NCBI GenBank assembly: GCA_947184155.2
Contig: CAMXCT020006758.1
Location: forward strand, 235,001-299,000
Reading direction: 5' to 3'
DNA: 64,000 bases
Source: Cladocopium goreaui
Lineage: Eukaryota; Sar; Dinophyceae; Suessiales; Symbiodiniaceae
Below the pieces are notes generated by a model that worked only from the letters and a program-made list of their open reading frames with translations, had not been told where the DNA came from and made no database searches. Below, piece by piece: positions 1-64,000 of this stretch; position 1 is the first letter of the stretch, and each line of letters opens with the position of its first letter. The translations under genes were made by a program, and so were the position numbers.

Positions 1-110
1 GCCAATGCCATCATCATAGACTTTTTGTCCAGTGACAAGTCATGTGCGCCATCACCGCGGCCAGGTTTGTCTTGTTCACAGCCTGGAAAATCAACCAGTC
101 GGGATCGGAA
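1..110 (-). CDS. possible exon at window edge
   Basis: On the minus strand a CAG acceptor-like site is followed by about 20 protein-like codons reading AVNKTNLAAVMAHMTCHW. A second minus frame across the same bases is also open (GCEQDKPGRGDGAHDLSLDK), so the true frame is undecided. The segment runs into the window edge and no family is recognised. It could belong to the same minus-strand gene as the exon near 376-481. Confidence 0.3.
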
Positions 111-375
111 GAGGTTTGAAATCATGAGATTTGACTTGGATGGGGATTTGTTGAGAAGCCGCTCGTCTTGACTTCACTGGACTACAGAAAGCTTCATGGT
201 TTCCGGTTAAGAATTTCTCAACCAAAACAATCCATTGAATCCTCAATATTATGGCTGCTTTGTCCGTTCAAATGTCCCGTATAATCCCAATAATATTTTT
301 AAAATTCTGTAAATTCCCCATGATAAATATCCCCATATCATCCACAGAATATCCCCATATGTATGTTCGTTTTTG

Positions 376-481
376 CTCCATCAGCCGCTGCCTTGGCAAT
401 TCCAAAGGCACCTACAATGGTCAGCACAATTCGCAGGTTGATGGCCTTGGTCATCCCCAGCGGTGCAATTCGTTTCATGAA
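376..481 (-). CDS. exon of an unidentified membrane-type protein
   Basis: Read on the minus strand, an AG acceptor (TACAAG) precedes an uninterrupted reading of about 35 codons. It begins with FMKRIAPLGMTKAIN, continues with the hydrophobic stretch LRIVLTIVGAFGIAKAAAD, and looks like one membrane helix preceded by basic residues. Codon use is GC-richer than the flanking AT-rich, intron-like DNA. No GT donor is obvious at the 3' edge; dinoflagellate introns can use GC or GA donors, so the end is approximate. I do not recognise the family. Confidence 0.45.
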
Positions 482-840
482 CTTGTAATTATAATTCTAA
501 CTTATATATAATATATAATATATTATAATATGATAGTTGAATGTGTCTGAAATTGGAGCTTACCAATTTCATGTTTTAAAGTGTGGAGCATCGTTTGAAA
601 ACCCCAAACCGTCTCTGAAACCGCCAGAAAGGGCGGGTTGACACAGAGATTTCGTGACCAAAAGCTGGGCTGCTACAGTAAGCCTAATTACATGAGCTTG
701 TTGGTTGGAGGCAAAATTGTGGGATGCTGAAAAAATATGTGGAAAGGCTGGAAAGCTCTGAAGTTGAAAGGAAGACGAGAACTTCATGCGTTCGTGAATC
801 TCAAGACAGTTACCTTTGAAGCCCTCGAAATCTCAGATAA

Positions 841-1359
841 CTTGAGTGCTCCCCCTGTGCAGAAGTGCCTACTCTACCTTGGGATAATCCAAAAACGTGG
901 CTGGAACAAGGGCAGGCCATGGCAGTTCTCATTCGAAATGCAGCACAGTGCCAAGTTGCGCTAAATGCCTTCTTTTGAGGGAGGCAGCCAAGGAGAACCT
1001 CATTTCAAAATACAGCAACCCAATGCTCAAACACTGAATGTCCTGCAATTTGGACAGATGGCCTGAAAACACCTCACCAACAGCTCTCCATGTCACATGC
1101 CTTTGTTAGATGAGAGGCCATCAGAAAGGAGCTCAAGAGTGCAGCCTCCAGCAAAGGCATTGTATTGCTGGCCACCAAAATAATTAGCATCACCTCGCAG
1201 ATGGCTCTGTGGAATCAGCACATGTCATACTCCCAACTCAGTGATAAAGCTAGACCTGCCTGCAACGAAAAAGCAAATCAAAGAAATTACGAGGATGGAA
1301 AGAATGGACATGATATTACATCCATGGCATCACCATACGATTCTTACAATTCAATATAG
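841..1359 (+). pseudogene. decayed coding frame, unidentified
   Basis: One plus-strand frame reads through about 170 codons with only two in-frame stops, one after NAFF near 975 and one before EAIRKELKSAASS near 1110. The segments look protein-like (TWLEQGQAMAVLIRNAAQ; GIVLLATKIISITSQMALWN). Keeping one frame over about 500 bases with few stops and no intron signal suggests a processed, decaying gene copy. An alternative is separate exons of a live gene. No family is recognised and I cannot tell the true start. Confidence 0.3.
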
Positions 1360-1603
1360 TACAGTTGCACGATGTTGCACGGTCTTATGTGTGGACATGT
1401 GTGGACTTAGATCCTAGCAACAAATTCTACGAATTACTGAGTCTTGAGTCCTGAGGCTTGATTCACACAAAGGGTGGACGGGAGTCCCTTTGTTAATGCT
1501 CCAGTTCCCCGTAAAACGCTATCCCTTTTTGAGCCACAAATCGAAGAACGTACCATGACGTACCCTAAATATCGCAAAATGTGATCACCAGGACTCAACC
1601 ATC

Positions 1604-1720
1604 ATGACATTTGACAAGGCCGACCAAGTCGCCAAAAGTGCACCACTCACCATCATGTCCTCGGAGCGGCAAGGAAGGCCCCGAGGCTTTATCATCTACG
1701 ATGCCAGCATTCAAGACAAG
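1604..1720 (+). CDS. possible exon abutting a MITE
   Basis: From an ATG at 1604 the plus strand reads 39 codons with protein-like content, including DKADQVAKSAP and RPRGFIIYDASIQDK. The reading reaches the left edge of the MITE at 1721 and stops within it (TAA near 1738). The coding segment is therefore either an exon with a donor inside the MITE (GGTAATTT) or a gene broken by the insertion. The product is unknown. Confidence 0.35.
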
Positions 1721-1834
1721 TACCCTCTGGTAATTTAACATAGCTATTGAAAATGGCAATTTATAGTGGATTTACATGGATTTACCAATTAAAAATTGTG
1801 ATTTTCCATAGTTATGTTAGTTTACCGGAGGGTA
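1721..1834. mobile_element. MITE copy 1 (TA-flanked, Tc1/mariner-like)
   Basis: A 114-bp non-coding segment with terminal inverted repeats of about 34 bp. The left end reads TACCCTCTGGTAATTTAACA and the right end, reverse complemented, TACCCTCCGGTAAACTAACA. If the outer TA is the target duplication, the repeat begins CCCTC, which resembles the TA-targeting Stowaway/Tc1-mariner MITE design. A second copy lies at 8944-9061. No transposase is present, so it would be mobilised in trans. Confidence 0.7.
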
Positions 1835-2336
1835 TTGGTGCCTCATTGTACCGGGAACGATGCCGGGAACCACGCGACTCAGTTAAACCATGAGATTTTG
1901 GAGAACCGGTCCAAGGGTCTCGGTACTGTGCCTCACCAACATCACCCTTTCCACTTTCTTCCTGCCAACAATCTGGCTGAAAACTCAACGGCCGAATCAA
2001 AACCCAAGGAAATGGGACGTGTGGGACATGTGGCAAGTGGAGTTCATCATATCTTGTTGAGGTATATTGCTACAATGATTAGAGCCAGAGCTGAATTCAG
2101 AACACTTCTACCCCAGTGGCGTCCACGAAGTCTGAGAACTGGGGGGACGGGACATAACCCACCACGAGTATCACTACTACTTAATGTGGATATAACAACT
2201 TAAATGGTGCTGATACTGGCTGATAGTATGTGGTATTCACCATCAAAAACGCGAATATCATGGAATATCAATCAAGAGAAATGAGGATATGCCCCAAAAT
2301 TGGCTTCCATATTTTCTTTAGCATCTGCTCAGCTCA

Positions 2337-2451
2337 TCAGCTTTCCTCATCTTGGCTCAACCTCCGCACCAAAGTGAAGTGCGTGGTGTTCTGGTAGTCC
2401 GCTGCAAAGTTGCGCGGGACATCCAGGATGAGGTTGTCACCAATGTGAAAC
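2337..2451 (-). CDS. terminal exon of an unidentified gene
   Basis: A CACAG acceptor on the minus strand is followed by a GC-rich reading of 37 codons ending at a TGA (2337-2339). It starts with FHIGDNLILDVPRNFAADYQ and ends with TLVRRLSQDEES. The composition contrasts with the AT-rich flanks. It probably joins the upstream exon at 2661-2748. The family is not recognised. Confidence 0.45.
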
Positions 2452-2660
2452 CTGTGAGGAAACATGGATCATTCGTATCATCCCAGGATTGGATGATATT
2501 TGACAGTCACTAAGAATGGGAAAGTATTCAGAAGCCAGGAGAACCTTACTTTGAACTTAACTTTAAACTTTAAACCAATTCAATCTACCATCACCCCCCA
2601 ACTAATGATGTGATGATGTGCAAGAGATTGCAAGAGTAGGAATTTCCCGCAAGGCTTCAC

Positions 2661-2748
2661 CGGTGCCGAGTAGATCGAGTAGTCGATCTGGGAGTCCGCA
2701 CTGGTAGGCTTTCTTTTGATCCCTCAACAGGCCCACAAAGGTCCGCAC
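2661..2748 (-). CDS. internal exon of an unidentified gene
   Basis: After a TATCAG acceptor on the minus strand (2749-2750) the frame reads VRTFVGLLRDQKKAYQ and then CGLPDRLLDLLGT, followed by a GTGAAG donor at 2659-2660. The frame also stays open for several codons past that donor, so the 3' edge could be nearer 2640. It lies about 210 bp upstream of the terminal exon at 2337-2451 in the same orientation, consistent with one gene. Confidence 0.4.
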
Positions 2749-5542
2749 CTGATATGGTGACTATTTTAGCCCGTTCACTCCGTGCAGGGAAGATCTAACA
2801 GTTATGCTGTTTTCCCATGCTATCCTCAGTTAAGGTGCTCTTGCAATGCTTCACTGCAAGTGATCTTATTGAGCTGTTTCGAAATGACGCAAAATTGAAT
2901 CTCGGAATAAAGTCGTTTCTACAAGTCTTGCAACTTTGAGAGGGATTCCACCAATCTTCAGACATAGCAAGTTTACCCGACTTACCCAACTCATGTCAGA
3001 CAAACATCAAACCTCTTATTGACATCGCACGAAAGGCCCCGGGTCGGGCTGGTAGCCCTGTTGGTTGGTTCTAATCCTGGGCAACCTTTGCTCATCTAAC
3101 ATGGCATTAAGAGAAGACCCATTGCCATTTATGCTGAAAAATATTTGCCCAAAAATGGACACAAATGGTAGAAAAGTGGTACAGTAGAAATCTCCAGCCA
3201 TGGCCACAGAATGCCACAGACCTGGATTCCCAGCACACCTCTGATGCCTGCGCTTCTGGTTTCTGGAAGTGCTGCATGGAGCAGGGTCGGATTGCCAGGC
3301 AGTTGGCCCCATAGGCACCGTCCAGCCTCGGAACAAAATTGACGACCCACTGGGTCGCTGGCTTCTGCCTGGAAGCAATTCTGGCAATGTTTGAGGATTG
3401 TTTGAGGATTGTTTGAGCATTGAGGCAAACCGCCCTTCCTACATTGCCGCCTTCCATGCAAACCTCCCAGAAAGAAGCAAAAAAAAAAACTCCCGGAAAG
3501 CTCTTCGAAATGTCAGCTGCCTAGTCAAAGGAATGTGAGATATCAATCTTCTCATGGTCTCGGCGTAGGGTGTTGTGAAGTGCGGATTGGATGATCTCTT
3601 TGGGGAATTCCTTACACTGTTACACATATCTTTGGCCTCTCTATTGGTTCCTGGGTCTTCCAGATGCCTTGCAACAAGCAACACTGTCAAAAGCGGCGAA
3701 CATCCCAATGTCGACTTGGGTTCAATACTGTTTCATCCAAGGGAGCCAAACCAAGTAGTGAAGAATTGGTTGGGAAACCACAGTTCACCCGTTTCACGAC
3801 CCGTTTCTCCCATGGGTTTCCCATGGGTTTCCCATGGAAGCTGGTGACCAAGCAACATGGTGGTGGAGGTGAGCTGTTCCTTCACCAATGGACACAAGCC
3901 ATCCAGCACTACCTCCACAACTTCACGACCGTCATCGCGATGTTGATGCTCGAAACCACCTCTGCAAGATGTGAAGCAAGTCACATCTTTAAGGTACACC
4001 AGGAAATTTGGCGAATCCGGAAGGTCATAATACAAAAATCGCGATATATATATATATATTTATATTTATTAACTTTTAACGTTATTCAACCTGCCCTCAT
4101 CAATTACAGCTTCCAGGCTCCACCTTCTTGGGGACAAGCTGATTTGTAGGCCCCTGAACCGACTGAGAGATCTATCAAAATAGGAAGCTTTTACAAGGAG
4201 CGCCATCCATGGTGACTTGGTAAGTTCAGTCAAGTTTACCTTTTGCATCCTTTTGCTATCTGGAAATCATAGTTTGCAAATGTTTGCAACTCATATTCCC
4301 CCGCAAAAAAAAAAAATATCAGCTATGGCACCGTCCAATGCGATGAGACTAACCCAGCTGAAGCTGATGAGTTCCAGAATCGCATCAGTTGTGGTCCAAA
4401 TATATAGGACATCCTCAGTCAATGACTCAGGCGACCCGCAGCAAATGAGCATTGGCTGTGTTGCTCTCTGCTGAAAATTCATCCTGCTGACATATGCGTT
4501 CCATGGATCATCATGGATTCATGGATCATTAAAACCTCCAATGGCTTTCCACTCTTTTTTCTTCTCTGAAATTCTCACTCTGAACTCGAGCTGTGTGTGT
4601 TCCAACTCAGATACCAACATACTGCTCAAGTTCGAATCTTTCCTTGGTGGCTCCATTGACAGACCCTGAGTTCTCAGTGTCTGGGGAAGCTCCTGGTGAG
4701 TTGATGGTGGCTAAGCAATGCCTGAATGATCCTACGAGTAACTGTACCAAAATCCTGGAGCTGTGAGCTGCCTGTCCACCAAATGAGAAAGCCACTCCGG
4801 TCCGCCACTCCATGCTACATATGCTACTTCCCCATGTTGAGCTGCTCTAAGGCCTCTAAGGCCTGAAAATTCAGCGGTGCACATCATAGACAAGTAGCAT
4901 TGAAGTCACCCGCAATGGCAACCTGCGGGGCTGTACCATGGGTCTTCTACAGGGAACGCACATGTGCAAACACCGAAGTTGTTGGTTTTGGTTCTGGACA
5001 AATCTGGGTTCTGACTGCATCGGTTTTGAAATGCTGTAAAATCACAGTGAAACCAGCAAGCTGGTTGAAGAGCTTTTTCTAACGCTTCAATCGCCCGGGG
5101 TTTGCTGCCGCAGCCAATCGCCGCTGCTGATGTTGCTTCTTGCACACCAGACAAAAAGCAGCTCAACCCATGAAAACTACACACAGCCTGGGAGGAAGCG
5201 CTTCTTAAATGTCATGTGTCTTTTGCGGTCTTTCTGCGAAGTATGCAAAAATGATGTATCTGTCTACACACCGCTACTCGTGTACACACATTCCAGGACT
5301 CAATCTGAGAAGCTTCATGCTTGCCCCATGATCATGGCAGGCAAGGAGAGGAGCGGTGGAAGTGTAGATACTGGCATGGAGGTCGCGCTTGCCTGGCTTG
5401 GAAGCTTTGCTGGGATTTGTGGTACTTCTGGGGTTGCAAAGTAGAAGCAGGTCCATGTCTGGATGGAATGGATTCCAAGGGTTTGGATCCCCTTGACTTT
5501 TTGGTTTAAAAAAAAAAAGAAAACAAAAATGCTTTGAAGCAT
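2749..5542. other. unique DNA with unresolved exon candidates
   Basis: No confident gene is called here. Minus-strand segments near 3745-4020 (containing FLVYLKDVTCFTSCRGG), 4340-4460 (LTEDVLYIWTTTDAILELIS) and 4610-4800 look somewhat protein-like and could be exons of minus-strand genes, but splice sites and frames cannot be fixed by eye. A short tandem of CCCATGGGTTT lies at about 3810-3838, and a TA run at about 4043-4060. Confidence 0.4.
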
Positions 5543-8250
5543 TCAGCTCCCAGTGGCACGTGCATGCCATAAGTAAGCCAACACAAAGGCCTGATAAGCA
5601 TGCCATATACCCTTGGGAGCGAAGTTCAAGACCATGCCAATAAAGCACAGGAGAGCCAGGTCCAAATTAGCCGCAATGGTGCCGAGGAATTGCCAGTAAA
5701 ACCAGGCAGTGATCAAGTAAGCCCCTTCATAGGCCACTGTTGCTGTTCGGGGACCAAGCCAACCCTTGAATTTCAAGGTATGCAGAAAGAGCGCAATGGT
5801 CGTCATGTATGATGAGGTAATCAAAATCCCGTGAATGGTCTTCCTGGGCCAACCCCAACAGGATAATCGAAAAGTAAACGAACGACATACATCGACATAC
5901 TGAAAGTTTGACCCTTCCTACTGTCTTGGAACTGTCTAAAATCCCACGATATTGAAAAGGCTCAAATAGACATGCTCTATTGAAATTTCTGCATGATGGA
6001 GGGAAACAAAAGCAGCAAAAATCAAACATGGCAAGGCTAGGCAAGTCCTAGTTTCTGGTCTTCAGGGGTGATGCGCCCGAGAAAGCGGATGTAGTTCAAA
6101 AAGAAGCCGATGTAGTGCTTCGCAAAGGAATAGAACACTTTCACAATGTATGTGGAGGCGTGATAGAAGAATCCTTAGATCTCTGTGTGGAAACACCAAG
6201 GGATCGGATCTAAAAAAAACAAAAAAAAAACATCATGTTCCATCATGTTCCATCCCTACTGAAAAAACTCTGGTTGTCAAATTCGAATCCAAGACCTTCC
6301 AAAACCATCTCTGCCATTAGTTTTTTTGGAAGAGTCGGTTCTTCTCCGACTTGTTTTTCGCATTTTCCAGCGCCGTGCGGATTCGCGTCGTGGGCCACAA
6401 CGGGCGAATGTAGTAAGGCAGGAACACAAACAAAATCTCGATCGGCGGAACAGCCCTGATCATCTCGAAGATCTTGTTGTCCATGTAGCAGTACCTCAGC
6501 AGCTGGAATTCCACTGATATGCTGCTATGCTATACAAAAATAGGGCTGGAAATGAAGTTGGATCACAAAGGTCAGTATTTAGCTGAGCTTTCTTGAATAT
6601 GTCTATGCAAGTTAGATTAGATGATGTAGTAAGTACCCATCCTTAGTTTGGGTTGGTGGTGAGATACGAGGGCAACTGGCTGAATTCGTGATCTCACAGG
6701 CAAGTTGCTGGAAAGCCAGCAACATGCTAAAGAAACTGTTCTCCACGATGAACTTGTAACCTGAGGACACTGTCATAGTGTCAACTCCTTTACAGAACCC
6801 CAATTGCCACTTCTACGCTGAGTGACTCAAAGCGAACTTACCAAAAACTCTTCATGTCCAGGCATCTTGTCCAAATTCAAAATTGTCGTGTGATCCTCAA
6901 CAAAATATTCCAAACATCTGCCAAACATCCAACAATCTGCCACATGTCTTTGCCCAAGAAACTGAGTGGAGCCTTGTCTGACATGGCAATGAAGCCTGGA
7001 TCCGCAATGTTGGGCATGAAGGTAAAGGTACAGGACGCTGTGACGCTCTGCAAAAAGCCAGTCATCCCCAAGGTCCACACCTGCCATGGCCGCCAACATG
7101 GTACCCCCATGTCCCCGGAGTCCCCGGTACCGTAAAATGAGGTAGAAAATGTCCTACATCATCCATCCATCCGTGGAAAATGTGAGTAATTTTCTCGAGA
7201 CCTCCAACATTTATCAATTTATCCATCCTGGATCATCCTTATCCCACAGTCTATCCTGACTCCATAACAATCAATCGGTCTTTATAAATCTTTATAAAGT
7301 CCCCACACGAGATGATCAGCGTTCAAACTGGCCAACATCCGTGAATCCGGAAAAATTGTGTGCATCAACATCTTGCATCATGGACCTAAACCGAGATTGG
7401 AACCACGTCATCCTGCACGAACATGTCTCTGACATCCTGGTTTCGTTTCATGAAAATTCTTGCAGCCCGGAAACTAGCGGAGTTTTCAGGTAGTGCTCAT
7501 AGTTAAAGATGTATAAATAGAAAGCGGCAAAGAACTGGAGAAGGAAGATGAGGCCTGTGCTCCGGAAACTTGTGCTCCGGAAACTCTGTGATGCTCGATG
7601 AAATCAACTGGAATATCAATAATCACAAGGATGAAATCAAACACATCGACGTTTACGAGGAAAGATGTGGATCTTTTTGAGATCGATTTGGGCTCTCTGC
7701 CTTGTCAATGTGAAGGACCTGGAAAATCAATTACGCGTCAGCTGGGGATTGTATGCTATTTTGCATTGTCTCAAAAGTAAGACTTGCAGGAACCTCATGA
7801 CTCATGAAGTACCGAAAAAAAGATGACTTGGACACGAGGAGGAGCAGTTCAGCCTCCAGGCATGCTTTTACTTCGGAATACGTTGCATGTTTTTTTCAAT
7901 GGACTGATTCGAGGAAAATCTACATATACCATTGTTTTTACCCCGAAGGGCAGGCCATTCTGGCAGATTTCCCTTCAATCAGTTCTCTGTACGGAAACAG
8001 ACATTGAAACGCCCCTTTAACAAGAACATTGATGTGAGCCATATAAGCCGTGTCCCTGCCTCATCGTTTAATGCAACCGATCATATCTCTACTGCTGGCA
8101 TTTCCCAAAGTTTATCAATCTCAATCATAATAAGTCAATAAGCGTCCAAACAAGTCTCCAACCACCCAGTGTTTAAGCAGAAACCGCAAAACAGTCAATG
8201 GGCCGCAGAAAGTATTTTGTGATACTTTGTGCATCGCGTCATCGACGGGT
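5543..8250 (-). CDS. multi-exon integral membrane protein (fragmentary model)
   Basis: Several minus-strand islands read as hydrophobic protein and are flanked by plausible splice sites. In gene order: about 8121-8250 (GPLTVLRFLLKHWVVGDLFG); about 7600-7700 (VNVDVFDFILVIIDIPVDFI); 7463-7555 (TGLIFLLQFFAAFYLYIFNY); about 6880-7076 (GMTGFLQSVTASCTFTFMPN); 6698-6760 (FIVENSFFSMLLAFQQLA, donor GTGAGA); about 6330-6512 (IEILFVFLPYYIRPLWPTTR); about 6051-6173 (YIVKVFYSFAKHYIGFFLNY); and the terminal exon 5543-5843 after a CCCAG acceptor, with helices such as GAYLITAWFYWQFLGTIAAN and a TGA stop at 5543. Together they suggest a polytopic membrane protein. The NVDVFDFILVII segment loosely resembles a channel S3 helix, but that is weak and no pore or voltage sensor is visible. 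Exon edges are approximate, and the islands could belong to more than one gene. Confidence 0.5.
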
Positions 8251-8463
8251 GTTCCTACCTCGCTCTCCATTCCCATACCGCTTTTGGTACCTGACCTCGT
8301 TTTCAAGTGCCGCACTTTTAGATGCTAGCTAAATGCTGCGCATGAAATGCCTACCTCATTCTCAGGGTGCTCCTACTTCGTTTTGAAACCGAAATGTGGT
8401 GTTTTTGGCAAACCAGGGCAAGCCTCAAGACTACTCTGCACTTCACCAAATAAAAGTTGCCGT

Positions 8464-8695
8464 ACATATAAATATAAATATACATACATATATATATAGT
8501 TATATATATATATTATCTTATATTATATTATATGTGTGTATATGTAGTGTAATATGTGTATATATATATATATTAAAAATATGTATGTATATATATATAT
8601 AATAGTATGTATATATATATATACATATATGTATATATATATCAATATGTTTACATATATATATATATGATCATATATGATCATATATGTGTGTG
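8464..8695. repeat. AT-rich simple repeat (TATA/TATG)
   Basis: Dense TATATA and TATGTA runs ending in a GTGTGTG stretch. Open frames here (Tyr-Ile repeats) are translation artefacts of the microsatellite. Confidence 0.85.
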
Positions 8696-8943
8696 TGTCT
8701 ATCCACATCATCCCCCTGTACTTAACTCCCAGGCCCCCCCAGGCCCCAACTTTTACCGCACCTGTGACACGATGCACTTGAAATCTTGGAGCAAACCACA
8801 AGTGGATCTGGGCCTTGACACTCGAGTTTCACAATCCATATGGAACATGTTGTATTTTTCCAAATATTGGGAATAATCATCCCAACTGACTCATATTTTT
8901 CAGAGGGGTAGGTCAACCACCAACCAGTGAATGATACTGAATA

Positions 8944-9061
8944 TACCATCTTGTTATTTAACATAGCCATGGAAAAACCCTTATAAATGGAGGTTTCTAG
9001 CTGGGAAAATCCACTATTTCTATGGCCATTTTCCATGGCTATGTTAAATTACCAGAGGGTA
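8944..9061. mobile_element. MITE copy 2 (same family as 1721-1834)
   Basis: 118 bp with terminal inverted repeats. The left end begins TACCATCTTGTTATTTAACA and the right end ends TAAATTACCAGAGGGTA. The arms pair through the shared core TTTAACATAGCCATGGAAAA. TA lies at both ends, as in copy 1. It is non-coding. Confidence 0.7.
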
Positions 9062-9604
9062 AGTCAAAACCTTCACCACCATGTGATGGAAATCAAAAAG
9101 AACACGGACATATGAAAGCTGTTGAAAGCTGAATATAGATGAATATAGCAGAAATGCAGCTTCAGGACCTTCAGGTTAGAAACTTGATGACTTGGCAAAG
9201 CAGGATTGAAAAATCGTTGATGCTGCGACATTGGGGCCACTGAAGCCATGGAAGTCAACTTTCTCATACCAACCCAAGAGTTTCCAATAACACTTCTTGG
9301 TGAGACTTGCATGCAACGCAATGTATCCCATCTGGTAATGGCCAGATGCCGTCGTTGAACCTGTCCATATGGGGACGACACGGCAATGTATCTCATATTA
9401 AAGCCATATCGTGGTTTTTGAATTCATTATAATGATCATTGTATTCATCCGACAAGTCCCATTTTGATGCTAGCACACTTCCAAGACTCACTATCAACGA
9501 AACCCCATATTATGCAGGCAATGACAGAAGTAATGTCTACTGCACCATGGAAAGGCAATCGGATACATCCGCCAAGATAAAATTGTTCGCACCAGCAGTG
9601 ATGG
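9062..9604. other. unique DNA, no gene seen
   Basis: Between the MITE and the LTR element there is no convincing exon. The longest open frame is short and not protein-like. Confidence 0.4.
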
Positions 9605-9609
9605 GATAC
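9605..9609. repeat. 5-bp target site duplication GATAC (left)
   Basis: GATAC lies immediately outside the left LTR and is repeated immediately outside the right LTR at 17188-17192. Five bp is the usual duplication length for Ty1/copia integrases. Confidence 0.9.
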
Positions 9610-9802
9610 TGAAAAGATTCAGGCAGCTCTGTTGTATCAATGTTGCAGCTGATGCTGTGCGCGCTCACTCTTTTGTACTGTTGGCAAACAGTCTCAGGAT
9701 AGCTTCAGGCTCAAGGCCTGTTGATCCATAATGTTGACAGTGACGTCCAGCAGCTGCTGAACTGTACACGAATTGTGTGTTGGACAATGTTGTTACTTAA
9801 CA
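9610..9802 (-). repeat. 3' LTR of the copia element
   Basis: 193 bp, identical to 16995-17187 except at 9745 and 9757. On the coding strand it begins TGTTAAGTAACAACATTGTC and ends GAATCTTTTCA. No canonical TATA box is evident by eye. Confidence 0.95.
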
Positions 9803-9811
9803 CGGCCCCTC
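9803..9811 (-). promoter_or_regulatory. polypurine tract
   Basis: On the element's coding strand GAGGGGCCG abuts the 3' LTR. Its position and purine run fit the plus-strand primer, although it is short and ends in CCG. Confidence 0.5.
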
Positions 9812-10081
9812 AATTTGTTGGAGCTTCCAACACATTGCACAAAACAAACATTGTTGAAACGCAATCACATTATGTTGATACTATTGGATTGGGTGTTGAT
9901 CTCTGTACAGGGCTGATGGCTTGTAGTTTTACATCTGTTGCCCAGCCGCAGATGTTGATCAAACACTCATCTAATTTTGCGCATTCCCGGCTCTCACGTT
10001 TGAACCTCTTGTTGCGCAGGGATCTGCTGAAGATCCAAAGACTGTTGGTTGAGGTGCCAGTCTCACCTGTTGGATGACTTC

Positions 10082-10900
10082 TCATCCTTCCATCTGTTGA
10101 TCATCATCGGTTGTTGCGCAATTCTCACGCAGCAACTGTTGGATCTCATCCTTGGGCATGGTGAGTGGCAAATTGCTGAGGCGCCACACATTGATCTCTT
10201 TGAAATGGTTGTTGATCATCTCTTCTGTCCACTGTTGCTCGACCCATGTTGCCAGGTGGCTGTTGCCTCTGATCCTCTCAACTGTTTTGGCTCCTTGGAA
10301 CAGGATGTTGCCTGTGTTGATGCCGCTGGTGATGCTGGTGCTGTGCATCTGTTGCAGCATCTCCATCACAGCATCCCTGGTGGATGTTGTGAAATGATGG
10401 AGCATCTGTGCTCCACCATACTCCAAACATTGGAGTACGAGCCTCTTCTCCTGTTGTGTTGATTCCACGTTCATGTTGGACACTTGGACCGGGATGTTGT
10501 AGGTCCACATCCAGTCCTTGTTCCACTGGAAATAGTTGCAGATCTGTTGAAGCATGGTGTTGCCTCCATCTGCATTGGTCTCCCAGATCTGTTGGGATGC
10601 CAGCTCAAACGTTGTGAAACGAAGGTTGCATCCACTCTCGATCTGTTGCTGTGGATACATGTAGCCCCTGTTGAACATGTTGATCACCTGGTTGCCTGTT
10701 CGAAGACGATGTTGTTGAACATCCTCAACCCAGGTAATCATGAGCCACTTTGTTGGAATCTTCGTTGTAACATCATCTCTGTTGCGTGCATGTACATTGT
10801 TGTGAGCGCCAGTTGTGGCGAAGGCGCTAAGATCAACTTGTCGAAGTTGGGCATACGTTGGCTGCCCAAAAGTGCTGGGATCACCGTGTTGGTTGACTCC
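10082..10900 (-). CDS. extra 3' open frame of the copia element, unknown function
   Basis: Downstream of pol on the same strand a frame is open for 272 codons, from just after a TAG (10901-10903) to the stop at 10082. The first ATG is at 10741, giving 219 residues, but the codons upstream of it also look protein-like (GQPTYAQLRQVDLSAF). The start may therefore lie across a mutated stop or a splice junction. A short overlapping frame (10738-10947) shares an ATGA with it. The protein is rich in Gln, Asn and Thr, contains WNKDWMWTYNIPVQVSNMN and LATWVEQQWTEEMINNHF, and has no signal peptide or membrane helix, so it does not look like an envelope protein. I recognise no family. A nucleic-acid or capsid accessory role is only a guess. 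Confidence 0.6.
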   Translation of the reverse strand, partial: GVNQHGDPSTFGQPTYAQLRQVDLSAFATTGAHNNVHARNRDDVTTKIPTKWLMITWVEDVQQHRLRTGNQVINMFNRGYMYPQQQIESGCNLRFTTFELASQQIWETNADGGNTMLQQICNYFQWNKDWMWTYNIPVQVSNMNVESTQQEKRLVLQCLEYGGAQMLHHFTTSTRDAVMEMLQQMHSTSITSGINTGNILFQGAKTVERIRGNSHLATWVEQQWTEEMINNHFKEINVWRLSNLPLTMPKDEIQQLLRENCATTDDDQQMEG

Positions 10901-10903
10901 CTA

Positions 10904-11278
10904 GCCGTCTCTGTTGGTTTGATGGAGTTGTACTCCTCGATGGTCATCAAAACGACAAAACAAATTCATGTTGCAATCCGACTTGTTGTCTAAGACAGTC
11001 ATGTTCCAGAAAGAAAATCACTGAGTTGAATCTCCATGTTGGCCACCATGTTGAAACTTCCCAGTAAATGAATATGTTGATATACTCCATGTTGAAGTAG
11101 ATAACGTAGATATAGAACATGTTGTCAACCTTTGTTGACACCATGGCTCAAAAAGAAATGTATGTTTGTGTGTGTGTATATGCCACGCACGATGTTCGCA
11201 CGTTGTACACGCGTCCGCACGTTAACACGCTAGCTACAGTGAAACTGTTGTTGTTGCTTGTTGCTTGTTGTTGTTTGT
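10904..11278 (-). other. non-coding spacer between pol and the 3' open frame
   Basis: This part of the copia element holds short TGTG and TGTTGTTG runs and no open frame of note. It may carry splice or processing signals for the 3' frame, but none can be named. Confidence 0.4.
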
Positions 11279-14200
11279 TCAGTGATGCTGGGTGCTGATG
11301 CCAACATCACTGATGTGACGCAAAAGCGTCTCTGTTGCAACGTACTTGGTGAAGATGTCGGCCGGGTTGTTGATCGTGTTGATCTTGACAATCCTCACAA
11401 GGTCGTGTGCGACCAATTGTTGTATGAAAAGGTGTTTGAGCTCGATATGTTTGGCTTTCTTTGATGCTCTGATTCTTGTTGCCATGCTCTTTCCGCTTGA
11501 TGAGTCGGTATATATGCGGATGTTGATCTTCTTCATGTTGAGAGCTTCCTTCAGGAAATTGCTGATGTGGAGTGCTTCTGTTGCTCCTGTGTTGATCGCA
11601 TAGAGTTCTGCTTCCGCGCTGCTCAGCGCAATTGTTGCCTGTGTTCTGCTTCCGTAGTGGATTGTTGCGCCGAAGACTTTGATTAGAAATCCTGTTGTTG
11701 ACTTCCTCGTTGTTACGCATCCTGCCCAGTCGCTGTCGACAAAGACTTGGATGTCTGGTACTGCTTCAGCTGTTGGTGTCTTGGTTGTAGGTCTCACGTA
11801 TTGTTTGTAGTGTTGTGTTCCCTTGATGTACCTGAGCAAGTGCTTCAATTTCTGCTGGTCTGCTGTTGTTGGCTGTGTCAATGCTCTTGCAAGCTCTTTT
11901 GTTGCAAAGCCAATGTCTGGCCTTGTGTAGGTCATCCATTGTAGCTTGCCAACCATTCTTCGGTAGGCTGCGTGTTCTTCTTTGTTGAGTTCTTGTTCCA
12001 TCTCTGATGTTGCTTTCAGAGTGTTGTTGCCTGGTGCTGGTGCTGGGTTGCAGTTGAGCATGCTGGCTTCTTCCAGCATCTGCGTTGTGTAGCTGTCTAC
12101 TAAGCTGATCTCGTAGTAGTCACCTTTGTTGCAGATGTTTCTGCCCAAAAAGCTGATGGTGTTGCCGACTGTGAGTTCTCCTGTTGGACGGAGTAGGAGG
12201 TGTTGCTGGATGCTCTTGAACAGCTTGTTGACCGTCTCCTGTTGTCCAATGAAGAGCAAGTCGTCGACGTAGCATAGTATGTATGCATCTCCCTGTGGTG
12301 TTGCGTAGACGTTGGGCTCGCTGACAAGTCGTCGTGGTCCAAGTTGTTGCATCACCTCTGCCAGGTGATTTTGCCATGCTTTTGGGCTGCTGCGTAAGCC
12401 ATAGATGGCTTTGTTGAGCCGCCAGACGATCTGGTCGAAGGCGTTGTAGAACTCTGCTGGTGGATACATGAAAAGATCTGCTGTTGCTGCTGCTGCATGT
12501 AGAAAGGCTGTTGAAATGTCTCCTGTGAGACAAATCCAGTTGTTGCAAAGTGCCAAGACGAGTAGCATCCTCAGAACGCAGAAGATTGGTGTTGACGCGA
12601 AGATGTCGTCGTTGTCATTGATCTCCTCTGTGTAGCCCTTTGCTACAATTCGTGCTCGAACTGTGTTGCCTTTCTGTCGAAGAACCCATCTTGACTTGAT
12701 AATCTTCTTGCGTTGCTCTGGTGTGAGTTGACTTATGTGTACTTCTGTGTACACTCCTTGTTCCTTCATTGACTTGATTTCTTGCTTCATTCCTTCAGTT
12801 GTTTGTTCTTTGTCTAAACCTTCGGTGTTGCTCACCCAAGGTTCCAGGAGAATCTTTTCTGCTTTGATCTCCTGTTCATCCTCATTTGATGTTGCTTCTA
12901 TCTTCTGTCCTTTCTTTGTTGTGACTGTGACTTGTGATATCCTCATCCTTGTTGTTGGTGGCTCCTGAGCTGTCTCAGGTCTGCTTGCTGCTGTGGCTCT
13001 CTCTGTTGTTCTTGCTTGCTTTGGTGAGCTACCTTGTGTGATCTCATCTGCTACTTCTCTTTTGCCTTGTGTCGGCAATGGAAGTGGCTGCCTTGCTGGC
13101 TGAGTTGCTGGCGCTGTTGCCATTGGAAGGTCTGTAAGTGCTGGTGGTGTTGTGGCGTGTGGTTGTTCCATGGCTTGTGGCTGTGGACTCCGCTGAGTCT
13201 GTGTACTTGCTGTTGTCTGCTGCTTTGCAGCAGCGGGTTGTGGTAGTACCACAATGCTTGGTGTTGTTGGTGGTATCATGGCTGGTGAAGAGTTGATGAT
13301 GTCCATCAACTGCTTGTTGTACTTGTCTGGCTTTATTTGTCTTCTTATGGTCCTTGCTCTGACCACTTTGTTGCTGATGCCAAGTATGTTCTCGTTTGTT
13401 GAGTTGTCCTTACCCAACCAGATGGCTGGATAGAACCTTGCTTCCATCTTTGGCATATGTTTTGCTGTTGGTAGCATGTAAAGAACTGTTTCACCAAATT
13501 CACATATTGGTGTTTTGTGTTCTTTGCCCCATCGTCTGTAGTAGCTTGTGTTTCCATCTGAGTGGGTGGAATACCTGTTGAGCAGGTATGCTGCGTGTTT
13601 GACAAGCCACGGCATGATGGGATGCTTGCTGTTGAGCTTGATGCCATAGTTGGTCTCCAATTGGAGTTTGAGAGCTCTGACTTGGCCCATCAATGTTCTG
13701 TGGAAACATTCAACGCTTCCTTGTGCTTGTGATGTGTAGGCTGGTGCTTGCCTGACTGCTATGTTGCTACCCATGGCTGTTGCCACCATCTTGAGCAAGG
13801 TGATGATAAAGTCTTCCTGGTCTGATTGAAGAACGGTGTTGTTGAGAATTGCATGTGTTCTGCCACATTCCATGAGGAATTGTTGAAGGCAAACTGACAG
13901 GTATTGTACGTGTTGTGTCTTGTCCTCAAGTTGGACTGCCATACACATGCCTGTTTCAACGTCCACTGCTGTAAGGACTGATGTTGTTTGCTTTTCTCCT
14001 AGTGCTTTGTAGTACATCAGATCCACTTGGATCACTGGTGTTTTGCTTGTTTGCTTTGGATGGTTGTCCTGTCTTCCTTTGCTTTGTACACATGTTGGAC
14101 ACCAGCTTCTGTAGGGAAGGTGTGTGAGCTCGTGTTCTCTTCTTTCTTGTTCTGTTGGTTGTTGTGGTGTTGGCACTCCTTTTGCTCTCTTGGCTTCTTG

Positions 14201-16771
14201 TTGCTCCTCTGGCTCATCTGTGATGAACTCATCTTTGTATGATGCGTGTTCTTCAAAGTTTGTTGAGCCTGTCCACTCTATGTCGAGTGTTGCTTTCCTC
14301 TTTGTCGTCCAGTCATCATCTATTCTATATCCTCTGTTGCCACTTGTTGGTTTCACCATTGTTTGTCTCCACGTTGTCAGTCTTGTCACGTCTGGTCCAT
14401 CATCTGTTTGTTGTGGAATGTACATGTCCCTTCTTGGTTGGACATGCACACGTTTCCAATATGGACCTTCTTTGATCCAATAGTCCTGTGTTGGACTGAC
14501 TTCCTTTGGATGTGGAATTGCTGTTTGATATGGCTGCGTTGTGGTCATTGCTTGGTCTGTTGGCCTTACCTCTGTGAGAGGCTTCTTCACATTGTGTCGG
14601 TACATTGGTGCTTGTGGTTGGTCAACTGTGGTTTGTTGAGATGGTGTCGCTGGCTCTTTAGCTGGTGGAAGTGCTGGTTGTGGTGGTATGTTGCCTGGAA
14701 GTACTGTTCCACGTTTCACTTTGAACCATGTTTCTCCTGTCCAGTTGTTTCCTTGTATGATCCTCTTCTGTTGCTTCTTGTCGAGGTCTTGGTATGCTTC
14801 TTCCATGACCTCTGTGTTGTTGTTTGGTCTTTGTATGATTGTTCTTCTGTAGTTCTCCAACCTTTCTGTTGGAACTGGACATCTGCTGTCTGGCATGAAC
14901 AATGCCTTGCGTGTTGTCCTGTGGACTCTTACCAAGAAACCTTGGCTGTTGAATGTCCATAGGTCATTCTTGTTGCGAAGGACTTCCATGCCTGTTGGAG
15001 TCAGTGTGACCGGTGCTATTCTTGCTGTTGTTCCTTCTGCTGTCTGGTTGACTTCAAGCCTCAAGTTGGCTGGAAGTGTGATCAGCACAACTGGCAAGAA
15101 GTATAGGCCTTCTCGTTGTTTGAGTGCTGAGTTGAATCCCTTGGTGTGTGTGATTGTTGGTGTTTCGTTAAGTTGTGTGTTGAACCCTTGTTCTGCCAGT
15201 CTTGTTACTGACATGATGGGTTGCGTCACATCACACACATAGAAGGGAACAACTATTGTTTGCTTGTTGGTGTTGTGCATGTACACCCATTTGTAGCCAT
15301 GCACTGGGATATCCTCATCTGTTGCTGTCCTCAACCTAGGTCCTTGCCCTTGTTGTAGTGGATACAGTGGTGTGTCTGGTGCAAACCATGTTGGACAAAC
15401 GTGTGTTGCTGCTCCACTGTCGATCATAACGTCCACCTCGTTGTCTCCTCTCTGCTGCTGCACTGCTTGAGCTGTGGTGGTTGCTTCATTGTGGGCACTT
15501 GCTGCCTGATGGCCCAGTGCTCCTACAAGTTGTATTGTTGGTGTCTGCGTGTTGGTTTGTGGCGCTGGCAAAGCTAGTTGTTGTTGTTGTACTGGCTGGA
15601 TGTTGTAGTTGCCTGACTGGTCGTTGCTGTACCAGTAGTTGTCGTACCCACTGTTTGGGTCATACCATTGGGATGTTCCATCCTGGTTCTGTTCCTGTGG
15701 TGTCTCTGCAATGTTGTACACCGCTGTTCGGCAATCCTTTGCCAAGTGGCCTTGTTGACCACATCTGTAGCATATTGCTGTTGGATTCTTTCCTTTTCCT
15801 TTGTTGTGAGCTCCTTTCGACTTTCCTTTGTTTCCTTTCTCTACTCCTTTTGGCTGATACCATTGCTGTTGTTTTCCTTTGCCCTTTCCTTTGTTGTAAC
15901 TGCCGTAGCCTCCGTAGCCTTTTCCTTGGTGGTATCCTTTTCCTTTGTGACCTCCTTTGTTGAATCCTTTTCCTTTGCTCTTTCCTTTTCCTTTTCCTTT
16001 GCCTTTATATGTTGCTCCAATATCCATTGGAGCTGGGCCTCCTCCTAAGTTGCTGCTGACTGCTGAAGACGACTGTTCTTGAAGTCTTGAGAACGCAGTT
16101 GTGGTTCTGTAGTACTCCATGATTGTTGTCCTCACTTCAGCATATGTTGGTGTTGCGCTGGCATTGAGGTGTAAGTGTTGTTGGAGTGGTCCTGTTGTCT
16201 CATTCATGAGAACTGCTATCTTCACTTGGTCTGGTAGTTGTGCATTGTTGTCACGCTCGTAACGTGCAAGCTCAAATTCCCATGTTGAGAAGGACTCCTC
16301 AAAGTTGTTGATGTCGAAAGTTGGCTTGAGTAGTTTTGTGAGGTAGCCTATGCTTCTTGTTCCAACAGGTATTGCAAACCTGTTGCACAGTTGCCTGTAG
16401 ACCTCTAGGCCCATTGCGTCTTGGTATTGTCTGCAAACTGTTGCTGCTGAACCGCTGGTGATGTTGATAAGGATGTATTTGAGGTTGTTGCAAAGTTGTG
16501 TCCATTTCTCTCCTTGCTCTATTGTTGAGGCTGCACCGAGCAGCTCTGCATCTGTGAGCACTGTTGTTGCTCTTTCTGCTCTTGAAAGCAGTTGTGGAAA
16601 GATGTTGTCCTGTAGGCCCATGTATGCTGAGAATTTGTACTTCCATTCCTCGAATGTTGCGTAGTTTCCATCGTATGTTGGAGGTTTCAACTTCAGCCTG
16701 TGTGTTGATCCTAGGGCTTCTGCTTGTGTTTCTCCTGCTGTTGGCGATCCTATCTCATGTGCCGTCGCCAT
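11279..16771 (-). CDS. Gag-Pol polyprotein of a Ty1/copia retrotransposon
   Basis: A single frame of 1830 residues from ATG at 16771. The frame is open further upstream but without ATG. Numbering from that ATG: Gag about 1-330 with a very basic Gly-Lys tract (about 255-330); a CCHC knuckle CYRCGQQGHLAKDC (334-347); aspartic protease DSGAATHV (451); a compact integrase zinc site HELTHLPYRSWCPTC (880-894); integrase catalytic D917, D984 and E1021; reverse transcriptase with D1418 (LTGDISTAFLH) and YVDD (1501-1504); and RNase H with D1679, an acidic pair in SSAEAEL (about 1720) and D1756. Integrase precedes reverse transcriptase, which defines the copia order. No frameshift separates gag from pol, so the product should be one polyprotein cut by its own protease. 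All catalytic residues looked for are present, so it appears functional. Confidence 0.95.
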   Translation of the reverse strand: MATAHEIGSPTAGETQAEALGSTHRLKLKPPTYDGNYATFEEWKYKFSAYMGLQDNIFPQLLSRAERATTVLTDAELLGAASTIEQGEKWTQLCNNLKYILINITSGSAATVCRQYQDAMGLEVYRQLCNRFAIPVGTRSIGYLTKLLKPTFDINNFEESFSTWEFELARYERDNNAQLPDQVKIAVLMNETTGPLQQHLHLNASATPTYAEVRTTIMEYYRTTTAFSRLQEQSSSAVSSNLGGGPAPMDIGATYKGKGKGKGKSKGKGFNKGGHKGKGYHQGKGYGGYGSYNKGKGKGKQQQWYQPKGVEKGNKGKSKGAHNKGKGKNPTAICYRCGQQGHLAKDCRTAVYNIAETPQEQNQDGTSQWYDPNSGYDNYWYSNDQSGNYNIQPVQQQQLALPAPQTNTQTPTIQLVGALGHQAASAHNEATTTAQAVQQQRGDNEVDVMIDSGAATHVCPTWFAPDTPLYPLQQGQGPRLRTATDEDIPVHGYKWVYMHNTNKQTIVVPFYVCDVTQPIMSVTRLAEQGFNTQLNETPTITHTKGFNSALKQREGLYFLPVVLITLPANLRLEVNQTAEGTTARIAPVTLTPTGMEVLRNKNDLWTFNSQGFLVRVHRTTRKALFMPDSRCPVPTERLENYRRTIIQRPNNNTEVMEEAYQDLDKKQQKRIIQGNNWTGETWFKVKRGTVLPGNIPPQPALPPAKEPATPSQQTTVDQPQAPMYRHNVKKPLTEVRPTDQAMTTTQPYQTAIPHPKEVSPTQDYWIKEGPYWKRVHVQPRRDMYIPQQTDDGPDVTRLTTWRQTMVKPTSGNRGYRIDDDWTTKRKATLDIEWTGSTNFEEHASYKDEFITDEPEEQQEAKRAKGVPTPQQPTEQERREHELTHLPYRSWCPTCVQSKGRQDNHPKQTSKTPVIQVDLMYYKALGEKQTTSVLTAVDVETGMCMAVQLEDKTQHVQYLSVCLQQFLMECGRTHAILNNTVLQSDQEDFIITLLKMVATAMGSNIAVRQAPAYTSQAQGSVECFHRTLMGQVRALKLQLETNYGIKLNSKHPIMPWLVKHAAYLLNRYSTHSDGNTSYYRRWGKEHKTPICEFGETVLYMLPTAKHMPKMEARFYPAIWLGKDNSTNENILGISNKVVRARTIRRQIKPDKYNKQLMDIINSSPAMIPPTTPSIVVLPQPAAAKQQTTASTQTQRSPQPQAMEQPHATTPPALTDLPMATAPATQPARQPLPLPTQGKREVADEITQGSSPKQARTTERATAASRPETAQEPPTTRMRISQVTVTTKKGQKIEATSNEDEQEIKAEKILLEPWVSNTEGLDKEQTTEGMKQEIKSMKEQGVYTEVHISQLTPEQRKKIIKSRWVLRQKGNTVRARIVAKGYTEEINDNDDIFASTPIFCVLRMLLVLALCNNWICLTGDISTAFLHAAAATADLFMYPPAEFYNAFDQIVWRLNKAIYGLRSSPKAWQNHLAEVMQQLGPRRLVSEPNVYATPQGDAYILCYVDDLLFIGQQETVNKLFKSIQQHLLLRPTGELTVGNTISFLGRNICNKGDYYEISLVDSYTTQMLEEASMLNCNPAPAPGNNTLKATSEMEQELNKEEHAAYRRMVGKLQWMTYTRPDIGFATKELARALTQPTTADQQKLKHLLRYIKGTQHYKQYVRPTTKTPTAEAVPDIQVFVDSDWAGCVTTRKSTTGFLIKVFGATIHYGSRTQATIALSSAEAELYAINTGATEALHISNFLKEALNMKKINIRIYTDSSSGKSMATRIRASKKAKHIELKHLFIQQLVAHDLVRIVKINTINNPADIFTKYVATETLLRHISDVGISTQHH

Positions 16772-16774
16772 CCT

Positions 16775-16950
16775 TGTTGTTGAGGGTCCCCCACACTGTA
16801 TAGTTGGGATCAAGCCCTCTTCCTGCGCACCTTGTTGTTGAGTTTGTTTCTTTACCTTGTCGTTGCAGTGGTGGTGTTGGGCTGCTACCCTTTGTTGCTC
16901 CAGCTGTTGTTGAGAGTCCCCCAGTGTTCTGGGATCAAGCCCTCTGCCTG
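16775..16950 (-). repeat. duplicated leader segment of the copia element
   Basis: Two imperfect copies of about 45-50 bp lie 130 bp apart at 16775-16825 and 16905-16950. Both contain GGGATCAAGCCCTCT and a GTTGTTGAG-GTCCCCC block. The copy nearer pol directly precedes the Gag ATG. Confidence 0.75.
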
Positions 16951-16974
16951 TTGGAGCTCACCTGGATGCTTCCA

Positions 16975-16994
16975 GGATCACTGCTCCGCTACCA
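16975..16994 (-). promoter_or_regulatory. primer binding site (probable initiator-Met tRNA)
   Basis: Immediately after the 5' LTR the coding strand reads TGGTAGCGGAGCAGTGATCC. This would pair with a tRNA 3' end of the form ...CTCCGCTACCA. The TGGTAGCG start matches the initiator-Met primer site familiar from yeast Ty1, and an acceptor stem beginning with A fits a eukaryotic initiator tRNA. Confidence 0.75.
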
Positions 16995-17187
16995 TGAAAA
17001 GATTCAGGCAGCTCTGTTGTATCAATGTTGCAGCTGATGCTGTGCGCGCTCACTCTTTTGTACTGTTGGCAAACAGTCTCAGGATAGCTTCAGGCTCAAG
17101 GCCTGTTGATCCATAATGTTGACAGTGACATCCAGCAGCTGTTGAACTGTACACGAATTGTGTGTTGGACAATGTTGTTACTTAACA
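16995..17187 (-). repeat. 5' LTR of the copia element
   Basis: 193 bp with TG...CA ends, matching 9610-9802 at all but two positions. Transcription of the element should start in this copy and run toward lower coordinates. Confidence 0.95.
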
Positions 17188-17192
17188 GATAC
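17188..17192. repeat. 5-bp target site duplication GATAC (right)
   Basis: Matches 9605-9609 exactly and marks the integration boundary. Confidence 0.9.
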
Positions 17193-17702
17193 GACCAACA
17201 TCAACCAACAATGAAAAAGATAGTATACAGGGATCTTCAGATAATTTCAGATATTACATCTGGATGCACATAGTCATGCACACAGAGGGCTGTTTCCAGC
17301 CTTCACCACCTTCATCAGAATCTCTGCCGCGCCAAAAATCATGGCGCCGCCTCTTTTTTCGGATGGATCCCTTGATCAATGCCTGGATCACCGCTAAAGG
17401 AACCGCTTCGCAGGACCACAAAAATGGCACAAGATGGCACAAGGCCACTTGAGCCGAGAGCACAGGGCCACATGGAGATCCGGATCTCGGGAAGACTTCA
17501 ATACATGGGTCCAGATGGTCCAGGGCTGAAAGATGCCCAGAAAATCCAGCATAATTAGGACTTTGACTCCCTTAAAGTGAGGGGCTTACAAATAGCATCC
17601 GCTTGGAAGAACTTGGACATGAGAGCACTGTGGACTGTGGACATGTTGTCAATTCCACTGGGCTACCCCTGAACATTGAACACTAAACTTGTGCACTCGT
17701 AC

Positions 17703-18445
17703 CTGGCCTCCTCGCCCATGCGTTCCACACGAACGATGCTGGCCACTTTGCCCAGGACAGTGAGAAGTCCCGACTCTCCCAGCGACCTTGGCATCCGCAC
17801 CAATGGCAGTGGGTCTGGGGTGACCCACAAGATTTGTCGATTTTGGATGTTTTTGGATGTTTGATAGGATGCTTTAGGATGTGTTAGAATGTGTTAGTCT
17901 TAAACTTAAATCATTCATATTGGCGAGGTGATACTTTTGACCCAATCTGAGTCAAACTTGTGAATTTTCAAGGAGCAAAAAAAATTGCCATTCTTGATCT
18001 TGCAGATTTTGCTCATGGAGGTCACAGCATCAGTGATATCAGTGCCAGACATCCCAGCGATCTTAGCCCCCAGGCTTTCCGCTGAGCAGACTGCCGCTGA
18101 TCTGGATGTTGGCCAGAAAGAGTTTGGTTCCAGAAGACACCAACGGCCTGGATCCCTGCAGCAAAAAAATGGCAGCAAATGCACTGACCAAACTTACCGG
18201 CTGATGGACTCATATGGCCCAAATCCCCTGTCAGGTCAGCACAAAAAACTGTCAACCACTGATGAACCTCCCAGTCAATTGCACACCTTGGGGGACAGCG
18301 TTGGCGTCGGTGTCTCTGAAGCTTCTATGTATAGAAGTGTCCTGGGCTGTGGCTGTGGCTGGCCTTTGGCTGCGAACTTGACGTCAACCTGGAACCATTC
18401 TCTAAACCTGGTATTTGACCTACCTTCGGACCTCGCCGTCCGCTT
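17703..18445 (-). CDS. multi-exon gene fragment, unidentified product
   Basis: Minus-strand islands in gene order: about 18425-18445 reading NNQLTLKRTARSE with a GTAGGT donor; about 18293-18412 reading FREWFQVDVKFAAKGQPQP then TLLYIEASETPTPTLSPK with a GTGTGC donor; about 17930-18110 reading SLGAKIAGMSGTDITDAV and GNFFCSLKIHKFDSDWVK; and 17703-17814 after a CCCCAG acceptor, reading DPLPLVRMPRSLGESGLL then GKVASIVRVERMGEEA with a GTACGAG donor. Consistent orientation, GC-rich coding composition and plausible splice sites support a real gene, probably continuing below 17703. No domain is recognised. It lies just beyond the copia insertion, so the element may have landed in an intron or in the downstream flank. 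Confidence 0.5.
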
Positions 18446-18469
18446 CAGGGTCAGCTGATTATTGGTTGA

Positions 18470-21400
18470 ACTGAGGTGATCAGCAAAGTCTGACTACCAA
18501 CTGAGTCAGCAGGATGTTGGCGACTCGACCCGTTGTGTATCCCGCAGCTAAGAAGTACAACATGTACAACCCACCACGAAAAAACAATCAGTCACTATCC
18601 TGCATGTCCAACTTTATGTGCCTCTCAACTTCTTAGACTTGCTGACTCCTGGTCTTTATAGCCATAAATTTGTATCTCAAGTCATAGAGTCATAAATCAT
18701 TCTTGTAGATGTGGGTACTCTCAAGTAGCAATACCATTCGACAAGCTTCGGAACTGCAATCGCAAGGTAAAGCACTGTCGCCTTGCGATGCAGGCTCGAG
18801 CTTAGCTGCAGTGTCTCCGTCCCGAAATATTTGAATATGAACATGATATTACAATATATAATTAATATATTACATAATGATACATTAATTATTGAATTAG
18901 TGTCGATGTATTCCATCTGCAAACTTCGAGAATTGCAGTAAGTGAGTCCTCAGCAGTTGGGATTAGTTTTCAGCAGTCCTATTAAAAGATCTAAACAGCA
19001 TAGTCTGTCATCCTGCCCAGACTGAATGGGAAAGCCAATCTGAGGGTCAAAGCCGAGAGACCATGCCACATGTGATAGCCAGCGGTGAAATTTCAAAGTT
19101 GCCAAAGGGCTCGAGGCCTGCCGCGAACATGTCGATGGTGCCAGGGCACCATAAACATGTTGAGATTTCATGAGATTTCCTTGAAATCTTGGACCCGAAG
19201 GAGCTGCAACAAATTTGATACGGTAATGCAGTAGTAATGCACAAATCCAACACAAAGCAATCATAGAGCCATACCTTGCAGGATGACGATCTTGTCATTT
19301 CATGTCCTTTCCCTAAATCTGAAGCTTCCATAAGCTTCCGATATCTTCCGACATGTGCTGCGCTCTAGAGGACTCTACATCTGCATCAGTTCAGAGGGGT
19401 CACCGTTGGATCTTTCCAAACTGACATGTTGGCGGGAAAGGGTGACATATTTTGGTCCAAATTTCTGTGGTATTTCCAGCTGGTTTACCCAGGTCGGAGC
19501 TGCACAGTCCAACTGCCTCTTTCCATTAGAAGACTCTGAGCCACCAGATTGGAAGAAGTCGAAAAAATGGCAAAGGCACCAATGACGAGCCTTGGCTAGC
19601 AAAAGAGCACAGCTGATACATCTAGCAAAACATGGTCACTCACGTTTTAAGTGGACACCCTTAGCTGAGGTATTGGTGGGTTCTGCTTTGAAGTGTCTTA
19701 AATCAAATAATATCGGGGATCCTCCCAACATCATGGGCTCACTGGTGTTCAATGTTCGAATCATCGAAGTGGGCTTCCGGCGACCTCGGGGCTACCTCTC
19801 TTTTTCTGCCACCAGGGTACATGATGTAAGACATTGGCATCAGAAACAGTCGCGGTGGCATATTTATCTCCTGACATTCGCGCATGGAATGGCACGGCTC
19901 AGAATGGTGGACAACAAAATGGGTGTGTCTGAAAATAGTGTACCCCTAAACCCAATGGTTTTGCTGATCATTATCCCTATTAAATGGCTATTTGTTTGGG
20001 AATATACCGGTTGAGCTCTTATTATTGGTGCCGCGCCCCAGCCCTCGAAGAAATGGAAGTTTTCTGCAGCCTGGAATTCTGGTGAAATTCTTACTTTCAA
20101 GGCCAGGCCACTTTGCACCACTTCTCGATAACAGGAATCATTACCTGCAAGCACTGCTCACTCAATCTGCGAGTAAAGTCTGAAAGGCACCAAAAAAGTC
20201 GCAGTTTACCTCAGGATCCATCTTGTATAATGTGCTATCCATGTTTATATAGACTGGTCGGTATGTGTAGTCCACTTTTTTGCCACTCATTTAGTCATTT
20301 CCACTGCACTGTTCCGTGTAGACAGTCTGGCCTGCTCATCCAAAAAAAAATTGCTGGATCTCAATTGGCAGGAATGCTACGTGATACACATGCAATCATG
20401 ATTAATCATGTATTTGGATCAGCAGTACCTAACCTATATTAACCTATAGACAAGTCTCAATGTAACAACACCTGAGAAGGGGTGGAACGAAAGCCAGCGC
20501 TTGCTTTTTGACTCGCGCGGGGGCGCGTGAAACTCCACCTCATCCATATGGCATGGCTCAAACGTGAAGCGCCACAACATCAACAATTGCTATCGGGCCA
20601 TAATTTTCCAATCATTAAATGGACCTTTTTAGGGTAAACTCCACGATTTTGTAACTTCTATATCCAAATATGTTTCCTACAATGTACTGCGGCATTGTGA
20701 AAAGTTCTATCTCAAGTTCCTTAAATCCGCCTTTGGTTGCTCATTTATCTTAAAACAGCGCAAGTTTGCTCCCACCTATTTTTTTGTGTGAACAGTGGTC
20801 ATGTGACCTCTCAAAGTCTAAATTGTTTTCTCCCCAGAATCGTGGTCCATGCTTCTCCGCGAAGTTCCGCAACATTTTGGCCGTACGGTGAGAAATCAAA
20901 ACATAGCTCTACTCGCAAAATGGGCAGTGCAAACCCAAGACAATATTGTAACATACGTAAGAAAGGGTATAAGAACGAATGAAAATCGAGGAAAACAATG
21001 CAAAACCCACGGGAAATATAGAACAGTGGCGAACATGCAGTCCAAATCAAAAGTATATATATTTAGGCCATTTACAGACCTGGGTACCCCCCCCCACCCC
21101 CCAAGGGTCTGGAAAATAGGGATTTTACAGGAAATGTCGCGGAATAGCATCATCCCTGACATCGATAGAGATAATTGTTTGGCATCCCGGAAAATCTTCT
21201 CAGCTATCACACTCGCCAAACATCCCTTTTAAAAGGCACACATACTATCACGGACGTACAGATGTATATCATTCCCGTCATTGCCATTAGAAGATTCAAA
21301 TTCTTTCTCGATGTTTTAGTACAAGATTCACTTTTAGTTCCGTTTCAGCCTTCTCAGTACGGCCTCTTACAATGATATTACAGCATTTGTCTCCTAACCT

Positions 21401-21880
21401 AGGTGGCTCCTGGGCGCAATCTTCATTCCAATGCTTTGTGACAATAACCAGAGGCCTGGAGCCTATGCATCACTTGACAGTCGACTCAGTTCTAAACTGG
21501 AAAGACTATTCCTTCCGTTTACCACTCGATCGTTTTTGTAGTTCTTATCACAAAACTACCAGAATCAGGGAGGCACCAAAAAACGTCAAACAGTTTTAAG
21601 CATTATAAATACTCTAATCTGCAGATTGTATTTATTTTTCTTACTCTGTGAACGAAATCACACTTTTCTAACTTCACACAGATTACCATGAAACCAATTT
21701 TCCCATGCAACTCTTAAAATCTTACAACTCATACATCTTTTTTCCTATACCATCCGCATCTTGCTCCAAGGTTTCATGGCAATGTCTTGTACGCGAGTCA
21801 GCCACTATTTCCTATCACCAAACTACATTGCTCATCATCTAACATTATCTACAGAAACCAAATCGGATTTCCTGCTCAAC
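18470..21880. other. unique DNA, no confident gene
   Basis: Only weak minus-strand coding candidates are seen, near 19040-19160 (GTIDMFAAGLEPFGNFEISP is protein-like, but a second frame is open too). The rest is AT-rich with no strong splice or coding signal. A C-rich run lies at 21088-21103. Confidence 0.35.
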
Positions 21881-21882
21881 GT

Positions 21883-24800
21883 TTCCGCTCGTTAACATTG
21901 TCTTGGTTTTCACTATATTTTTGAAGCATTTTTAGTTATAACATGTTCCTAGGTTTTCACTGTATTTTTCTAACATGCTACATGCCTCCTAGCATGTTCA
22001 CGCGTGTCCTCCATGTTGTACTGTTTTCTACATCGTTTCCTCTAGTTGTTACAAGCATTTCCTAGCTTGTACACCGCTTTCCTAATATTGTCACAACTTT
22101 TCTTCCAGTTTCCACTGCTTTTTCTACCGTTTCCTGTGGTTACTTTCTTCTCTTTTGTAGATTTTCACTGTGTTTTGTCCAGCTTTTTTTATTACATGCT
22201 TCCTACCATTTTCACCGCTTTCCTCTATGGTTTTTTGTACCATTTCCTCTCGTTTCCTGCATTTCATGCATTTTCAATATATTTTTCCAAGAGTTTTACC
22301 CGTCTCCTTCAGTTTCCGATCGTTTTTGCACCATTTCCTCTGGTTGTTATCGCATTTTCCTGCACTTTCACTGTATTTTCCCAGCATGTTTACTGCATCG
22401 TCATAGTTTGTTCCTAGCAGTCGCTCCGGTTTCCTCCATGTTCCAACAGATTTTAAACCCTTTATTCTGGTTGTTATCACATTTTCCTGCCAGGTTGTTA
22501 TCACATTTTCCTTCACTGTATCTTTCCAGCATTTTCCAGTGGATTTTGCACGATTTCCTCTGATTGTTATCATGTTTTCCTGCAGTTTCTATATCATCTA
22601 TATCCTCTTCGTGGGTTTTCAGTCTATTCATGCATTTTAATCTATTTTTCCAAGATTTTTACCCGTCTCCTTTTTGCACCATTTCCTCTGGTTTGCTGCA
22701 TTTTCAATGTATTTTTCCAAGAGTTTTACCCGTCCCCTTCATTTTCCGATCGGTTGTTATCGCATTTTCCTGCACTTTCACTGTCTTTTTCCAGCATGCT
22801 TACTGCATCGTCATGGTTTGCGCCTAGCATTCGCTCCGGTTTCCTCCATGTTCCAAGGGATTTTCCATGGTTTGTTCCTAGCATTCGCTCCGTTTTCGTT
22901 CGTTTTCCAGGGGATTTTGTACGATTTCCTCTGATCGTTATCATGTTTTCCTGCAGTTTCATTGTATTTTCCAATACATCCTCATGGCCTCTCCGGCCAC
23001 CAAAAAGGCGGACCTAGGGGGAATCGATACCCCACCGTCAGCAAATTACCTAGTGATACATAATCCAGCAAAATGCTCAACACAGGGGCACGGCGAGATT
23101 TCGTTCCCTTTCGGCAACCACCCCCCACACCCTCTATTCTCACTTCGTTCGCAAACAGCAACTAGCCAGCTAGCTGGCTTTCGTAATTTTTTAAAGCATT
23201 TTTAGTTATAACATTTTCCTAGGTTTTCACTGTATTTTTCTAACATGTTACATGCCTCCTAGCATGTTCACGCGTGTCCTCCATGTTGTACTGTTTTCTA
23301 CATCGTTTCCTCTAGTTGTTACAAGCATTTCCTAGCTTGTACACCGTTTTCCTAATATTGTCACAACTTTTCTTCCAGTTTCCACTGTTTTTTCTACCGT
23401 TTCCTGTGGTTACTTTCTTCTCTTTTGTAGGTTTTCACTGTGTTTTGTCCAGCTTTTTTTATTACATGCTTCCTACCATTTTCACCGCTTTCCTCTATGG
23501 TTTTTTGTACCATTTCCTCTCGTTTCCTGTATTTCATGCATTTTCAATATATTTTTCCAAGAGTTTTACCCGTCTCCTTCAGTTTCCGATCGTTTTTGCA
23601 TCATTTCCTCTGGTTGTTTTCGCATTTTCCTGCATTTTCACTGTATTTTTCCAGCATGTTTACTGCATCGTCGTTTGTTCCTAGCAGTCGCTCCGGTTTC
23701 CTCCATGTTCCAACAGATTTTGCACCCTTTATTCTGGTTGTTATCACATTTTCCTGCCAGGTTGTTATCACATTTTCCTTCACTGTATCTTTCCAGCATT
23801 TTCCAGTGGATTTTGCACGATTTCCTCTGATTGTTATCATGTTTTCCTGCAGTTTCTATATCCTCTTCGTGGGTGTTCAATCTATTCATGCAATTTTAAT
23901 CTATTTTTCCAAGATTTTTACCCGTCTCCTTTTTGCACCATTTCCTCTGGTTTGCTGCATTTTCAATGTATTTTTCCAAGAGTTTTACCCATCTCCTTCA
24001 TTTTCCGCTCGTTTTTGCACCATTTCCTCTCGTTGTTATCGCATTTTCCTGCACTTTCACTGTCTTTTTCCAACATGTTTACTGCATCGTCATAGTTTGT
24101 TCCTAGCAGTCACTCCGGTTTCCTCCATGCTCCAACAGATTTTGCATGGTTTGTTTCTAGCATTTTCCTCTGATCGTTATCATGCTTTCCTCAAGTTTCA
24201 TTGTATTTTCCAATACATCCTCTTCGTGGGGTTTGAATATGTTTTATCCATTTGATCTATCAGTTCTTTCACACCTTGGAAAGACGTCCCACCAATCAAA
24301 CGGAGGTACAGTCATCCGATCTGCTGCTCTCCAACACATCTCTTACTTTCATTCGGTACCATGATCACTCCCCCTCTAGCTTTTAACGTTCTCCACTTGC
24401 ACTCGTCGCAATACATTTTCCTAGCGTTCTCAACACTTCTGCCACTACTTTCGAAACCCGGGGGGGGGAAGCAGGTCTGTAAATTGCTATATTTTTGTCC
24501 ACCAATTTCCAACACTTTTCCTCTTTTTTAACGTCGTTTTCGCAGAAAATCCTGCGCGCCACTGGTCTTTCCATCGTTTCCGCTCGTTAACATTGTCTTG
24601 GTTTTCACTATATTTTTTAAAGCATTTTTAGATGTAACATTTTCCTTGGTTTTCACTGTATTTTTCTAACATGTTACATGCCTCCTAGCATGTTCACGCG
24701 TGTCCTCCATGTTGTACTGTTTTCTACATCGTTTCCTCTAGTTGTTACAAGCATTTCCTAGCTTGTACACCGTTTTCCTAATATTGTCACAACTTTTCTT

Positions 24801-25495
24801 CCAGTTTCCACTGTTTTTTCTACCGTTTCCTGTGGTTACTTTCTTCTCTTTTGTAGGTTTTCACTGTGTTTTGTCCAGCTTTTTTTATTACATGCTTCCT
24901 ACCATTTTCACCGCTTTCCTCTATGGTTTTTTGTACCATTTCCTCTCGTTTCCTGCATTTCATGCATTTTCAATATATTTTTCCAAGAGTTTTACCCGTC
25001 TCCTTCAGTTTCCAATCGTTTTTGCACCATTTCCTCTGGTTGTTATCGCATTTTCCTGCACTTTCACTGTATTTTTCCAGCATGTTTACTGCATCGTCAT
25101 GGTTTGCGCCTAGCATTCGCTCCGGTTTCCTCCATTTTCCAAGGGATTTTCCATGGTTTGTTCCTCGCATTCGCTCCGTTTTCGTCCGTTTTCCAGGGGA
25201 TTTTGTACGATTTCCTCTGATCGTTATCATGTTCTCCTGCAGTTTCATTGTATTTTCCAATACATCCTCATGGTCTTTCCGGCCACCAAAAAGGCGGACC
25301 TAGGGGGAATCGATACCCCACCGTCAGCAAATTGCCTAGTGGTACTTAATCCAGCAAAATGCTCCGTTTTCTGGCGCTCAACACAGGGTCACGGCGAGAT
25401 TTCGTTCCCTTTCGGCAACCACCCCCCCCCACACCCCCTATTCTCACTTCGTTCGCAAACAGCAACTAGCCAGCTAGCTGGCTTTCGTAATATAA
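21883..25495. repeat. three long satellite units, pyrimidine-rich
   Basis: Three copies of a long unit are offset by about 1270 and 1426 bp, as judged from a shared core at 22046, 23316 and 24742. The core is built from degenerate short repeats such as TTTTCCTGCACTTTCACTGT and ATTTCCTCTGGTTGTTATC. Two units end in the same GC-richer block (22980-23190 and 25260-25490) with CCTAGGGGGAATCGATACCC and GCCAGCTAGCTGGC. Open frames of about 120-270 codons on both strands come from stop-poor repeats and are not called as genes. A non-repeated insert with a G8 run lies at about 24255-24570. Confidence 0.85.
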
Positions 25496-26244
25496 CAACA
25501 ACATCAATGGAATATGGCCACATTTGACCCTGGGTGATTCGGGGATGGAGAAGTCGCAGGCTGGTCACTCCCATGACGCAGGTATTGGAGATGGAAGCAG
25601 CCAGAGGCATCGCAGGGAGACTCAGCCGCAGGATGGCGGCAAAGTAGGTCTTCGGATGGCCCAAGACACCTTGACTTAGTGACTCAGTGAGTTGGCATAG
25701 TGAAGGAAGTTGCTTGAGTTACATGCTCCATATCAAATTTGATGTTGCTATATTTGATGTTTGATGATGTTTGTACATGTTTATTGATAATCATGTTTAT
25801 ATCATTTGATACAGTCTGATACCAATTGGCTGACGTTCGAATTCTCCCTACATCTGTAAGAACCCATCCCTAAGCGGCCAGTCATTCCCCAGATTATGCT
25901 TCTATCTTCACCTAAAAATCCAACAGCAAGAACAAAAAGGTTAGTCTCAGCACTAAGGACACCGTTTCATCCCCGCCATTTGCTTCGTTGAATCTCTTCT
26001 AACATCAACTGTCCAAAATTGTCCAAATCCACCCACAACAAAATGACGATGACAAGGCCACCGGTTCCACCCAGTGACGCATGAAAATGAAATCGATGAC
26101 ACCGGTGTGATGAACCCCTGCTGAGACGATGCCAAGCACCGCCACGGAAAGCACCACAGAGTTGCCTGGGAGATCAGGGCCAGGCGAGACAATAGATGAT
26201 AGTACTATAATGTACATATAATGTACTATACAGATGTTTATACA

Positions 26245-26313
26245 GTACTATCAAGTACTATCAAGTACTATCAAGTACTATCAAGTACTATCAAGTACTA
26301 TCAAGTACTATCA
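26245..26313. repeat. 10-bp tandem repeat AGTACTATCA
   Basis: About seven near-perfect copies, each containing the palindrome AGTACT. Confidence 0.9.
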
Positions 26314-26319
26314 TATATA

Positions 26320-29300
26320 TATGTGGAGGGGACCTTTATGTATAGAATGACGGGGTTCTGGATCTCGCTTCTGAGGACCTCAATTACAATTCCATAAGAA
26401 AGGCTAGTCTAAAATCCGATCTCCATATTCATCTCCTTTTCAATGTTTCTATAAATTCATGGCTGCATTTCCTTTGGCTTTCCTTCAAGTTTGCTGTCTT
26501 ATTTATCCTGGCCTTTGTAGATTTCCTTTCCGAAATCTAAATTCCTAATGAAATTGTCTTTTTCCGGTTCCTTCTGAAAGTTGCTTGCAAATATCAATTT
26601 CCTTTTAATTTCCTTTTAAAGCTATTTCAAATGTTCGTTGGAATAATTCTATTTGGACACGGTTCAAAAACGAAAGCGGAATTATAAAGCATAGGGCGGG
26701 CCAAGGCATTTTGTCTCGCATGCAATGTAAAGTGTATGCTTTTCATTGCTTTTCTGCATGTGCCAATGTCTTCCCACCTCTTGGGATTCTCTACGCCTTT
26801 CCTCGCCGCTTCTCCACAGCTTCTTGCCCTCCCCCTCTCCACCTACAAAGGAGAAAGACGAAGAAAGGGGGTGAAGCAGGTGGAAAGTTGTGGGTGGAAG
26901 GGTAGGTGGAAGGGGTGGATATGGTTGGAGAGGTTGGGTGAAGATGATGCTAGGGTGATGCGAGGGTGGAGCGAGGTTGGAGCGATGGTGGAATGAAGGG
27001 TGAGGTGTGGAGAAGGTGATCAAAAATTGATACCAAGTACAAGGATACATCTACTGTATTTATTCACATCCTTTGCGCGATCCACTCCTTGGGATTCTCT
27101 CCTTCCCTTTTCACTTTCCCGCGGCTTTTTCTCTTCTCTCCCCCTCTCCACCCTTCTACATGTCCATCTCCGCTCAATACCCTCATTCCTCTTTCCGAAA
27201 AGAATCTTCGGGGCAGAAAGTGTGGAGAGGAGTGAGCAGGGATGGAAAGCGGAGAGAATTAAATGAAGTTGGGGTGATGGGCGGGGTCACGATGAAGAGT
27301 TGGGCGGTGGGCGTAGCGAAAGGCAGATGGATGGAGAAAAAGAACATGTACATTAGATAGACGCAAGTAATTCATCCTGACTGCTTTCTTATCTAGCCGT
27401 TTCTTTTTTCAAAACTACTTTAAAGTTCAATTGTGATTGCCTTTTCCAGCTCCATCTTATATTGGCTTGCATAGATGAAAAAAATGTATGTCTACTTTCT
27501 TTTTTGGACATACTTTTCAATGTGCCTTGGAACAAATCTCTTAAGACATGATTCAAAAGCAGCAGTGCAAATACAAAGCATAGGGTGGACTAAGGCATTT
27601 TGCCTCTCAGGCAATGTAAAAGTGCATGCTTTTCATTGCTTTTTCTGTGGGGGGAGCGAGGGCGGAGCGGGGGTGGAGTGAAGGGTGGAGTGAAGGGTGG
27701 AGTGAAGGGTGGAGAAGGTCGCCAAAAATTGATACAAACGATGCATATTTATTTCGTTTTTTGCTTGATCCACTGCTTGTGCTTTTTCCCTTGCCTTTTC
27801 ACTTCTCCGCAAACTTTTTCTCTTCCATCCCCCTCTCCACCCTTCTACATGTCCATCTCTGCCTCCACTCAACACCTTCATTCCTGTTCTGAAGATAAGG
27901 TGCTAGGGGACAAAGGGGTGAAGAGGAGTGAGCATGCATGGAAAGCGGAGAGGGTTAAATGAAATTGAGGTGATGGGCAGGGTCGCGATGAAGGGTTGGG
28001 CGGTGGGGTGTGGTGAAAGGCAAATGGGTGGAGAGAAACAAAATACAACACATACATGAACAATTCATCCGGACTGCTCTTTTATCTATTTAGCAATTTC
28101 TTTCAAAACCTATTTGAATTTCAGTTGAAATTGTCTTGTCCAGCTCCATGTTCAATTTGCTGTCAAAGAACAGAACAAAATTGTCTTCTAGTTTCTCTTT
28201 AAATTTTCAATTTTCGTTGGAATAATTCTCTTTAGACATGATCCAAAATTGGCGGCCACATTTTGAAAGGCAGAGGGTGGGGCCATGGTTTTTGCGCAGG
28301 TAATGTAATGTGGCAAAGAACTGCGCAGGCGATGTTACATGGCAAAGAACCTCATTTGGGTTTTTTCTATACAATCCAATTATAATGATTTTGGTGCTGG
28401 TTTCTTGTTGGGCTTACCACATTAAAGTGTGTGCTTTTCATTGCTTTTCTTTATGTGCCAATGCTTGTCTCATTGATACCTGTCCACTTGTGCTTTTCCT
28501 CTCTTTATCTGCGCTTTGCCTCGCCGCTTTTCCACAGCTTCTTGCCTTCCCCCCTCTCCACCTACAAAGAAGAAAGAAGCTGAAAATGAGGTGAAAAGGC
28601 CTAAACATGGGTAGGTGGTAAAGTGTGAATGGAAAGGGGGCGGATTGCGAGTGCAGGGGTTAGGAGATTGGTAGGAAGCGTGATGCCATGGTCCGGCCAG
28701 GATGGAGTGAGGGTGGAGCGAGGGTGAAGCAAAGATCGAGCAAGGGCAGCAAGGGCTCAATGAAGGGTGGAGAAGGTTGCACAAACTTGAAAACGATGCA
28801 TATTTATTTACATTGCTTGCGTTCTTCACCGTTTTTTTGAATTCGCTACTCCTTGCCTTTTTCACTTCTCCACGGCTGCTTCTCTTCTCTCCTTCCGTTC
28901 CTGTTCAAGGAGAATGTTAGGGGCTGAAAGGATGGAGGAGTGAAAAGAGATGTAAAAACGGCGAGGGTTAAGTGAAGTTGGGGTGATGGACAGGGTTATA
29001 ATGAAGGGTCGAGCAGAGAGATGAGGCGAAAGGAGAGGAAAATCTTCTTGCAAGTGCCAGTCAAACTTTTATCATTGTTCTGAGTTTCTATTTACCTTTG
29101 GAATATCTAGCCTAAAGATCCGATATCCTCATTCATAGCTTTCCTTCAAGTGTACTGTCATATCTTCATTCTGGCTGTGCCCTTATCTAGCCTTTGTACA
29201 TGTCCTTTTCAAAAGTAGCTTAAATTTCAATTGAAATGATCTTTTCCGGTTCCTTCTGAAATTTGCTTGCACAGATCAATTTCCCTTTAAATTTCTCTTT

Positions 29301-30137
29301 GAAGCTATTTCCAACTTTCGTTGGAATATTTCTCTTTGGACACGATCCAAAAACAGCGGCGCCATTACAAAGCACAGGGCGGGCTAAGGCATGTTTGTCT
29401 CGCATGCAATGTAAAGTGTATGCCTGCTTTTCATTGCTTTCTGCATGTGCCAATGTTTTCCCACCTGTTGGGATTCTCTACGCCTTGCCTCGCCGCTTCT
29501 CCACAGCTTCTTGCCCTCCCCGAAAGACACAGAAAGGGGGTGAAGTAGGTGGAAAGTTGTGGGTGGAAGGGTAGGTGGAAGGGGTGGATATGGTTGGGAA
29601 GGTTGGGTGAAGGTGATGCTAGGGTGATGCGAGGGTGGAGCGAGGCTGGAGCGAGGGTGGAGCGATGGTGGAATGAAGGGTGGGGTGTGGAGAAGGTGAT
29701 CAAAAATTGCTACCAAATATAAGGATACACCTACAGTACTGTATTTATTCACATCCTTCGCGTTATGTACTGCTTGGGATTCTCTCCTTCCCTTTTCACT
29801 TTGCCGCAATTTTTTCTCTTCTCTCCCCCTCTCCACCCTTCTACATGTCCATCTCCGCTCAATACCTTCATTCCTCTGTCCGAAAAGAATTTTAGGGGCA
29901 GAAAGTGTGGAGAGGAGTGAGCAGGGATGGAGGGGAGAGAGTTAAATGAAGTTGGGGTGATGGACGGGGTCACGATGAAGAGTTGGGCGGTCGGGCGTAA
30001 CGAAAGGCAGATGGATGGAGAAAAAGAACATGTACATTAAATAGATGCAAGTAATTCATCCTGAATGCTTTCTTATCTATCCGTTTCTTTTTCAAAACTA
30101 CTTTAAAGTTCAGTTGTGATTGCCTTTTCCAGCTCCA
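26320..30137. repeat. diverged long-unit tandem repeat (left part)
   Basis: A block beginning TTCGTTGGAATAATTCTCTT and continuing through the AAAGCATAGGGTGGACTAAGGCATTT type sequence recurs at about 26640, 27520, 28215 and 29318, and again at 34160 beyond the 30144-34093 insertion. Removing that insertion restores a spacing of about 886 bp, equal to the 26640-27520 spacing. The blocks near 26600-27480 and 29225-30137 are the most alike, suggesting a higher-order duplication of about 2.68 kb. GGTGGAGCGAGG minisatellite patches lie within units. No real gene was recognised. Confidence 0.8.
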
Positions 30138-30143
30138 TCTTAT
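30138..30143. repeat. 6-bp target site duplication TCTTAT (left)
   Basis: TCTTAT is repeated at 34094-34099. The paralogous unoccupied site at 27455-27460 has a single TCTTAT followed by ATTGGCTTGC, matching ATTTGCTTGC after the right copy. Confidence 0.85.
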
Positions 30144-30177
30144 CAGATTGAACGCGCAATGGCGGAAATTTTCACCC

Positions 30178-30442
30178 CAGCCACTCAGCCACTCTGAGTG
30201 GCTGAGTGGCTGCTCCAGCCACTCTGGCAGAGTGGCTGAGTGGCTGCTCCAGCCACTCTGGCTGAGTGGCTGAGTGGCTGCTCCAGCCACTGCGTGGCTG
30301 ATGGGCTGAGTGGCTGGGGGCTGGCTGCTCCAGCCACTCTGGCAGAGTGGCTGCTCCAGCTACTCTGGCAGAGTGGCTGAGTGGCTGAGTGGCTGCTCCA
30401 GCCACTCTGGCAGAGCGGCTGAGTGGCTGAGTGGCTGCGGCA
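30178..30442. repeat. left subterminal repeats of the DNA element
   Basis: Tandem units of the form GTGGCTGAGTGGCTGCTCCA followed by GCCACTCTGGCAGAGTGGCT. Each unit contains its own inverted repeat (AGCCACTCTG / CAGAGTGGCT) and so can fold into hairpins. They match the right-end repeats in inverted orientation. Confidence 0.85.
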
Positions 30443-30449
30443 GAGTCAT

Positions 30450-32219
30450 CAGCCAATGAATTTGATAAAGTTTTTAAACATTTCAATGTCCAAGCAAGGT
30501 TATATGATAGTGACAGCAACTTGATTTACAAACATAACCCTGTAAACTTTAACTGCCATAGCTACATAACTTTCAACGTATTGATTAAGAACAGCCACAT
30601 ATACACTTTGAACTATAACCTGAAATTACTTAAAAGGAAAGATCGTGTTGATGAACTCTACAAGTTCAGGATTGGAAACAACTATTACATCAACCACAGA
30701 GAAGAACCTCTTAAATACAAAATGATTGATGGTATCGATGGTGTGATGAGTTTAAAGGATGAAGAGGAATACAAATTAGTTTTAAAAAGGCAATGATTTG
30801 AACAAAGCAATGTATGACATGAAAAGAGCAGGATATGAACCACAGGTTAGGCACACAGCAGGTAGGGCAGTAGAAATCAAGTCTGATTTAACACACAAGA
30901 TAGGCAAGAAACAGAAAACGGTAACCTACAGCATTGTAACACAGCACCGTGACCATGATAGAATCAATGATGATATCTTGGTGGAAACAGAGGAATAATA
31001 CAACAAAGTCAGCGCGACAATGTTCAAGTTTCATGAGTCAATTTTCAGTGAAAATCATAAGTCATACTATAACGAAACTGACCTTAAAGCATTGGATGAA
31101 TGCAGAACCATTGTTCCTAATGGAAGGTTGTTAAAGGCAAAAGACTATGATAGCAAGGGCTATGAACCTGTCCTTGCCCCTGAAGATATGTGTAGCATCG
31201 ACACACGGAAAGTTTACTCATACCAAGCAACAACGATTACACACATTCCAGTGTTCAACGATTTTGATGTATGGAAGCCATACTCCAAAAAAAAATGACT
31301 TTAACAAATTCAAAAACTACACCTTGTTCATAGTGAGGGCATGTCAGGGCAACATTTGTTTTTTTAACAAAAATAACAATCTGGTGTATGGGAAGCACCT
31401 GAAGGAATTGATTAAGAGAGGGATGGCAATGAAGATACTATTTTACAAAGTACCTTCATACATTCACAGAGTGAAGTATAAGAAAGCGGTTGAAGATTTA
31501 TATAAAACAGTGATTAGTGATGACAAGTTTGAGAATCAAACGTCTTGAAAACTCTTGCTAATGTAGCCTTTGGTTTGCTTGAGAAGTCTTACAATAGAAA
31601 AACGGTCAGTAGGATTTTTGATTAAGGAGGCATTACAGCAGCAGAAAAAATATGATGGGAGGATTTACGCAATGAACGAAGAAAAGTATGAGGAATATTT
31701 TAGATGGAGAGAATTAGAAGAAGATTGGACTATCGAAGTTGATGAGAACAACAACCCTTTTTTTGGACATGTGAATGGCGGTGCGTGTTTTACAGATTTT
31801 GAGTATAACGTCGAGGATGGCAAAACCTACTACTGTGAAAATGATTCATTCAACCAAAAGATAGAGAAGAAAAGCGAGACCGCCAAATATCATATAGTCA
31901 GTGTCAGTGACCAAAGGCAGTTGATGAACGGATTTAGGTATATCAAAGAACTACTGTTACAAAATCATAACTTTCATATGTATGATGCGTATGAAAAATT
32001 GAAGGAGGCAAACATCAATGTTTACGCTGTAAAGACTGATGCCTTTCACATAGCAAAGAGGGACTTAAAGAAAGCTAAAAAGATATTGAATTTTCATAAT
32101 GACATAGGAGGCTGAAGAGTGGAAGATAAGAAAGTCGTTCCTGTTCCCGAAGTCTATGGATGGAAAAACAATGAGATTCCAAAAATACCGATTTACAAAA
32201 GCGAAAGGATTGGTTCAAG
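30450..32219 (+). pseudogene. divergent family B-like DNA polymerase, broken
   Basis: A plus-strand protein-like reading persists for about 1.77 kb but changes frame near 30785, 31290 (A9 run), 31540 and 31613 (T5 run). It has in-frame stops at 30996-30998 and 32113-32115 and ends at a stop at 32219-32221. Recognisable pieces: an N-terminal segment with HSYITFNVLIKNSHIYTLN; KTLANVAFGLLEKSYN near 31548, laid out like polymerase B motif B (K...N..xG); and, near 32032, NVYAVKTDAFHI, laid out like motif C with a TD core, preceded by a GFRYIKELLLQNHNFHMYDA helix. I see no DxxSLYP motif A, so the assignment depends on spacing and local patterns and is moderate. The 5' end runs straight into the subterminal repeats, suggesting truncation. 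No repaired protein is given. Confidence 0.55.
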
Positions 32220-32811
32220 ATGAATGGGACACAGAAGCAATTTAGAAAAACAGCAATAAGGAAGAAAAGAGTCATGATTAGGGCAAAATTTGCAGGAAGT
32301 GGTAAGAGTTTCTTTGGAAAACATTTCAACGACCTAACTTATAATACACTTTTTGTTGTTCCTCACAATGTGCAAAAGCAAGATGTTCCATGCGATGCAG
32401 TCACCCGAAATACATTCTTCAGTGTTCCTGTGTGTAAGGGGGAAAGCAGGCTACCAAAGTATGATTAGAACGGTTATGATGTATTTTTTTTGATGAAATC
32501 TATATGTCAAGTCCTTATATCTTGAATAAGATAAGAGTCTTCTGCAATGAAAACCCTCATTTGATTGTAATGGGTGCAGGTGATGTCAAACAACTTCCAA
32601 GCATAGAGGCATAGAGCCCTGCACCAACAACCAAAATGGAGAGGAGTATGTTGACAATTGCATTGACATAATTTTCAAATACAATATCTTTTTGCAGATA
32701 CGCAAAAGAGTATGAGGTAAAGATACAGAAGAGGGAAAGGAATAGAACAAAAATAAATGAAATCTATGATGATTTTTGGCAAAAAGATTTGGATGATTTT
32801 TTATGATATAA
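32220..32811 (+). pseudogene. superfamily 1 helicase relic
   Basis: Directly after the polymerase-like segment the reading continues in another frame. It has a Walker A loop AKFAGSGKSFF (32283-32313), then, after a stop at 32466-32468 and a slip in a T8 run near 32485, a Walker B DEIYM (32492-32506) and the motif III signature GDVKQLPS (32579-32602) that marks superfamily 1 helicases. A final segment, IIFKYNIFLQIRKRV, lies near 32665-32713. Motifs V and VI are not seen. A polymerase next to a helicase on one strand suggests one replication polyprotein or two adjacent replication genes. It is broken by stops and frameshifts. Confidence 0.65.
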
Positions 32812-33222
32812 GGAAATACACTTAAAAGGATAATACCTTATAATAGTATGGAGAGTAGAAAGTGCACAAAGTGTAAGAAAAATAAAAATGGTGACGAGTT
32901 CAATGGAATGTATAGAATGTGTATTGAATGCTTGGACAAACAAAAGGATAGTAACACTGTATATTATAATCAAAAGGAAGTATTTTGAGACATTTGCCAG
33001 CAGAATGTGAAACAATGCAGGTTGTCCAAACATCTTAAACTCGACAGGGATATCAACAAGGAAAAACTCAAAAAGGAAGAAGAGAAAAAACAAAAAGAGA
33101 TGGAGGAATACTTAAAAGATGATGAAGCCAGAATTGCGAAATTGAAACAAATCTGGAAAACCAATACACCAAAGAACTTTAAAAGACTTAAACCCCATAA
33201 TTTTTCATATCAAAATATATGA
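32812..33222 (+). pseudogene. zinc-ribbon plus coiled-coil segment, one in-frame stop
   Basis: One frame runs from after a TAA (32809-32811) to the stop at 33222, broken only by a TGA at 32986-32988. From ATG 32848 it has CTKCKKNKNGDEF and RMCIECLDKQ, a four-cysteine (CxxC...CxxC) ribbon. After the stop come ICQQNVKQCRLSKHL, with further Cys/His, and a strongly charged segment KEEEKKQKEMEEYLKDDEAR predicted to be coiled coil. The frame upstream of the ATG (GNTLKRIIPYNS) is also protein-like, so this may be the C-terminal part of the helicase polypeptide rather than its own gene. A DNA-binding role is inferred. Confidence 0.5.
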
Positions 33223-33905
33223 CAAATATGATACGAACATAGGCATGTTAGAGATGGATGATTTAGATTTATGATATTTTTTATGGCATTGTATTATGAT
33301 AACATATTATGATGAAATTTATGATGACATATTATGATGAAATATTATGAAATTTTATGATTTGAATTTATGTGATGATGGATGATGATGAAATGATGTG
33401 GGATGATGATGTATGAAATGATGTGGTTTTATTTTGTGTTGATACTGTGATGAAATGATATGAAATGTTGTGAAAATGAAATGTGGTAAATGATGACATG
33501 ATGGAGGTGGATGGTATGAACTTAGGTGTGTTTGTGTCTAGCTATATGTATAATATAATATAATATAATATATATATATAATCTCTTTAATAGCATACAT
33601 ATATGAAAACATTGGGACTATAACCAAATGTCCCATTCCTTTCACCATGATGATCCGCAGAGACCCACAGAGCGAACCCCTTTAACACAAATAGCTAATG
33701 ACTTCTTTCTCACAACCCTTTAACACAGATGTTTGCATAAAATTCCATTCAATCCATAAGAATATATGCCCCGGTGCCTACAAGATAAAGGAAGAAACCC
33801 TAAATTAGCATAAAACCTCACTTGAAAAACTACCCAGACCTAAGGAAAATTAGGTCTGGGTAATACTGCTTACACTCCATTGGCTAAGCTGCACTAGCTA
33901 TTCAC
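33223..33905. other. AT-rich non-coding 3' part of the DNA element
   Basis: GATGATG and ATGAAATG low-complexity sequence (33300-33500) and a TA run (33549-33575), then about 300 bases of unique sequence ending in the hairpin at 33831-33862. No open frame of note. Confidence 0.5.
33831..33862. terminator. perfect 13-bp hairpin downstream of the element's genes
   Basis: TACCCAGACCTAA (33831-33843) and its exact reverse complement (33850-33862) are separated by GGAAAA. It is the strongest stem-loop outside the repeat ends and lies 3' of the coding segments. It could mark a transcript end or processing site, as hairpins do in some large DNA viruses of protists. The function is inferred. Confidence 0.45.
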
Positions 33906-34070
33906 CCACTGAGACATTCTGCCACAGTGGCTTGGTGCAGCCACTCAGCCACTCAGCCACGCAGACGCTCTGGTAAGAGTGGCTGGTCCAGCCGCTCTGC
34001 CAGAGTGGCTGGTCCAGCCGCTCTGCCAGAGTGGCTGAGTGGCTGAGTGGCTGAGTGGCTGCTTCGATTT
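33905..34070. repeat. right subterminal repeats of the DNA element
   Basis: Units such as GTCCAGCCGCTCTGCCAGAG and GTGGCTGAGTGGCTGAGTGG match the left-end repeats in inverted orientation. Read inward from the right end, the order CAGCCACTCAGCCACTC is the same as at the left end. Confidence 0.85.
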
Positions 34071-34093
34071 CGCAAGCCGTGTTGCACATCCAC

Positions 34094-34099
34094 TCTTAT
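34094..34099. repeat. 6-bp target site duplication TCTTAT (right)
   Basis: Second copy of the TCTTAT at 30138-30143. The host repeat resumes immediately with ATTTGCTTGC. Confidence 0.85.
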
Positions 34100-34566
34100 A
34101 TTTGCTTGCAAAGATCAAAATTAAAATGGCTGTCTACTTTCTTTTGGACATACTTTTCAATGTTCGTTGGAATAATTCTCTTAAGACATGATCCAAAAGC
34201 AGCAGTGCCATTACAAAGCATAGAGTGGACTAAGGCATTTAGCCCCGCAGGCAATTCTAAGATGGTAAAGCCAAAAAGGAACCTAACATTTGGGGATGAC
34301 TTATTATAAACCTAATTATGAAGATTTTGGGTGTTGCCATATTAAATTGTATGCTTTTCATTACTTTTCCGTATGTGCCAATATCTGTCCCATTGATACC
34401 ATTCCGCGCGTGTTTCTCCTTTTTTCCCCCTTTTCTCTACACCCATTGGATTCTCCACCTCTTGGATTTCTCGACACTGTACGCTTTGCCTCACCGCTTC
34501 ACGACATTTTCTTGCCCTCTCCCCCTCTCCAGCTACAAAGAAAAAACAGGCGGAAAGGGGGTGAGG
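34100..34566. repeat. long-unit tandem repeat resumed after the insertion
   Basis: Continues the unit interrupted at 30143, including TTCGTTGGAATAATTCTCTT near 34160 and the AAGCATAGAGTGGACTAAGG block, then grades into the AAATAAAG satellite. Confidence 0.75.
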
Positions 34567-37500
34567 CTTCCCGAAAATAAAGAAAATCAAAAAAATAGAT
34601 CTTTATTGTCTTTCTTTTCTTTATTTACTTTTCCAGGTGTCCAACAGGATGAAAATTATAGAAACTAAAGATTTATTTTCTTTATTTTCTTTTTGGGGCT
34701 CCAGAAAAATAAAGAAAATGAATATGTTTTTCTTTATTTTCTTTATTTTCTTTTTAAGGCTCCAGGAAAATAAAGAAAATAAATCTTTATTTTCTTTGTT
34801 TTCTTTTTGAGGCCTCAGGAAAATAAAGAAAATAAAGAAACAAAATCTTTATTTTCTATAGATTCCATCCTGCTGGACACCTGGCAAAGTAAATAAAGAA
34901 AATCAAAAAAATAGAGAAAATAAAGAAAATAAAGATTTATTGTCTTTGTTTTCTTTATTTTCTTTTTAAGGCTCCAGGAAAATACAGAAAATAAAGAAAA
35001 TAAATCTTTATTTTCTATAGATTCCATCCTGCTGGACACCTGCAAAAGTAAATAAAGAAAATAAAGAAAATAAAGAAAATAAATCTTGATTTTCTTTATT
35101 TTCTTTATTTTCTTTTTGAGGCTCCAGGAAAATAAAGAAAATAAAGAAACATATCTTTATTTTCTATAGATTCCATCCTGCTGGACACCTGGAAAAGTAA
35201 ATAAAGAAAATAAAGAAAATAAAGAAAATATATCTTTATTTTCTTTGTCTTTTTGAGGCTTCTGGAAAATAAAGAAAATAAATCTTTATTTTCTATAGAT
35301 TCCATCCTGCTGGACACCTGGAAAAGTAAATAAAGAAAATAAAGAAAATAAAGAAAAAAAATCTTTATGTTCTTTATATTCTTTGTTGAGGCTTCAGGAA
35401 AATAAAGAAAATAAAGAAAATAAATATTTATTTTCTATAGATTCCATCCTGCTGGACACCTGGAAAAGTAAATAAAGAAAATAAAGAAAATAAAGAAAAT
35501 AAATCTTTATTTTCTTTATTTTCTTTATTTTCTTTTTGAGGCTCCAGGAAAATAAAGAAAATAATAAAAAAAAATCTTTATTTTCTATAGATTCCATCCT
35601 GCTGGACACCTGGAAAAGTAAATAAAGAAAATAAAGAAAATAAAGAAAAAAAATCTTTATTTTCTGTATTTTCTTTAGTTTCTTTCTGAGGCTCCAGGAA
35701 AATAAAGAAAATAAATCTTTATTTTCTTTATTTTCTTTTTGAGGCTTCAGGAAAATAAAGAAAATAAAGGAAAGAAATCTTTATTTTCTTTATTTTCTTT
35801 CTTTTTGAGGCTTCAGGAAAATAAAGAAAATAAAGAAAATAAATCTTTATTTTCTTTATTTTCTTTATTTACTTTTCCAGGTGTCCAGCAGGATGGAATC
35901 TATAGAAAATAAAGATTTATTGTCTTTATTTTCTTTATTTTCTTTTTGAGGCTCCAGGAAAATAAAGAAAATAAAGAAAATAAATCTTTATTTTCTTTAT
36001 TTTCTCTATTTTCTTTTTGAGGCTTCAGGAAAATAGAGAAAATAAAGAAAATAAATCTTTATTTTCTTTATTTTCTTTATTTACTTTTGAGGCTCCAGGA
36101 AAATAAAGAAAATAAAGGAAATAAATCTTTATTTTCTATAGATTCCATCGTGCTGGACACCTGGAAAAGTAAATAAAGAAAATAAAGAAAATAAAGAAAA
36201 TAAAGAAAATAAAGATTTAATTTCTTTATTTTCTTTATTTTCTTTTTGAGGCTCCAGGAAAATAAAGAAAATAAAGAAAATAAATCTTTATTTTCTTTAT
36301 TTTCTTTTTGAGGCTCCAGGAAAATAAAGAAAATAAAGAAAATAAATCTTTATTTTCTTTATATTCTTTATTTTTTTTGAGGCTTCAGGAAAATAAATAA
36401 GATAAAGAAAATAAATCTTTATTTTCTTTATTTTCTTTATTTTCTTTATTTACTTTATTTACTTTTCCAGGTGTCCAGAAGGATGGAATCTATAGAAAAT
36501 AAAGATTTATTTTCTTTATTTTCCTTATTTTCTTTTTAAGGCTCCAGGAAAATAAAGAAAATAAAGAAAATAAATCTTTATTTTCTATAGATTCCATCGT
36601 GCTGGACACCTGGAAAAGTAAATAAAGAAAATAAAGAAAATAAAGAAAATAAAGAAAATAAAGATTTAATTTCTTTATTTTCTTTATTTTCTTTTTGAGA
36701 CTCCAGGAAAATAAAGAAAATAAAGAAAATAAATCTGTATTTTCTTTATTTTTTTTATTTTCTTTTTGAGGCTCCAGGAAAATAAAGAAAATAAAGAAAA
36801 TAAATCTTTATTTTCTTTATTTTCTTTATTTTCTTTTTGAGGCTCCAGGAAAATAGAGAAAATAAAGAAAATAAATCTTTATTTTCTTTATTTTCTTTAT
36901 TTACTTTTGAGGCTCCAGGAAAATAAAGAAAATAAAGGAAATAAATCTTTATTTTCTATAGATTCCATCGTGCTGGACAACTGGAAAAGTAAATAAAGAA
37001 AATAAAGAAAATAAAGATTTAATTTCTTTATTTTCTTTATTTTCTTTTTGAGACACCAGGAAAATAAAGAAAATAAAGAAAATAAATCTTTATTTTCTTT
37101 ATTTTCTTTATTTACTTTTCCAGGTGTCCAGAAGGATGGAATCTATAGAAAATAAAGAGTTATTTTCTTTATTTTCTTTTTGAGGCTCCAGGAAAATAAA
37201 GAAAATAAAGGAAATAAATCTTTATTTTCTATAGATTCCATCGTGCTGGACAACTGGAAAAGTAAATAAAGAAAATAAAGAAAATAAAGATTTAATTTCT
37301 TTATTTTCTTTATTTTCTTTTTGAGACTCCAGGAAAATAAAGAAAATGAAGAAAATAAATCTTTATTTTCTTTATTTTCTTTTTGAGGCTCCAGGAAAAT
37401 AAAGAAAATAAAGGAAATAAATCTTTATTTTCTTTATTTTCTTTTTGAGGCTCCAGGAAAATAAAGAAAATAAAGGAAATAAATTCTTATTTTCTATAGA

Positions 37501-38510
37501 TTCCATCGTGCTGGACACCTGGAAAAGTAAATAAAGAAAATAAAGAAAATAAAGATTTAATTTCTTTATGTTCTTTATTTTCTTTTTGAGACTCCAGGAA
37601 AATAAAGAAAATAAAGAAAATAAATCTTTATTTTCTTTATTTTCTTTCTTTTCTTTTTGAGGCTCCAGGAAAATAAAGAAAATAAAGAAAATAAATCTTC
37701 ATTTTCTTTATTTTCTTTATTTTCTTTATTTTCTTTATTTTCTTTTTGAGGTTTCAGGAAAATAAAGAAAATAAAGAAAATAAATCTTTATTTTCTTTAT
37801 TTACTTTTGCAGGTGCCCAGAAGGATGGAATCTATAGAAAATAAAGATTCACTTCTTTATTTTCTTTATTTTCTTTTTAAGGCTCCAGGAAAATAAAGAA
37901 AATAAAGAAAATAAATCTTTATTTTCTTTATTTTCTTTTTGAGGCTTCAGGAAATTAAAGAAAATAAAGAAAATAAATCTTTATTTTCTTTATTTTCTTT
38001 ATTTTCTTTTTGAGGCTCCAGGAAAATAAAGAAAATAAAGAAAATAGATCTTTATTTTCTTTAATTTCTTTATTTTCTTTTTGAGGCTCCAGGAAAATAA
38101 CGAAAATAAAGAAAATAAATCTTTATTTTCTATAGATTCCATCGTGCTGGACACCTGGAAAAGTAAATAAAGAAAATAAATAAAGAAAATAAAGAAAATA
38201 AAGATTTAATTTCTTTATTTTCTTTATTTTCTTTTTGGGGCTCCAGGAAAATAAAGAAAATAAAGAAAATAAATCTTTATTTTCTTTATTTTCTTTATTT
38301 TCTTTTTGAGGCTCCAGGAAAATAAAGAAAATAAAGAAAATACATCTTTATTTTCTTTATTTTCTTTATTTTCTTTTTGAGGCTCCAGGAAAATAAAGAA
38401 AATAAAGAAAATAAATCTTTATTTTCTTTATTTTCTTTTTGAGGCTTCAGGACAATAAAGAAAATAAAGAAAATAAATATTTATTTTATATATTTTCTTG
38501 TACTTTAAAA
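34567..38510. repeat. strand-switching AAATAAAG/CTTTATTT satellite
   Basis: About 3.9 kb built from AAAATAAAGAAAATAAAG tracts, each followed by the complementary CTTTATTTTCTTTATTTTC tract, joined by GAGGCTCCAGG spacers. A second spacer, ATTCCATCCTGCTGGACACC, recurs about a dozen times. It appears inverted (GGTGTCCAGCAGGATGGAAT type) near 34635, 35877, 36466, 37121 and 37810. Every unit can form long hairpins. There is no coding potential. Confidence 0.95.
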
Positions 38511-40548
38511 TAATGAAGATTAGTAAAGGCGTCAAATAGTACAGAAAGGTCTCTCTAACATATATATATACTGATATACTATCATGATGTGTACTATCAA
38601 TACCTGTCAGCACTATGGTTTCTACTTGCTCGTGACTGAGATCTATTCGTCTGGAACCAGGCCTGGCTGATTTAAGGGACCGTCCCTTGAGCCAAGGCGC
38701 TAAAGCCACCCCATGCATCTCGGTCGTTGTCCAGAGCCCCGGCGAGCCTAGAGAACCACCAGCGACTGATCGCAGTGAGCCTAGCTGTAAAATAGATGGG
38801 ATATTCTGAAGAATCATAAGAAAGCTAATTAATTAATATATTTAATATTAATTTTGATCTAATATCATGTCAGACCACATCTAAGCATTAAAAAATATGA
38901 AAAGATGTTGATGGCTTCATATGGCTTCCATTCGCAACCGTCAAAGGTTGGGGCCTTAGGACCAGTGTAGCACTGATGAGCACCACATCTGCTTGGCATT
39001 GCATCAGCAGCAGCCAAAGGGACTCCAAGGTGACCTAGGCTGCGCGAAGTTTGGTAAAGCACAAGTGGAGAAAAGCAACCGAAAAGGAACCAGCTGTTTT
39101 TTTACATGTAAATCTTGACTTCTAGACTTACCAACCTCAAGACTTACCTCAAGACTTACCACGCCCCTGCTACTCCTCCGCCTACTATCGCCTACTGCTA
39201 CTATCACCACACCGTTCACTGACGAACAAAAACAGACCGGTTGGCAGGCAAGTCGCTAGCGCAACTGGCGAAATACTCTGATTACAAAACAAAAAAAAAC
39301 ATACCCTCAAGCCAATTGTAGAACAATTTATAACCACTCCAAAAGGGATCCCGGTGAAGAATGCGACACCCTTTCTTTATGTTCAAAGTAGGTCTGATAT
39401 CCAAGGCAGTAAGGCAGGGTCAGGCAGAATGTCCGCCATGTGTCACAACTGAATGTTTGAAGGGTAGCAGGTTTGGTAGAAACACGTTACAAAGTGTACC
39501 CATTCCAGAGTTCTGGTTCCATGGGTTCGGTTGGGACGGCTCCTTATATGTCAATCCGTAAATGTCTGTGGAATTCAGGTTTTGCAAAACTCCTGCGAGA
39601 TCAAATCCGTTGAAGATCTAAGGTCGCCACAAACAAAGTGAAATAGGAATAGGAATTCCTGATGAAGCGCTTCAAGATGAATCAACTGTCGCCAGGACAC
39701 TGCAAGAAAGACTCCAAGGAACACGAGCTGATCTTTTTTGAATTTTGAAAGGAATAGTCAGCTGTAGGACACTCGTCATAGCAAGGAGGTACAAGGAAAG
39801 AGAAAGAGGATTGCTACCAGGGCTCAGCTGAGGCTTTGTATGAGGATGGATGCGATCAAGTGCAAGGCATACAAGGAACAAGGCAACCTCGGTGCGTCCA
39901 TGAACATCATGAACCAGGACTTAGGACAACGGAGATGACAACTCAAGAGAAACTCAATCTGCTTCAGATGAAGACTTGACAAAATGATGTGAAATGGATG
40001 TTGGATGATATGGATAACACGTGTTGATGGATGACTTTGAAGCAACATGAAGCAACAGCCCTGAACTGCGGCCCAGAAACCGAGACCAGGCTCTCTTTGG
40101 AGCTGCCCCATGAGCGAATCAGATCCTTTGGAAATCCACAGCCAGGTGTTAGAAATCAAAAAGAACACGTCTCAGAGAGATTCATTCCTGATTCCCAGCG
40201 GTACTATCTCTTCTCCCCGGCCAAGTTTCTAAGAAATTAGTTGTTACAGTTTGGTGACTTGCACCATCTTGAATCTATACTATCTATAAATAAATGATCA
40301 TGAAATATCATGAATGTAAGTTCCCAACCCAAGTTGGCCTGGCCCAGTCCGCTTCAGCGAGGAAGCCAAGGACTTTGCCAAGCGTCTAAGGGACTTGCGA
40401 TGTTAGACATAGAAGATGGTTTTCGGACCACTGCAGTGGGACTCTCGTCACCTCCAGGGTCGAATTCCAAGACCAATGTAGTGCACCAACAAAGGTTGAT
40501 TTGTGTTGGGAAGGCATTGGTATTTCCACATTGTTGGACAAAAACTTT
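38511..40548. other. unique DNA, no confident gene
   Basis: A few protein-like minus-strand stretches occur, for example near 38630-38780 and 38880-39060, but no splice structure or family could be supported. Nothing else is seen. Confidence 0.35.
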
Positions 40549-40702
40549 CAATATATATATAATAATATATATATATATATTATTATATTATATTATATTA
40601 TATTGTATTGTATTATATTATATTATATTATATTATATATATATATTACATAATTATTTATATATATATATATTATACAATTATATCTATATATCTATAT
40701 AT
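40549..40702. repeat. AT-rich simple repeat (TATTA/TATA)
   Basis: TATATTATATTA runs leading directly into the GC hairpin module at 40703. Confidence 0.85.
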
Positions 40703-40740
40703 CCGCCGACCCCTGCCGACAGCAGGGGGAGCGCGTCAGA
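40703..40740 (+). repeat. GC hairpin module, copy 1
   Basis: Reads CCGCCGACCCCTGC, with a 7-bp stem CCCCTGC / GCAGGGG (40710-40728) around CGACA, then GGAGCGCGTCAGAGAAG. The same module precedes the arrays at 51 and 58 kb. Confidence 0.8.
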
Positions 40741-41113
40741 GAAGAGATGGCCAGCAACAAGTGTCGACGCGGACGAAACAAGAAGTAAGAAGCAAGAGCG
40801 AAGGATCAAAGGATAAGACGGAAGAGCGAAGGAGACATGGCAGCTCAAGACGTAAGAAGCAGAAGCAAGAGCGAAGGGGCCCGCAGGCTGGAAGACAGCC
40901 GAGACAGCTAGTTTGTTTCGGTCTGGCGAAGGCGCCGTTTGTGAGCCTTGGTGGCTGGAAGACAGCTGAGACAGATAGCGTTCTTGTAAACAGAAGCAAG
41001 AGCGAAGGGGCCTGCAGGCTGGAAGACAGCCGAGACAGCTAGTTTGTTTCGGTCTGGCGAGGGCGCCGTTTGTGAGCCTTGGTGGCTGGAAGACAGCTGA
41101 GACAGCTAGCGTT

Positions 41114-41876
41114 CTTGTAGGTTGAGAATGTTAGGGCGCCGTTTGTGAGTTTTGGCGGCTGGAAGACAGCTCAGACAGCTAGTTTTCTTGTAGGTTCAGA
41201 AAGCAACGTTAGGCAGTGGGGTCCGTGGCCCGCAGGCCTGGTCCGTCCTTCAGGGCCCTGCTGTTTGGTGTGGCGAAGGCGCCGTTTGTGAGCCTTGGCG
41301 GCTGGAAGACAGCTCAGAGAGCTAGTTTTCTTGTAGGTTCAGAAAGCAACGTTAGGCAGTGGGGGCCGTGGCCCGCAGGCCCGGTCCATCCTTCAGGGCC
41401 CTGCTGTTTTGCTGTTGTGAGGGCGCCGTTTGTGAGCCTTGTTGGCGGCTGGAAGACAGCTAGTTTTCTTGTAGGTCAGTGGGGGCCGTTGCCCGCAGGC
41501 CCGGTCGGTCCTTCAGGGCCCTGCTGTTTCGCTGTGGCGAGGGCTCTGTTTGTGAGCTTCCTTGGCGGCTGGAAGACAGCTAGTTTTCTTGAAGGTTCGG
41601 AAAGCAACGTTACGCACTGGGGGCCGTTGCTCGCAGGCCCAGTCCGTCCTTCAGGGCCCTGCTGTTTCGCTGTGGCGAGGGCGCCGTTTGTGACGGCTGG
41701 AAGACAGCTACCACAGGCTCGGTCCGTCCCTCAGGGATCTGCTGTTTCGCTGTGGCGAGGGCGCCGCTTGTGAGCCTTGTTGGCGGCTGGAAGACAGCTA
41801 GTTTTCGTGTAGGTTCAGAAAGCAACGTTAGGCAGTGGGGGCCGTTGCCCGCAGGCCCGGTCCGTCCTTCAGGGCC
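41114..41876 (+). repeat. 763-bp perfect duplication, copy 1
   Basis: Every segment compared by eye is identical to 42388-43150, offset by 1274 bp. It comprises several array units. Confidence 0.85.
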
Positions 41877-42387
41877 CTGCTGTTTCGCTGTGGCGAGGGC
41901 GCCGTTTGTGAGCCTTGTTGTCGGCTGGAAGACAGCTAGTTTTCTTGTAGGTTCAGAAAGCAACGTTAGGCACTGGGGGCCGTTGCCCGCAGGCCCGGTC
42001 CGTCCTTCCGGGCCCTGCTGTTTTCGCTGCCGCGCCTCGGTCCTCCCTCAGGCGCTTGCTGTTTCGTGGGGCGATGGGCGCCGTGTGTGAGGCTTGTTGG
42101 CGCTGGAAGACAGCTAGTTTTCGTGTAGGTTTCAGAAAGCAAACGTTAGGGCAGTGGTGCCGTGGCCCGCTCGGCCCTGTCCGTCACTTCAGGCCCTGCT
42201 GTTTCGTGTGGCGAGGGGGCGCCGTTTGTGAGCCTTGGTTTGTCGGCTGAAGACAGCTAGTTTGTCCTGGTAGGTTGTAGAAAGCAACTTTAGTCACTGG
42301 GGTCCGTTGCCCACCGCAGGCCCCAGTCCGTCCTTTCGGGCCCTGCTTGTTTTCGCTGTGGCGAGGCCTGTTTGTGAGCTTCCTTGG

Positions 42388-43150
42388 CTTGTAGGTTGAG
42401 AATGTTAGGGCGCCGTTTGTGAGTTTTGGCGGCTGGAAGACAGCTCAGACAGCTAGTTTTCTTGTAGGTTCAGAAAGCAACGTTAGGCAGTGGGGTCCGT
42501 GGCCCGCAGGCCTGGTCCGTCCTTCAGGGCCCTGCTGTTTGGTGTGGCGAAGGCGCCGTTTGTGAGCCTTGGCGGCTGGAAGACAGCTCAGAGAGCTAGT
42601 TTTCTTGTAGGTTCAGAAAGCAACGTTAGGCAGTGGGGGCCGTGGCCCGCAGGCCCGGTCCATCCTTCAGGGCCCTGCTGTTTTGCTGTTGTGAGGGCGC
42701 CGTTTGTGAGCCTTGTTGGCGGCTGGAAGACAGCTAGTTTTCTTGTAGGTCAGTGGGGGCCGTTGCCCGCAGGCCCGGTCGGTCCTTCAGGGCCCTGCTG
42801 TTTCGCTGTGGCGAGGGCTCTGTTTGTGAGCTTCCTTGGCGGCTGGAAGACAGCTAGTTTTCTTGAAGGTTCGGAAAGCAACGTTACGCACTGGGGGCCG
42901 TTGCTCGCAGGCCCAGTCCGTCCTTCAGGGCCCTGCTGTTTCGCTGTGGCGAGGGCGCCGTTTGTGACGGCTGGAAGACAGCTACCACAGGCTCGGTCCG
43001 TCCCTCAGGGATCTGCTGTTTCGCTGTGGCGAGGGCGCCGCTTGTGAGCCTTGTTGGCGGCTGGAAGACAGCTAGTTTTCGTGTAGGTTCAGAAAGCAAC
43101 GTTAGGCAGTGGGGGCCGTTGCCCGCAGGCCCGGTCCGTCCTTCAGGGCC
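42388..43150 (+). repeat. 763-bp perfect duplication, copy 2
   Basis: Matches 41114-41876. The match ends within GGGCC at 43150, where unique sequence begins. The stretch just before this copy (about 42020-42387) is a noisy version of the array with many single-base insertions. Confidence 0.85.
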
Positions 43151-44600
43151 ATGTGTTTTTGAGCGACGTCACTTGGACGTTTCACTCGGAAATTGCTGGC
43201 CATGCCCAGATGCAGCCAGTTGGACAACCAGTTGGACAAGATGAAGTCCGGAAGTAAGCCCATAACATAACATCTCAGAACCGTGTCTTGTGGATTCAAC
43301 TGCTTTCCCACTACACATCACTGTGCATTCCACCTTGCATCTCAGAAACATCAGGCATAAACAATGCAGATTAATACAACATAACATTCATGCGATCTGA
43401 TAGCTTCCGATCCATCCATGTCGAAATGCCTTACGCAAAACGCCAAGTCGCCCGGGTCTCACGGAGCCGTGGCAGAACTCGATGGATCCAAGCAGCAGCC
43501 GTGATCAACCATGATTAAGCTGCACTCTATGAATCTGAATCTGAATCATACAAATAGTTCAGATGGAATGGGGATAAAAGGACTATATTCGAAAACGGAA
43601 CTTGATTGCAAGCCCAAAAAGATGGAAACAAATAAAACTTCAAACTCTTCACTGCTCGGAAGCTCAATCGACAACGGCCCAATAAGCCCATTCTCTTCGC
43701 CACAAAAATCTGCCCAGAGCAGCGACAAGCTACACAATCTTCAAAGTTTGTATGCAAAAGGGTTCGGAACAAGTACACGTCCCGTTCCAATAGACCCAAT
43801 AGAAGTATGTCTCTGAAGAATAAAAGCATTGATATTGTACAATACTGTAGGTTCATCGCCACACTGATACTTGCGCAATCCAGGCCGTAGGCTGCAATGC
43901 TCCTACCCATTTCGTTGCTCTTGTGACTCTGTGTTTTTCGTCCATGTCAACAACCTGAGTGGTCTTCTCTCCAAGAATTTGTTCCATCTCCTTTCTGCTA
44001 GCTCTAGACACCTGTGCTCCCGAGATTAATCCGGGTTTCAACTGCGAACGCTCAACTGGAGGACTCTCAAGTGCTGCTCCTGTCATGGAAGAGTGATCAC
44101 AATGAATGGATCAGCGAGGGGTTGCAATGAATTGGTCGATCGTCTTATGGGATCCTGAACCTCCAGATTGATGACATGCATTGCCGTGATTGCAATCACC
44201 ATCTGTTGAGATAGGCAACAGAATAGAATAATCTGATACAATACAAGTCAAAGTTAGCTACTTCACACTGAGTCAACGCATTGGCTTACAGAACAAATTC
44301 ACAGGACAAGCCTCGTATTTAATGGGACAATCTATGGTTGCCTGTAGACATTACCTTAAACCAAACCATTCCTTATGACCGTTTCTCCATGACCAACAAA
44401 TTCATTTCTCGGTTATTTTCATGACACCAGCCTGCCATGCTCAAAAAGCATATGACTCTAATCTGAAAGCCGGCCTCTTTCACCTTGCCCGGCTCTTGCA
44501 AGGAGGACCGCGACCTGCGCACACGGTTTGTTGCAATGACTCCGCTAAACAGCTACTGGAGTTACATTCACAATGACTGTGCTAGAAATGGAGCCACCAA
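43151..44600. other. unique DNA, no gene seen
   Basis: Short open frames occur on both strands, none with splice sites or recognisable domains. Confidence 0.4.
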
Positions 44601-47600
44601 CAATCCTTATGACTCATGGATCACCCACGCATCACACCTGGCAAGCGCATGTCCAAGCAGACCTCTACTTCGATCTCGGGGTCTGATGTTGATGCACCAG
44701 CTGAACACGAAGATCGCGATCCTGCTTGGTCTACAACACCAAGTGCTGTGACATATGTGCAACAAAAATTACCTTGTCCTCACAACCCTTACTGGTCTCC
44801 CAATTCGCCAACGATCCACCACACACGCCTCCTGCCTCCTCATATTTGTCCGAATCGTCGAAGACCTGCCGCGGCCGCGTCACCATCCACGGGAGCTCCG
44901 CTACGTCCTGCACAAGAAAACAAACAAACACGTTTCCGTTATGACTGCCCGAAGTGCACGTTGCTCTCCTTCACTTTCGCGAACTCCCCTTTCTGTTCCA
45001 CGCAGGGAGCGATCCTACTACTACCACACAACAAAAAGCATGCTCCACCACACTCATCCCGGCTTCAACATGCTGCACGATGCATCACAATGCCTGTTAA
45101 CTCTGCCATGCCTCCAGAGCCGTCCCACTTCATTGAACACGATATACGTTTTCCTTAACCACGTAACCACCACCAGTAAACAGACAGAAATTACAGGCCT
45201 CAATGTGCAGACTCAGCGCAGCACCACTGCTGATCCGTTTTCTGGAAAACCGGACGTCCTCCAATGACAGTATCCTGCCACCACTACGGAACCAGTGCTG
45301 AAGCACTGACAGACACACTCCCTACAGTTAATCCGAAATCATCAAACATGGGCTCTTCCACACATTTTCCCCTCCAAAAAAAATTGTGTGCACATATACA
45401 AATATCACTTGTGCTCTTTCCGATGCATGTTTATGTGGGTTCTCTCATTTTATAAAACAATGTATCCTATCTATCTATCTATCTATCTATCTATCTGTCT
45501 ATCTATCTATCTATCTATCTATCCATCTATCTACCTATCAATCTATCAATCTATCAATCTATCAATCTATCAATCTATCAATCTATCAATCTATCTATCT
45601 ATCTATCAATCTATCTATCTATCCATCTATCTATCTATCCATCCATCCATCCATCCATCTATCTATCTATCCTATCTATCTATCCTATCTATCTATCTAT
45701 CTATCTACCTACCTACCTACCTACTCTATCTAATCTATCTAATCTCTGTATTTTCTATCTATCCATCTAGCCCCAGTCTTACACAAAGTGACCCAACATC
45801 CCTACTATGCACACTGCACCGATGCCTCGACGCCTGACGAGCAAACAAGTTGTAGGCGTAATACACGGAGACACGACGCCTGCTGGCTCATCATCAGAAA
45901 CTCTGCACATTCGCATGCCACGGCCTAGCACTGCATGCGCACGTCACGCATGTGCCAGCTCTGGCCTCTGGAAGTCCTGCAATGCCCGGTTACCATGCGG
46001 ACACCATCGGTGGTCTCCACCATTAAGGTCTATGTCAGGGCTCTTGAAATGGATATATGTCTATAATATATATATATATAAATATAAATATATCTATAAG
46101 GTGGCTTCATATGGTACAGCATCTCCAGATTAGGTACCTGAAATGGCAACTGAAAAATGGATTGTCCAGAGTCCAAGCTTGAAGGATCTGAAAGGCTATA
46201 TCAGTCCCAATGACATTGGAACTTACTGGCCACTCGACCCCCTGCTATAAGCCAGCCCTGAGTGCAATCTACTACGTCGTCATTCTATCGACTCCAATGT
46301 GCAGTAGCTAGATTCCCATTGACCCCGTACGGTTGAAAATGGTCATACCCCCAGTCTACCTCACATCGCAAGCTAAACCCCGTCGTCTGCGAGATGTCAA
46401 TGGTGACAAACATTCAAATATCTCCCTGACCAATTAGCATCATCGAGTATGTTACCACTGTCAACACAATATGACCAAAGCACGCCCAGAACTTCCGCTC
46501 ATCCGCCGCCACACGACCCAGCCTCGTTCTTGTCATCAGCTGGCACCTCCTTCCATATTGCACAACCCAAGGTGATGTGCTGTCATATAGCTACAGTACT
46601 GAAGGTTTCGAACTTTGACTCCACAACGAATTAGCGAAAGTCTGCGTCATCACGCAAATGCCACCCAGTCTGGACGTATCTTGCATGCACAGTAACCAAC
46701 CACTGTACAGAAAGACAAATCTCACTACGCGTCCTTTCGCTTCCCCGAGCTGCTGGATCCGCTGCCAGGCTCCTTCAAGACAACGGTACAACGCTTGCAC
46801 AGTGACCGAAATTCGTTCGCGAATCAAACTCCAATTTTCACTCAATGTGACACAAGCGGCCAAACCAGTCCTGCCTTCCTCCACTGCTTCTCCTCTTCCA
46901 GCAGCTTCTGATAGTATTGCGCTTTATCCAGCGCAGCTCTCAACTGGTTCTGCATCTCCAACTGTGACGCCTACGACGCGATATGAAACCGTATTCCACT
47001 ACCGTAGCTTTCCCTGCTCAGCACCGAACTCTTTGCATGACGAATCCCACTGCATGAAACCAAACCAAGCTACAATCAGAACACTAACACTTCCACTCCC
47101 CAGCTCAGCTATGTGCAGCCAGCCTTCTGTCGTTTCTCGACCAACTGACGAGCTTCAAGCGCTGCCCTAAGGCCAACCTCTCTCTTCTGTTCCCTCTGCC
47201 ACAACCTCATTCATAACACAAAAACTTGATTCTCAGAGACTGGAACAGAAACTAATACTTGAAAACATTGGTCATGTGTTAGGAATTCAGACACGCTTGG
47301 TCGACGGATTGTTCTTTCCCAGGTAATTCGGGTGCTTTTGCGCCCGAAAGATTGCATCGATAGTCCAGGGTAGAGTGGCGTTCCACGTAAAAATGAATGC
47401 GTCCAATCATGGGGAACGGATTCCTATTCTTGAACTCGATTGGGTATTAGGTATTAGTGTATATGTTGAGTTGGGTGAGCATTTATTTGGAAACAGGTTA
47501 CAATGCGTGTTGTTTTCGTTGCGGCAGGTGGCCCAACATCCTCCCACATAAGACGGACAAAGACACTCCTCACGCTCCTTCGCTACTTGCCTCAATGGTA

Positions 47601-49300
47601 CGAACAGGCCCTCGCCACATCTTCAACACTGCTTCTGGCACGAACCACATTCGAATTATGATTCCCGAGATGCTGTACCACTGCAAAACGTGGGGCACAA
47701 ATGTAACAGGAATAACGTCAACCGTGACCCGAGTCACTGCTTGTCTGCTTGGATGGTTGCATCGACGCATTTTTTGTACCTGGGTCACAACCAGGAACGG
47801 ATTTCTACTCAAAGGTTCCAAGAAGAACACTCTACTGAGCAGAACCACTGCCTGTCCCCTTTCGAGCCCACAGTGATCTAAGCCAAGATCGCCAATGACA
47901 TTGGAATGATTGAAATAAACATATGCCCAGTCAGCGCAACTACTGGCCACGACACCTTTCGCATTCCTTTTTCGCAAACCTCAAAAGCGCAAGGCCCCAA
48001 AAGCACAAGAAACATTTTCCTTGCTGCTCCGACCATTGCGCACAAGCCACTCCTTTGCTGCGCGAAGATTTGCCTCGTCGCGTCTCTTGCACCTAGGACA
48101 AACATCAAATCCTTGTCGAAGGCACTTCCCCGTATCGCTGCATGGCAGACCGCAAACTCGACTGCGTACCCCTTTCTATGCAACTCGGACACTCCTTTCT
48201 CATCATGGCCATCTCTCTGTCCTTCAAATGCGACCTTGGCTTCAAACAAAGCCACGAAACCATCACAAAGGAACTGATCGTCCCCCAACATCAAATCGCT
48301 GATACCTCTACTCTCCCAATCCCAACACAAACGAATCGCAAAATCACCCCAAAAAAAAGTGTTTCACCCTGCCATTACACACGACAACCTCTGCGCAGCA
48401 CTTTTGCCGAGACACTGGCTTGCAACCTTGGAGAGTTCCACCGACAAGCGTCTACTTTCCTTCTTTGCCCTCAATTCAGCCGCGGCTACCATGACTCATC
48501 ACACCAGATGGTCGTTAGTCGTTACAGCAAAATCCAGTCTTGCGTACCCAGAAACAAACAAGCCTATCTGTGAAGATCCCCCTCAATACCCGACCATGCA
48601 CCCTTCGTGTGCCCAACCACTATATGGACACACAAACGCACACACCCGCCAGCCAGCATAGCACAAGAAAAAAAGCTCCTTCTCACATGCAGCAACCTCC
48701 TCCACTCTCCTCAGTTCAGCACTGACACAGCGACCGCATCAAAAACCTCATTAGAACTGCAAACATTGAATCACGTCGTTCTACGTTCACACAACAAATG
48801 TGCCCAGCCCAGCATGATGCGATGCATGCCTGCTGCCAAGACTCAGTCGGGCAGCCTCATCCTCACTCGGCACCGAAAGACAACACTTTCTGGTCAAAAA
48901 CAATTCCAAAACACCTCAAGAACAGCAAAACCACTGCAACCGCTCGTTTGCTGCCGTGACTCCGGGCAAGCGCCCGCCGTGCACGACGCTTCAATGGCTC
49001 CTCGAATATTGCTTCGATGCGGGCATGGCGACGATGCGAGGTCACCGGACCATACAGCTTTCACATGTAGCCCATGCTCACACATTTGTCTCTCTGCAAT
49101 GCGCCATTCTAGTACACCACAATCACCTAGACACACCTCACTGCCCACATATCACCACAAAACTTGTAAGCTAGGTTTGTCAACTGCATGCTTCAACACC
49201 TGCACCCCCCCCCGGGGGGGGTTCCTTTTGAAGCTTTTTTGCCTTCCAGATATTTGAAGCCATTCTTTTTGGGAGAAGCATGCAGCATTGGAACATGTTG
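44600..49300. other. C-rich, G-poor plus strand region, no confident gene
   Basis: For nearly 5 kb the plus strand is rich in A and C and poor in G, which removes many stops and gives overlapping open frames of 100-216 codons in several phases and on both strands. None shows a domain or consistent codon signal. The minus frame 47878-48330 (150 codons, including GFVALFEAKVAFEGQRDGHD) is the most protein-like, but it is not supported enough to call. Confidence 0.4.
45463..45770. repeat. ATCT tetranucleotide microsatellite
   Basis: Long ATCT run with ATCA, ATCC and ACCT variants. Tyr-Leu-Ser-Ile open frames here are artefacts. Confidence 0.95.
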
Positions 49301-49442
49301 CTTTTCTCTCCTTCTCTCTCGCTATGGCCCCCAGATCTCTCTCATATATATATATACATATCTTTGTCTATATGCAAACCCATATACATAATATAATATA
49401 AATATGCATATGCACATGTCAGGTCATTTATTTTCTATGATA

Positions 49443-49560
49443 TGTAGCTTACACACGCCCACACACACAGACACACACACACACACGCACACGCACACGC
49501 ACACGCACAACGCACAACGCACACACACGTACGCACGCATGCACGCCACACACAACACTC
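49443..49560. repeat. CA/ACGC microsatellite
   Basis: ACACACAC with GCACACGC interruptions. Confidence 0.9.
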
Positions 49561-49563
49561 TTT

Positions 49564-50215
49564 TGTGGCAAAAACTGTACCTACCATCAACGATGCTTGT
49601 CGTTTCTAGTCTTTAGCAAAATCTGCACCTACCGTCCTTGATACCTGTCGTTTCTAGTCTTAGGCAAAAAGTGCACCTACCGTCATCTGTAGTTCTCGTT
49701 TCTAGTCTTTAGCAAAAAATGTGCTTACCGTCATTGATACTTGTCGTTTCTTGTCATGGGCGAAAAGTGTACCTACCAGCATTGATACTTGTCATTTCTC
49801 GTCCCTGGCTACAAGTATAGCTGCCGTCATTGATACTTGTCGTTTCCAGTCTTTGGCACAAAGTGCACCTACTGTCACAGATACTTCGAGTTTCTAGTCT
49901 GAAACAAAAAGTGCGCTTACTATCATTCATACTTAGCATTTCTGGTCTATGGCAATGGCATTTCTGGTCTATGGCAAAAAGTGTGACTACTGTCATTCAT
50001 ACTTCTCGTCTCTGGTCCTTAGCAAAAAGTGTACCTACCAACATTGATACTGGTCCTTAGTCATAGTCGTTGGCAAAAAGCGTACCTACCTTCATTCTAG
50101 GCCTTGGCACATAGTGTACCCACTTGCATTGATACTTGTCGTTTCTCGTCTTTGGCATGAAATGTATCACCATCATTGATGCTTGTCGTCCCTACTCTTT
50201 GGCACTTCCTTGCTC
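49564..50215. repeat. about 50-60-bp minisatellite
   Basis: About ten diverged units containing TTGGCAAAAAGTGCACCTAC and CATTGATACTTGTCGTTTCT. No coding signal. Confidence 0.85.
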
Positions 50216-50279
50216 CCGCCCAAACCTTCCCTCCAAAAAACCGGGCCAAGAAAAAAGATAGCAAACAGTGTATCACCGG

Positions 50280-50510
50280 CACAACAAAAAAGATAGTCCC
50301 TGTTCCGGACGCAGCCCTGTTCAGCAGCTTAAACACCGAAAAGGACAAAGCCCACACCAACCCAAATCAACAAAAAAGGTCCCTGTTCAGGACACAGCCT
50401 CCCTGTTCAGGAGCTTAAACACCGAAAAGGACAAAGCCCACACTAACCCAAACCAACAAAGAAGGTCCCTGTTCAGGACACAGCCTCCCTTTTCAGGAGC
50501 TCAATCATCA
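50280..50510. repeat. about 85-bp tandem repeat
   Basis: Roughly three units containing CCCTGTTCAGGACACAGCC and TTAAACACCGAAAAGGACAA. Further isolated CCCTGTTCAGG motifs continue to about 50910. Confidence 0.85.
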
Positions 50511-50977
50511 AAAAAGACCGTCACACATCCTCCGTCCCTTCCTCCCACTGCCTCAGCAACAAAAAAAACTCGACCCCGCTCAGGACACAACCTCCCTATT
50601 CAGACGCATCGTGACCAAACAGCTACATTCACCTACACTTCCCTCTAACCATCCCGTCCTTCCCATAAACCACGAACCCAAAAGAAGTACCAGAGACTCT
50701 CATGCCCAACCGGCACCATCAAGCTTCGAACAACTACGCACAAACACAAACATCAACACACTTCCAAAGACACACGCACACACACACACTGTACACCAAA
50801 CTACCCCCCAGATACCGCCCATAAGTGCCTCTATGCAAGGCCCTCCCTGTTCAGGAGTTTACAAACATATATATGTGGCCCCTGTTCAGGGCTCTGCTCC
50901 CTGTCCAGGAGACTAGTGACTATCCGGTCCTTGTGCTGCTTGTCCAGCAGGAGCCACGAAAGGCCAAGGACCACCGA

Positions 50978-51060
50978 GGTCAGCGGCAGGGGGCGTAGCC
51001 CCTTAATTTTATATATCCGCCGACCCCTGCAGGGGGGAGTGCGCCAGAGAAGCCGGGGCT
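50978..51060. repeat. GC hairpin module, copy 2 (head-to-head pair)
   Basis: GGTCAGCGGCAGGGGGCGTA with an AGCCCCTTAA tail (50978-51004) is followed by the opposite-strand form CCGCCGACCCCTGCAGGGG (51018-51035, with the palindrome CCCCTGCAGGGG), separated by a short TATATAT run. It immediately precedes the 51.1-55.0 kb array. Confidence 0.75.
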
Positions 51061-51086
51061 TTGCGAATTTGCTTGTTGCAATCTTT

Positions 51087-54000
51087 CTTCCCGATCTTTA
51101 TGTTTCTCTGCAGTCTCTGGGGCCCTTGGGGGCCCACAGGATCTGGAGGATCTGGAGTCTCTGGGGCCCAGTGTCACTTGCTGCACTCTTTCTTCCTATC
51201 TTTATGCATTCCTTAGGTGACGTTTGGCATCTTGGCTCTGAGGATCTGGAGTCTCTGCGGGTTCTGGGTCCCTGCTATCTTTATGCATTCCTTAGGTGAC
51301 GTTTGGCATCTTGGCTCTGAGGATCTGGAGTCTCTGTCTGGGTTCCTGCTCTGCAGGATCTGGAGGATCTGGAGTCTCTGGGGCCCAGTGTCACTTGCTG
51401 CACTCTTTCTTCCTATCTTTATGCATTCCTTTGGTGACGTTTGGCATCTTGGCTCTGAGGATCTGGAGTCTCTGCAGGTTCTGGGTCCCTGCTATCTTTC
51501 TGCATTCCTTAGGTCAGTCTCTGGGGCCCTTGGGGGTCCACAGTGTCACTTGCTGCAAGGATCTGGGGTCTCTGCAGGTTCTGGGTCCCTGCTCTGCAGG
51601 ATCTGGAGGATCTGGAGTCTCTGGGGCCCAGTGTCACTTGCTGCACTCTTTCTTCCTATCTTTATGCATTCCTTAGGGCAGTCTCTGGGGCCCTTGGGGG
51701 TCCACAGTGTCACTTGCTGCAAGGATTTCTGGGGTCTCTGCAGGTTCTGGGTCCCTTGCTCTGCAGGATCTGGAGGATCTGGAGTCTCTGGGGCCCAGTG
51801 TCACTTGCTGCACTCTTTCTTCCTATCTCTTTATGCATTCCTTAGGTGACGTTTGGCATCTTGGCTCTGAGGATCTGGAGTCTCTGCAGGTTCTGGGTCC
51901 CTGCTATCTTTATGCATTCCTTAGATGACGTTTGGCATCTTGGCTCTGAGGATCTGGAGTCTCTGCCTGGGTCCCTGCTCTGCAGGATCTGGAGGATCTG
52001 GAGTCTCTGGGGCCCTTGGGGGCCCACAGTCTCACTCGCTGCACTCTTTCTTCCTATCTTTATGCTTTCCTTAGGTGACGTTTGGCATCTTGGCTCTGAA
52101 GATCTGGAGTCTCTGCAGGTTCTGGGTCCCTGCTATCTTTCTGCATTCCTTAGGGCAGTCTCTGGGGCCCTTGGGGGTCCACAGTGTCACTTGCTGCAAG
52201 GATCTGGGGTCTCTGCAGGTTCTGGGTCCTGCTCTGCAGGATCTGGAGGATCTGGAGTCTCTGGGGCCCAGTGTCACTTGCTGCACTCTTTCTTCCTATC
52301 TTTATGCATTCCTTAGGTGACGTTTGGCATCTTGGCTCTGAAGATCTGGAGTCTCTGCAGGTTCTGGGTCCCTGCTATCTTTATGCATTCCTTAGGTGAC
52401 GTTTGGCATCTTGGCTCTGAGGATCTGGAGTCTCTGTCTGGGTCCCTGCTCTGCAGGATCTGGAGGATCTGGAGTCTCTGGGGCCCAGTGTCACTTGCTG
52501 CACTCTTTCTTCCTATCTTTATGCATTCCTTTGGTGACGTTTGGCATCTTGGCTCTGAGGATCTGGAGTCTCTGCAGGTTCTGGGTCCCTGCTATCTTTC
52601 TGCATTCCTTAGGTCAGTCTCTGGGGCCCTTGGGGGTCCACAGTGTCACTTGCTGCAAGGATCTGGGGTCTCTGCAGGTTCTGGGTCCCTGCTCTGCAGG
52701 ATCTGGAGGATCTGGAGTCTCTGGGGCCCAGTGTCACTTGCTGCACTCTTTCTTCCTATCTTTATGCATTCCTTAGGGCAGTCTCTGGGGCCCTTGGGGG
52801 TCCACAGTGTCACTTGCTGCAAGGATCTGGGGTCTCTGCAGGTGCAGGATCTGGAGGATCTGGAGTCTCTGGGGCCCAGTGTCACTTGCTGCACTCTTTC
52901 TTCCTATCTCTTTATGCATTCCTTAGGTGACGTTTGGCATCTTGGCTCTGGGGATCTGGAGTCTCTGCAGGTTCTGGGTCCCTGCTATCTTTATGCATTC
53001 CTTAGGTGACGTTTGGCATCTTGGCTCTGAGGATCTGGAGTCTCTGCCTGGGTCCCTGCTCTGCAGGATCTGGAGGATCTGGAGTCTCTGGGGCCCTTGG
53101 GGGTCCACAGTGTCACTTGCTGCACTCTTTCTTCCTATCTTTATGCATTCCTTAGGTGACTTTTGGCATCTTGGCTCTGAAGATCTGAAGTCTCTGCAGG
53201 TTCTGGGTCCCTGCTATCTTTATGCATTCCTTAGGTCAGTCTCTGGGGCCCTTGGGGGTCCACAGTGTCACTTGCTGCAAGGATCTGGGGTCTCTGCAGG
53301 TTCTGGGTCCCTGCGCTGCAGGATCTGGAGTCTCTGGGGCCCAGTGTCACTTGCTGCACTCTTTCTTCCTATCTTTATGCATTCCTTAGGTGACGTTTGG
53401 CATCTTGGCTCTGGGGATCTGGAGTCTCTGCAGGTTCTGGGTCCCTGCTATCTTTATGCATTCCTTAGGTGACGTTTGGCATCTTGGCCCTGAGGATCTG
53501 GAGTCTCTGCCTGGGTCCCTGCTCTGCAGGATCTGGAGGATCTGGAGTCTCTGGGGCCCTTGGGGGCCCACAGTCTCACTCGCTGCACTCTTTCTTCCTA
53601 TCTTTATGCTTTCCTTGGGTGACGTTTGGCATCTTGGCTCTGAGGATCTGGAGTCTCTGCAGGTTCTGGGTCCCTGCTATCTTTATGCATTCCTTAGGTG
53701 ACGTTTGGCATCTTGGCTCTGAGGATCTGGAGTCTCTGCCTGGGTCCCTGCTCTGCAGGATCTGCTCTGCAGGATCTGGAGGATCTGGGGTCTCTGGGGC
53801 CCAGTGTCACTTGCTGCATTCTTTCTTCCTATCTTTATGCATTCCTTAGGTGACGTTTGGCATCTTGGCTCTGAGGATCTGGAGTCTCTGCGGGTTCTGG
53901 GTCCCTGCTATCTTTATGCATTCCTTAGGTGACGTTTGGCATCTTGGCTCTGAGGATCTGGAGTCTCTGCCTGGGTCCCTGCTCTGCAGGATCTGCTCTG

Positions 54001-54976
54001 CAGGATCTGGAGGATCTCTGCAGTCTCTGGGGCCCTTGGGGGTCCACAGTGTCACTTGCTGCACTCTTTCTTCCTATCTTTATGCTTTCCTTAGGTGACG
54101 TTTGGCATCTTGGCTCTGAGGATCTGGAGTCTCTGCAGGTTCTGGGTCCCTGCTCTGTCTCACTCGCTGCACTCTTTCTTCCTATCTTTATGCTTTCCTT
54201 GGGTGACGTTTGGCATCTTGGCTCTGAGGATCTGGGGTCTCTGCAGGTTCTGGGTCCCTGCTATCTTTATGCATTCCTTAGGTGACGTTTGGCATCTTGG
54301 CTCTGAGGATCTGGAGTCTCTGCCTGGGTCCCTGCTCTGCAGGATCTGCTCTGCAGGATCTGCTCTGCAGGATCTGGAGGATCTGGAGTCTCTGGGGCCC
54401 AGTGTCACTTGCTGCATTCTTTCTTCCTATCTTTATGCATTCCTTAGGTGACGTTTGGCATCTTGGCTCTGAGGATCTGGAGTCTCTGCAGGTTCTGGGT
54501 CCCTGCTATCTTTATGCATTCCTTAGGTGACGTTTGGCATCTTGGCTCTGAGGATCTGGAGTCTATGCCTGCGGTCCCTGCTGGGTTGCTCTGCAGGATC
54601 TGGAGGATCTCGCAGTCTCTGGGGCCCTTGGGGGTCCACAGTGTCACTTGCTGCACTCTTTCTTCCTATCTTTATGCATTCCTTAGGTGACGTTTGGCAT
54701 CTTGGCTCTGAGGATCTGGAGTCTCTGCAGGTTCTGGGTCCCTGCTCTGCAGGATCTCGCGGATCTGCAGTCTCTGGGGCCCTTGGGGGTCCACAGTGTC
54801 ACTTGCTGCACTCTTTCTTCCCTTGGGGGTCCACAGTCTCACTTGCTGCACTCTTTCTTCCTCTCTTTATGCATTCCTTAGGTGACGTTTGGCATCTTGG
54901 CTCTGAGGATCTGGAGTCTCTGCAGGTTCTGGGTCCCTGCTCTGCCTATCTTTATGGATTCCTTAGGTGACGTTTG
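51087..54976 (+). repeat. 79-bp-based tandem array
   Basis: The basic unit is about 79 bp (TGACGTTTGGCATCTTGGCT, then GAGGATCTGGAGTCTCTGCA, then CTATCTTTATGCATTCCTTA). It is mixed with blocks carrying GGGGCCCAGTGTCACTTGCT and GGGGCCCTTGGGGGTCCACA. Since 79 is not a multiple of three, open frames such as MTFGILALRIWSLC rotate phase at every unit, which argues against coding. Confidence 0.93.
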
Positions 54977-54995
54977 TTACTTTACCATCCTGTTT

Positions 54996-55640
54996 TTACT
55001 TTACTACCCATTCTTTCCGTCCGCATTGTTTTCCACTGGCATCTTTGTGGCTGCTTTGTATTCTTCCTGTCGCCTTTGCTGATGTCACCAGTGTGCCACA
55101 GGCCGGGCACGGGTGCTCGTGTTTGGGGCTGGAGATCCTGGCTCCGTTCTCCACGCGAAATTGATGGCCACACACAGCTCTATGATCGATACACCCTGTT
55201 GCAAGTGGGCTCTCTATGGTGCCCTCACAAAATGGACACCGGTAGGTATGCTTGACACTGTTCGGGACCGCTCCCCTGATTGCGCCGTTGTGCACCCGAA
55301 ATTGATGGCCACACACAGCTCTATGATCGATACGCCCTGTTGCACGTGGGCTCTCTATGGTGCCGTCACAAAATGGACACCGGTAGGTGTGCTTGACACT
55401 GTTCGGGACCGCGCCCCTGATTGCGCCGTTGTGCACCCGAAATTGATGGCCACACACACCTCTGTGGTTGATACGCCCAGTTGCAACTGGGCTCGCTATG
55501 GTGCCGTCACAAAATGGACACCGGTAGGTATGCATGACACTGTTCGGGACGGCTCCCACGACGGCGCCCTTGTCAACCCGAAATCGGTCTGCAACTGTGC
55601 CATGAAAAACACGAATAGAGATGCTGCAAAGCTTTAGATC
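54996..55640 (-). CDS. zinc-binding repeat protein (C-x2-C...H-x3-C)
   Basis: On the minus strand a frame ends in EWVVK and contains four repeats of about 47 residues. Three have the form YRCPFCDGTI, then ATGRIDHRAVCGHQFRV, giving C-x2-C-x14-H-x3-C. The last is diverged (HPCPACGTLV, then ATGRIQSSHKDASGKQC, giving C-x2-C-x16-H-x7-C) yet keeps all metal ligands, which argues for selection on protein. The repeat period is 141 bp, a multiple of three, unlike the arrays nearby. Such CxxC/HxxxC repeats look like structural zinc modules. I associate this style with dinoflagellate proteins but cannot name a family or function. The frame stays open upstream to 55952 only because it runs through the TAC/CTA microsatellite (Val runs), so the true start or a splice junction probably lies near 55640. 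Confidence 0.65.
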   Translation of the reverse strand, partial: DLKLCSISIRVFHGTVADRFRVDKGAVVGAVPNSVMHTYRCPFCDGTIASPVATGRINHRGVCGHQFRVHNGAIRGAVPNSVKHTYRCPFCDGTIESPRATGRIDHRAVCGHQFRVHNGAIRGAVPNSVKHTYRCPFCEGTIESPLATGCIDHRAVCGHQFRVENGARISSPKHEHPCPACGTLVTSAKATGRIQSSHKDASGKQCGRKEWVVK

Positions 55641-55732
55641 GACAAGAGTATGCAGAAGTACAGGGCAGACTTGCAAGTCGAGACTGAGAGAACCACATGA
55701 GTGATGCAAGAGTGTGTGGTTCTGGGACATCT

Positions 55733-55822
55733 CTACTACTACTACTACTACTACAACTACAACTACAACTACTACTACTCCTGCTGCTACTACTACTACT
55801 ACTACTACTACAGCTACTACTA

Positions 55823-55858
<36 letters not shown>

Positions 55859-55921
55859 CTACTACTACTACTCCTACTCCTACTCCTACTCCTACAACTA
55901 CTACTCCTACTACTACTCCTA
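55733..55921. repeat. CTA trinucleotide microsatellite
   Basis: CTA/CTC/CAA triplets, giving poly-Leu, poly-Tyr or poly-Thr on plus frames and poly-Val on minus. Not called as coding. Confidence 0.95.
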
Positions 55922-55976
55922 ACTTGCTATTCCCATCAATGCGAGGACACAAACTGCCGTTCCTGATGTTTGATTC

Positions 55977-56024
55977 CGGGGTCGGCGGCAGGGGCGGCAG
56001 CCCTTAAATATATATATATATATT
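55977..56024 (-). repeat. GC module, copy 3 (inverted form)
   Basis: CGGGGTCGGCGGCAGGGGCG, then GCAGCCCTTAAATATATATA. This is the same form as 50978-51004 and the opposite orientation to 40703, again next to a TA run. Confidence 0.7.
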
Positions 56025-58117
56025 GTGTAGCTTATCCCAATGCTAACTTGAAGCCATGTTTGATGGTTTCCCCGGCCACAGACTTCTTAGAACGACATCC
56101 AGGTTTGATGTTTTCCACTATATATCACTATATCATGGCTTTGCAGGGAAAAAAATAGTGTTTGCAGAAATGGTCGAATTTTAATGAAATCATTCATGGT
56201 CCCATGGTTTTCTTCCAAACCCATTGGAGGCGGTGACATTGGGTATACCGGTATCGGTTTCAGTTTCTGGTCCCTTGAGGTCACCCCCATCTGTGACCAG
56301 CCGCTGGCATCACTCAGCACGGCTACGGCCTGCACCGATCGGAACACTGGCTGGTTCAAGTCATTAGAGGTACCAATGGGCCCAGATTTTGGCCAGGTTT
56401 AATCATTGTATATCAGTGTGACATATTCAGGTCTATTTTAAACATTCTTAAACCATCTATTTAGGCGGCATAATGTTGACATATTTTGACCCGGCCTGAT
56501 CAAGCATTTGCAGAGTCGCAGTGTTGGGGATCTGATCCGGGCTGGCACCTCGGGAAGATGATCGAAAGGTATCCCGGTATCCCAAAAGCCTTTTTTTCAG
56601 AGACTGGGATCACTGGGATCCCATGCAAAAGGATTGGAAGGCAGCTTGCAGGGAGTTGCGGACCTTTTGGACCTGCCAGAGGGCAAGTTGCAAAGCGCAA
56701 GCTGCAAGTTGCTTGGGTTGAAGCATTGCTTCGGTCTTCAGTCCCCTTTTCTGAGAAATGCCGGCAAGGGAGCCCCAAAACCTACCTGGTTGCTGTACTT
56801 GTTTTAGTCCATCTGTTAATCCCTGGAAGTGGTGCGTGGATTTGCACCTGGTCAGCGGTGCTCTCGTCAGTGCGGAATTTCACCCAACCATCCAGCATCG
56901 AGACCTTAGCCCCGAGACGACACATCAGCATCTACCTGCATCACCAACACAGTTTTTGCCAAAGGAAGTACTGAGTAACTACCGTAACTACCCTTGGGGT
57001 ACGTGCCATAAAATCATCCAACCATATCCAACCCCAAGTGGCTGGGTTTGGTAATCTCAAGCTCCGGGCCACAACTCCTCCCTTTCCGTTGCCCTGACGC
57101 CACCAGGAACCCTCTGTTTTCAAGGCATGGGTCAAGTCATTCGGGCTCCCCTTGGACCGGAGCTATGGATTGCCACAACGCTCAGATTTCTTTTGGTGAT
57201 TATCTATGGTTAATGGGATTATCTATAGTTAATGGGTGATATATCTATAGTTAATGATTCCAGGGTTTGGATTTCCACAGAGAATTTTGTGCCAAGTTAG
57301 GGGGTCGCACCTGGTGAAATAGAATCTGACATAGAACAAAGGTGAAATAAGCATCTGAGCTGAGATGATCCAACGACGCGAAATGATGTGTAGTCTCTCG
57401 CATCCCAGCATCAAAAGCAATGAGCCGTGCACTATGGCCCCTCGGTTGGGTGCAATTCGTTCATATCAACAGAGCAATAACTTCTTCAGGTACTTCTAGT
57501 CATTTTCCCATGTGAATAAACTTATCCCCCCAAAAAAAATGGGTGGAATCCGTCGGATTTGTACATTTCTGGGTTCCAAAAAAAAGGATACCGCTGGTTG
57601 CGATCGGGGTATGGATTGGCAACCTTCCCAGGCTTGTCCACCTTACCGGGAGTCATCTCCTTCTGCAAAGGTCCTTGTCCTCCCAACAACAGCATCCTCA
57701 GTAGCTGACCATAGCTTGGGGGATTCCGACAGTTTTAGTGGCCTCTTCTTCGGTGTGTTTTCTGCGGCCACTCCAATTTGAGCAATAAGAAAACCTCATC
57801 CCATGCGGTCATGAGGCTATGGGTCAATACCTATAGATACCATTTTTAGTGGGATGAACATCCATTTACCAGCTATTTTGGGGTTCACTAGGTACCAGGG
57901 TTTTGACCCATCCCCATGATGGTTGGGTTCATAGCTATTTCCACAATGGGTTTTTAATAGCGCAGCTTTCAATCGGGTACCTCAATAGCCTCCACAAAAC
58001 CAGCCCAGGGCCGAGGGGCTGCAATGGAGTTACTGGGGAGACCAGTTTCAGCCGATACGTGCTCTCCATCTGGCAACCGGTGACCAGACATTTACCATCA
58101 TTACCACAAGAAAACCG
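56025..58117. other. mostly unique DNA, weak exon candidates only
   Basis: A plus-strand stretch at about 56622-56780 (GSLQGVADLLDLPEGKLQSA in one frame) is protein-like but unsupported by clear splice sites. Three imperfect copies of TATCTATAGTTAATGGG lie at 57195-57257. No gene is called. Confidence 0.35.
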
Positions 58118-58119
58118 TT

Positions 58120-58160
58120 ATCCGCCGACCCCTGCCGACAGCAGGGGGAGCGCGTCAGAG
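58120..58160 (+). repeat. GC hairpin module, copy 4
   Basis: TCCGCCGACCCCTGCCGACA, then GCAGGGGGAGCGCGTCAGAG (58121-58160), with the 7-bp stem at 58129-58147. Nearly identical to copy 1, and again followed by AGAAGCAAGAAGCAAGAA repeats and an array of the same family. Confidence 0.8.
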
Positions 58161-58419
58161 GAGGAATTACCAGCAGCAAGGGCCAAGAAGTCATTACAAG
58201 CAGCAAGGGCAAGAAGCAAGAAAACATGAAAGAAGAAGCAAGAAGCAAGAAGCAATTACAGGCAACAAGCGGCAAGAAGCAAGAAACAAGAAGCCAGGAA
58301 GCAACAAGCGGCTGGAAGACAGGTCAGAGAAGCAAGAAACAAGAAGCCAGGAAGCAACAAGCGGCTGGAAGACAGGTCAGAGAGCTAGTTTTCTTGTCGA
58401 TTCAGAAAGCAACGGTAGG

Positions 58420-60032
58420 CACGCGGCTGGAAGACAGGTCAAAGAGCTAGTTTTCTTGTCGATTCAGAAAGCAATGTTAGGCAGGCGGCTGGAAGACAGC
58501 TCAGAGAGCTAGTTTTCTTGTAGGTTGAGAAAGCAACGTTAGGCACTGGGGGCTGTTGCCCGGAGGCTCGGTCCGTCCTTCAGGGCCCTGCTGTTTTGCT
58601 GTGGCGAGGGCGCCGTTTGTGAGCCTTGACGGCTGGAAGAGAGCTAGTTTTTTTGTAGGTTCAGAAAGCAACGTTAGGCACTGGGAGCCGTTGCCCGGAG
58701 GCTCGGTCCGTCCTTCAGGGCCCTGCTGTTTTGCTGTGGCGAGGGCGCAGTTTGTGAGCCTTGACGGCTGGAAGAGAGCTAGTTTGGGAGCCGTTGCCCG
58801 GAGGCTCGGTCCGTCCTTCAGGGCCCTGCTGTTTTGCTGTGGCGAGGGCGCCGTTTGTGAGCCTTGACGGCTGGAAGAGAGCTAGTTTGGGAGCCGTTGC
58901 CCGGAGACTCGGTCCGTCCTTCAGGGCCCTGCTGTTTTGCTGTGGCGAGGCTGCCGTTTGTGAGCCTTGACGGCTGGAAGAGAGCTAGTTTTCTTGTAGG
59001 TTCAGAAAGCGACGTTAAGCAGTGGGAGCCGTTGCCCGGAGGCTCGGTCCGTCCTTCAGGGCCCTGCTGTTTTGCTGTGGCGGAGGCGCCGTTTGTGAGC
59101 CTTGACGGCTGGAAGCGAGCTAGTTTGGGAGCCGTTGCCCGGAGGCTCGGTCCGTCCTTCAGGGCCCTGCTGTTTTGCTGTGGCGAGGGCGCCGTTTGTG
59201 AGCCTTGACAGCTGGAAGAGAGCTAGTTTTCTTGTAGGTTCAGAAAGCGACGTTAGGCAGTGGGAGCCGTTGCCCGGAGGCTCGGTCCGTCCTTCAGGGC
59301 CCTGCTGTTTGGGCGTGGCGGAGGCGCCGTTTGTGAGCCTTGACGGCTGGAAGAGAACTAGTTTGGGAGCCGTTGCCCGGAGGCTCGGTCCGTCCTTCAG
59401 GGCCCTGTTGTTTTGCTGTGGCGAGGGCGCCGTTTGTGAGCCTTGACGGCTGGAAGAGAGCTAGTTTTCTTGTAGGTTCAGAAAGCAACGTTAGGCAGTG
59501 GGAGCGGTTGCCCGGAGGCTCGGTCCGTCCTTCAGGCCCCTGCTGTTTGGGCGTGGCGGAGGCGCCGTTTGTGAGCCTTGACGGCTGGAAGAGAGCTAGT
59601 TTGGGAGCCGTTGCCCGGAGGCTCGGTCCGTCCTTCAGGGCCCTGCTGTTTTGCTGTGGCGAGGGCGCCGTTTGTGAGCCTTGACGGCTGGAAAAGAGCT
59701 AGTTTTCTTGTCGGTTCAGAAGCCCCCAGACTTTCTTCAGGGGAAAGCCGTGCCTGGAGGCGCGTCCGTCCTTCAGGGCCCTGCTGTTTTGGGCTGGCGG
59801 AGGCGCCGTTTGTGAGCCTTGACGGCTGGAAGAGAGCTAGTTGGGGAGCCGTTGCCCGGAGGCTCGGTCCGTCCTTCAGGGCCCTGCTGTTTTGCTGTGG
59901 CGAGGGCGCCGTTTGTGAGCCTTGACGGCTGGAAGAGAGCTAGTTTTCTTGTAGTTTCAGAAAGCAACGTTAGTAACGTTAAGCAGTGGGAGCCGTTGCC
60001 CGGAGGCTCGGTCCGTCCTTCAGGGCCCTGCT
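58420..60032 (+). repeat. 138-bp-family tandem array, family 2, truncated by gap
   Basis: Same family as 40850-43150 but with its own diagnostic variants (GGAAGAGAGCTAG, CCCGGAGGCTCGGTCCG). Long and short units alternate as a 238-bp dimer (phase points 58864, 59102, 59340, 59578). It ends at the N run. Confidence 0.92.
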
Positions 60033-60132
60033 NNNNNNNNNNNNNNNNNNNNNNNNNNNNNNNNNNNNNNNNNNNNNNNNNNNNNNNNNNNNNNNNNNNN
60101 NNNNNNNNNNNNNNNNNNNNNNNNNNNNNNNN
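60033..60132. other. assembly gap (100 N)
   Basis: Exactly 100 N, a conventional placeholder length, between two repeat arrays. True size unknown. Confidence 0.98.
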
Positions 60133-60695
60133 ACATACATACATTACATTACATTACATTACATTACATTACATACATACATTACATTACATACATACAT
60201 ACATAACATACTAACATACATACATACATACATACATTACATTACATTACATTACATTACATTACATTACATTACATTACATTACATACCTACATACGTA
60301 CATACATTACATACATTACATACATTACATACATTACATACATTACATACATTACATACATTACATACATTACATACATTACATACATTACATACATTAC
60401 ATACATTACATACATTACATACATTACATACATTACATACATTACATACTTACATACATACATTACATACATTACATACATTACATACATTACATACATT
60501 ACATACATTACATACATTACATACATTACATACATTACATACATTACATAACATTACATAACATTACATAACATTACATAACATTACATAACATTACATA
60601 ACATTACATACATTACATACATTACATACATTACATACATTACATACATTACATACATTACATACATTACATACATACATACATACATACATACG
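60133..60695. repeat. TACATACAT 9-bp microsatellite
   Basis: Near-perfect TACATACAT units with patches of ACATT and ACATAACATT. Repeating three-residue frames here are artefacts. Confidence 0.95.
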
Positions 60696-61655
60696 TACAA
60701 AGTTGATTTGATGTTTCAAAAAAGAACGGACATGTTCAGAAACCAATGAATGTGTCCTCCTTTGGATATCTGTGTGTCTTTGGCATTTTCTGGAACGGGT
60801 GCTCTATTGAAGGCAGGGCCTTCCCACACGCTCTGTGGACGCCGCTTGTAATCACAAAGTAGCTATACTACTTGATGTGACTTCTTGGCAAGATGCTCAT
60901 GAAATTCACAAAGTTCACAAGACCTTGCTACACAAGCCATCTGTGGCAGGTGCCAGGCCTCCACTTTCCCATTCTGCGCTTCGTAGAAGTCAGAGCCTTC
61001 AGGGGGATCATGGTACGGCAGCTGGAGCTGAATCTATTGGAAATGTCCATCATATCATGCCCTGATGTTCATTGAGAGAGTACCAACTTGCTCAGGAGAT
61101 CCCCCACAACTGTCAAAATCAGCGTTGTTGTTCGCGACATCAGCACTGCAACAAAATCCCCTGTATCTAAGACCAGCATTTCTGGCTTTTAGCAACATCA
61201 GCACGTTCGATTTCGCTGGTGCAATCTCCCCATGCCCCATTTCGCCTCCTCTCCGTCGCGCAATATTGGGGAAAATGCCAGCACACAGCACAGCCTCTCA
61301 AGTGCAACATGGATGAAAAGGTAATCTCGTCGTCATGGATCTCAATATAAATTGCAGCCCAAAGTGAACAGATCAAATACTGGACCAGGGTTTCTGGGTG
61401 CTATAGCTGCTATTGATTGTGTCATGTGTTCTTCCTCAGGGGAACAGAGATTTGTTGCAGTGCTCCAGGAGCGTCCAGATGCGTCCAGGCCGCAGTAAGG
61501 AGTTGGAAGTTGCCACGGTGGCGATTGGCAAAGGAATCTGTCTTATTCTCTTGACACCTGGGAGATGGAACTGGGATGAAAGGTGACTAAAAGGTGACTT
61601 TTCAAAACATCTATAACTGGGAAATATAACTTTACCAGTAAACATCATTTAAAAA
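60696..61655. other. unique DNA, ambiguous coding islands
   Basis: A plus-strand stretch from 60895 to 61075 is open in two frames and protein-like in both. No splice sites could be fixed. No gene is called. Confidence 0.3.
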
Positions 61656-61745
61656 AATATTCACTTCTAGATGACGTCATTAAAGGTATATTTTCATGTT
61701 TAATGATGTTCTGTCGACTGGGAAAGTCATCTAGAAGTGAATATT
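61656..61745. repeat. 20-bp perfect inverted repeat, MITE-like
   Basis: AATATTCACTTCTAGATGAC (61656-61675) and its exact reverse complement (61726-61745) flank a 50-bp loop that contains a weaker inner inverted repeat (TCATTAAA / TTTAATGA). It is non-coding. The TIR-like geometry suggests a small non-autonomous element, but no target duplication was found. Confidence 0.6.
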
Positions 61746-64000
61746 CTTTGACTAAGGGAATCCAAAGTACTTCAAACATCTTCAAACCACCAAGTCTTTA
61801 TACTGGCGGTTTCAACTGTGGTCATTGGGGCGCTGGGAGCACGACTCGGTGTAGAGGCGATTCTGTTGATCCCGGATCAAGCGCATGGTCGTCTGCGGGG
61901 ACTGGGGATATGCGGCACAGGGTGGCAGAGTCGAAAGGTTCAACAGGTGAGAGATGGGCAACTCAAGCCTTCACAGTGTATGTTCACAAGGGTGAGGAGG
62001 AATATGGAAATGTATGGCAATATATGGCAATAATATATGGTTTGGTTTGGTTTGGTATGCCCGGCCCGCACTTCCCCCCTGGGCGAAGCTTGGGGTTCCA
62101 GGGCAATAATATATAGCCTTTGTAAGCATCTCAGGAAGACTGGATTGTTGCATCTTGTTGCACTAGCGTAAAATTGGCATGGTGTTTGTTTGACACAGCC
62201 AAAAAGTGCTCAGAACGCCTGGCTCCTCTTGTTTAGCAAAGAACTTACTGTGAAGAAGAGACTAGTCGCCTGAGCACCAGCTATTCATCTTTCCAGTACC
62301 TTGCGGATGTTTCATGTATCCTTTCACACTAAAGGTGCCCTCCGTTGAGCGTTGTATAATCGAAATCTACTGCAAGACCCAGGGAAACACTGTTGCTTTG
62401 GAGTTGATGAAAGCAGATTCTTGCCAGCGCCACCAAGCCTGGTTCAGTTGCCATCGATCACAGAAGGACTGCCTTAACAATGGGGCACTGCCCTCACGTA
62501 GTTTGCGAGGATAAAACTGGGTCTTGCTTTAAGTCCTGAAGGATCCTGAAGGTAAAGCATATGTCACTCGGATCTTTACTGGCAAAAGTGATGGCTGCAA
62601 TGATTGAATGAGCTGCTAGATATCTTTCTCCCTTTGGGATCCGAAGAAGCTCCTTCACCCTCTGGCGATAATCCCGGTACCCATTGGTACAAGCTGCTGA
62701 TTGCTGGCATCAGTGTACCCTGTGACGGCGTTCAGCAAGCATCCATGATCCTCAGCACAACCATAGGGCCCAGGGCACCAAAAAAAACAAACCATGCGCA
62801 TGGCAAACCAGCTCTTCATCGGTCCATGTCAGCCTTTCCTTCCAATGATGCACAACGCCGTTTCGAGGTGCAGCATTCAGCCTGGGTCTCCCAACCGAGT
62901 TGTGTGGCTTCGCTAAGTTTCGTTTTAACTCTTTCGCCTGGCAGAAATCCATGGTGCTTCAAGTCACCTTGAGACTCCCAAATTGAGAACACAGGCCATC
63001 CCCGTTCATGATGAAATCCCCATCCCGGATCCCCAAAAGTGGCTTTGTCTGAAATTTGGGTGTATCCCCAAGTCCAATGGATGATCATCACTTTCCCAAT
63101 AGACACAGATTTAAAGTCTGATTTACTGTAAATATCTAAATATATTTAAGTAGCCATTTTGAAGATATACACCATGTTCAGACACACCAATATTGCGACA
63201 CATCTCACCTCCATGGCTGGCCTATCGGCCCATTTTAAAGGGCGCGCCTCTTCCCATTCCATGCCAGCCGTCTTCCAAGGCTCTCGGAAGAAGCCTGGTT
63301 CAACCAACTAGGGCAATGGTCCACCATGGCGGGTATGGATCACACCGTTGGGGACCCAAAGATACCCAAAGACTTAGGTTCCAGACTTGACCGCTATGGC
63401 GCCATGACTTTGCAATGATGTCAACGGTGCCCCACATTCGCCACTGTTGAATTTCGAGTTTTTTTCTGTCTAAACAAAGGCTACGGCTAAGGACATGAAA
63501 TCAACCTCACAAAAATTCTGCTCGAAAATCCACCAAAGTTCTGACAGCCTCCGGCGGCGGCCACCACAGAAAGGGCATCATCCAAACAGCCCAGGAGGAT
63601 CGCCTGGTCGCTCTGGGGCTGTGAATTCTGAGGCATCCAGCGAAACCACAAGAATAAAGGATTCGAAATGATAAGTTGAGATAGAGATGTGACTTCACAA
63701 CCATATTTATCCTGTTTAATTTCAATTGTCTTATGAACTGCCAACCTTTTTGTTGAAACTGCGTGTTGCATTCAAGCTTGACATTTCACAAAAATGGTCG
63801 CCCTGAAATCGGTTGAACGCTGCTCCTCTTGAAATTACTGTAAAATCTGTGCCAATCCCCGGAACCGACCCTGGACCATGTTGGAAGCGAGTTGCCCAAA
63901 GCACTGTCTTGGCCAGTCGAGGTGGCAGAGGGGACTTCCTCAGAAGCCGGCAGGAAACCATGGATGTCATGGAAAATATAGGGCCCAAATGTTCCTTTCA
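61746..64000. other. unique DNA, weak exon candidates
   Basis: Minus-strand islands near 63490-63660 (containing LGCLDDALSVVAAAGGCQNF) and 63830-63980 look protein-like, but more than one frame is open and edges are undefined. No gene is called. Confidence 0.3.

What the first reader, a model, noticed from the sequence alone, without database searches (positions are those of the whole stretch)
30138..34099. AT-rich DNA element with polymerase and helicase relics inserted in a host satellite
The sequence shows a 3950-bp block with a 6-bp TCTTAT duplication and inverted repeat-rich ends, and an unoccupied paralogous site at 27455-27460 that confirms the boundaries. Inside are helicase motifs (AGSGKS, DEIYM, GDVKQLPS) and a polymerase-B-like TD/K...N..xG layout. 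Established knowledge: 6-bp duplications and self-encoded PolB are traits of Polintons/Mavericks and related virus-like elements. Inference: this is a deleted member of such a lineage, or a new one that couples a divergent polymerase with a superfamily 1 helicase in one reading unit.
Basis: partly seen in the sequence, partly recalled or inferred. Interest (0 to 1): 0.9.

Follow-up and report, generated by a model that had tools for sequence, protein, structure and literature searches.

The report
Truncated polinton-like mobile element copy
A 4-kb piece of DNA that jumped into a repeat carries the broken remains of a virus-type copying enzyme (polymerase and helicase in one chain), and related sequences suggest that this already broken short form spread using machinery supplied by intact relatives.

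Summary
The insertion is real: 3,950 bp (30144-34093) flanked by TCTTAT, with an empty paralogous site at 27455-27460. Inside are collinear remains of one large replicase, aligning to residues 337-1093 of a 1,347-aa relative, plus a small zinc-finger-like gene and palindromic repeat arrays at both ends. Full-length relatives (median 1,315 aa) are common in sequence databases. An AlphaFold model of one (pLDDT 88) matches phi29-type polymerase and RecD2/Pif1-type SF1 helicase. This is the 'Tlr1-like helicase' (pPolB-S1H) known from polinton-like viruses and transpovirons, so the polymerase-helicase coupling is already published. New here: the window copy lacks the replicase's N-terminus, half of its vOTU-like protease, the helicase end and the HNH-like end; its N-terminal deletion junction recurs in 12 of 33 related proteins, and stop positions are shared. 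So a broken, MITE-like derivative seems to have been amplified, presumably in trans; the 6-bp duplication fits an rve-type integrase. Host (inferred): a dinoflagellate. Whether the parent is a virus or a capsid-free element is open. The host-genome search did not complete.

The parts
30138..30143 (.). left copy of target-site duplication TCTTAT
   Evidence: empty-site comparison with 27455-27460
34094..34099 (.). right copy of target-site duplication TCTTAT
   Evidence: empty-site comparison
27455..27460 (.). unoccupied paralogous target site
   Evidence: flank alignments 26503-27460 and 27455-27615, 87%
30144..34093 (+). whole inserted element, 3950 bp
30178..30437 (.). left array of palindromic units (GAGTGGCTG/CAGCCACTC)
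   Evidence: DNA folding z -9.0 and -6.3 for its two halves
30449..30787 (+). second half of vOTU-like domain (His motif HIYTLN), fused to the array; first half with the Cys is missing
   Evidence: tblastn of P0218 337-449
30786..31295 (+). pre-palm region and palm motif A (split by a stop)
   Evidence: tblastn; ORFs
31297..31622 (+). palm, through motif B (LKTLANVAFGLLEKSYN), two frames
31567..32112 (+). palm to motif C (VYAVKTDAF)
   Evidence: 144 homologs at E<=1 among 194 candidates, best 4.4e-103, 97% identity
32175..32465 (+). SF1 helicase, P-loop AGSGKS
   Evidence: 53% over 73 residues to P0223 909-980, E 4e-20
32480..32803 (+). SF1 helicase, DEIYM and GDVKQLPS, ending about residue 1093 of 1347 of the relative; later helicase motifs and HNH-like end absent
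32848..33219 (+). small zinc-finger-like gene remnant (two CxxC pairs), broken by one stop
   Evidence: by eye; translation; only weak profile hits
33937..34062 (.). right array of palindromic units
   Evidence: DNA folding of 33925-34062 z -13.6

Best explanation
The block is a dead, non-autonomous derivative of a mobile element whose full-length relatives encode a roughly 1,300-aa Tlr1-like replicase: vOTU-like protease, protein-primed-type PolB palm, SF1 helicase, HNH-like zinc end. A shortened version arose that kept the terminal palindromic arrays but lost the replicase's N-terminus and end, and it was then copied to other places although its gene was already broken. Shown: insertion with 6-bp duplication, collinear replicase remains, recurrence of the left deletion junction and of two stop positions in other database proteins. 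Inferred: replication and integration were supplied in trans by intact relatives; an rve-type integrase made the 6-bp duplication; the arrays are the recognition or origin sequences; the zinc-finger protein binds them; the host is a dinoflagellate.
Against: The other copies are known only as short predicted proteins; their DNA, right ends and duplications were not seen. could only return proteins of about 67-212 aa, so intact close relatives could not appear. Cluster member counts may include the same locus in several assemblies. Four A/T runs of 7-9 lie in the element, so some frameshifts could be sequencing errors, although several breaks are plain stop codons. No integrase was found in the element. 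The right-hand deletion was not tested for recurrence. The modelled protein P0195 is the one of 110 that lacks the P-loop pattern.
Confidence: 0.75

Rival explanations
1. A full-length polinton-like virus inserted here and decayed locally; the deletions are private to this copy and nothing was mobilised in the short form.
For: Stops and frameshifts throughout. PLVs of 15-30 kb are abundant in protists, Polarella among them (PMC10120064 passages).
Against: The left junction is seen in 12 of 33 related proteins, with differing arrays and some different leading sequence. Stop positions are shared.
Confidence: 0.13
2. The short form keeps a function: the shared stops split the gene into separate short proteins that are still made.
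For: The same stop positions recur in several sequences.
Against: In the window further frameshifts and stops break the parts; the Cys half of the vOTU and both ends are gone; other sequences read through the same positions.
Confidence: 0.05
3. Assembly artefact: the block was joined wrongly into the repeat.
For: The window has a 100-N gap (60033) and a 99.7% duplication at 41-43 kb, so the assembly may not be perfect.
Against: Exact 6-bp duplication with an 87% paralogous empty site; other sequences run from the same left end.
Confidence: 0.03

Closest known systems
Tlr1-like helicases (pPolB-S1H) of PLVs and transpovirons (PMC11071308; abstract and passages seen)
   Same: vOTU-like half, palm with altered first Asp of motif C (KTDA), SF1 helicase after the palm; the relatives end in an HNH-like module as some of these do.
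   Different: The window copy lacks the N-terminal region, the Cys half of vOTU, the helicase end and the HNH-like end. In the relatives the HNH-like pattern is present in 107 of 110, which looks like a fixed domain, whereas the paper suggests intein-type invasion for such endonucleases.
Polinton-like viruses in dinoflagellates and cryptophytes (PMC10120064, PMC12220804; passages)
   Same: 6-bp duplication typical of rve integrase; GC sometimes differing from the host; helicases fused to HNH units (N-terminally) are reported in Symbiodinium PLVs.
   Different: No capsid, ATPase or integrase hit in ten pieces of this 3.95-kb element.
OmPLV of Oxyrrhis marina (PMC12721341; parts 1-3 of 7 seen)
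   Same: Dinoflagellate element with polymerase and SF1 helicase in one chain.
   Different: OmPLV has helicase before a complete exonuclease-containing polymerase and no target-site duplication; here the palm precedes the helicase and there is a 6-bp duplication.
Transpovirons (PMC11071308; passages)
   Same: Small non-viral element carrying a pPolB-S1H replicase. The top viral model, H6WBE3, aligns over 1019 columns with the relative (E 1.8e-37; unnamed; recalled, uncertainly, as a transpoviron protein).
   Different: Transpovirons are linear plasmid-like molecules of mimivirids; this one is inserted in a repeat with a 6-bp duplication.

Membership tests
Tlr1-like helicase (pPolB-S1H) | PolB palm motifs A, B and C followed by SF1 helicase motifs in one chain | tested here: met
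   Collinear but frame-split pieces in the window, one order, E 1e-50 and 7e-77; one chain in relatives, whose fold matches phi29 polymerase then Pif1/RecD2
Tlr1-like helicase (pPolB-S1H) | vOTU domain with catalytic Cys and His before the palm | tested here: not met
   Window keeps the His half only, so it is a remnant, not a working member. In relatives Cys269 and His359 of P0178 are invariant in 22 of 22; in 110 full-length proteins the His pattern is found in 110 and the Cys pattern in 91. No fold test of this domain
Tlr1-like helicase (pPolB-S1H) | No exonuclease domain | tested here: inconclusive
   The model of P0195 aligns to phi29 from chain residue 6, so a remnant of the exonuclease fold may be present; exonuclease motifs were not searched
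Tlr1-like helicase (pPolB-S1H) | Terminal-protein-like domain | not tested
   That region is missing in the window; the only model covering it in a relative was unusable (pLDDT 32.8)
Polinton-like virus / Polinton | Major capsid protein and packaging ATPase | tested here: not met
   No Pfam or PHROGs hit for these in ten plus-strand pieces within 30431-33219; minus-strand ORFs were not searched
Polinton-like virus / Polinton | rve or tyrosine integrase gene | tested here: not met
   No hit in the same ten pieces; an rve gene lies near a related replicase in L001
Polinton-like virus / Polinton | 5-6 bp target-site duplication | tested here: met
   TCTTAT with empty site
Polinton-like virus / Polinton | Long terminal inverted repeats | tested here: inconclusive
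   Palindromic arrays of the same unit at both ends, but the outermost 33-34 bp are not clearly inverted (6% of shuffles as good)
Transpoviron | Linear plasmid-like molecule replicating with a mimivirid | not testable with these tools
   No replication data; insertion in a repeat observed here

The most novel reading that the evidence does not exclude
The autonomous parent is not a virus but a minimal self-synthesising transposon: just the 1,300-aa replicase (protease-polymerase-helicase-HNH) and a small zinc-finger gene between palindromic arrays, about 5 kb, capsid-free, common in dinoflagellates and environmental protists, with MITE-like broken derivatives amplified in trans. L002 (4,856 bp, both genes, strong hairpins at its 3' end) would be such a parent. 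The near-fixed HNH-like end could then be part of its own integration machinery.
Probability: 0.3. Interest if true: 0.75.

Novelty: new variant of a known kind. Interest (0 to 1): 0.5.

Why it matters
Polintons and PLVs are now usually read as endogenous viruses. A short derivative that spread after its replicase was broken would show that their replication and integration systems work in trans and can create MITE-like families, as classical DNA transposons do. It also gives a clean marker (array-to-vOTU junction, 6-bp duplications) for dating and counting such events in very repeat-rich genomes. The HNH-like end in 107 of 110 full-length relatives is a testable contrast to the view that these endonucleases are passing invaders.

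Tried and rejected
Host gene or bacterial helicase: rejected, because the matches form one collinear multi-domain chain. Profile searches of fragments: Pfam and PHROGs gave nothing convincing (best hint a Dda-like helicase family at E 0.13 and 0.29, collinear). No polymerase family in Pfam for 7 partial and 22 full-length relatives. PDB by sequence: none for the helicase piece, unrelated weak hits for the palm piece and alignment A2, and for A4 RecD, Dda-type and TraI helicases plus two P-loop proteins, no polymerase. So the polymerase identity rests on motifs and on the fold match. tblastn of P0080 against the phage collection: none. Viral-contig scans with window pieces: none; with alignments A2 and A4: one and the same contig; with a left-end DNA pattern: none. 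These scans use short exact patterns, so absence is weak. The single-sequence model of the L002 replicase was useless (pLDDT 32.8). A terminal inverted repeat outside the arrays is not supported. The tree has only 81 columns and 148 thinned rows and resolves little; the window sits in a 22-row set (96/89) in which the only full-length-search protein is P0172 (1068 aa). The 5' end of L002 does not fold better than shuffles (z -0.4) while its 3' end does (z -6.5). Literature: among the titles and abstract starts listed (20 of 77; 15 of 16; 15 of 30) I saw no report of an amplified short non-autonomous pPolB-S1H derivative. A passage of PMC4028283 mentions, and disputes, an older view of the Tlr element as a non-autonomous Polinton derivative. 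Passages of PMC11071213, PMC6431247 and PMC12480563 added nothing on this. Papers not in the open library were not seen.

Full report
Observation. The flanks of the block align to an unoccupied paralogue of the surrounding repeat and meet there with a 6-bp overlap, TCTTAT, so the element is 30144-34093 with TCTTAT on each side. Each end carries an array of palindromic GAGTGGCTG/CAGCCACTC units; these 9-mers occur nowhere else in the window, and the arrays fold as single strands far better than shuffles. The outermost 33-34 bp are not a clear inverted repeat.

Content. Reading-frame pieces of the element were searched apart. The 182-aa piece 31567-32112 has 144 relatives at E<=1 among 194 candidates, of which 120 were listed; the best are 97% identical, and representatives in that list stand for up to 55 clustered sequences. 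Full-length relatives followed from L002, a 4,856-bp contig binned in a Cyanobium MAG with an uninterrupted 1,294-aa protein. A search with residues 420-1294 of that protein gave 237 proteins at E<=1e-5 from 8,000 scored candidates; 110 of the 120 listed are at least 1,000 aa. tblastn of P0218 onto the element gives one collinear chain: residues 337-449, 449-733, 628-903, 905-916, 916-995 and 994-1093 of 1,347, E 1e-50 and 7e-77. Twenty shuffles of another reference, P0223, gave no hit at 1e-3. The remnant therefore lacks about the first 336 and the last 254 residues.

Amplification of the broken form. The 121-aa piece at 30431-30793 starts inside the left array and runs into the second half of the vOTU. 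Of its 33 database hits, 11 show the same array-to-vOTU junction in frame and P0251 shows it in a shifted frame; P0250 has its edge without array before it; P0247 is array-joined with a small loss; 19 start at or after the junction and say nothing; none shows the intact upstream half. Seven of the 12 carry only 7-8 junction residues; P0251, P0263, P0265, P0266 and P0270 carry array before them. P0251, P0266 and P0270 align into the element's outermost 35 bp, P0265 looks alike by eye, and P0263 and P0270 (P0251 briefly) begin with residues unlike the window's flank. Two stop positions of the window recur: 4 proteins end at one while P0272 reads on, and 7 of the 120 listed end at the other while P0008, P0012 and P0031 read on. 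Limits: only proteins of about 67-212 aa could be returned, no DNA of these copies was seen, and cluster sizes may count one locus in several assemblies. The simplest reading is that a shortened, broken copy was multiplied using proteins from intact relatives.

Integration and partners. A 6-bp duplication is what rve integrases of this group make, and tyrosine recombinases do not (PMC12220804 passages). No integrase was found in the element. The one related viral contig found, L001/L004, has the replicase (split into three ORFs), a zinc-finger-like ORF and, at the core's edge, an rve gene (PF00665, E 9e-8), in a 6.2-kb core between 7-kb inverted arms; I did not search it for capsid genes. Small zinc-finger-like genes also lie beside the replicase in L002 and L003 and, as a remnant, in the window (32848-33219). 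That they bind the arrays is a guess.

Host. Two relatives come from EukProt with 'Skav' tags, recalled as Symbiodinium/Fugacium kawagutii; one of them, P0225, is the best match of at least 700 aa to the palm piece (62% over 79 residues). The window also has a large Ty1/copia-type ORF. A dinoflagellate is therefore likely but not shown; the genome search did not complete.

Parent. Whether the autonomous parent is a capsid-bearing virus or a two-gene, roughly 5-kb element is open. For the second: L002, and only one related contig found by two scans of the IMG/VR viral contigs. Against: L002 may simply be a contig fragment, L001 lies in the viral collection beside an rve gene, and PLVs with capsids are common in dinoflagellates such as Polarella (PMC10120064 passages).

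Novelty. The replicase type and PLVs in dinoflagellates are known. I saw no report of an amplified, already broken short derivative in the listings of six literature searches, so I call it a new variant of a known kind.

Noticed in passing
window 11282-16957 (-): Uninterrupted 1,892-aa Ty1/copia-type polyprotein (RVT_2 E 4.7e-31, zinc knuckle).
   Followed up: partly
window 34573-38499: AT-rich satellite of 9-bp units (GAAAATAAA/TCTTTATTT) that is also inverted on itself over kilobases, right next to the element.
   Followed up: no
window 41114-41885 and 42388-43158: 99.7% identical 770-bp duplication inside a GC-rich tandem array; related array at about 58361-60032, ending at a 100-N gap (60033). 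Recent copy or assembly duplication.
   Followed up: no
window 51137-54976: Nested tandem array with units of about 79, 229 and 459 bp.
   Followed up: no
L004 2430-9798 and 16001-23459: Viral-collection contig with 7-kb inverted arms (93-95%) around a core with the pPolB-S1H replicase and an rve integrase; arms hold an AAA-ATPase-like ORF and one that by eye resembles an adenine methyltransferase (not searched). Real long TIRs or an assembly palindrome.
   Followed up: partly
L002 821-4705 and relatives P0121-P0240: HNH-like zinc end present in 107 of 110 full-length relatives by pattern, though no Pfam HNH model hit the 22 scanned.
   Followed up: partly
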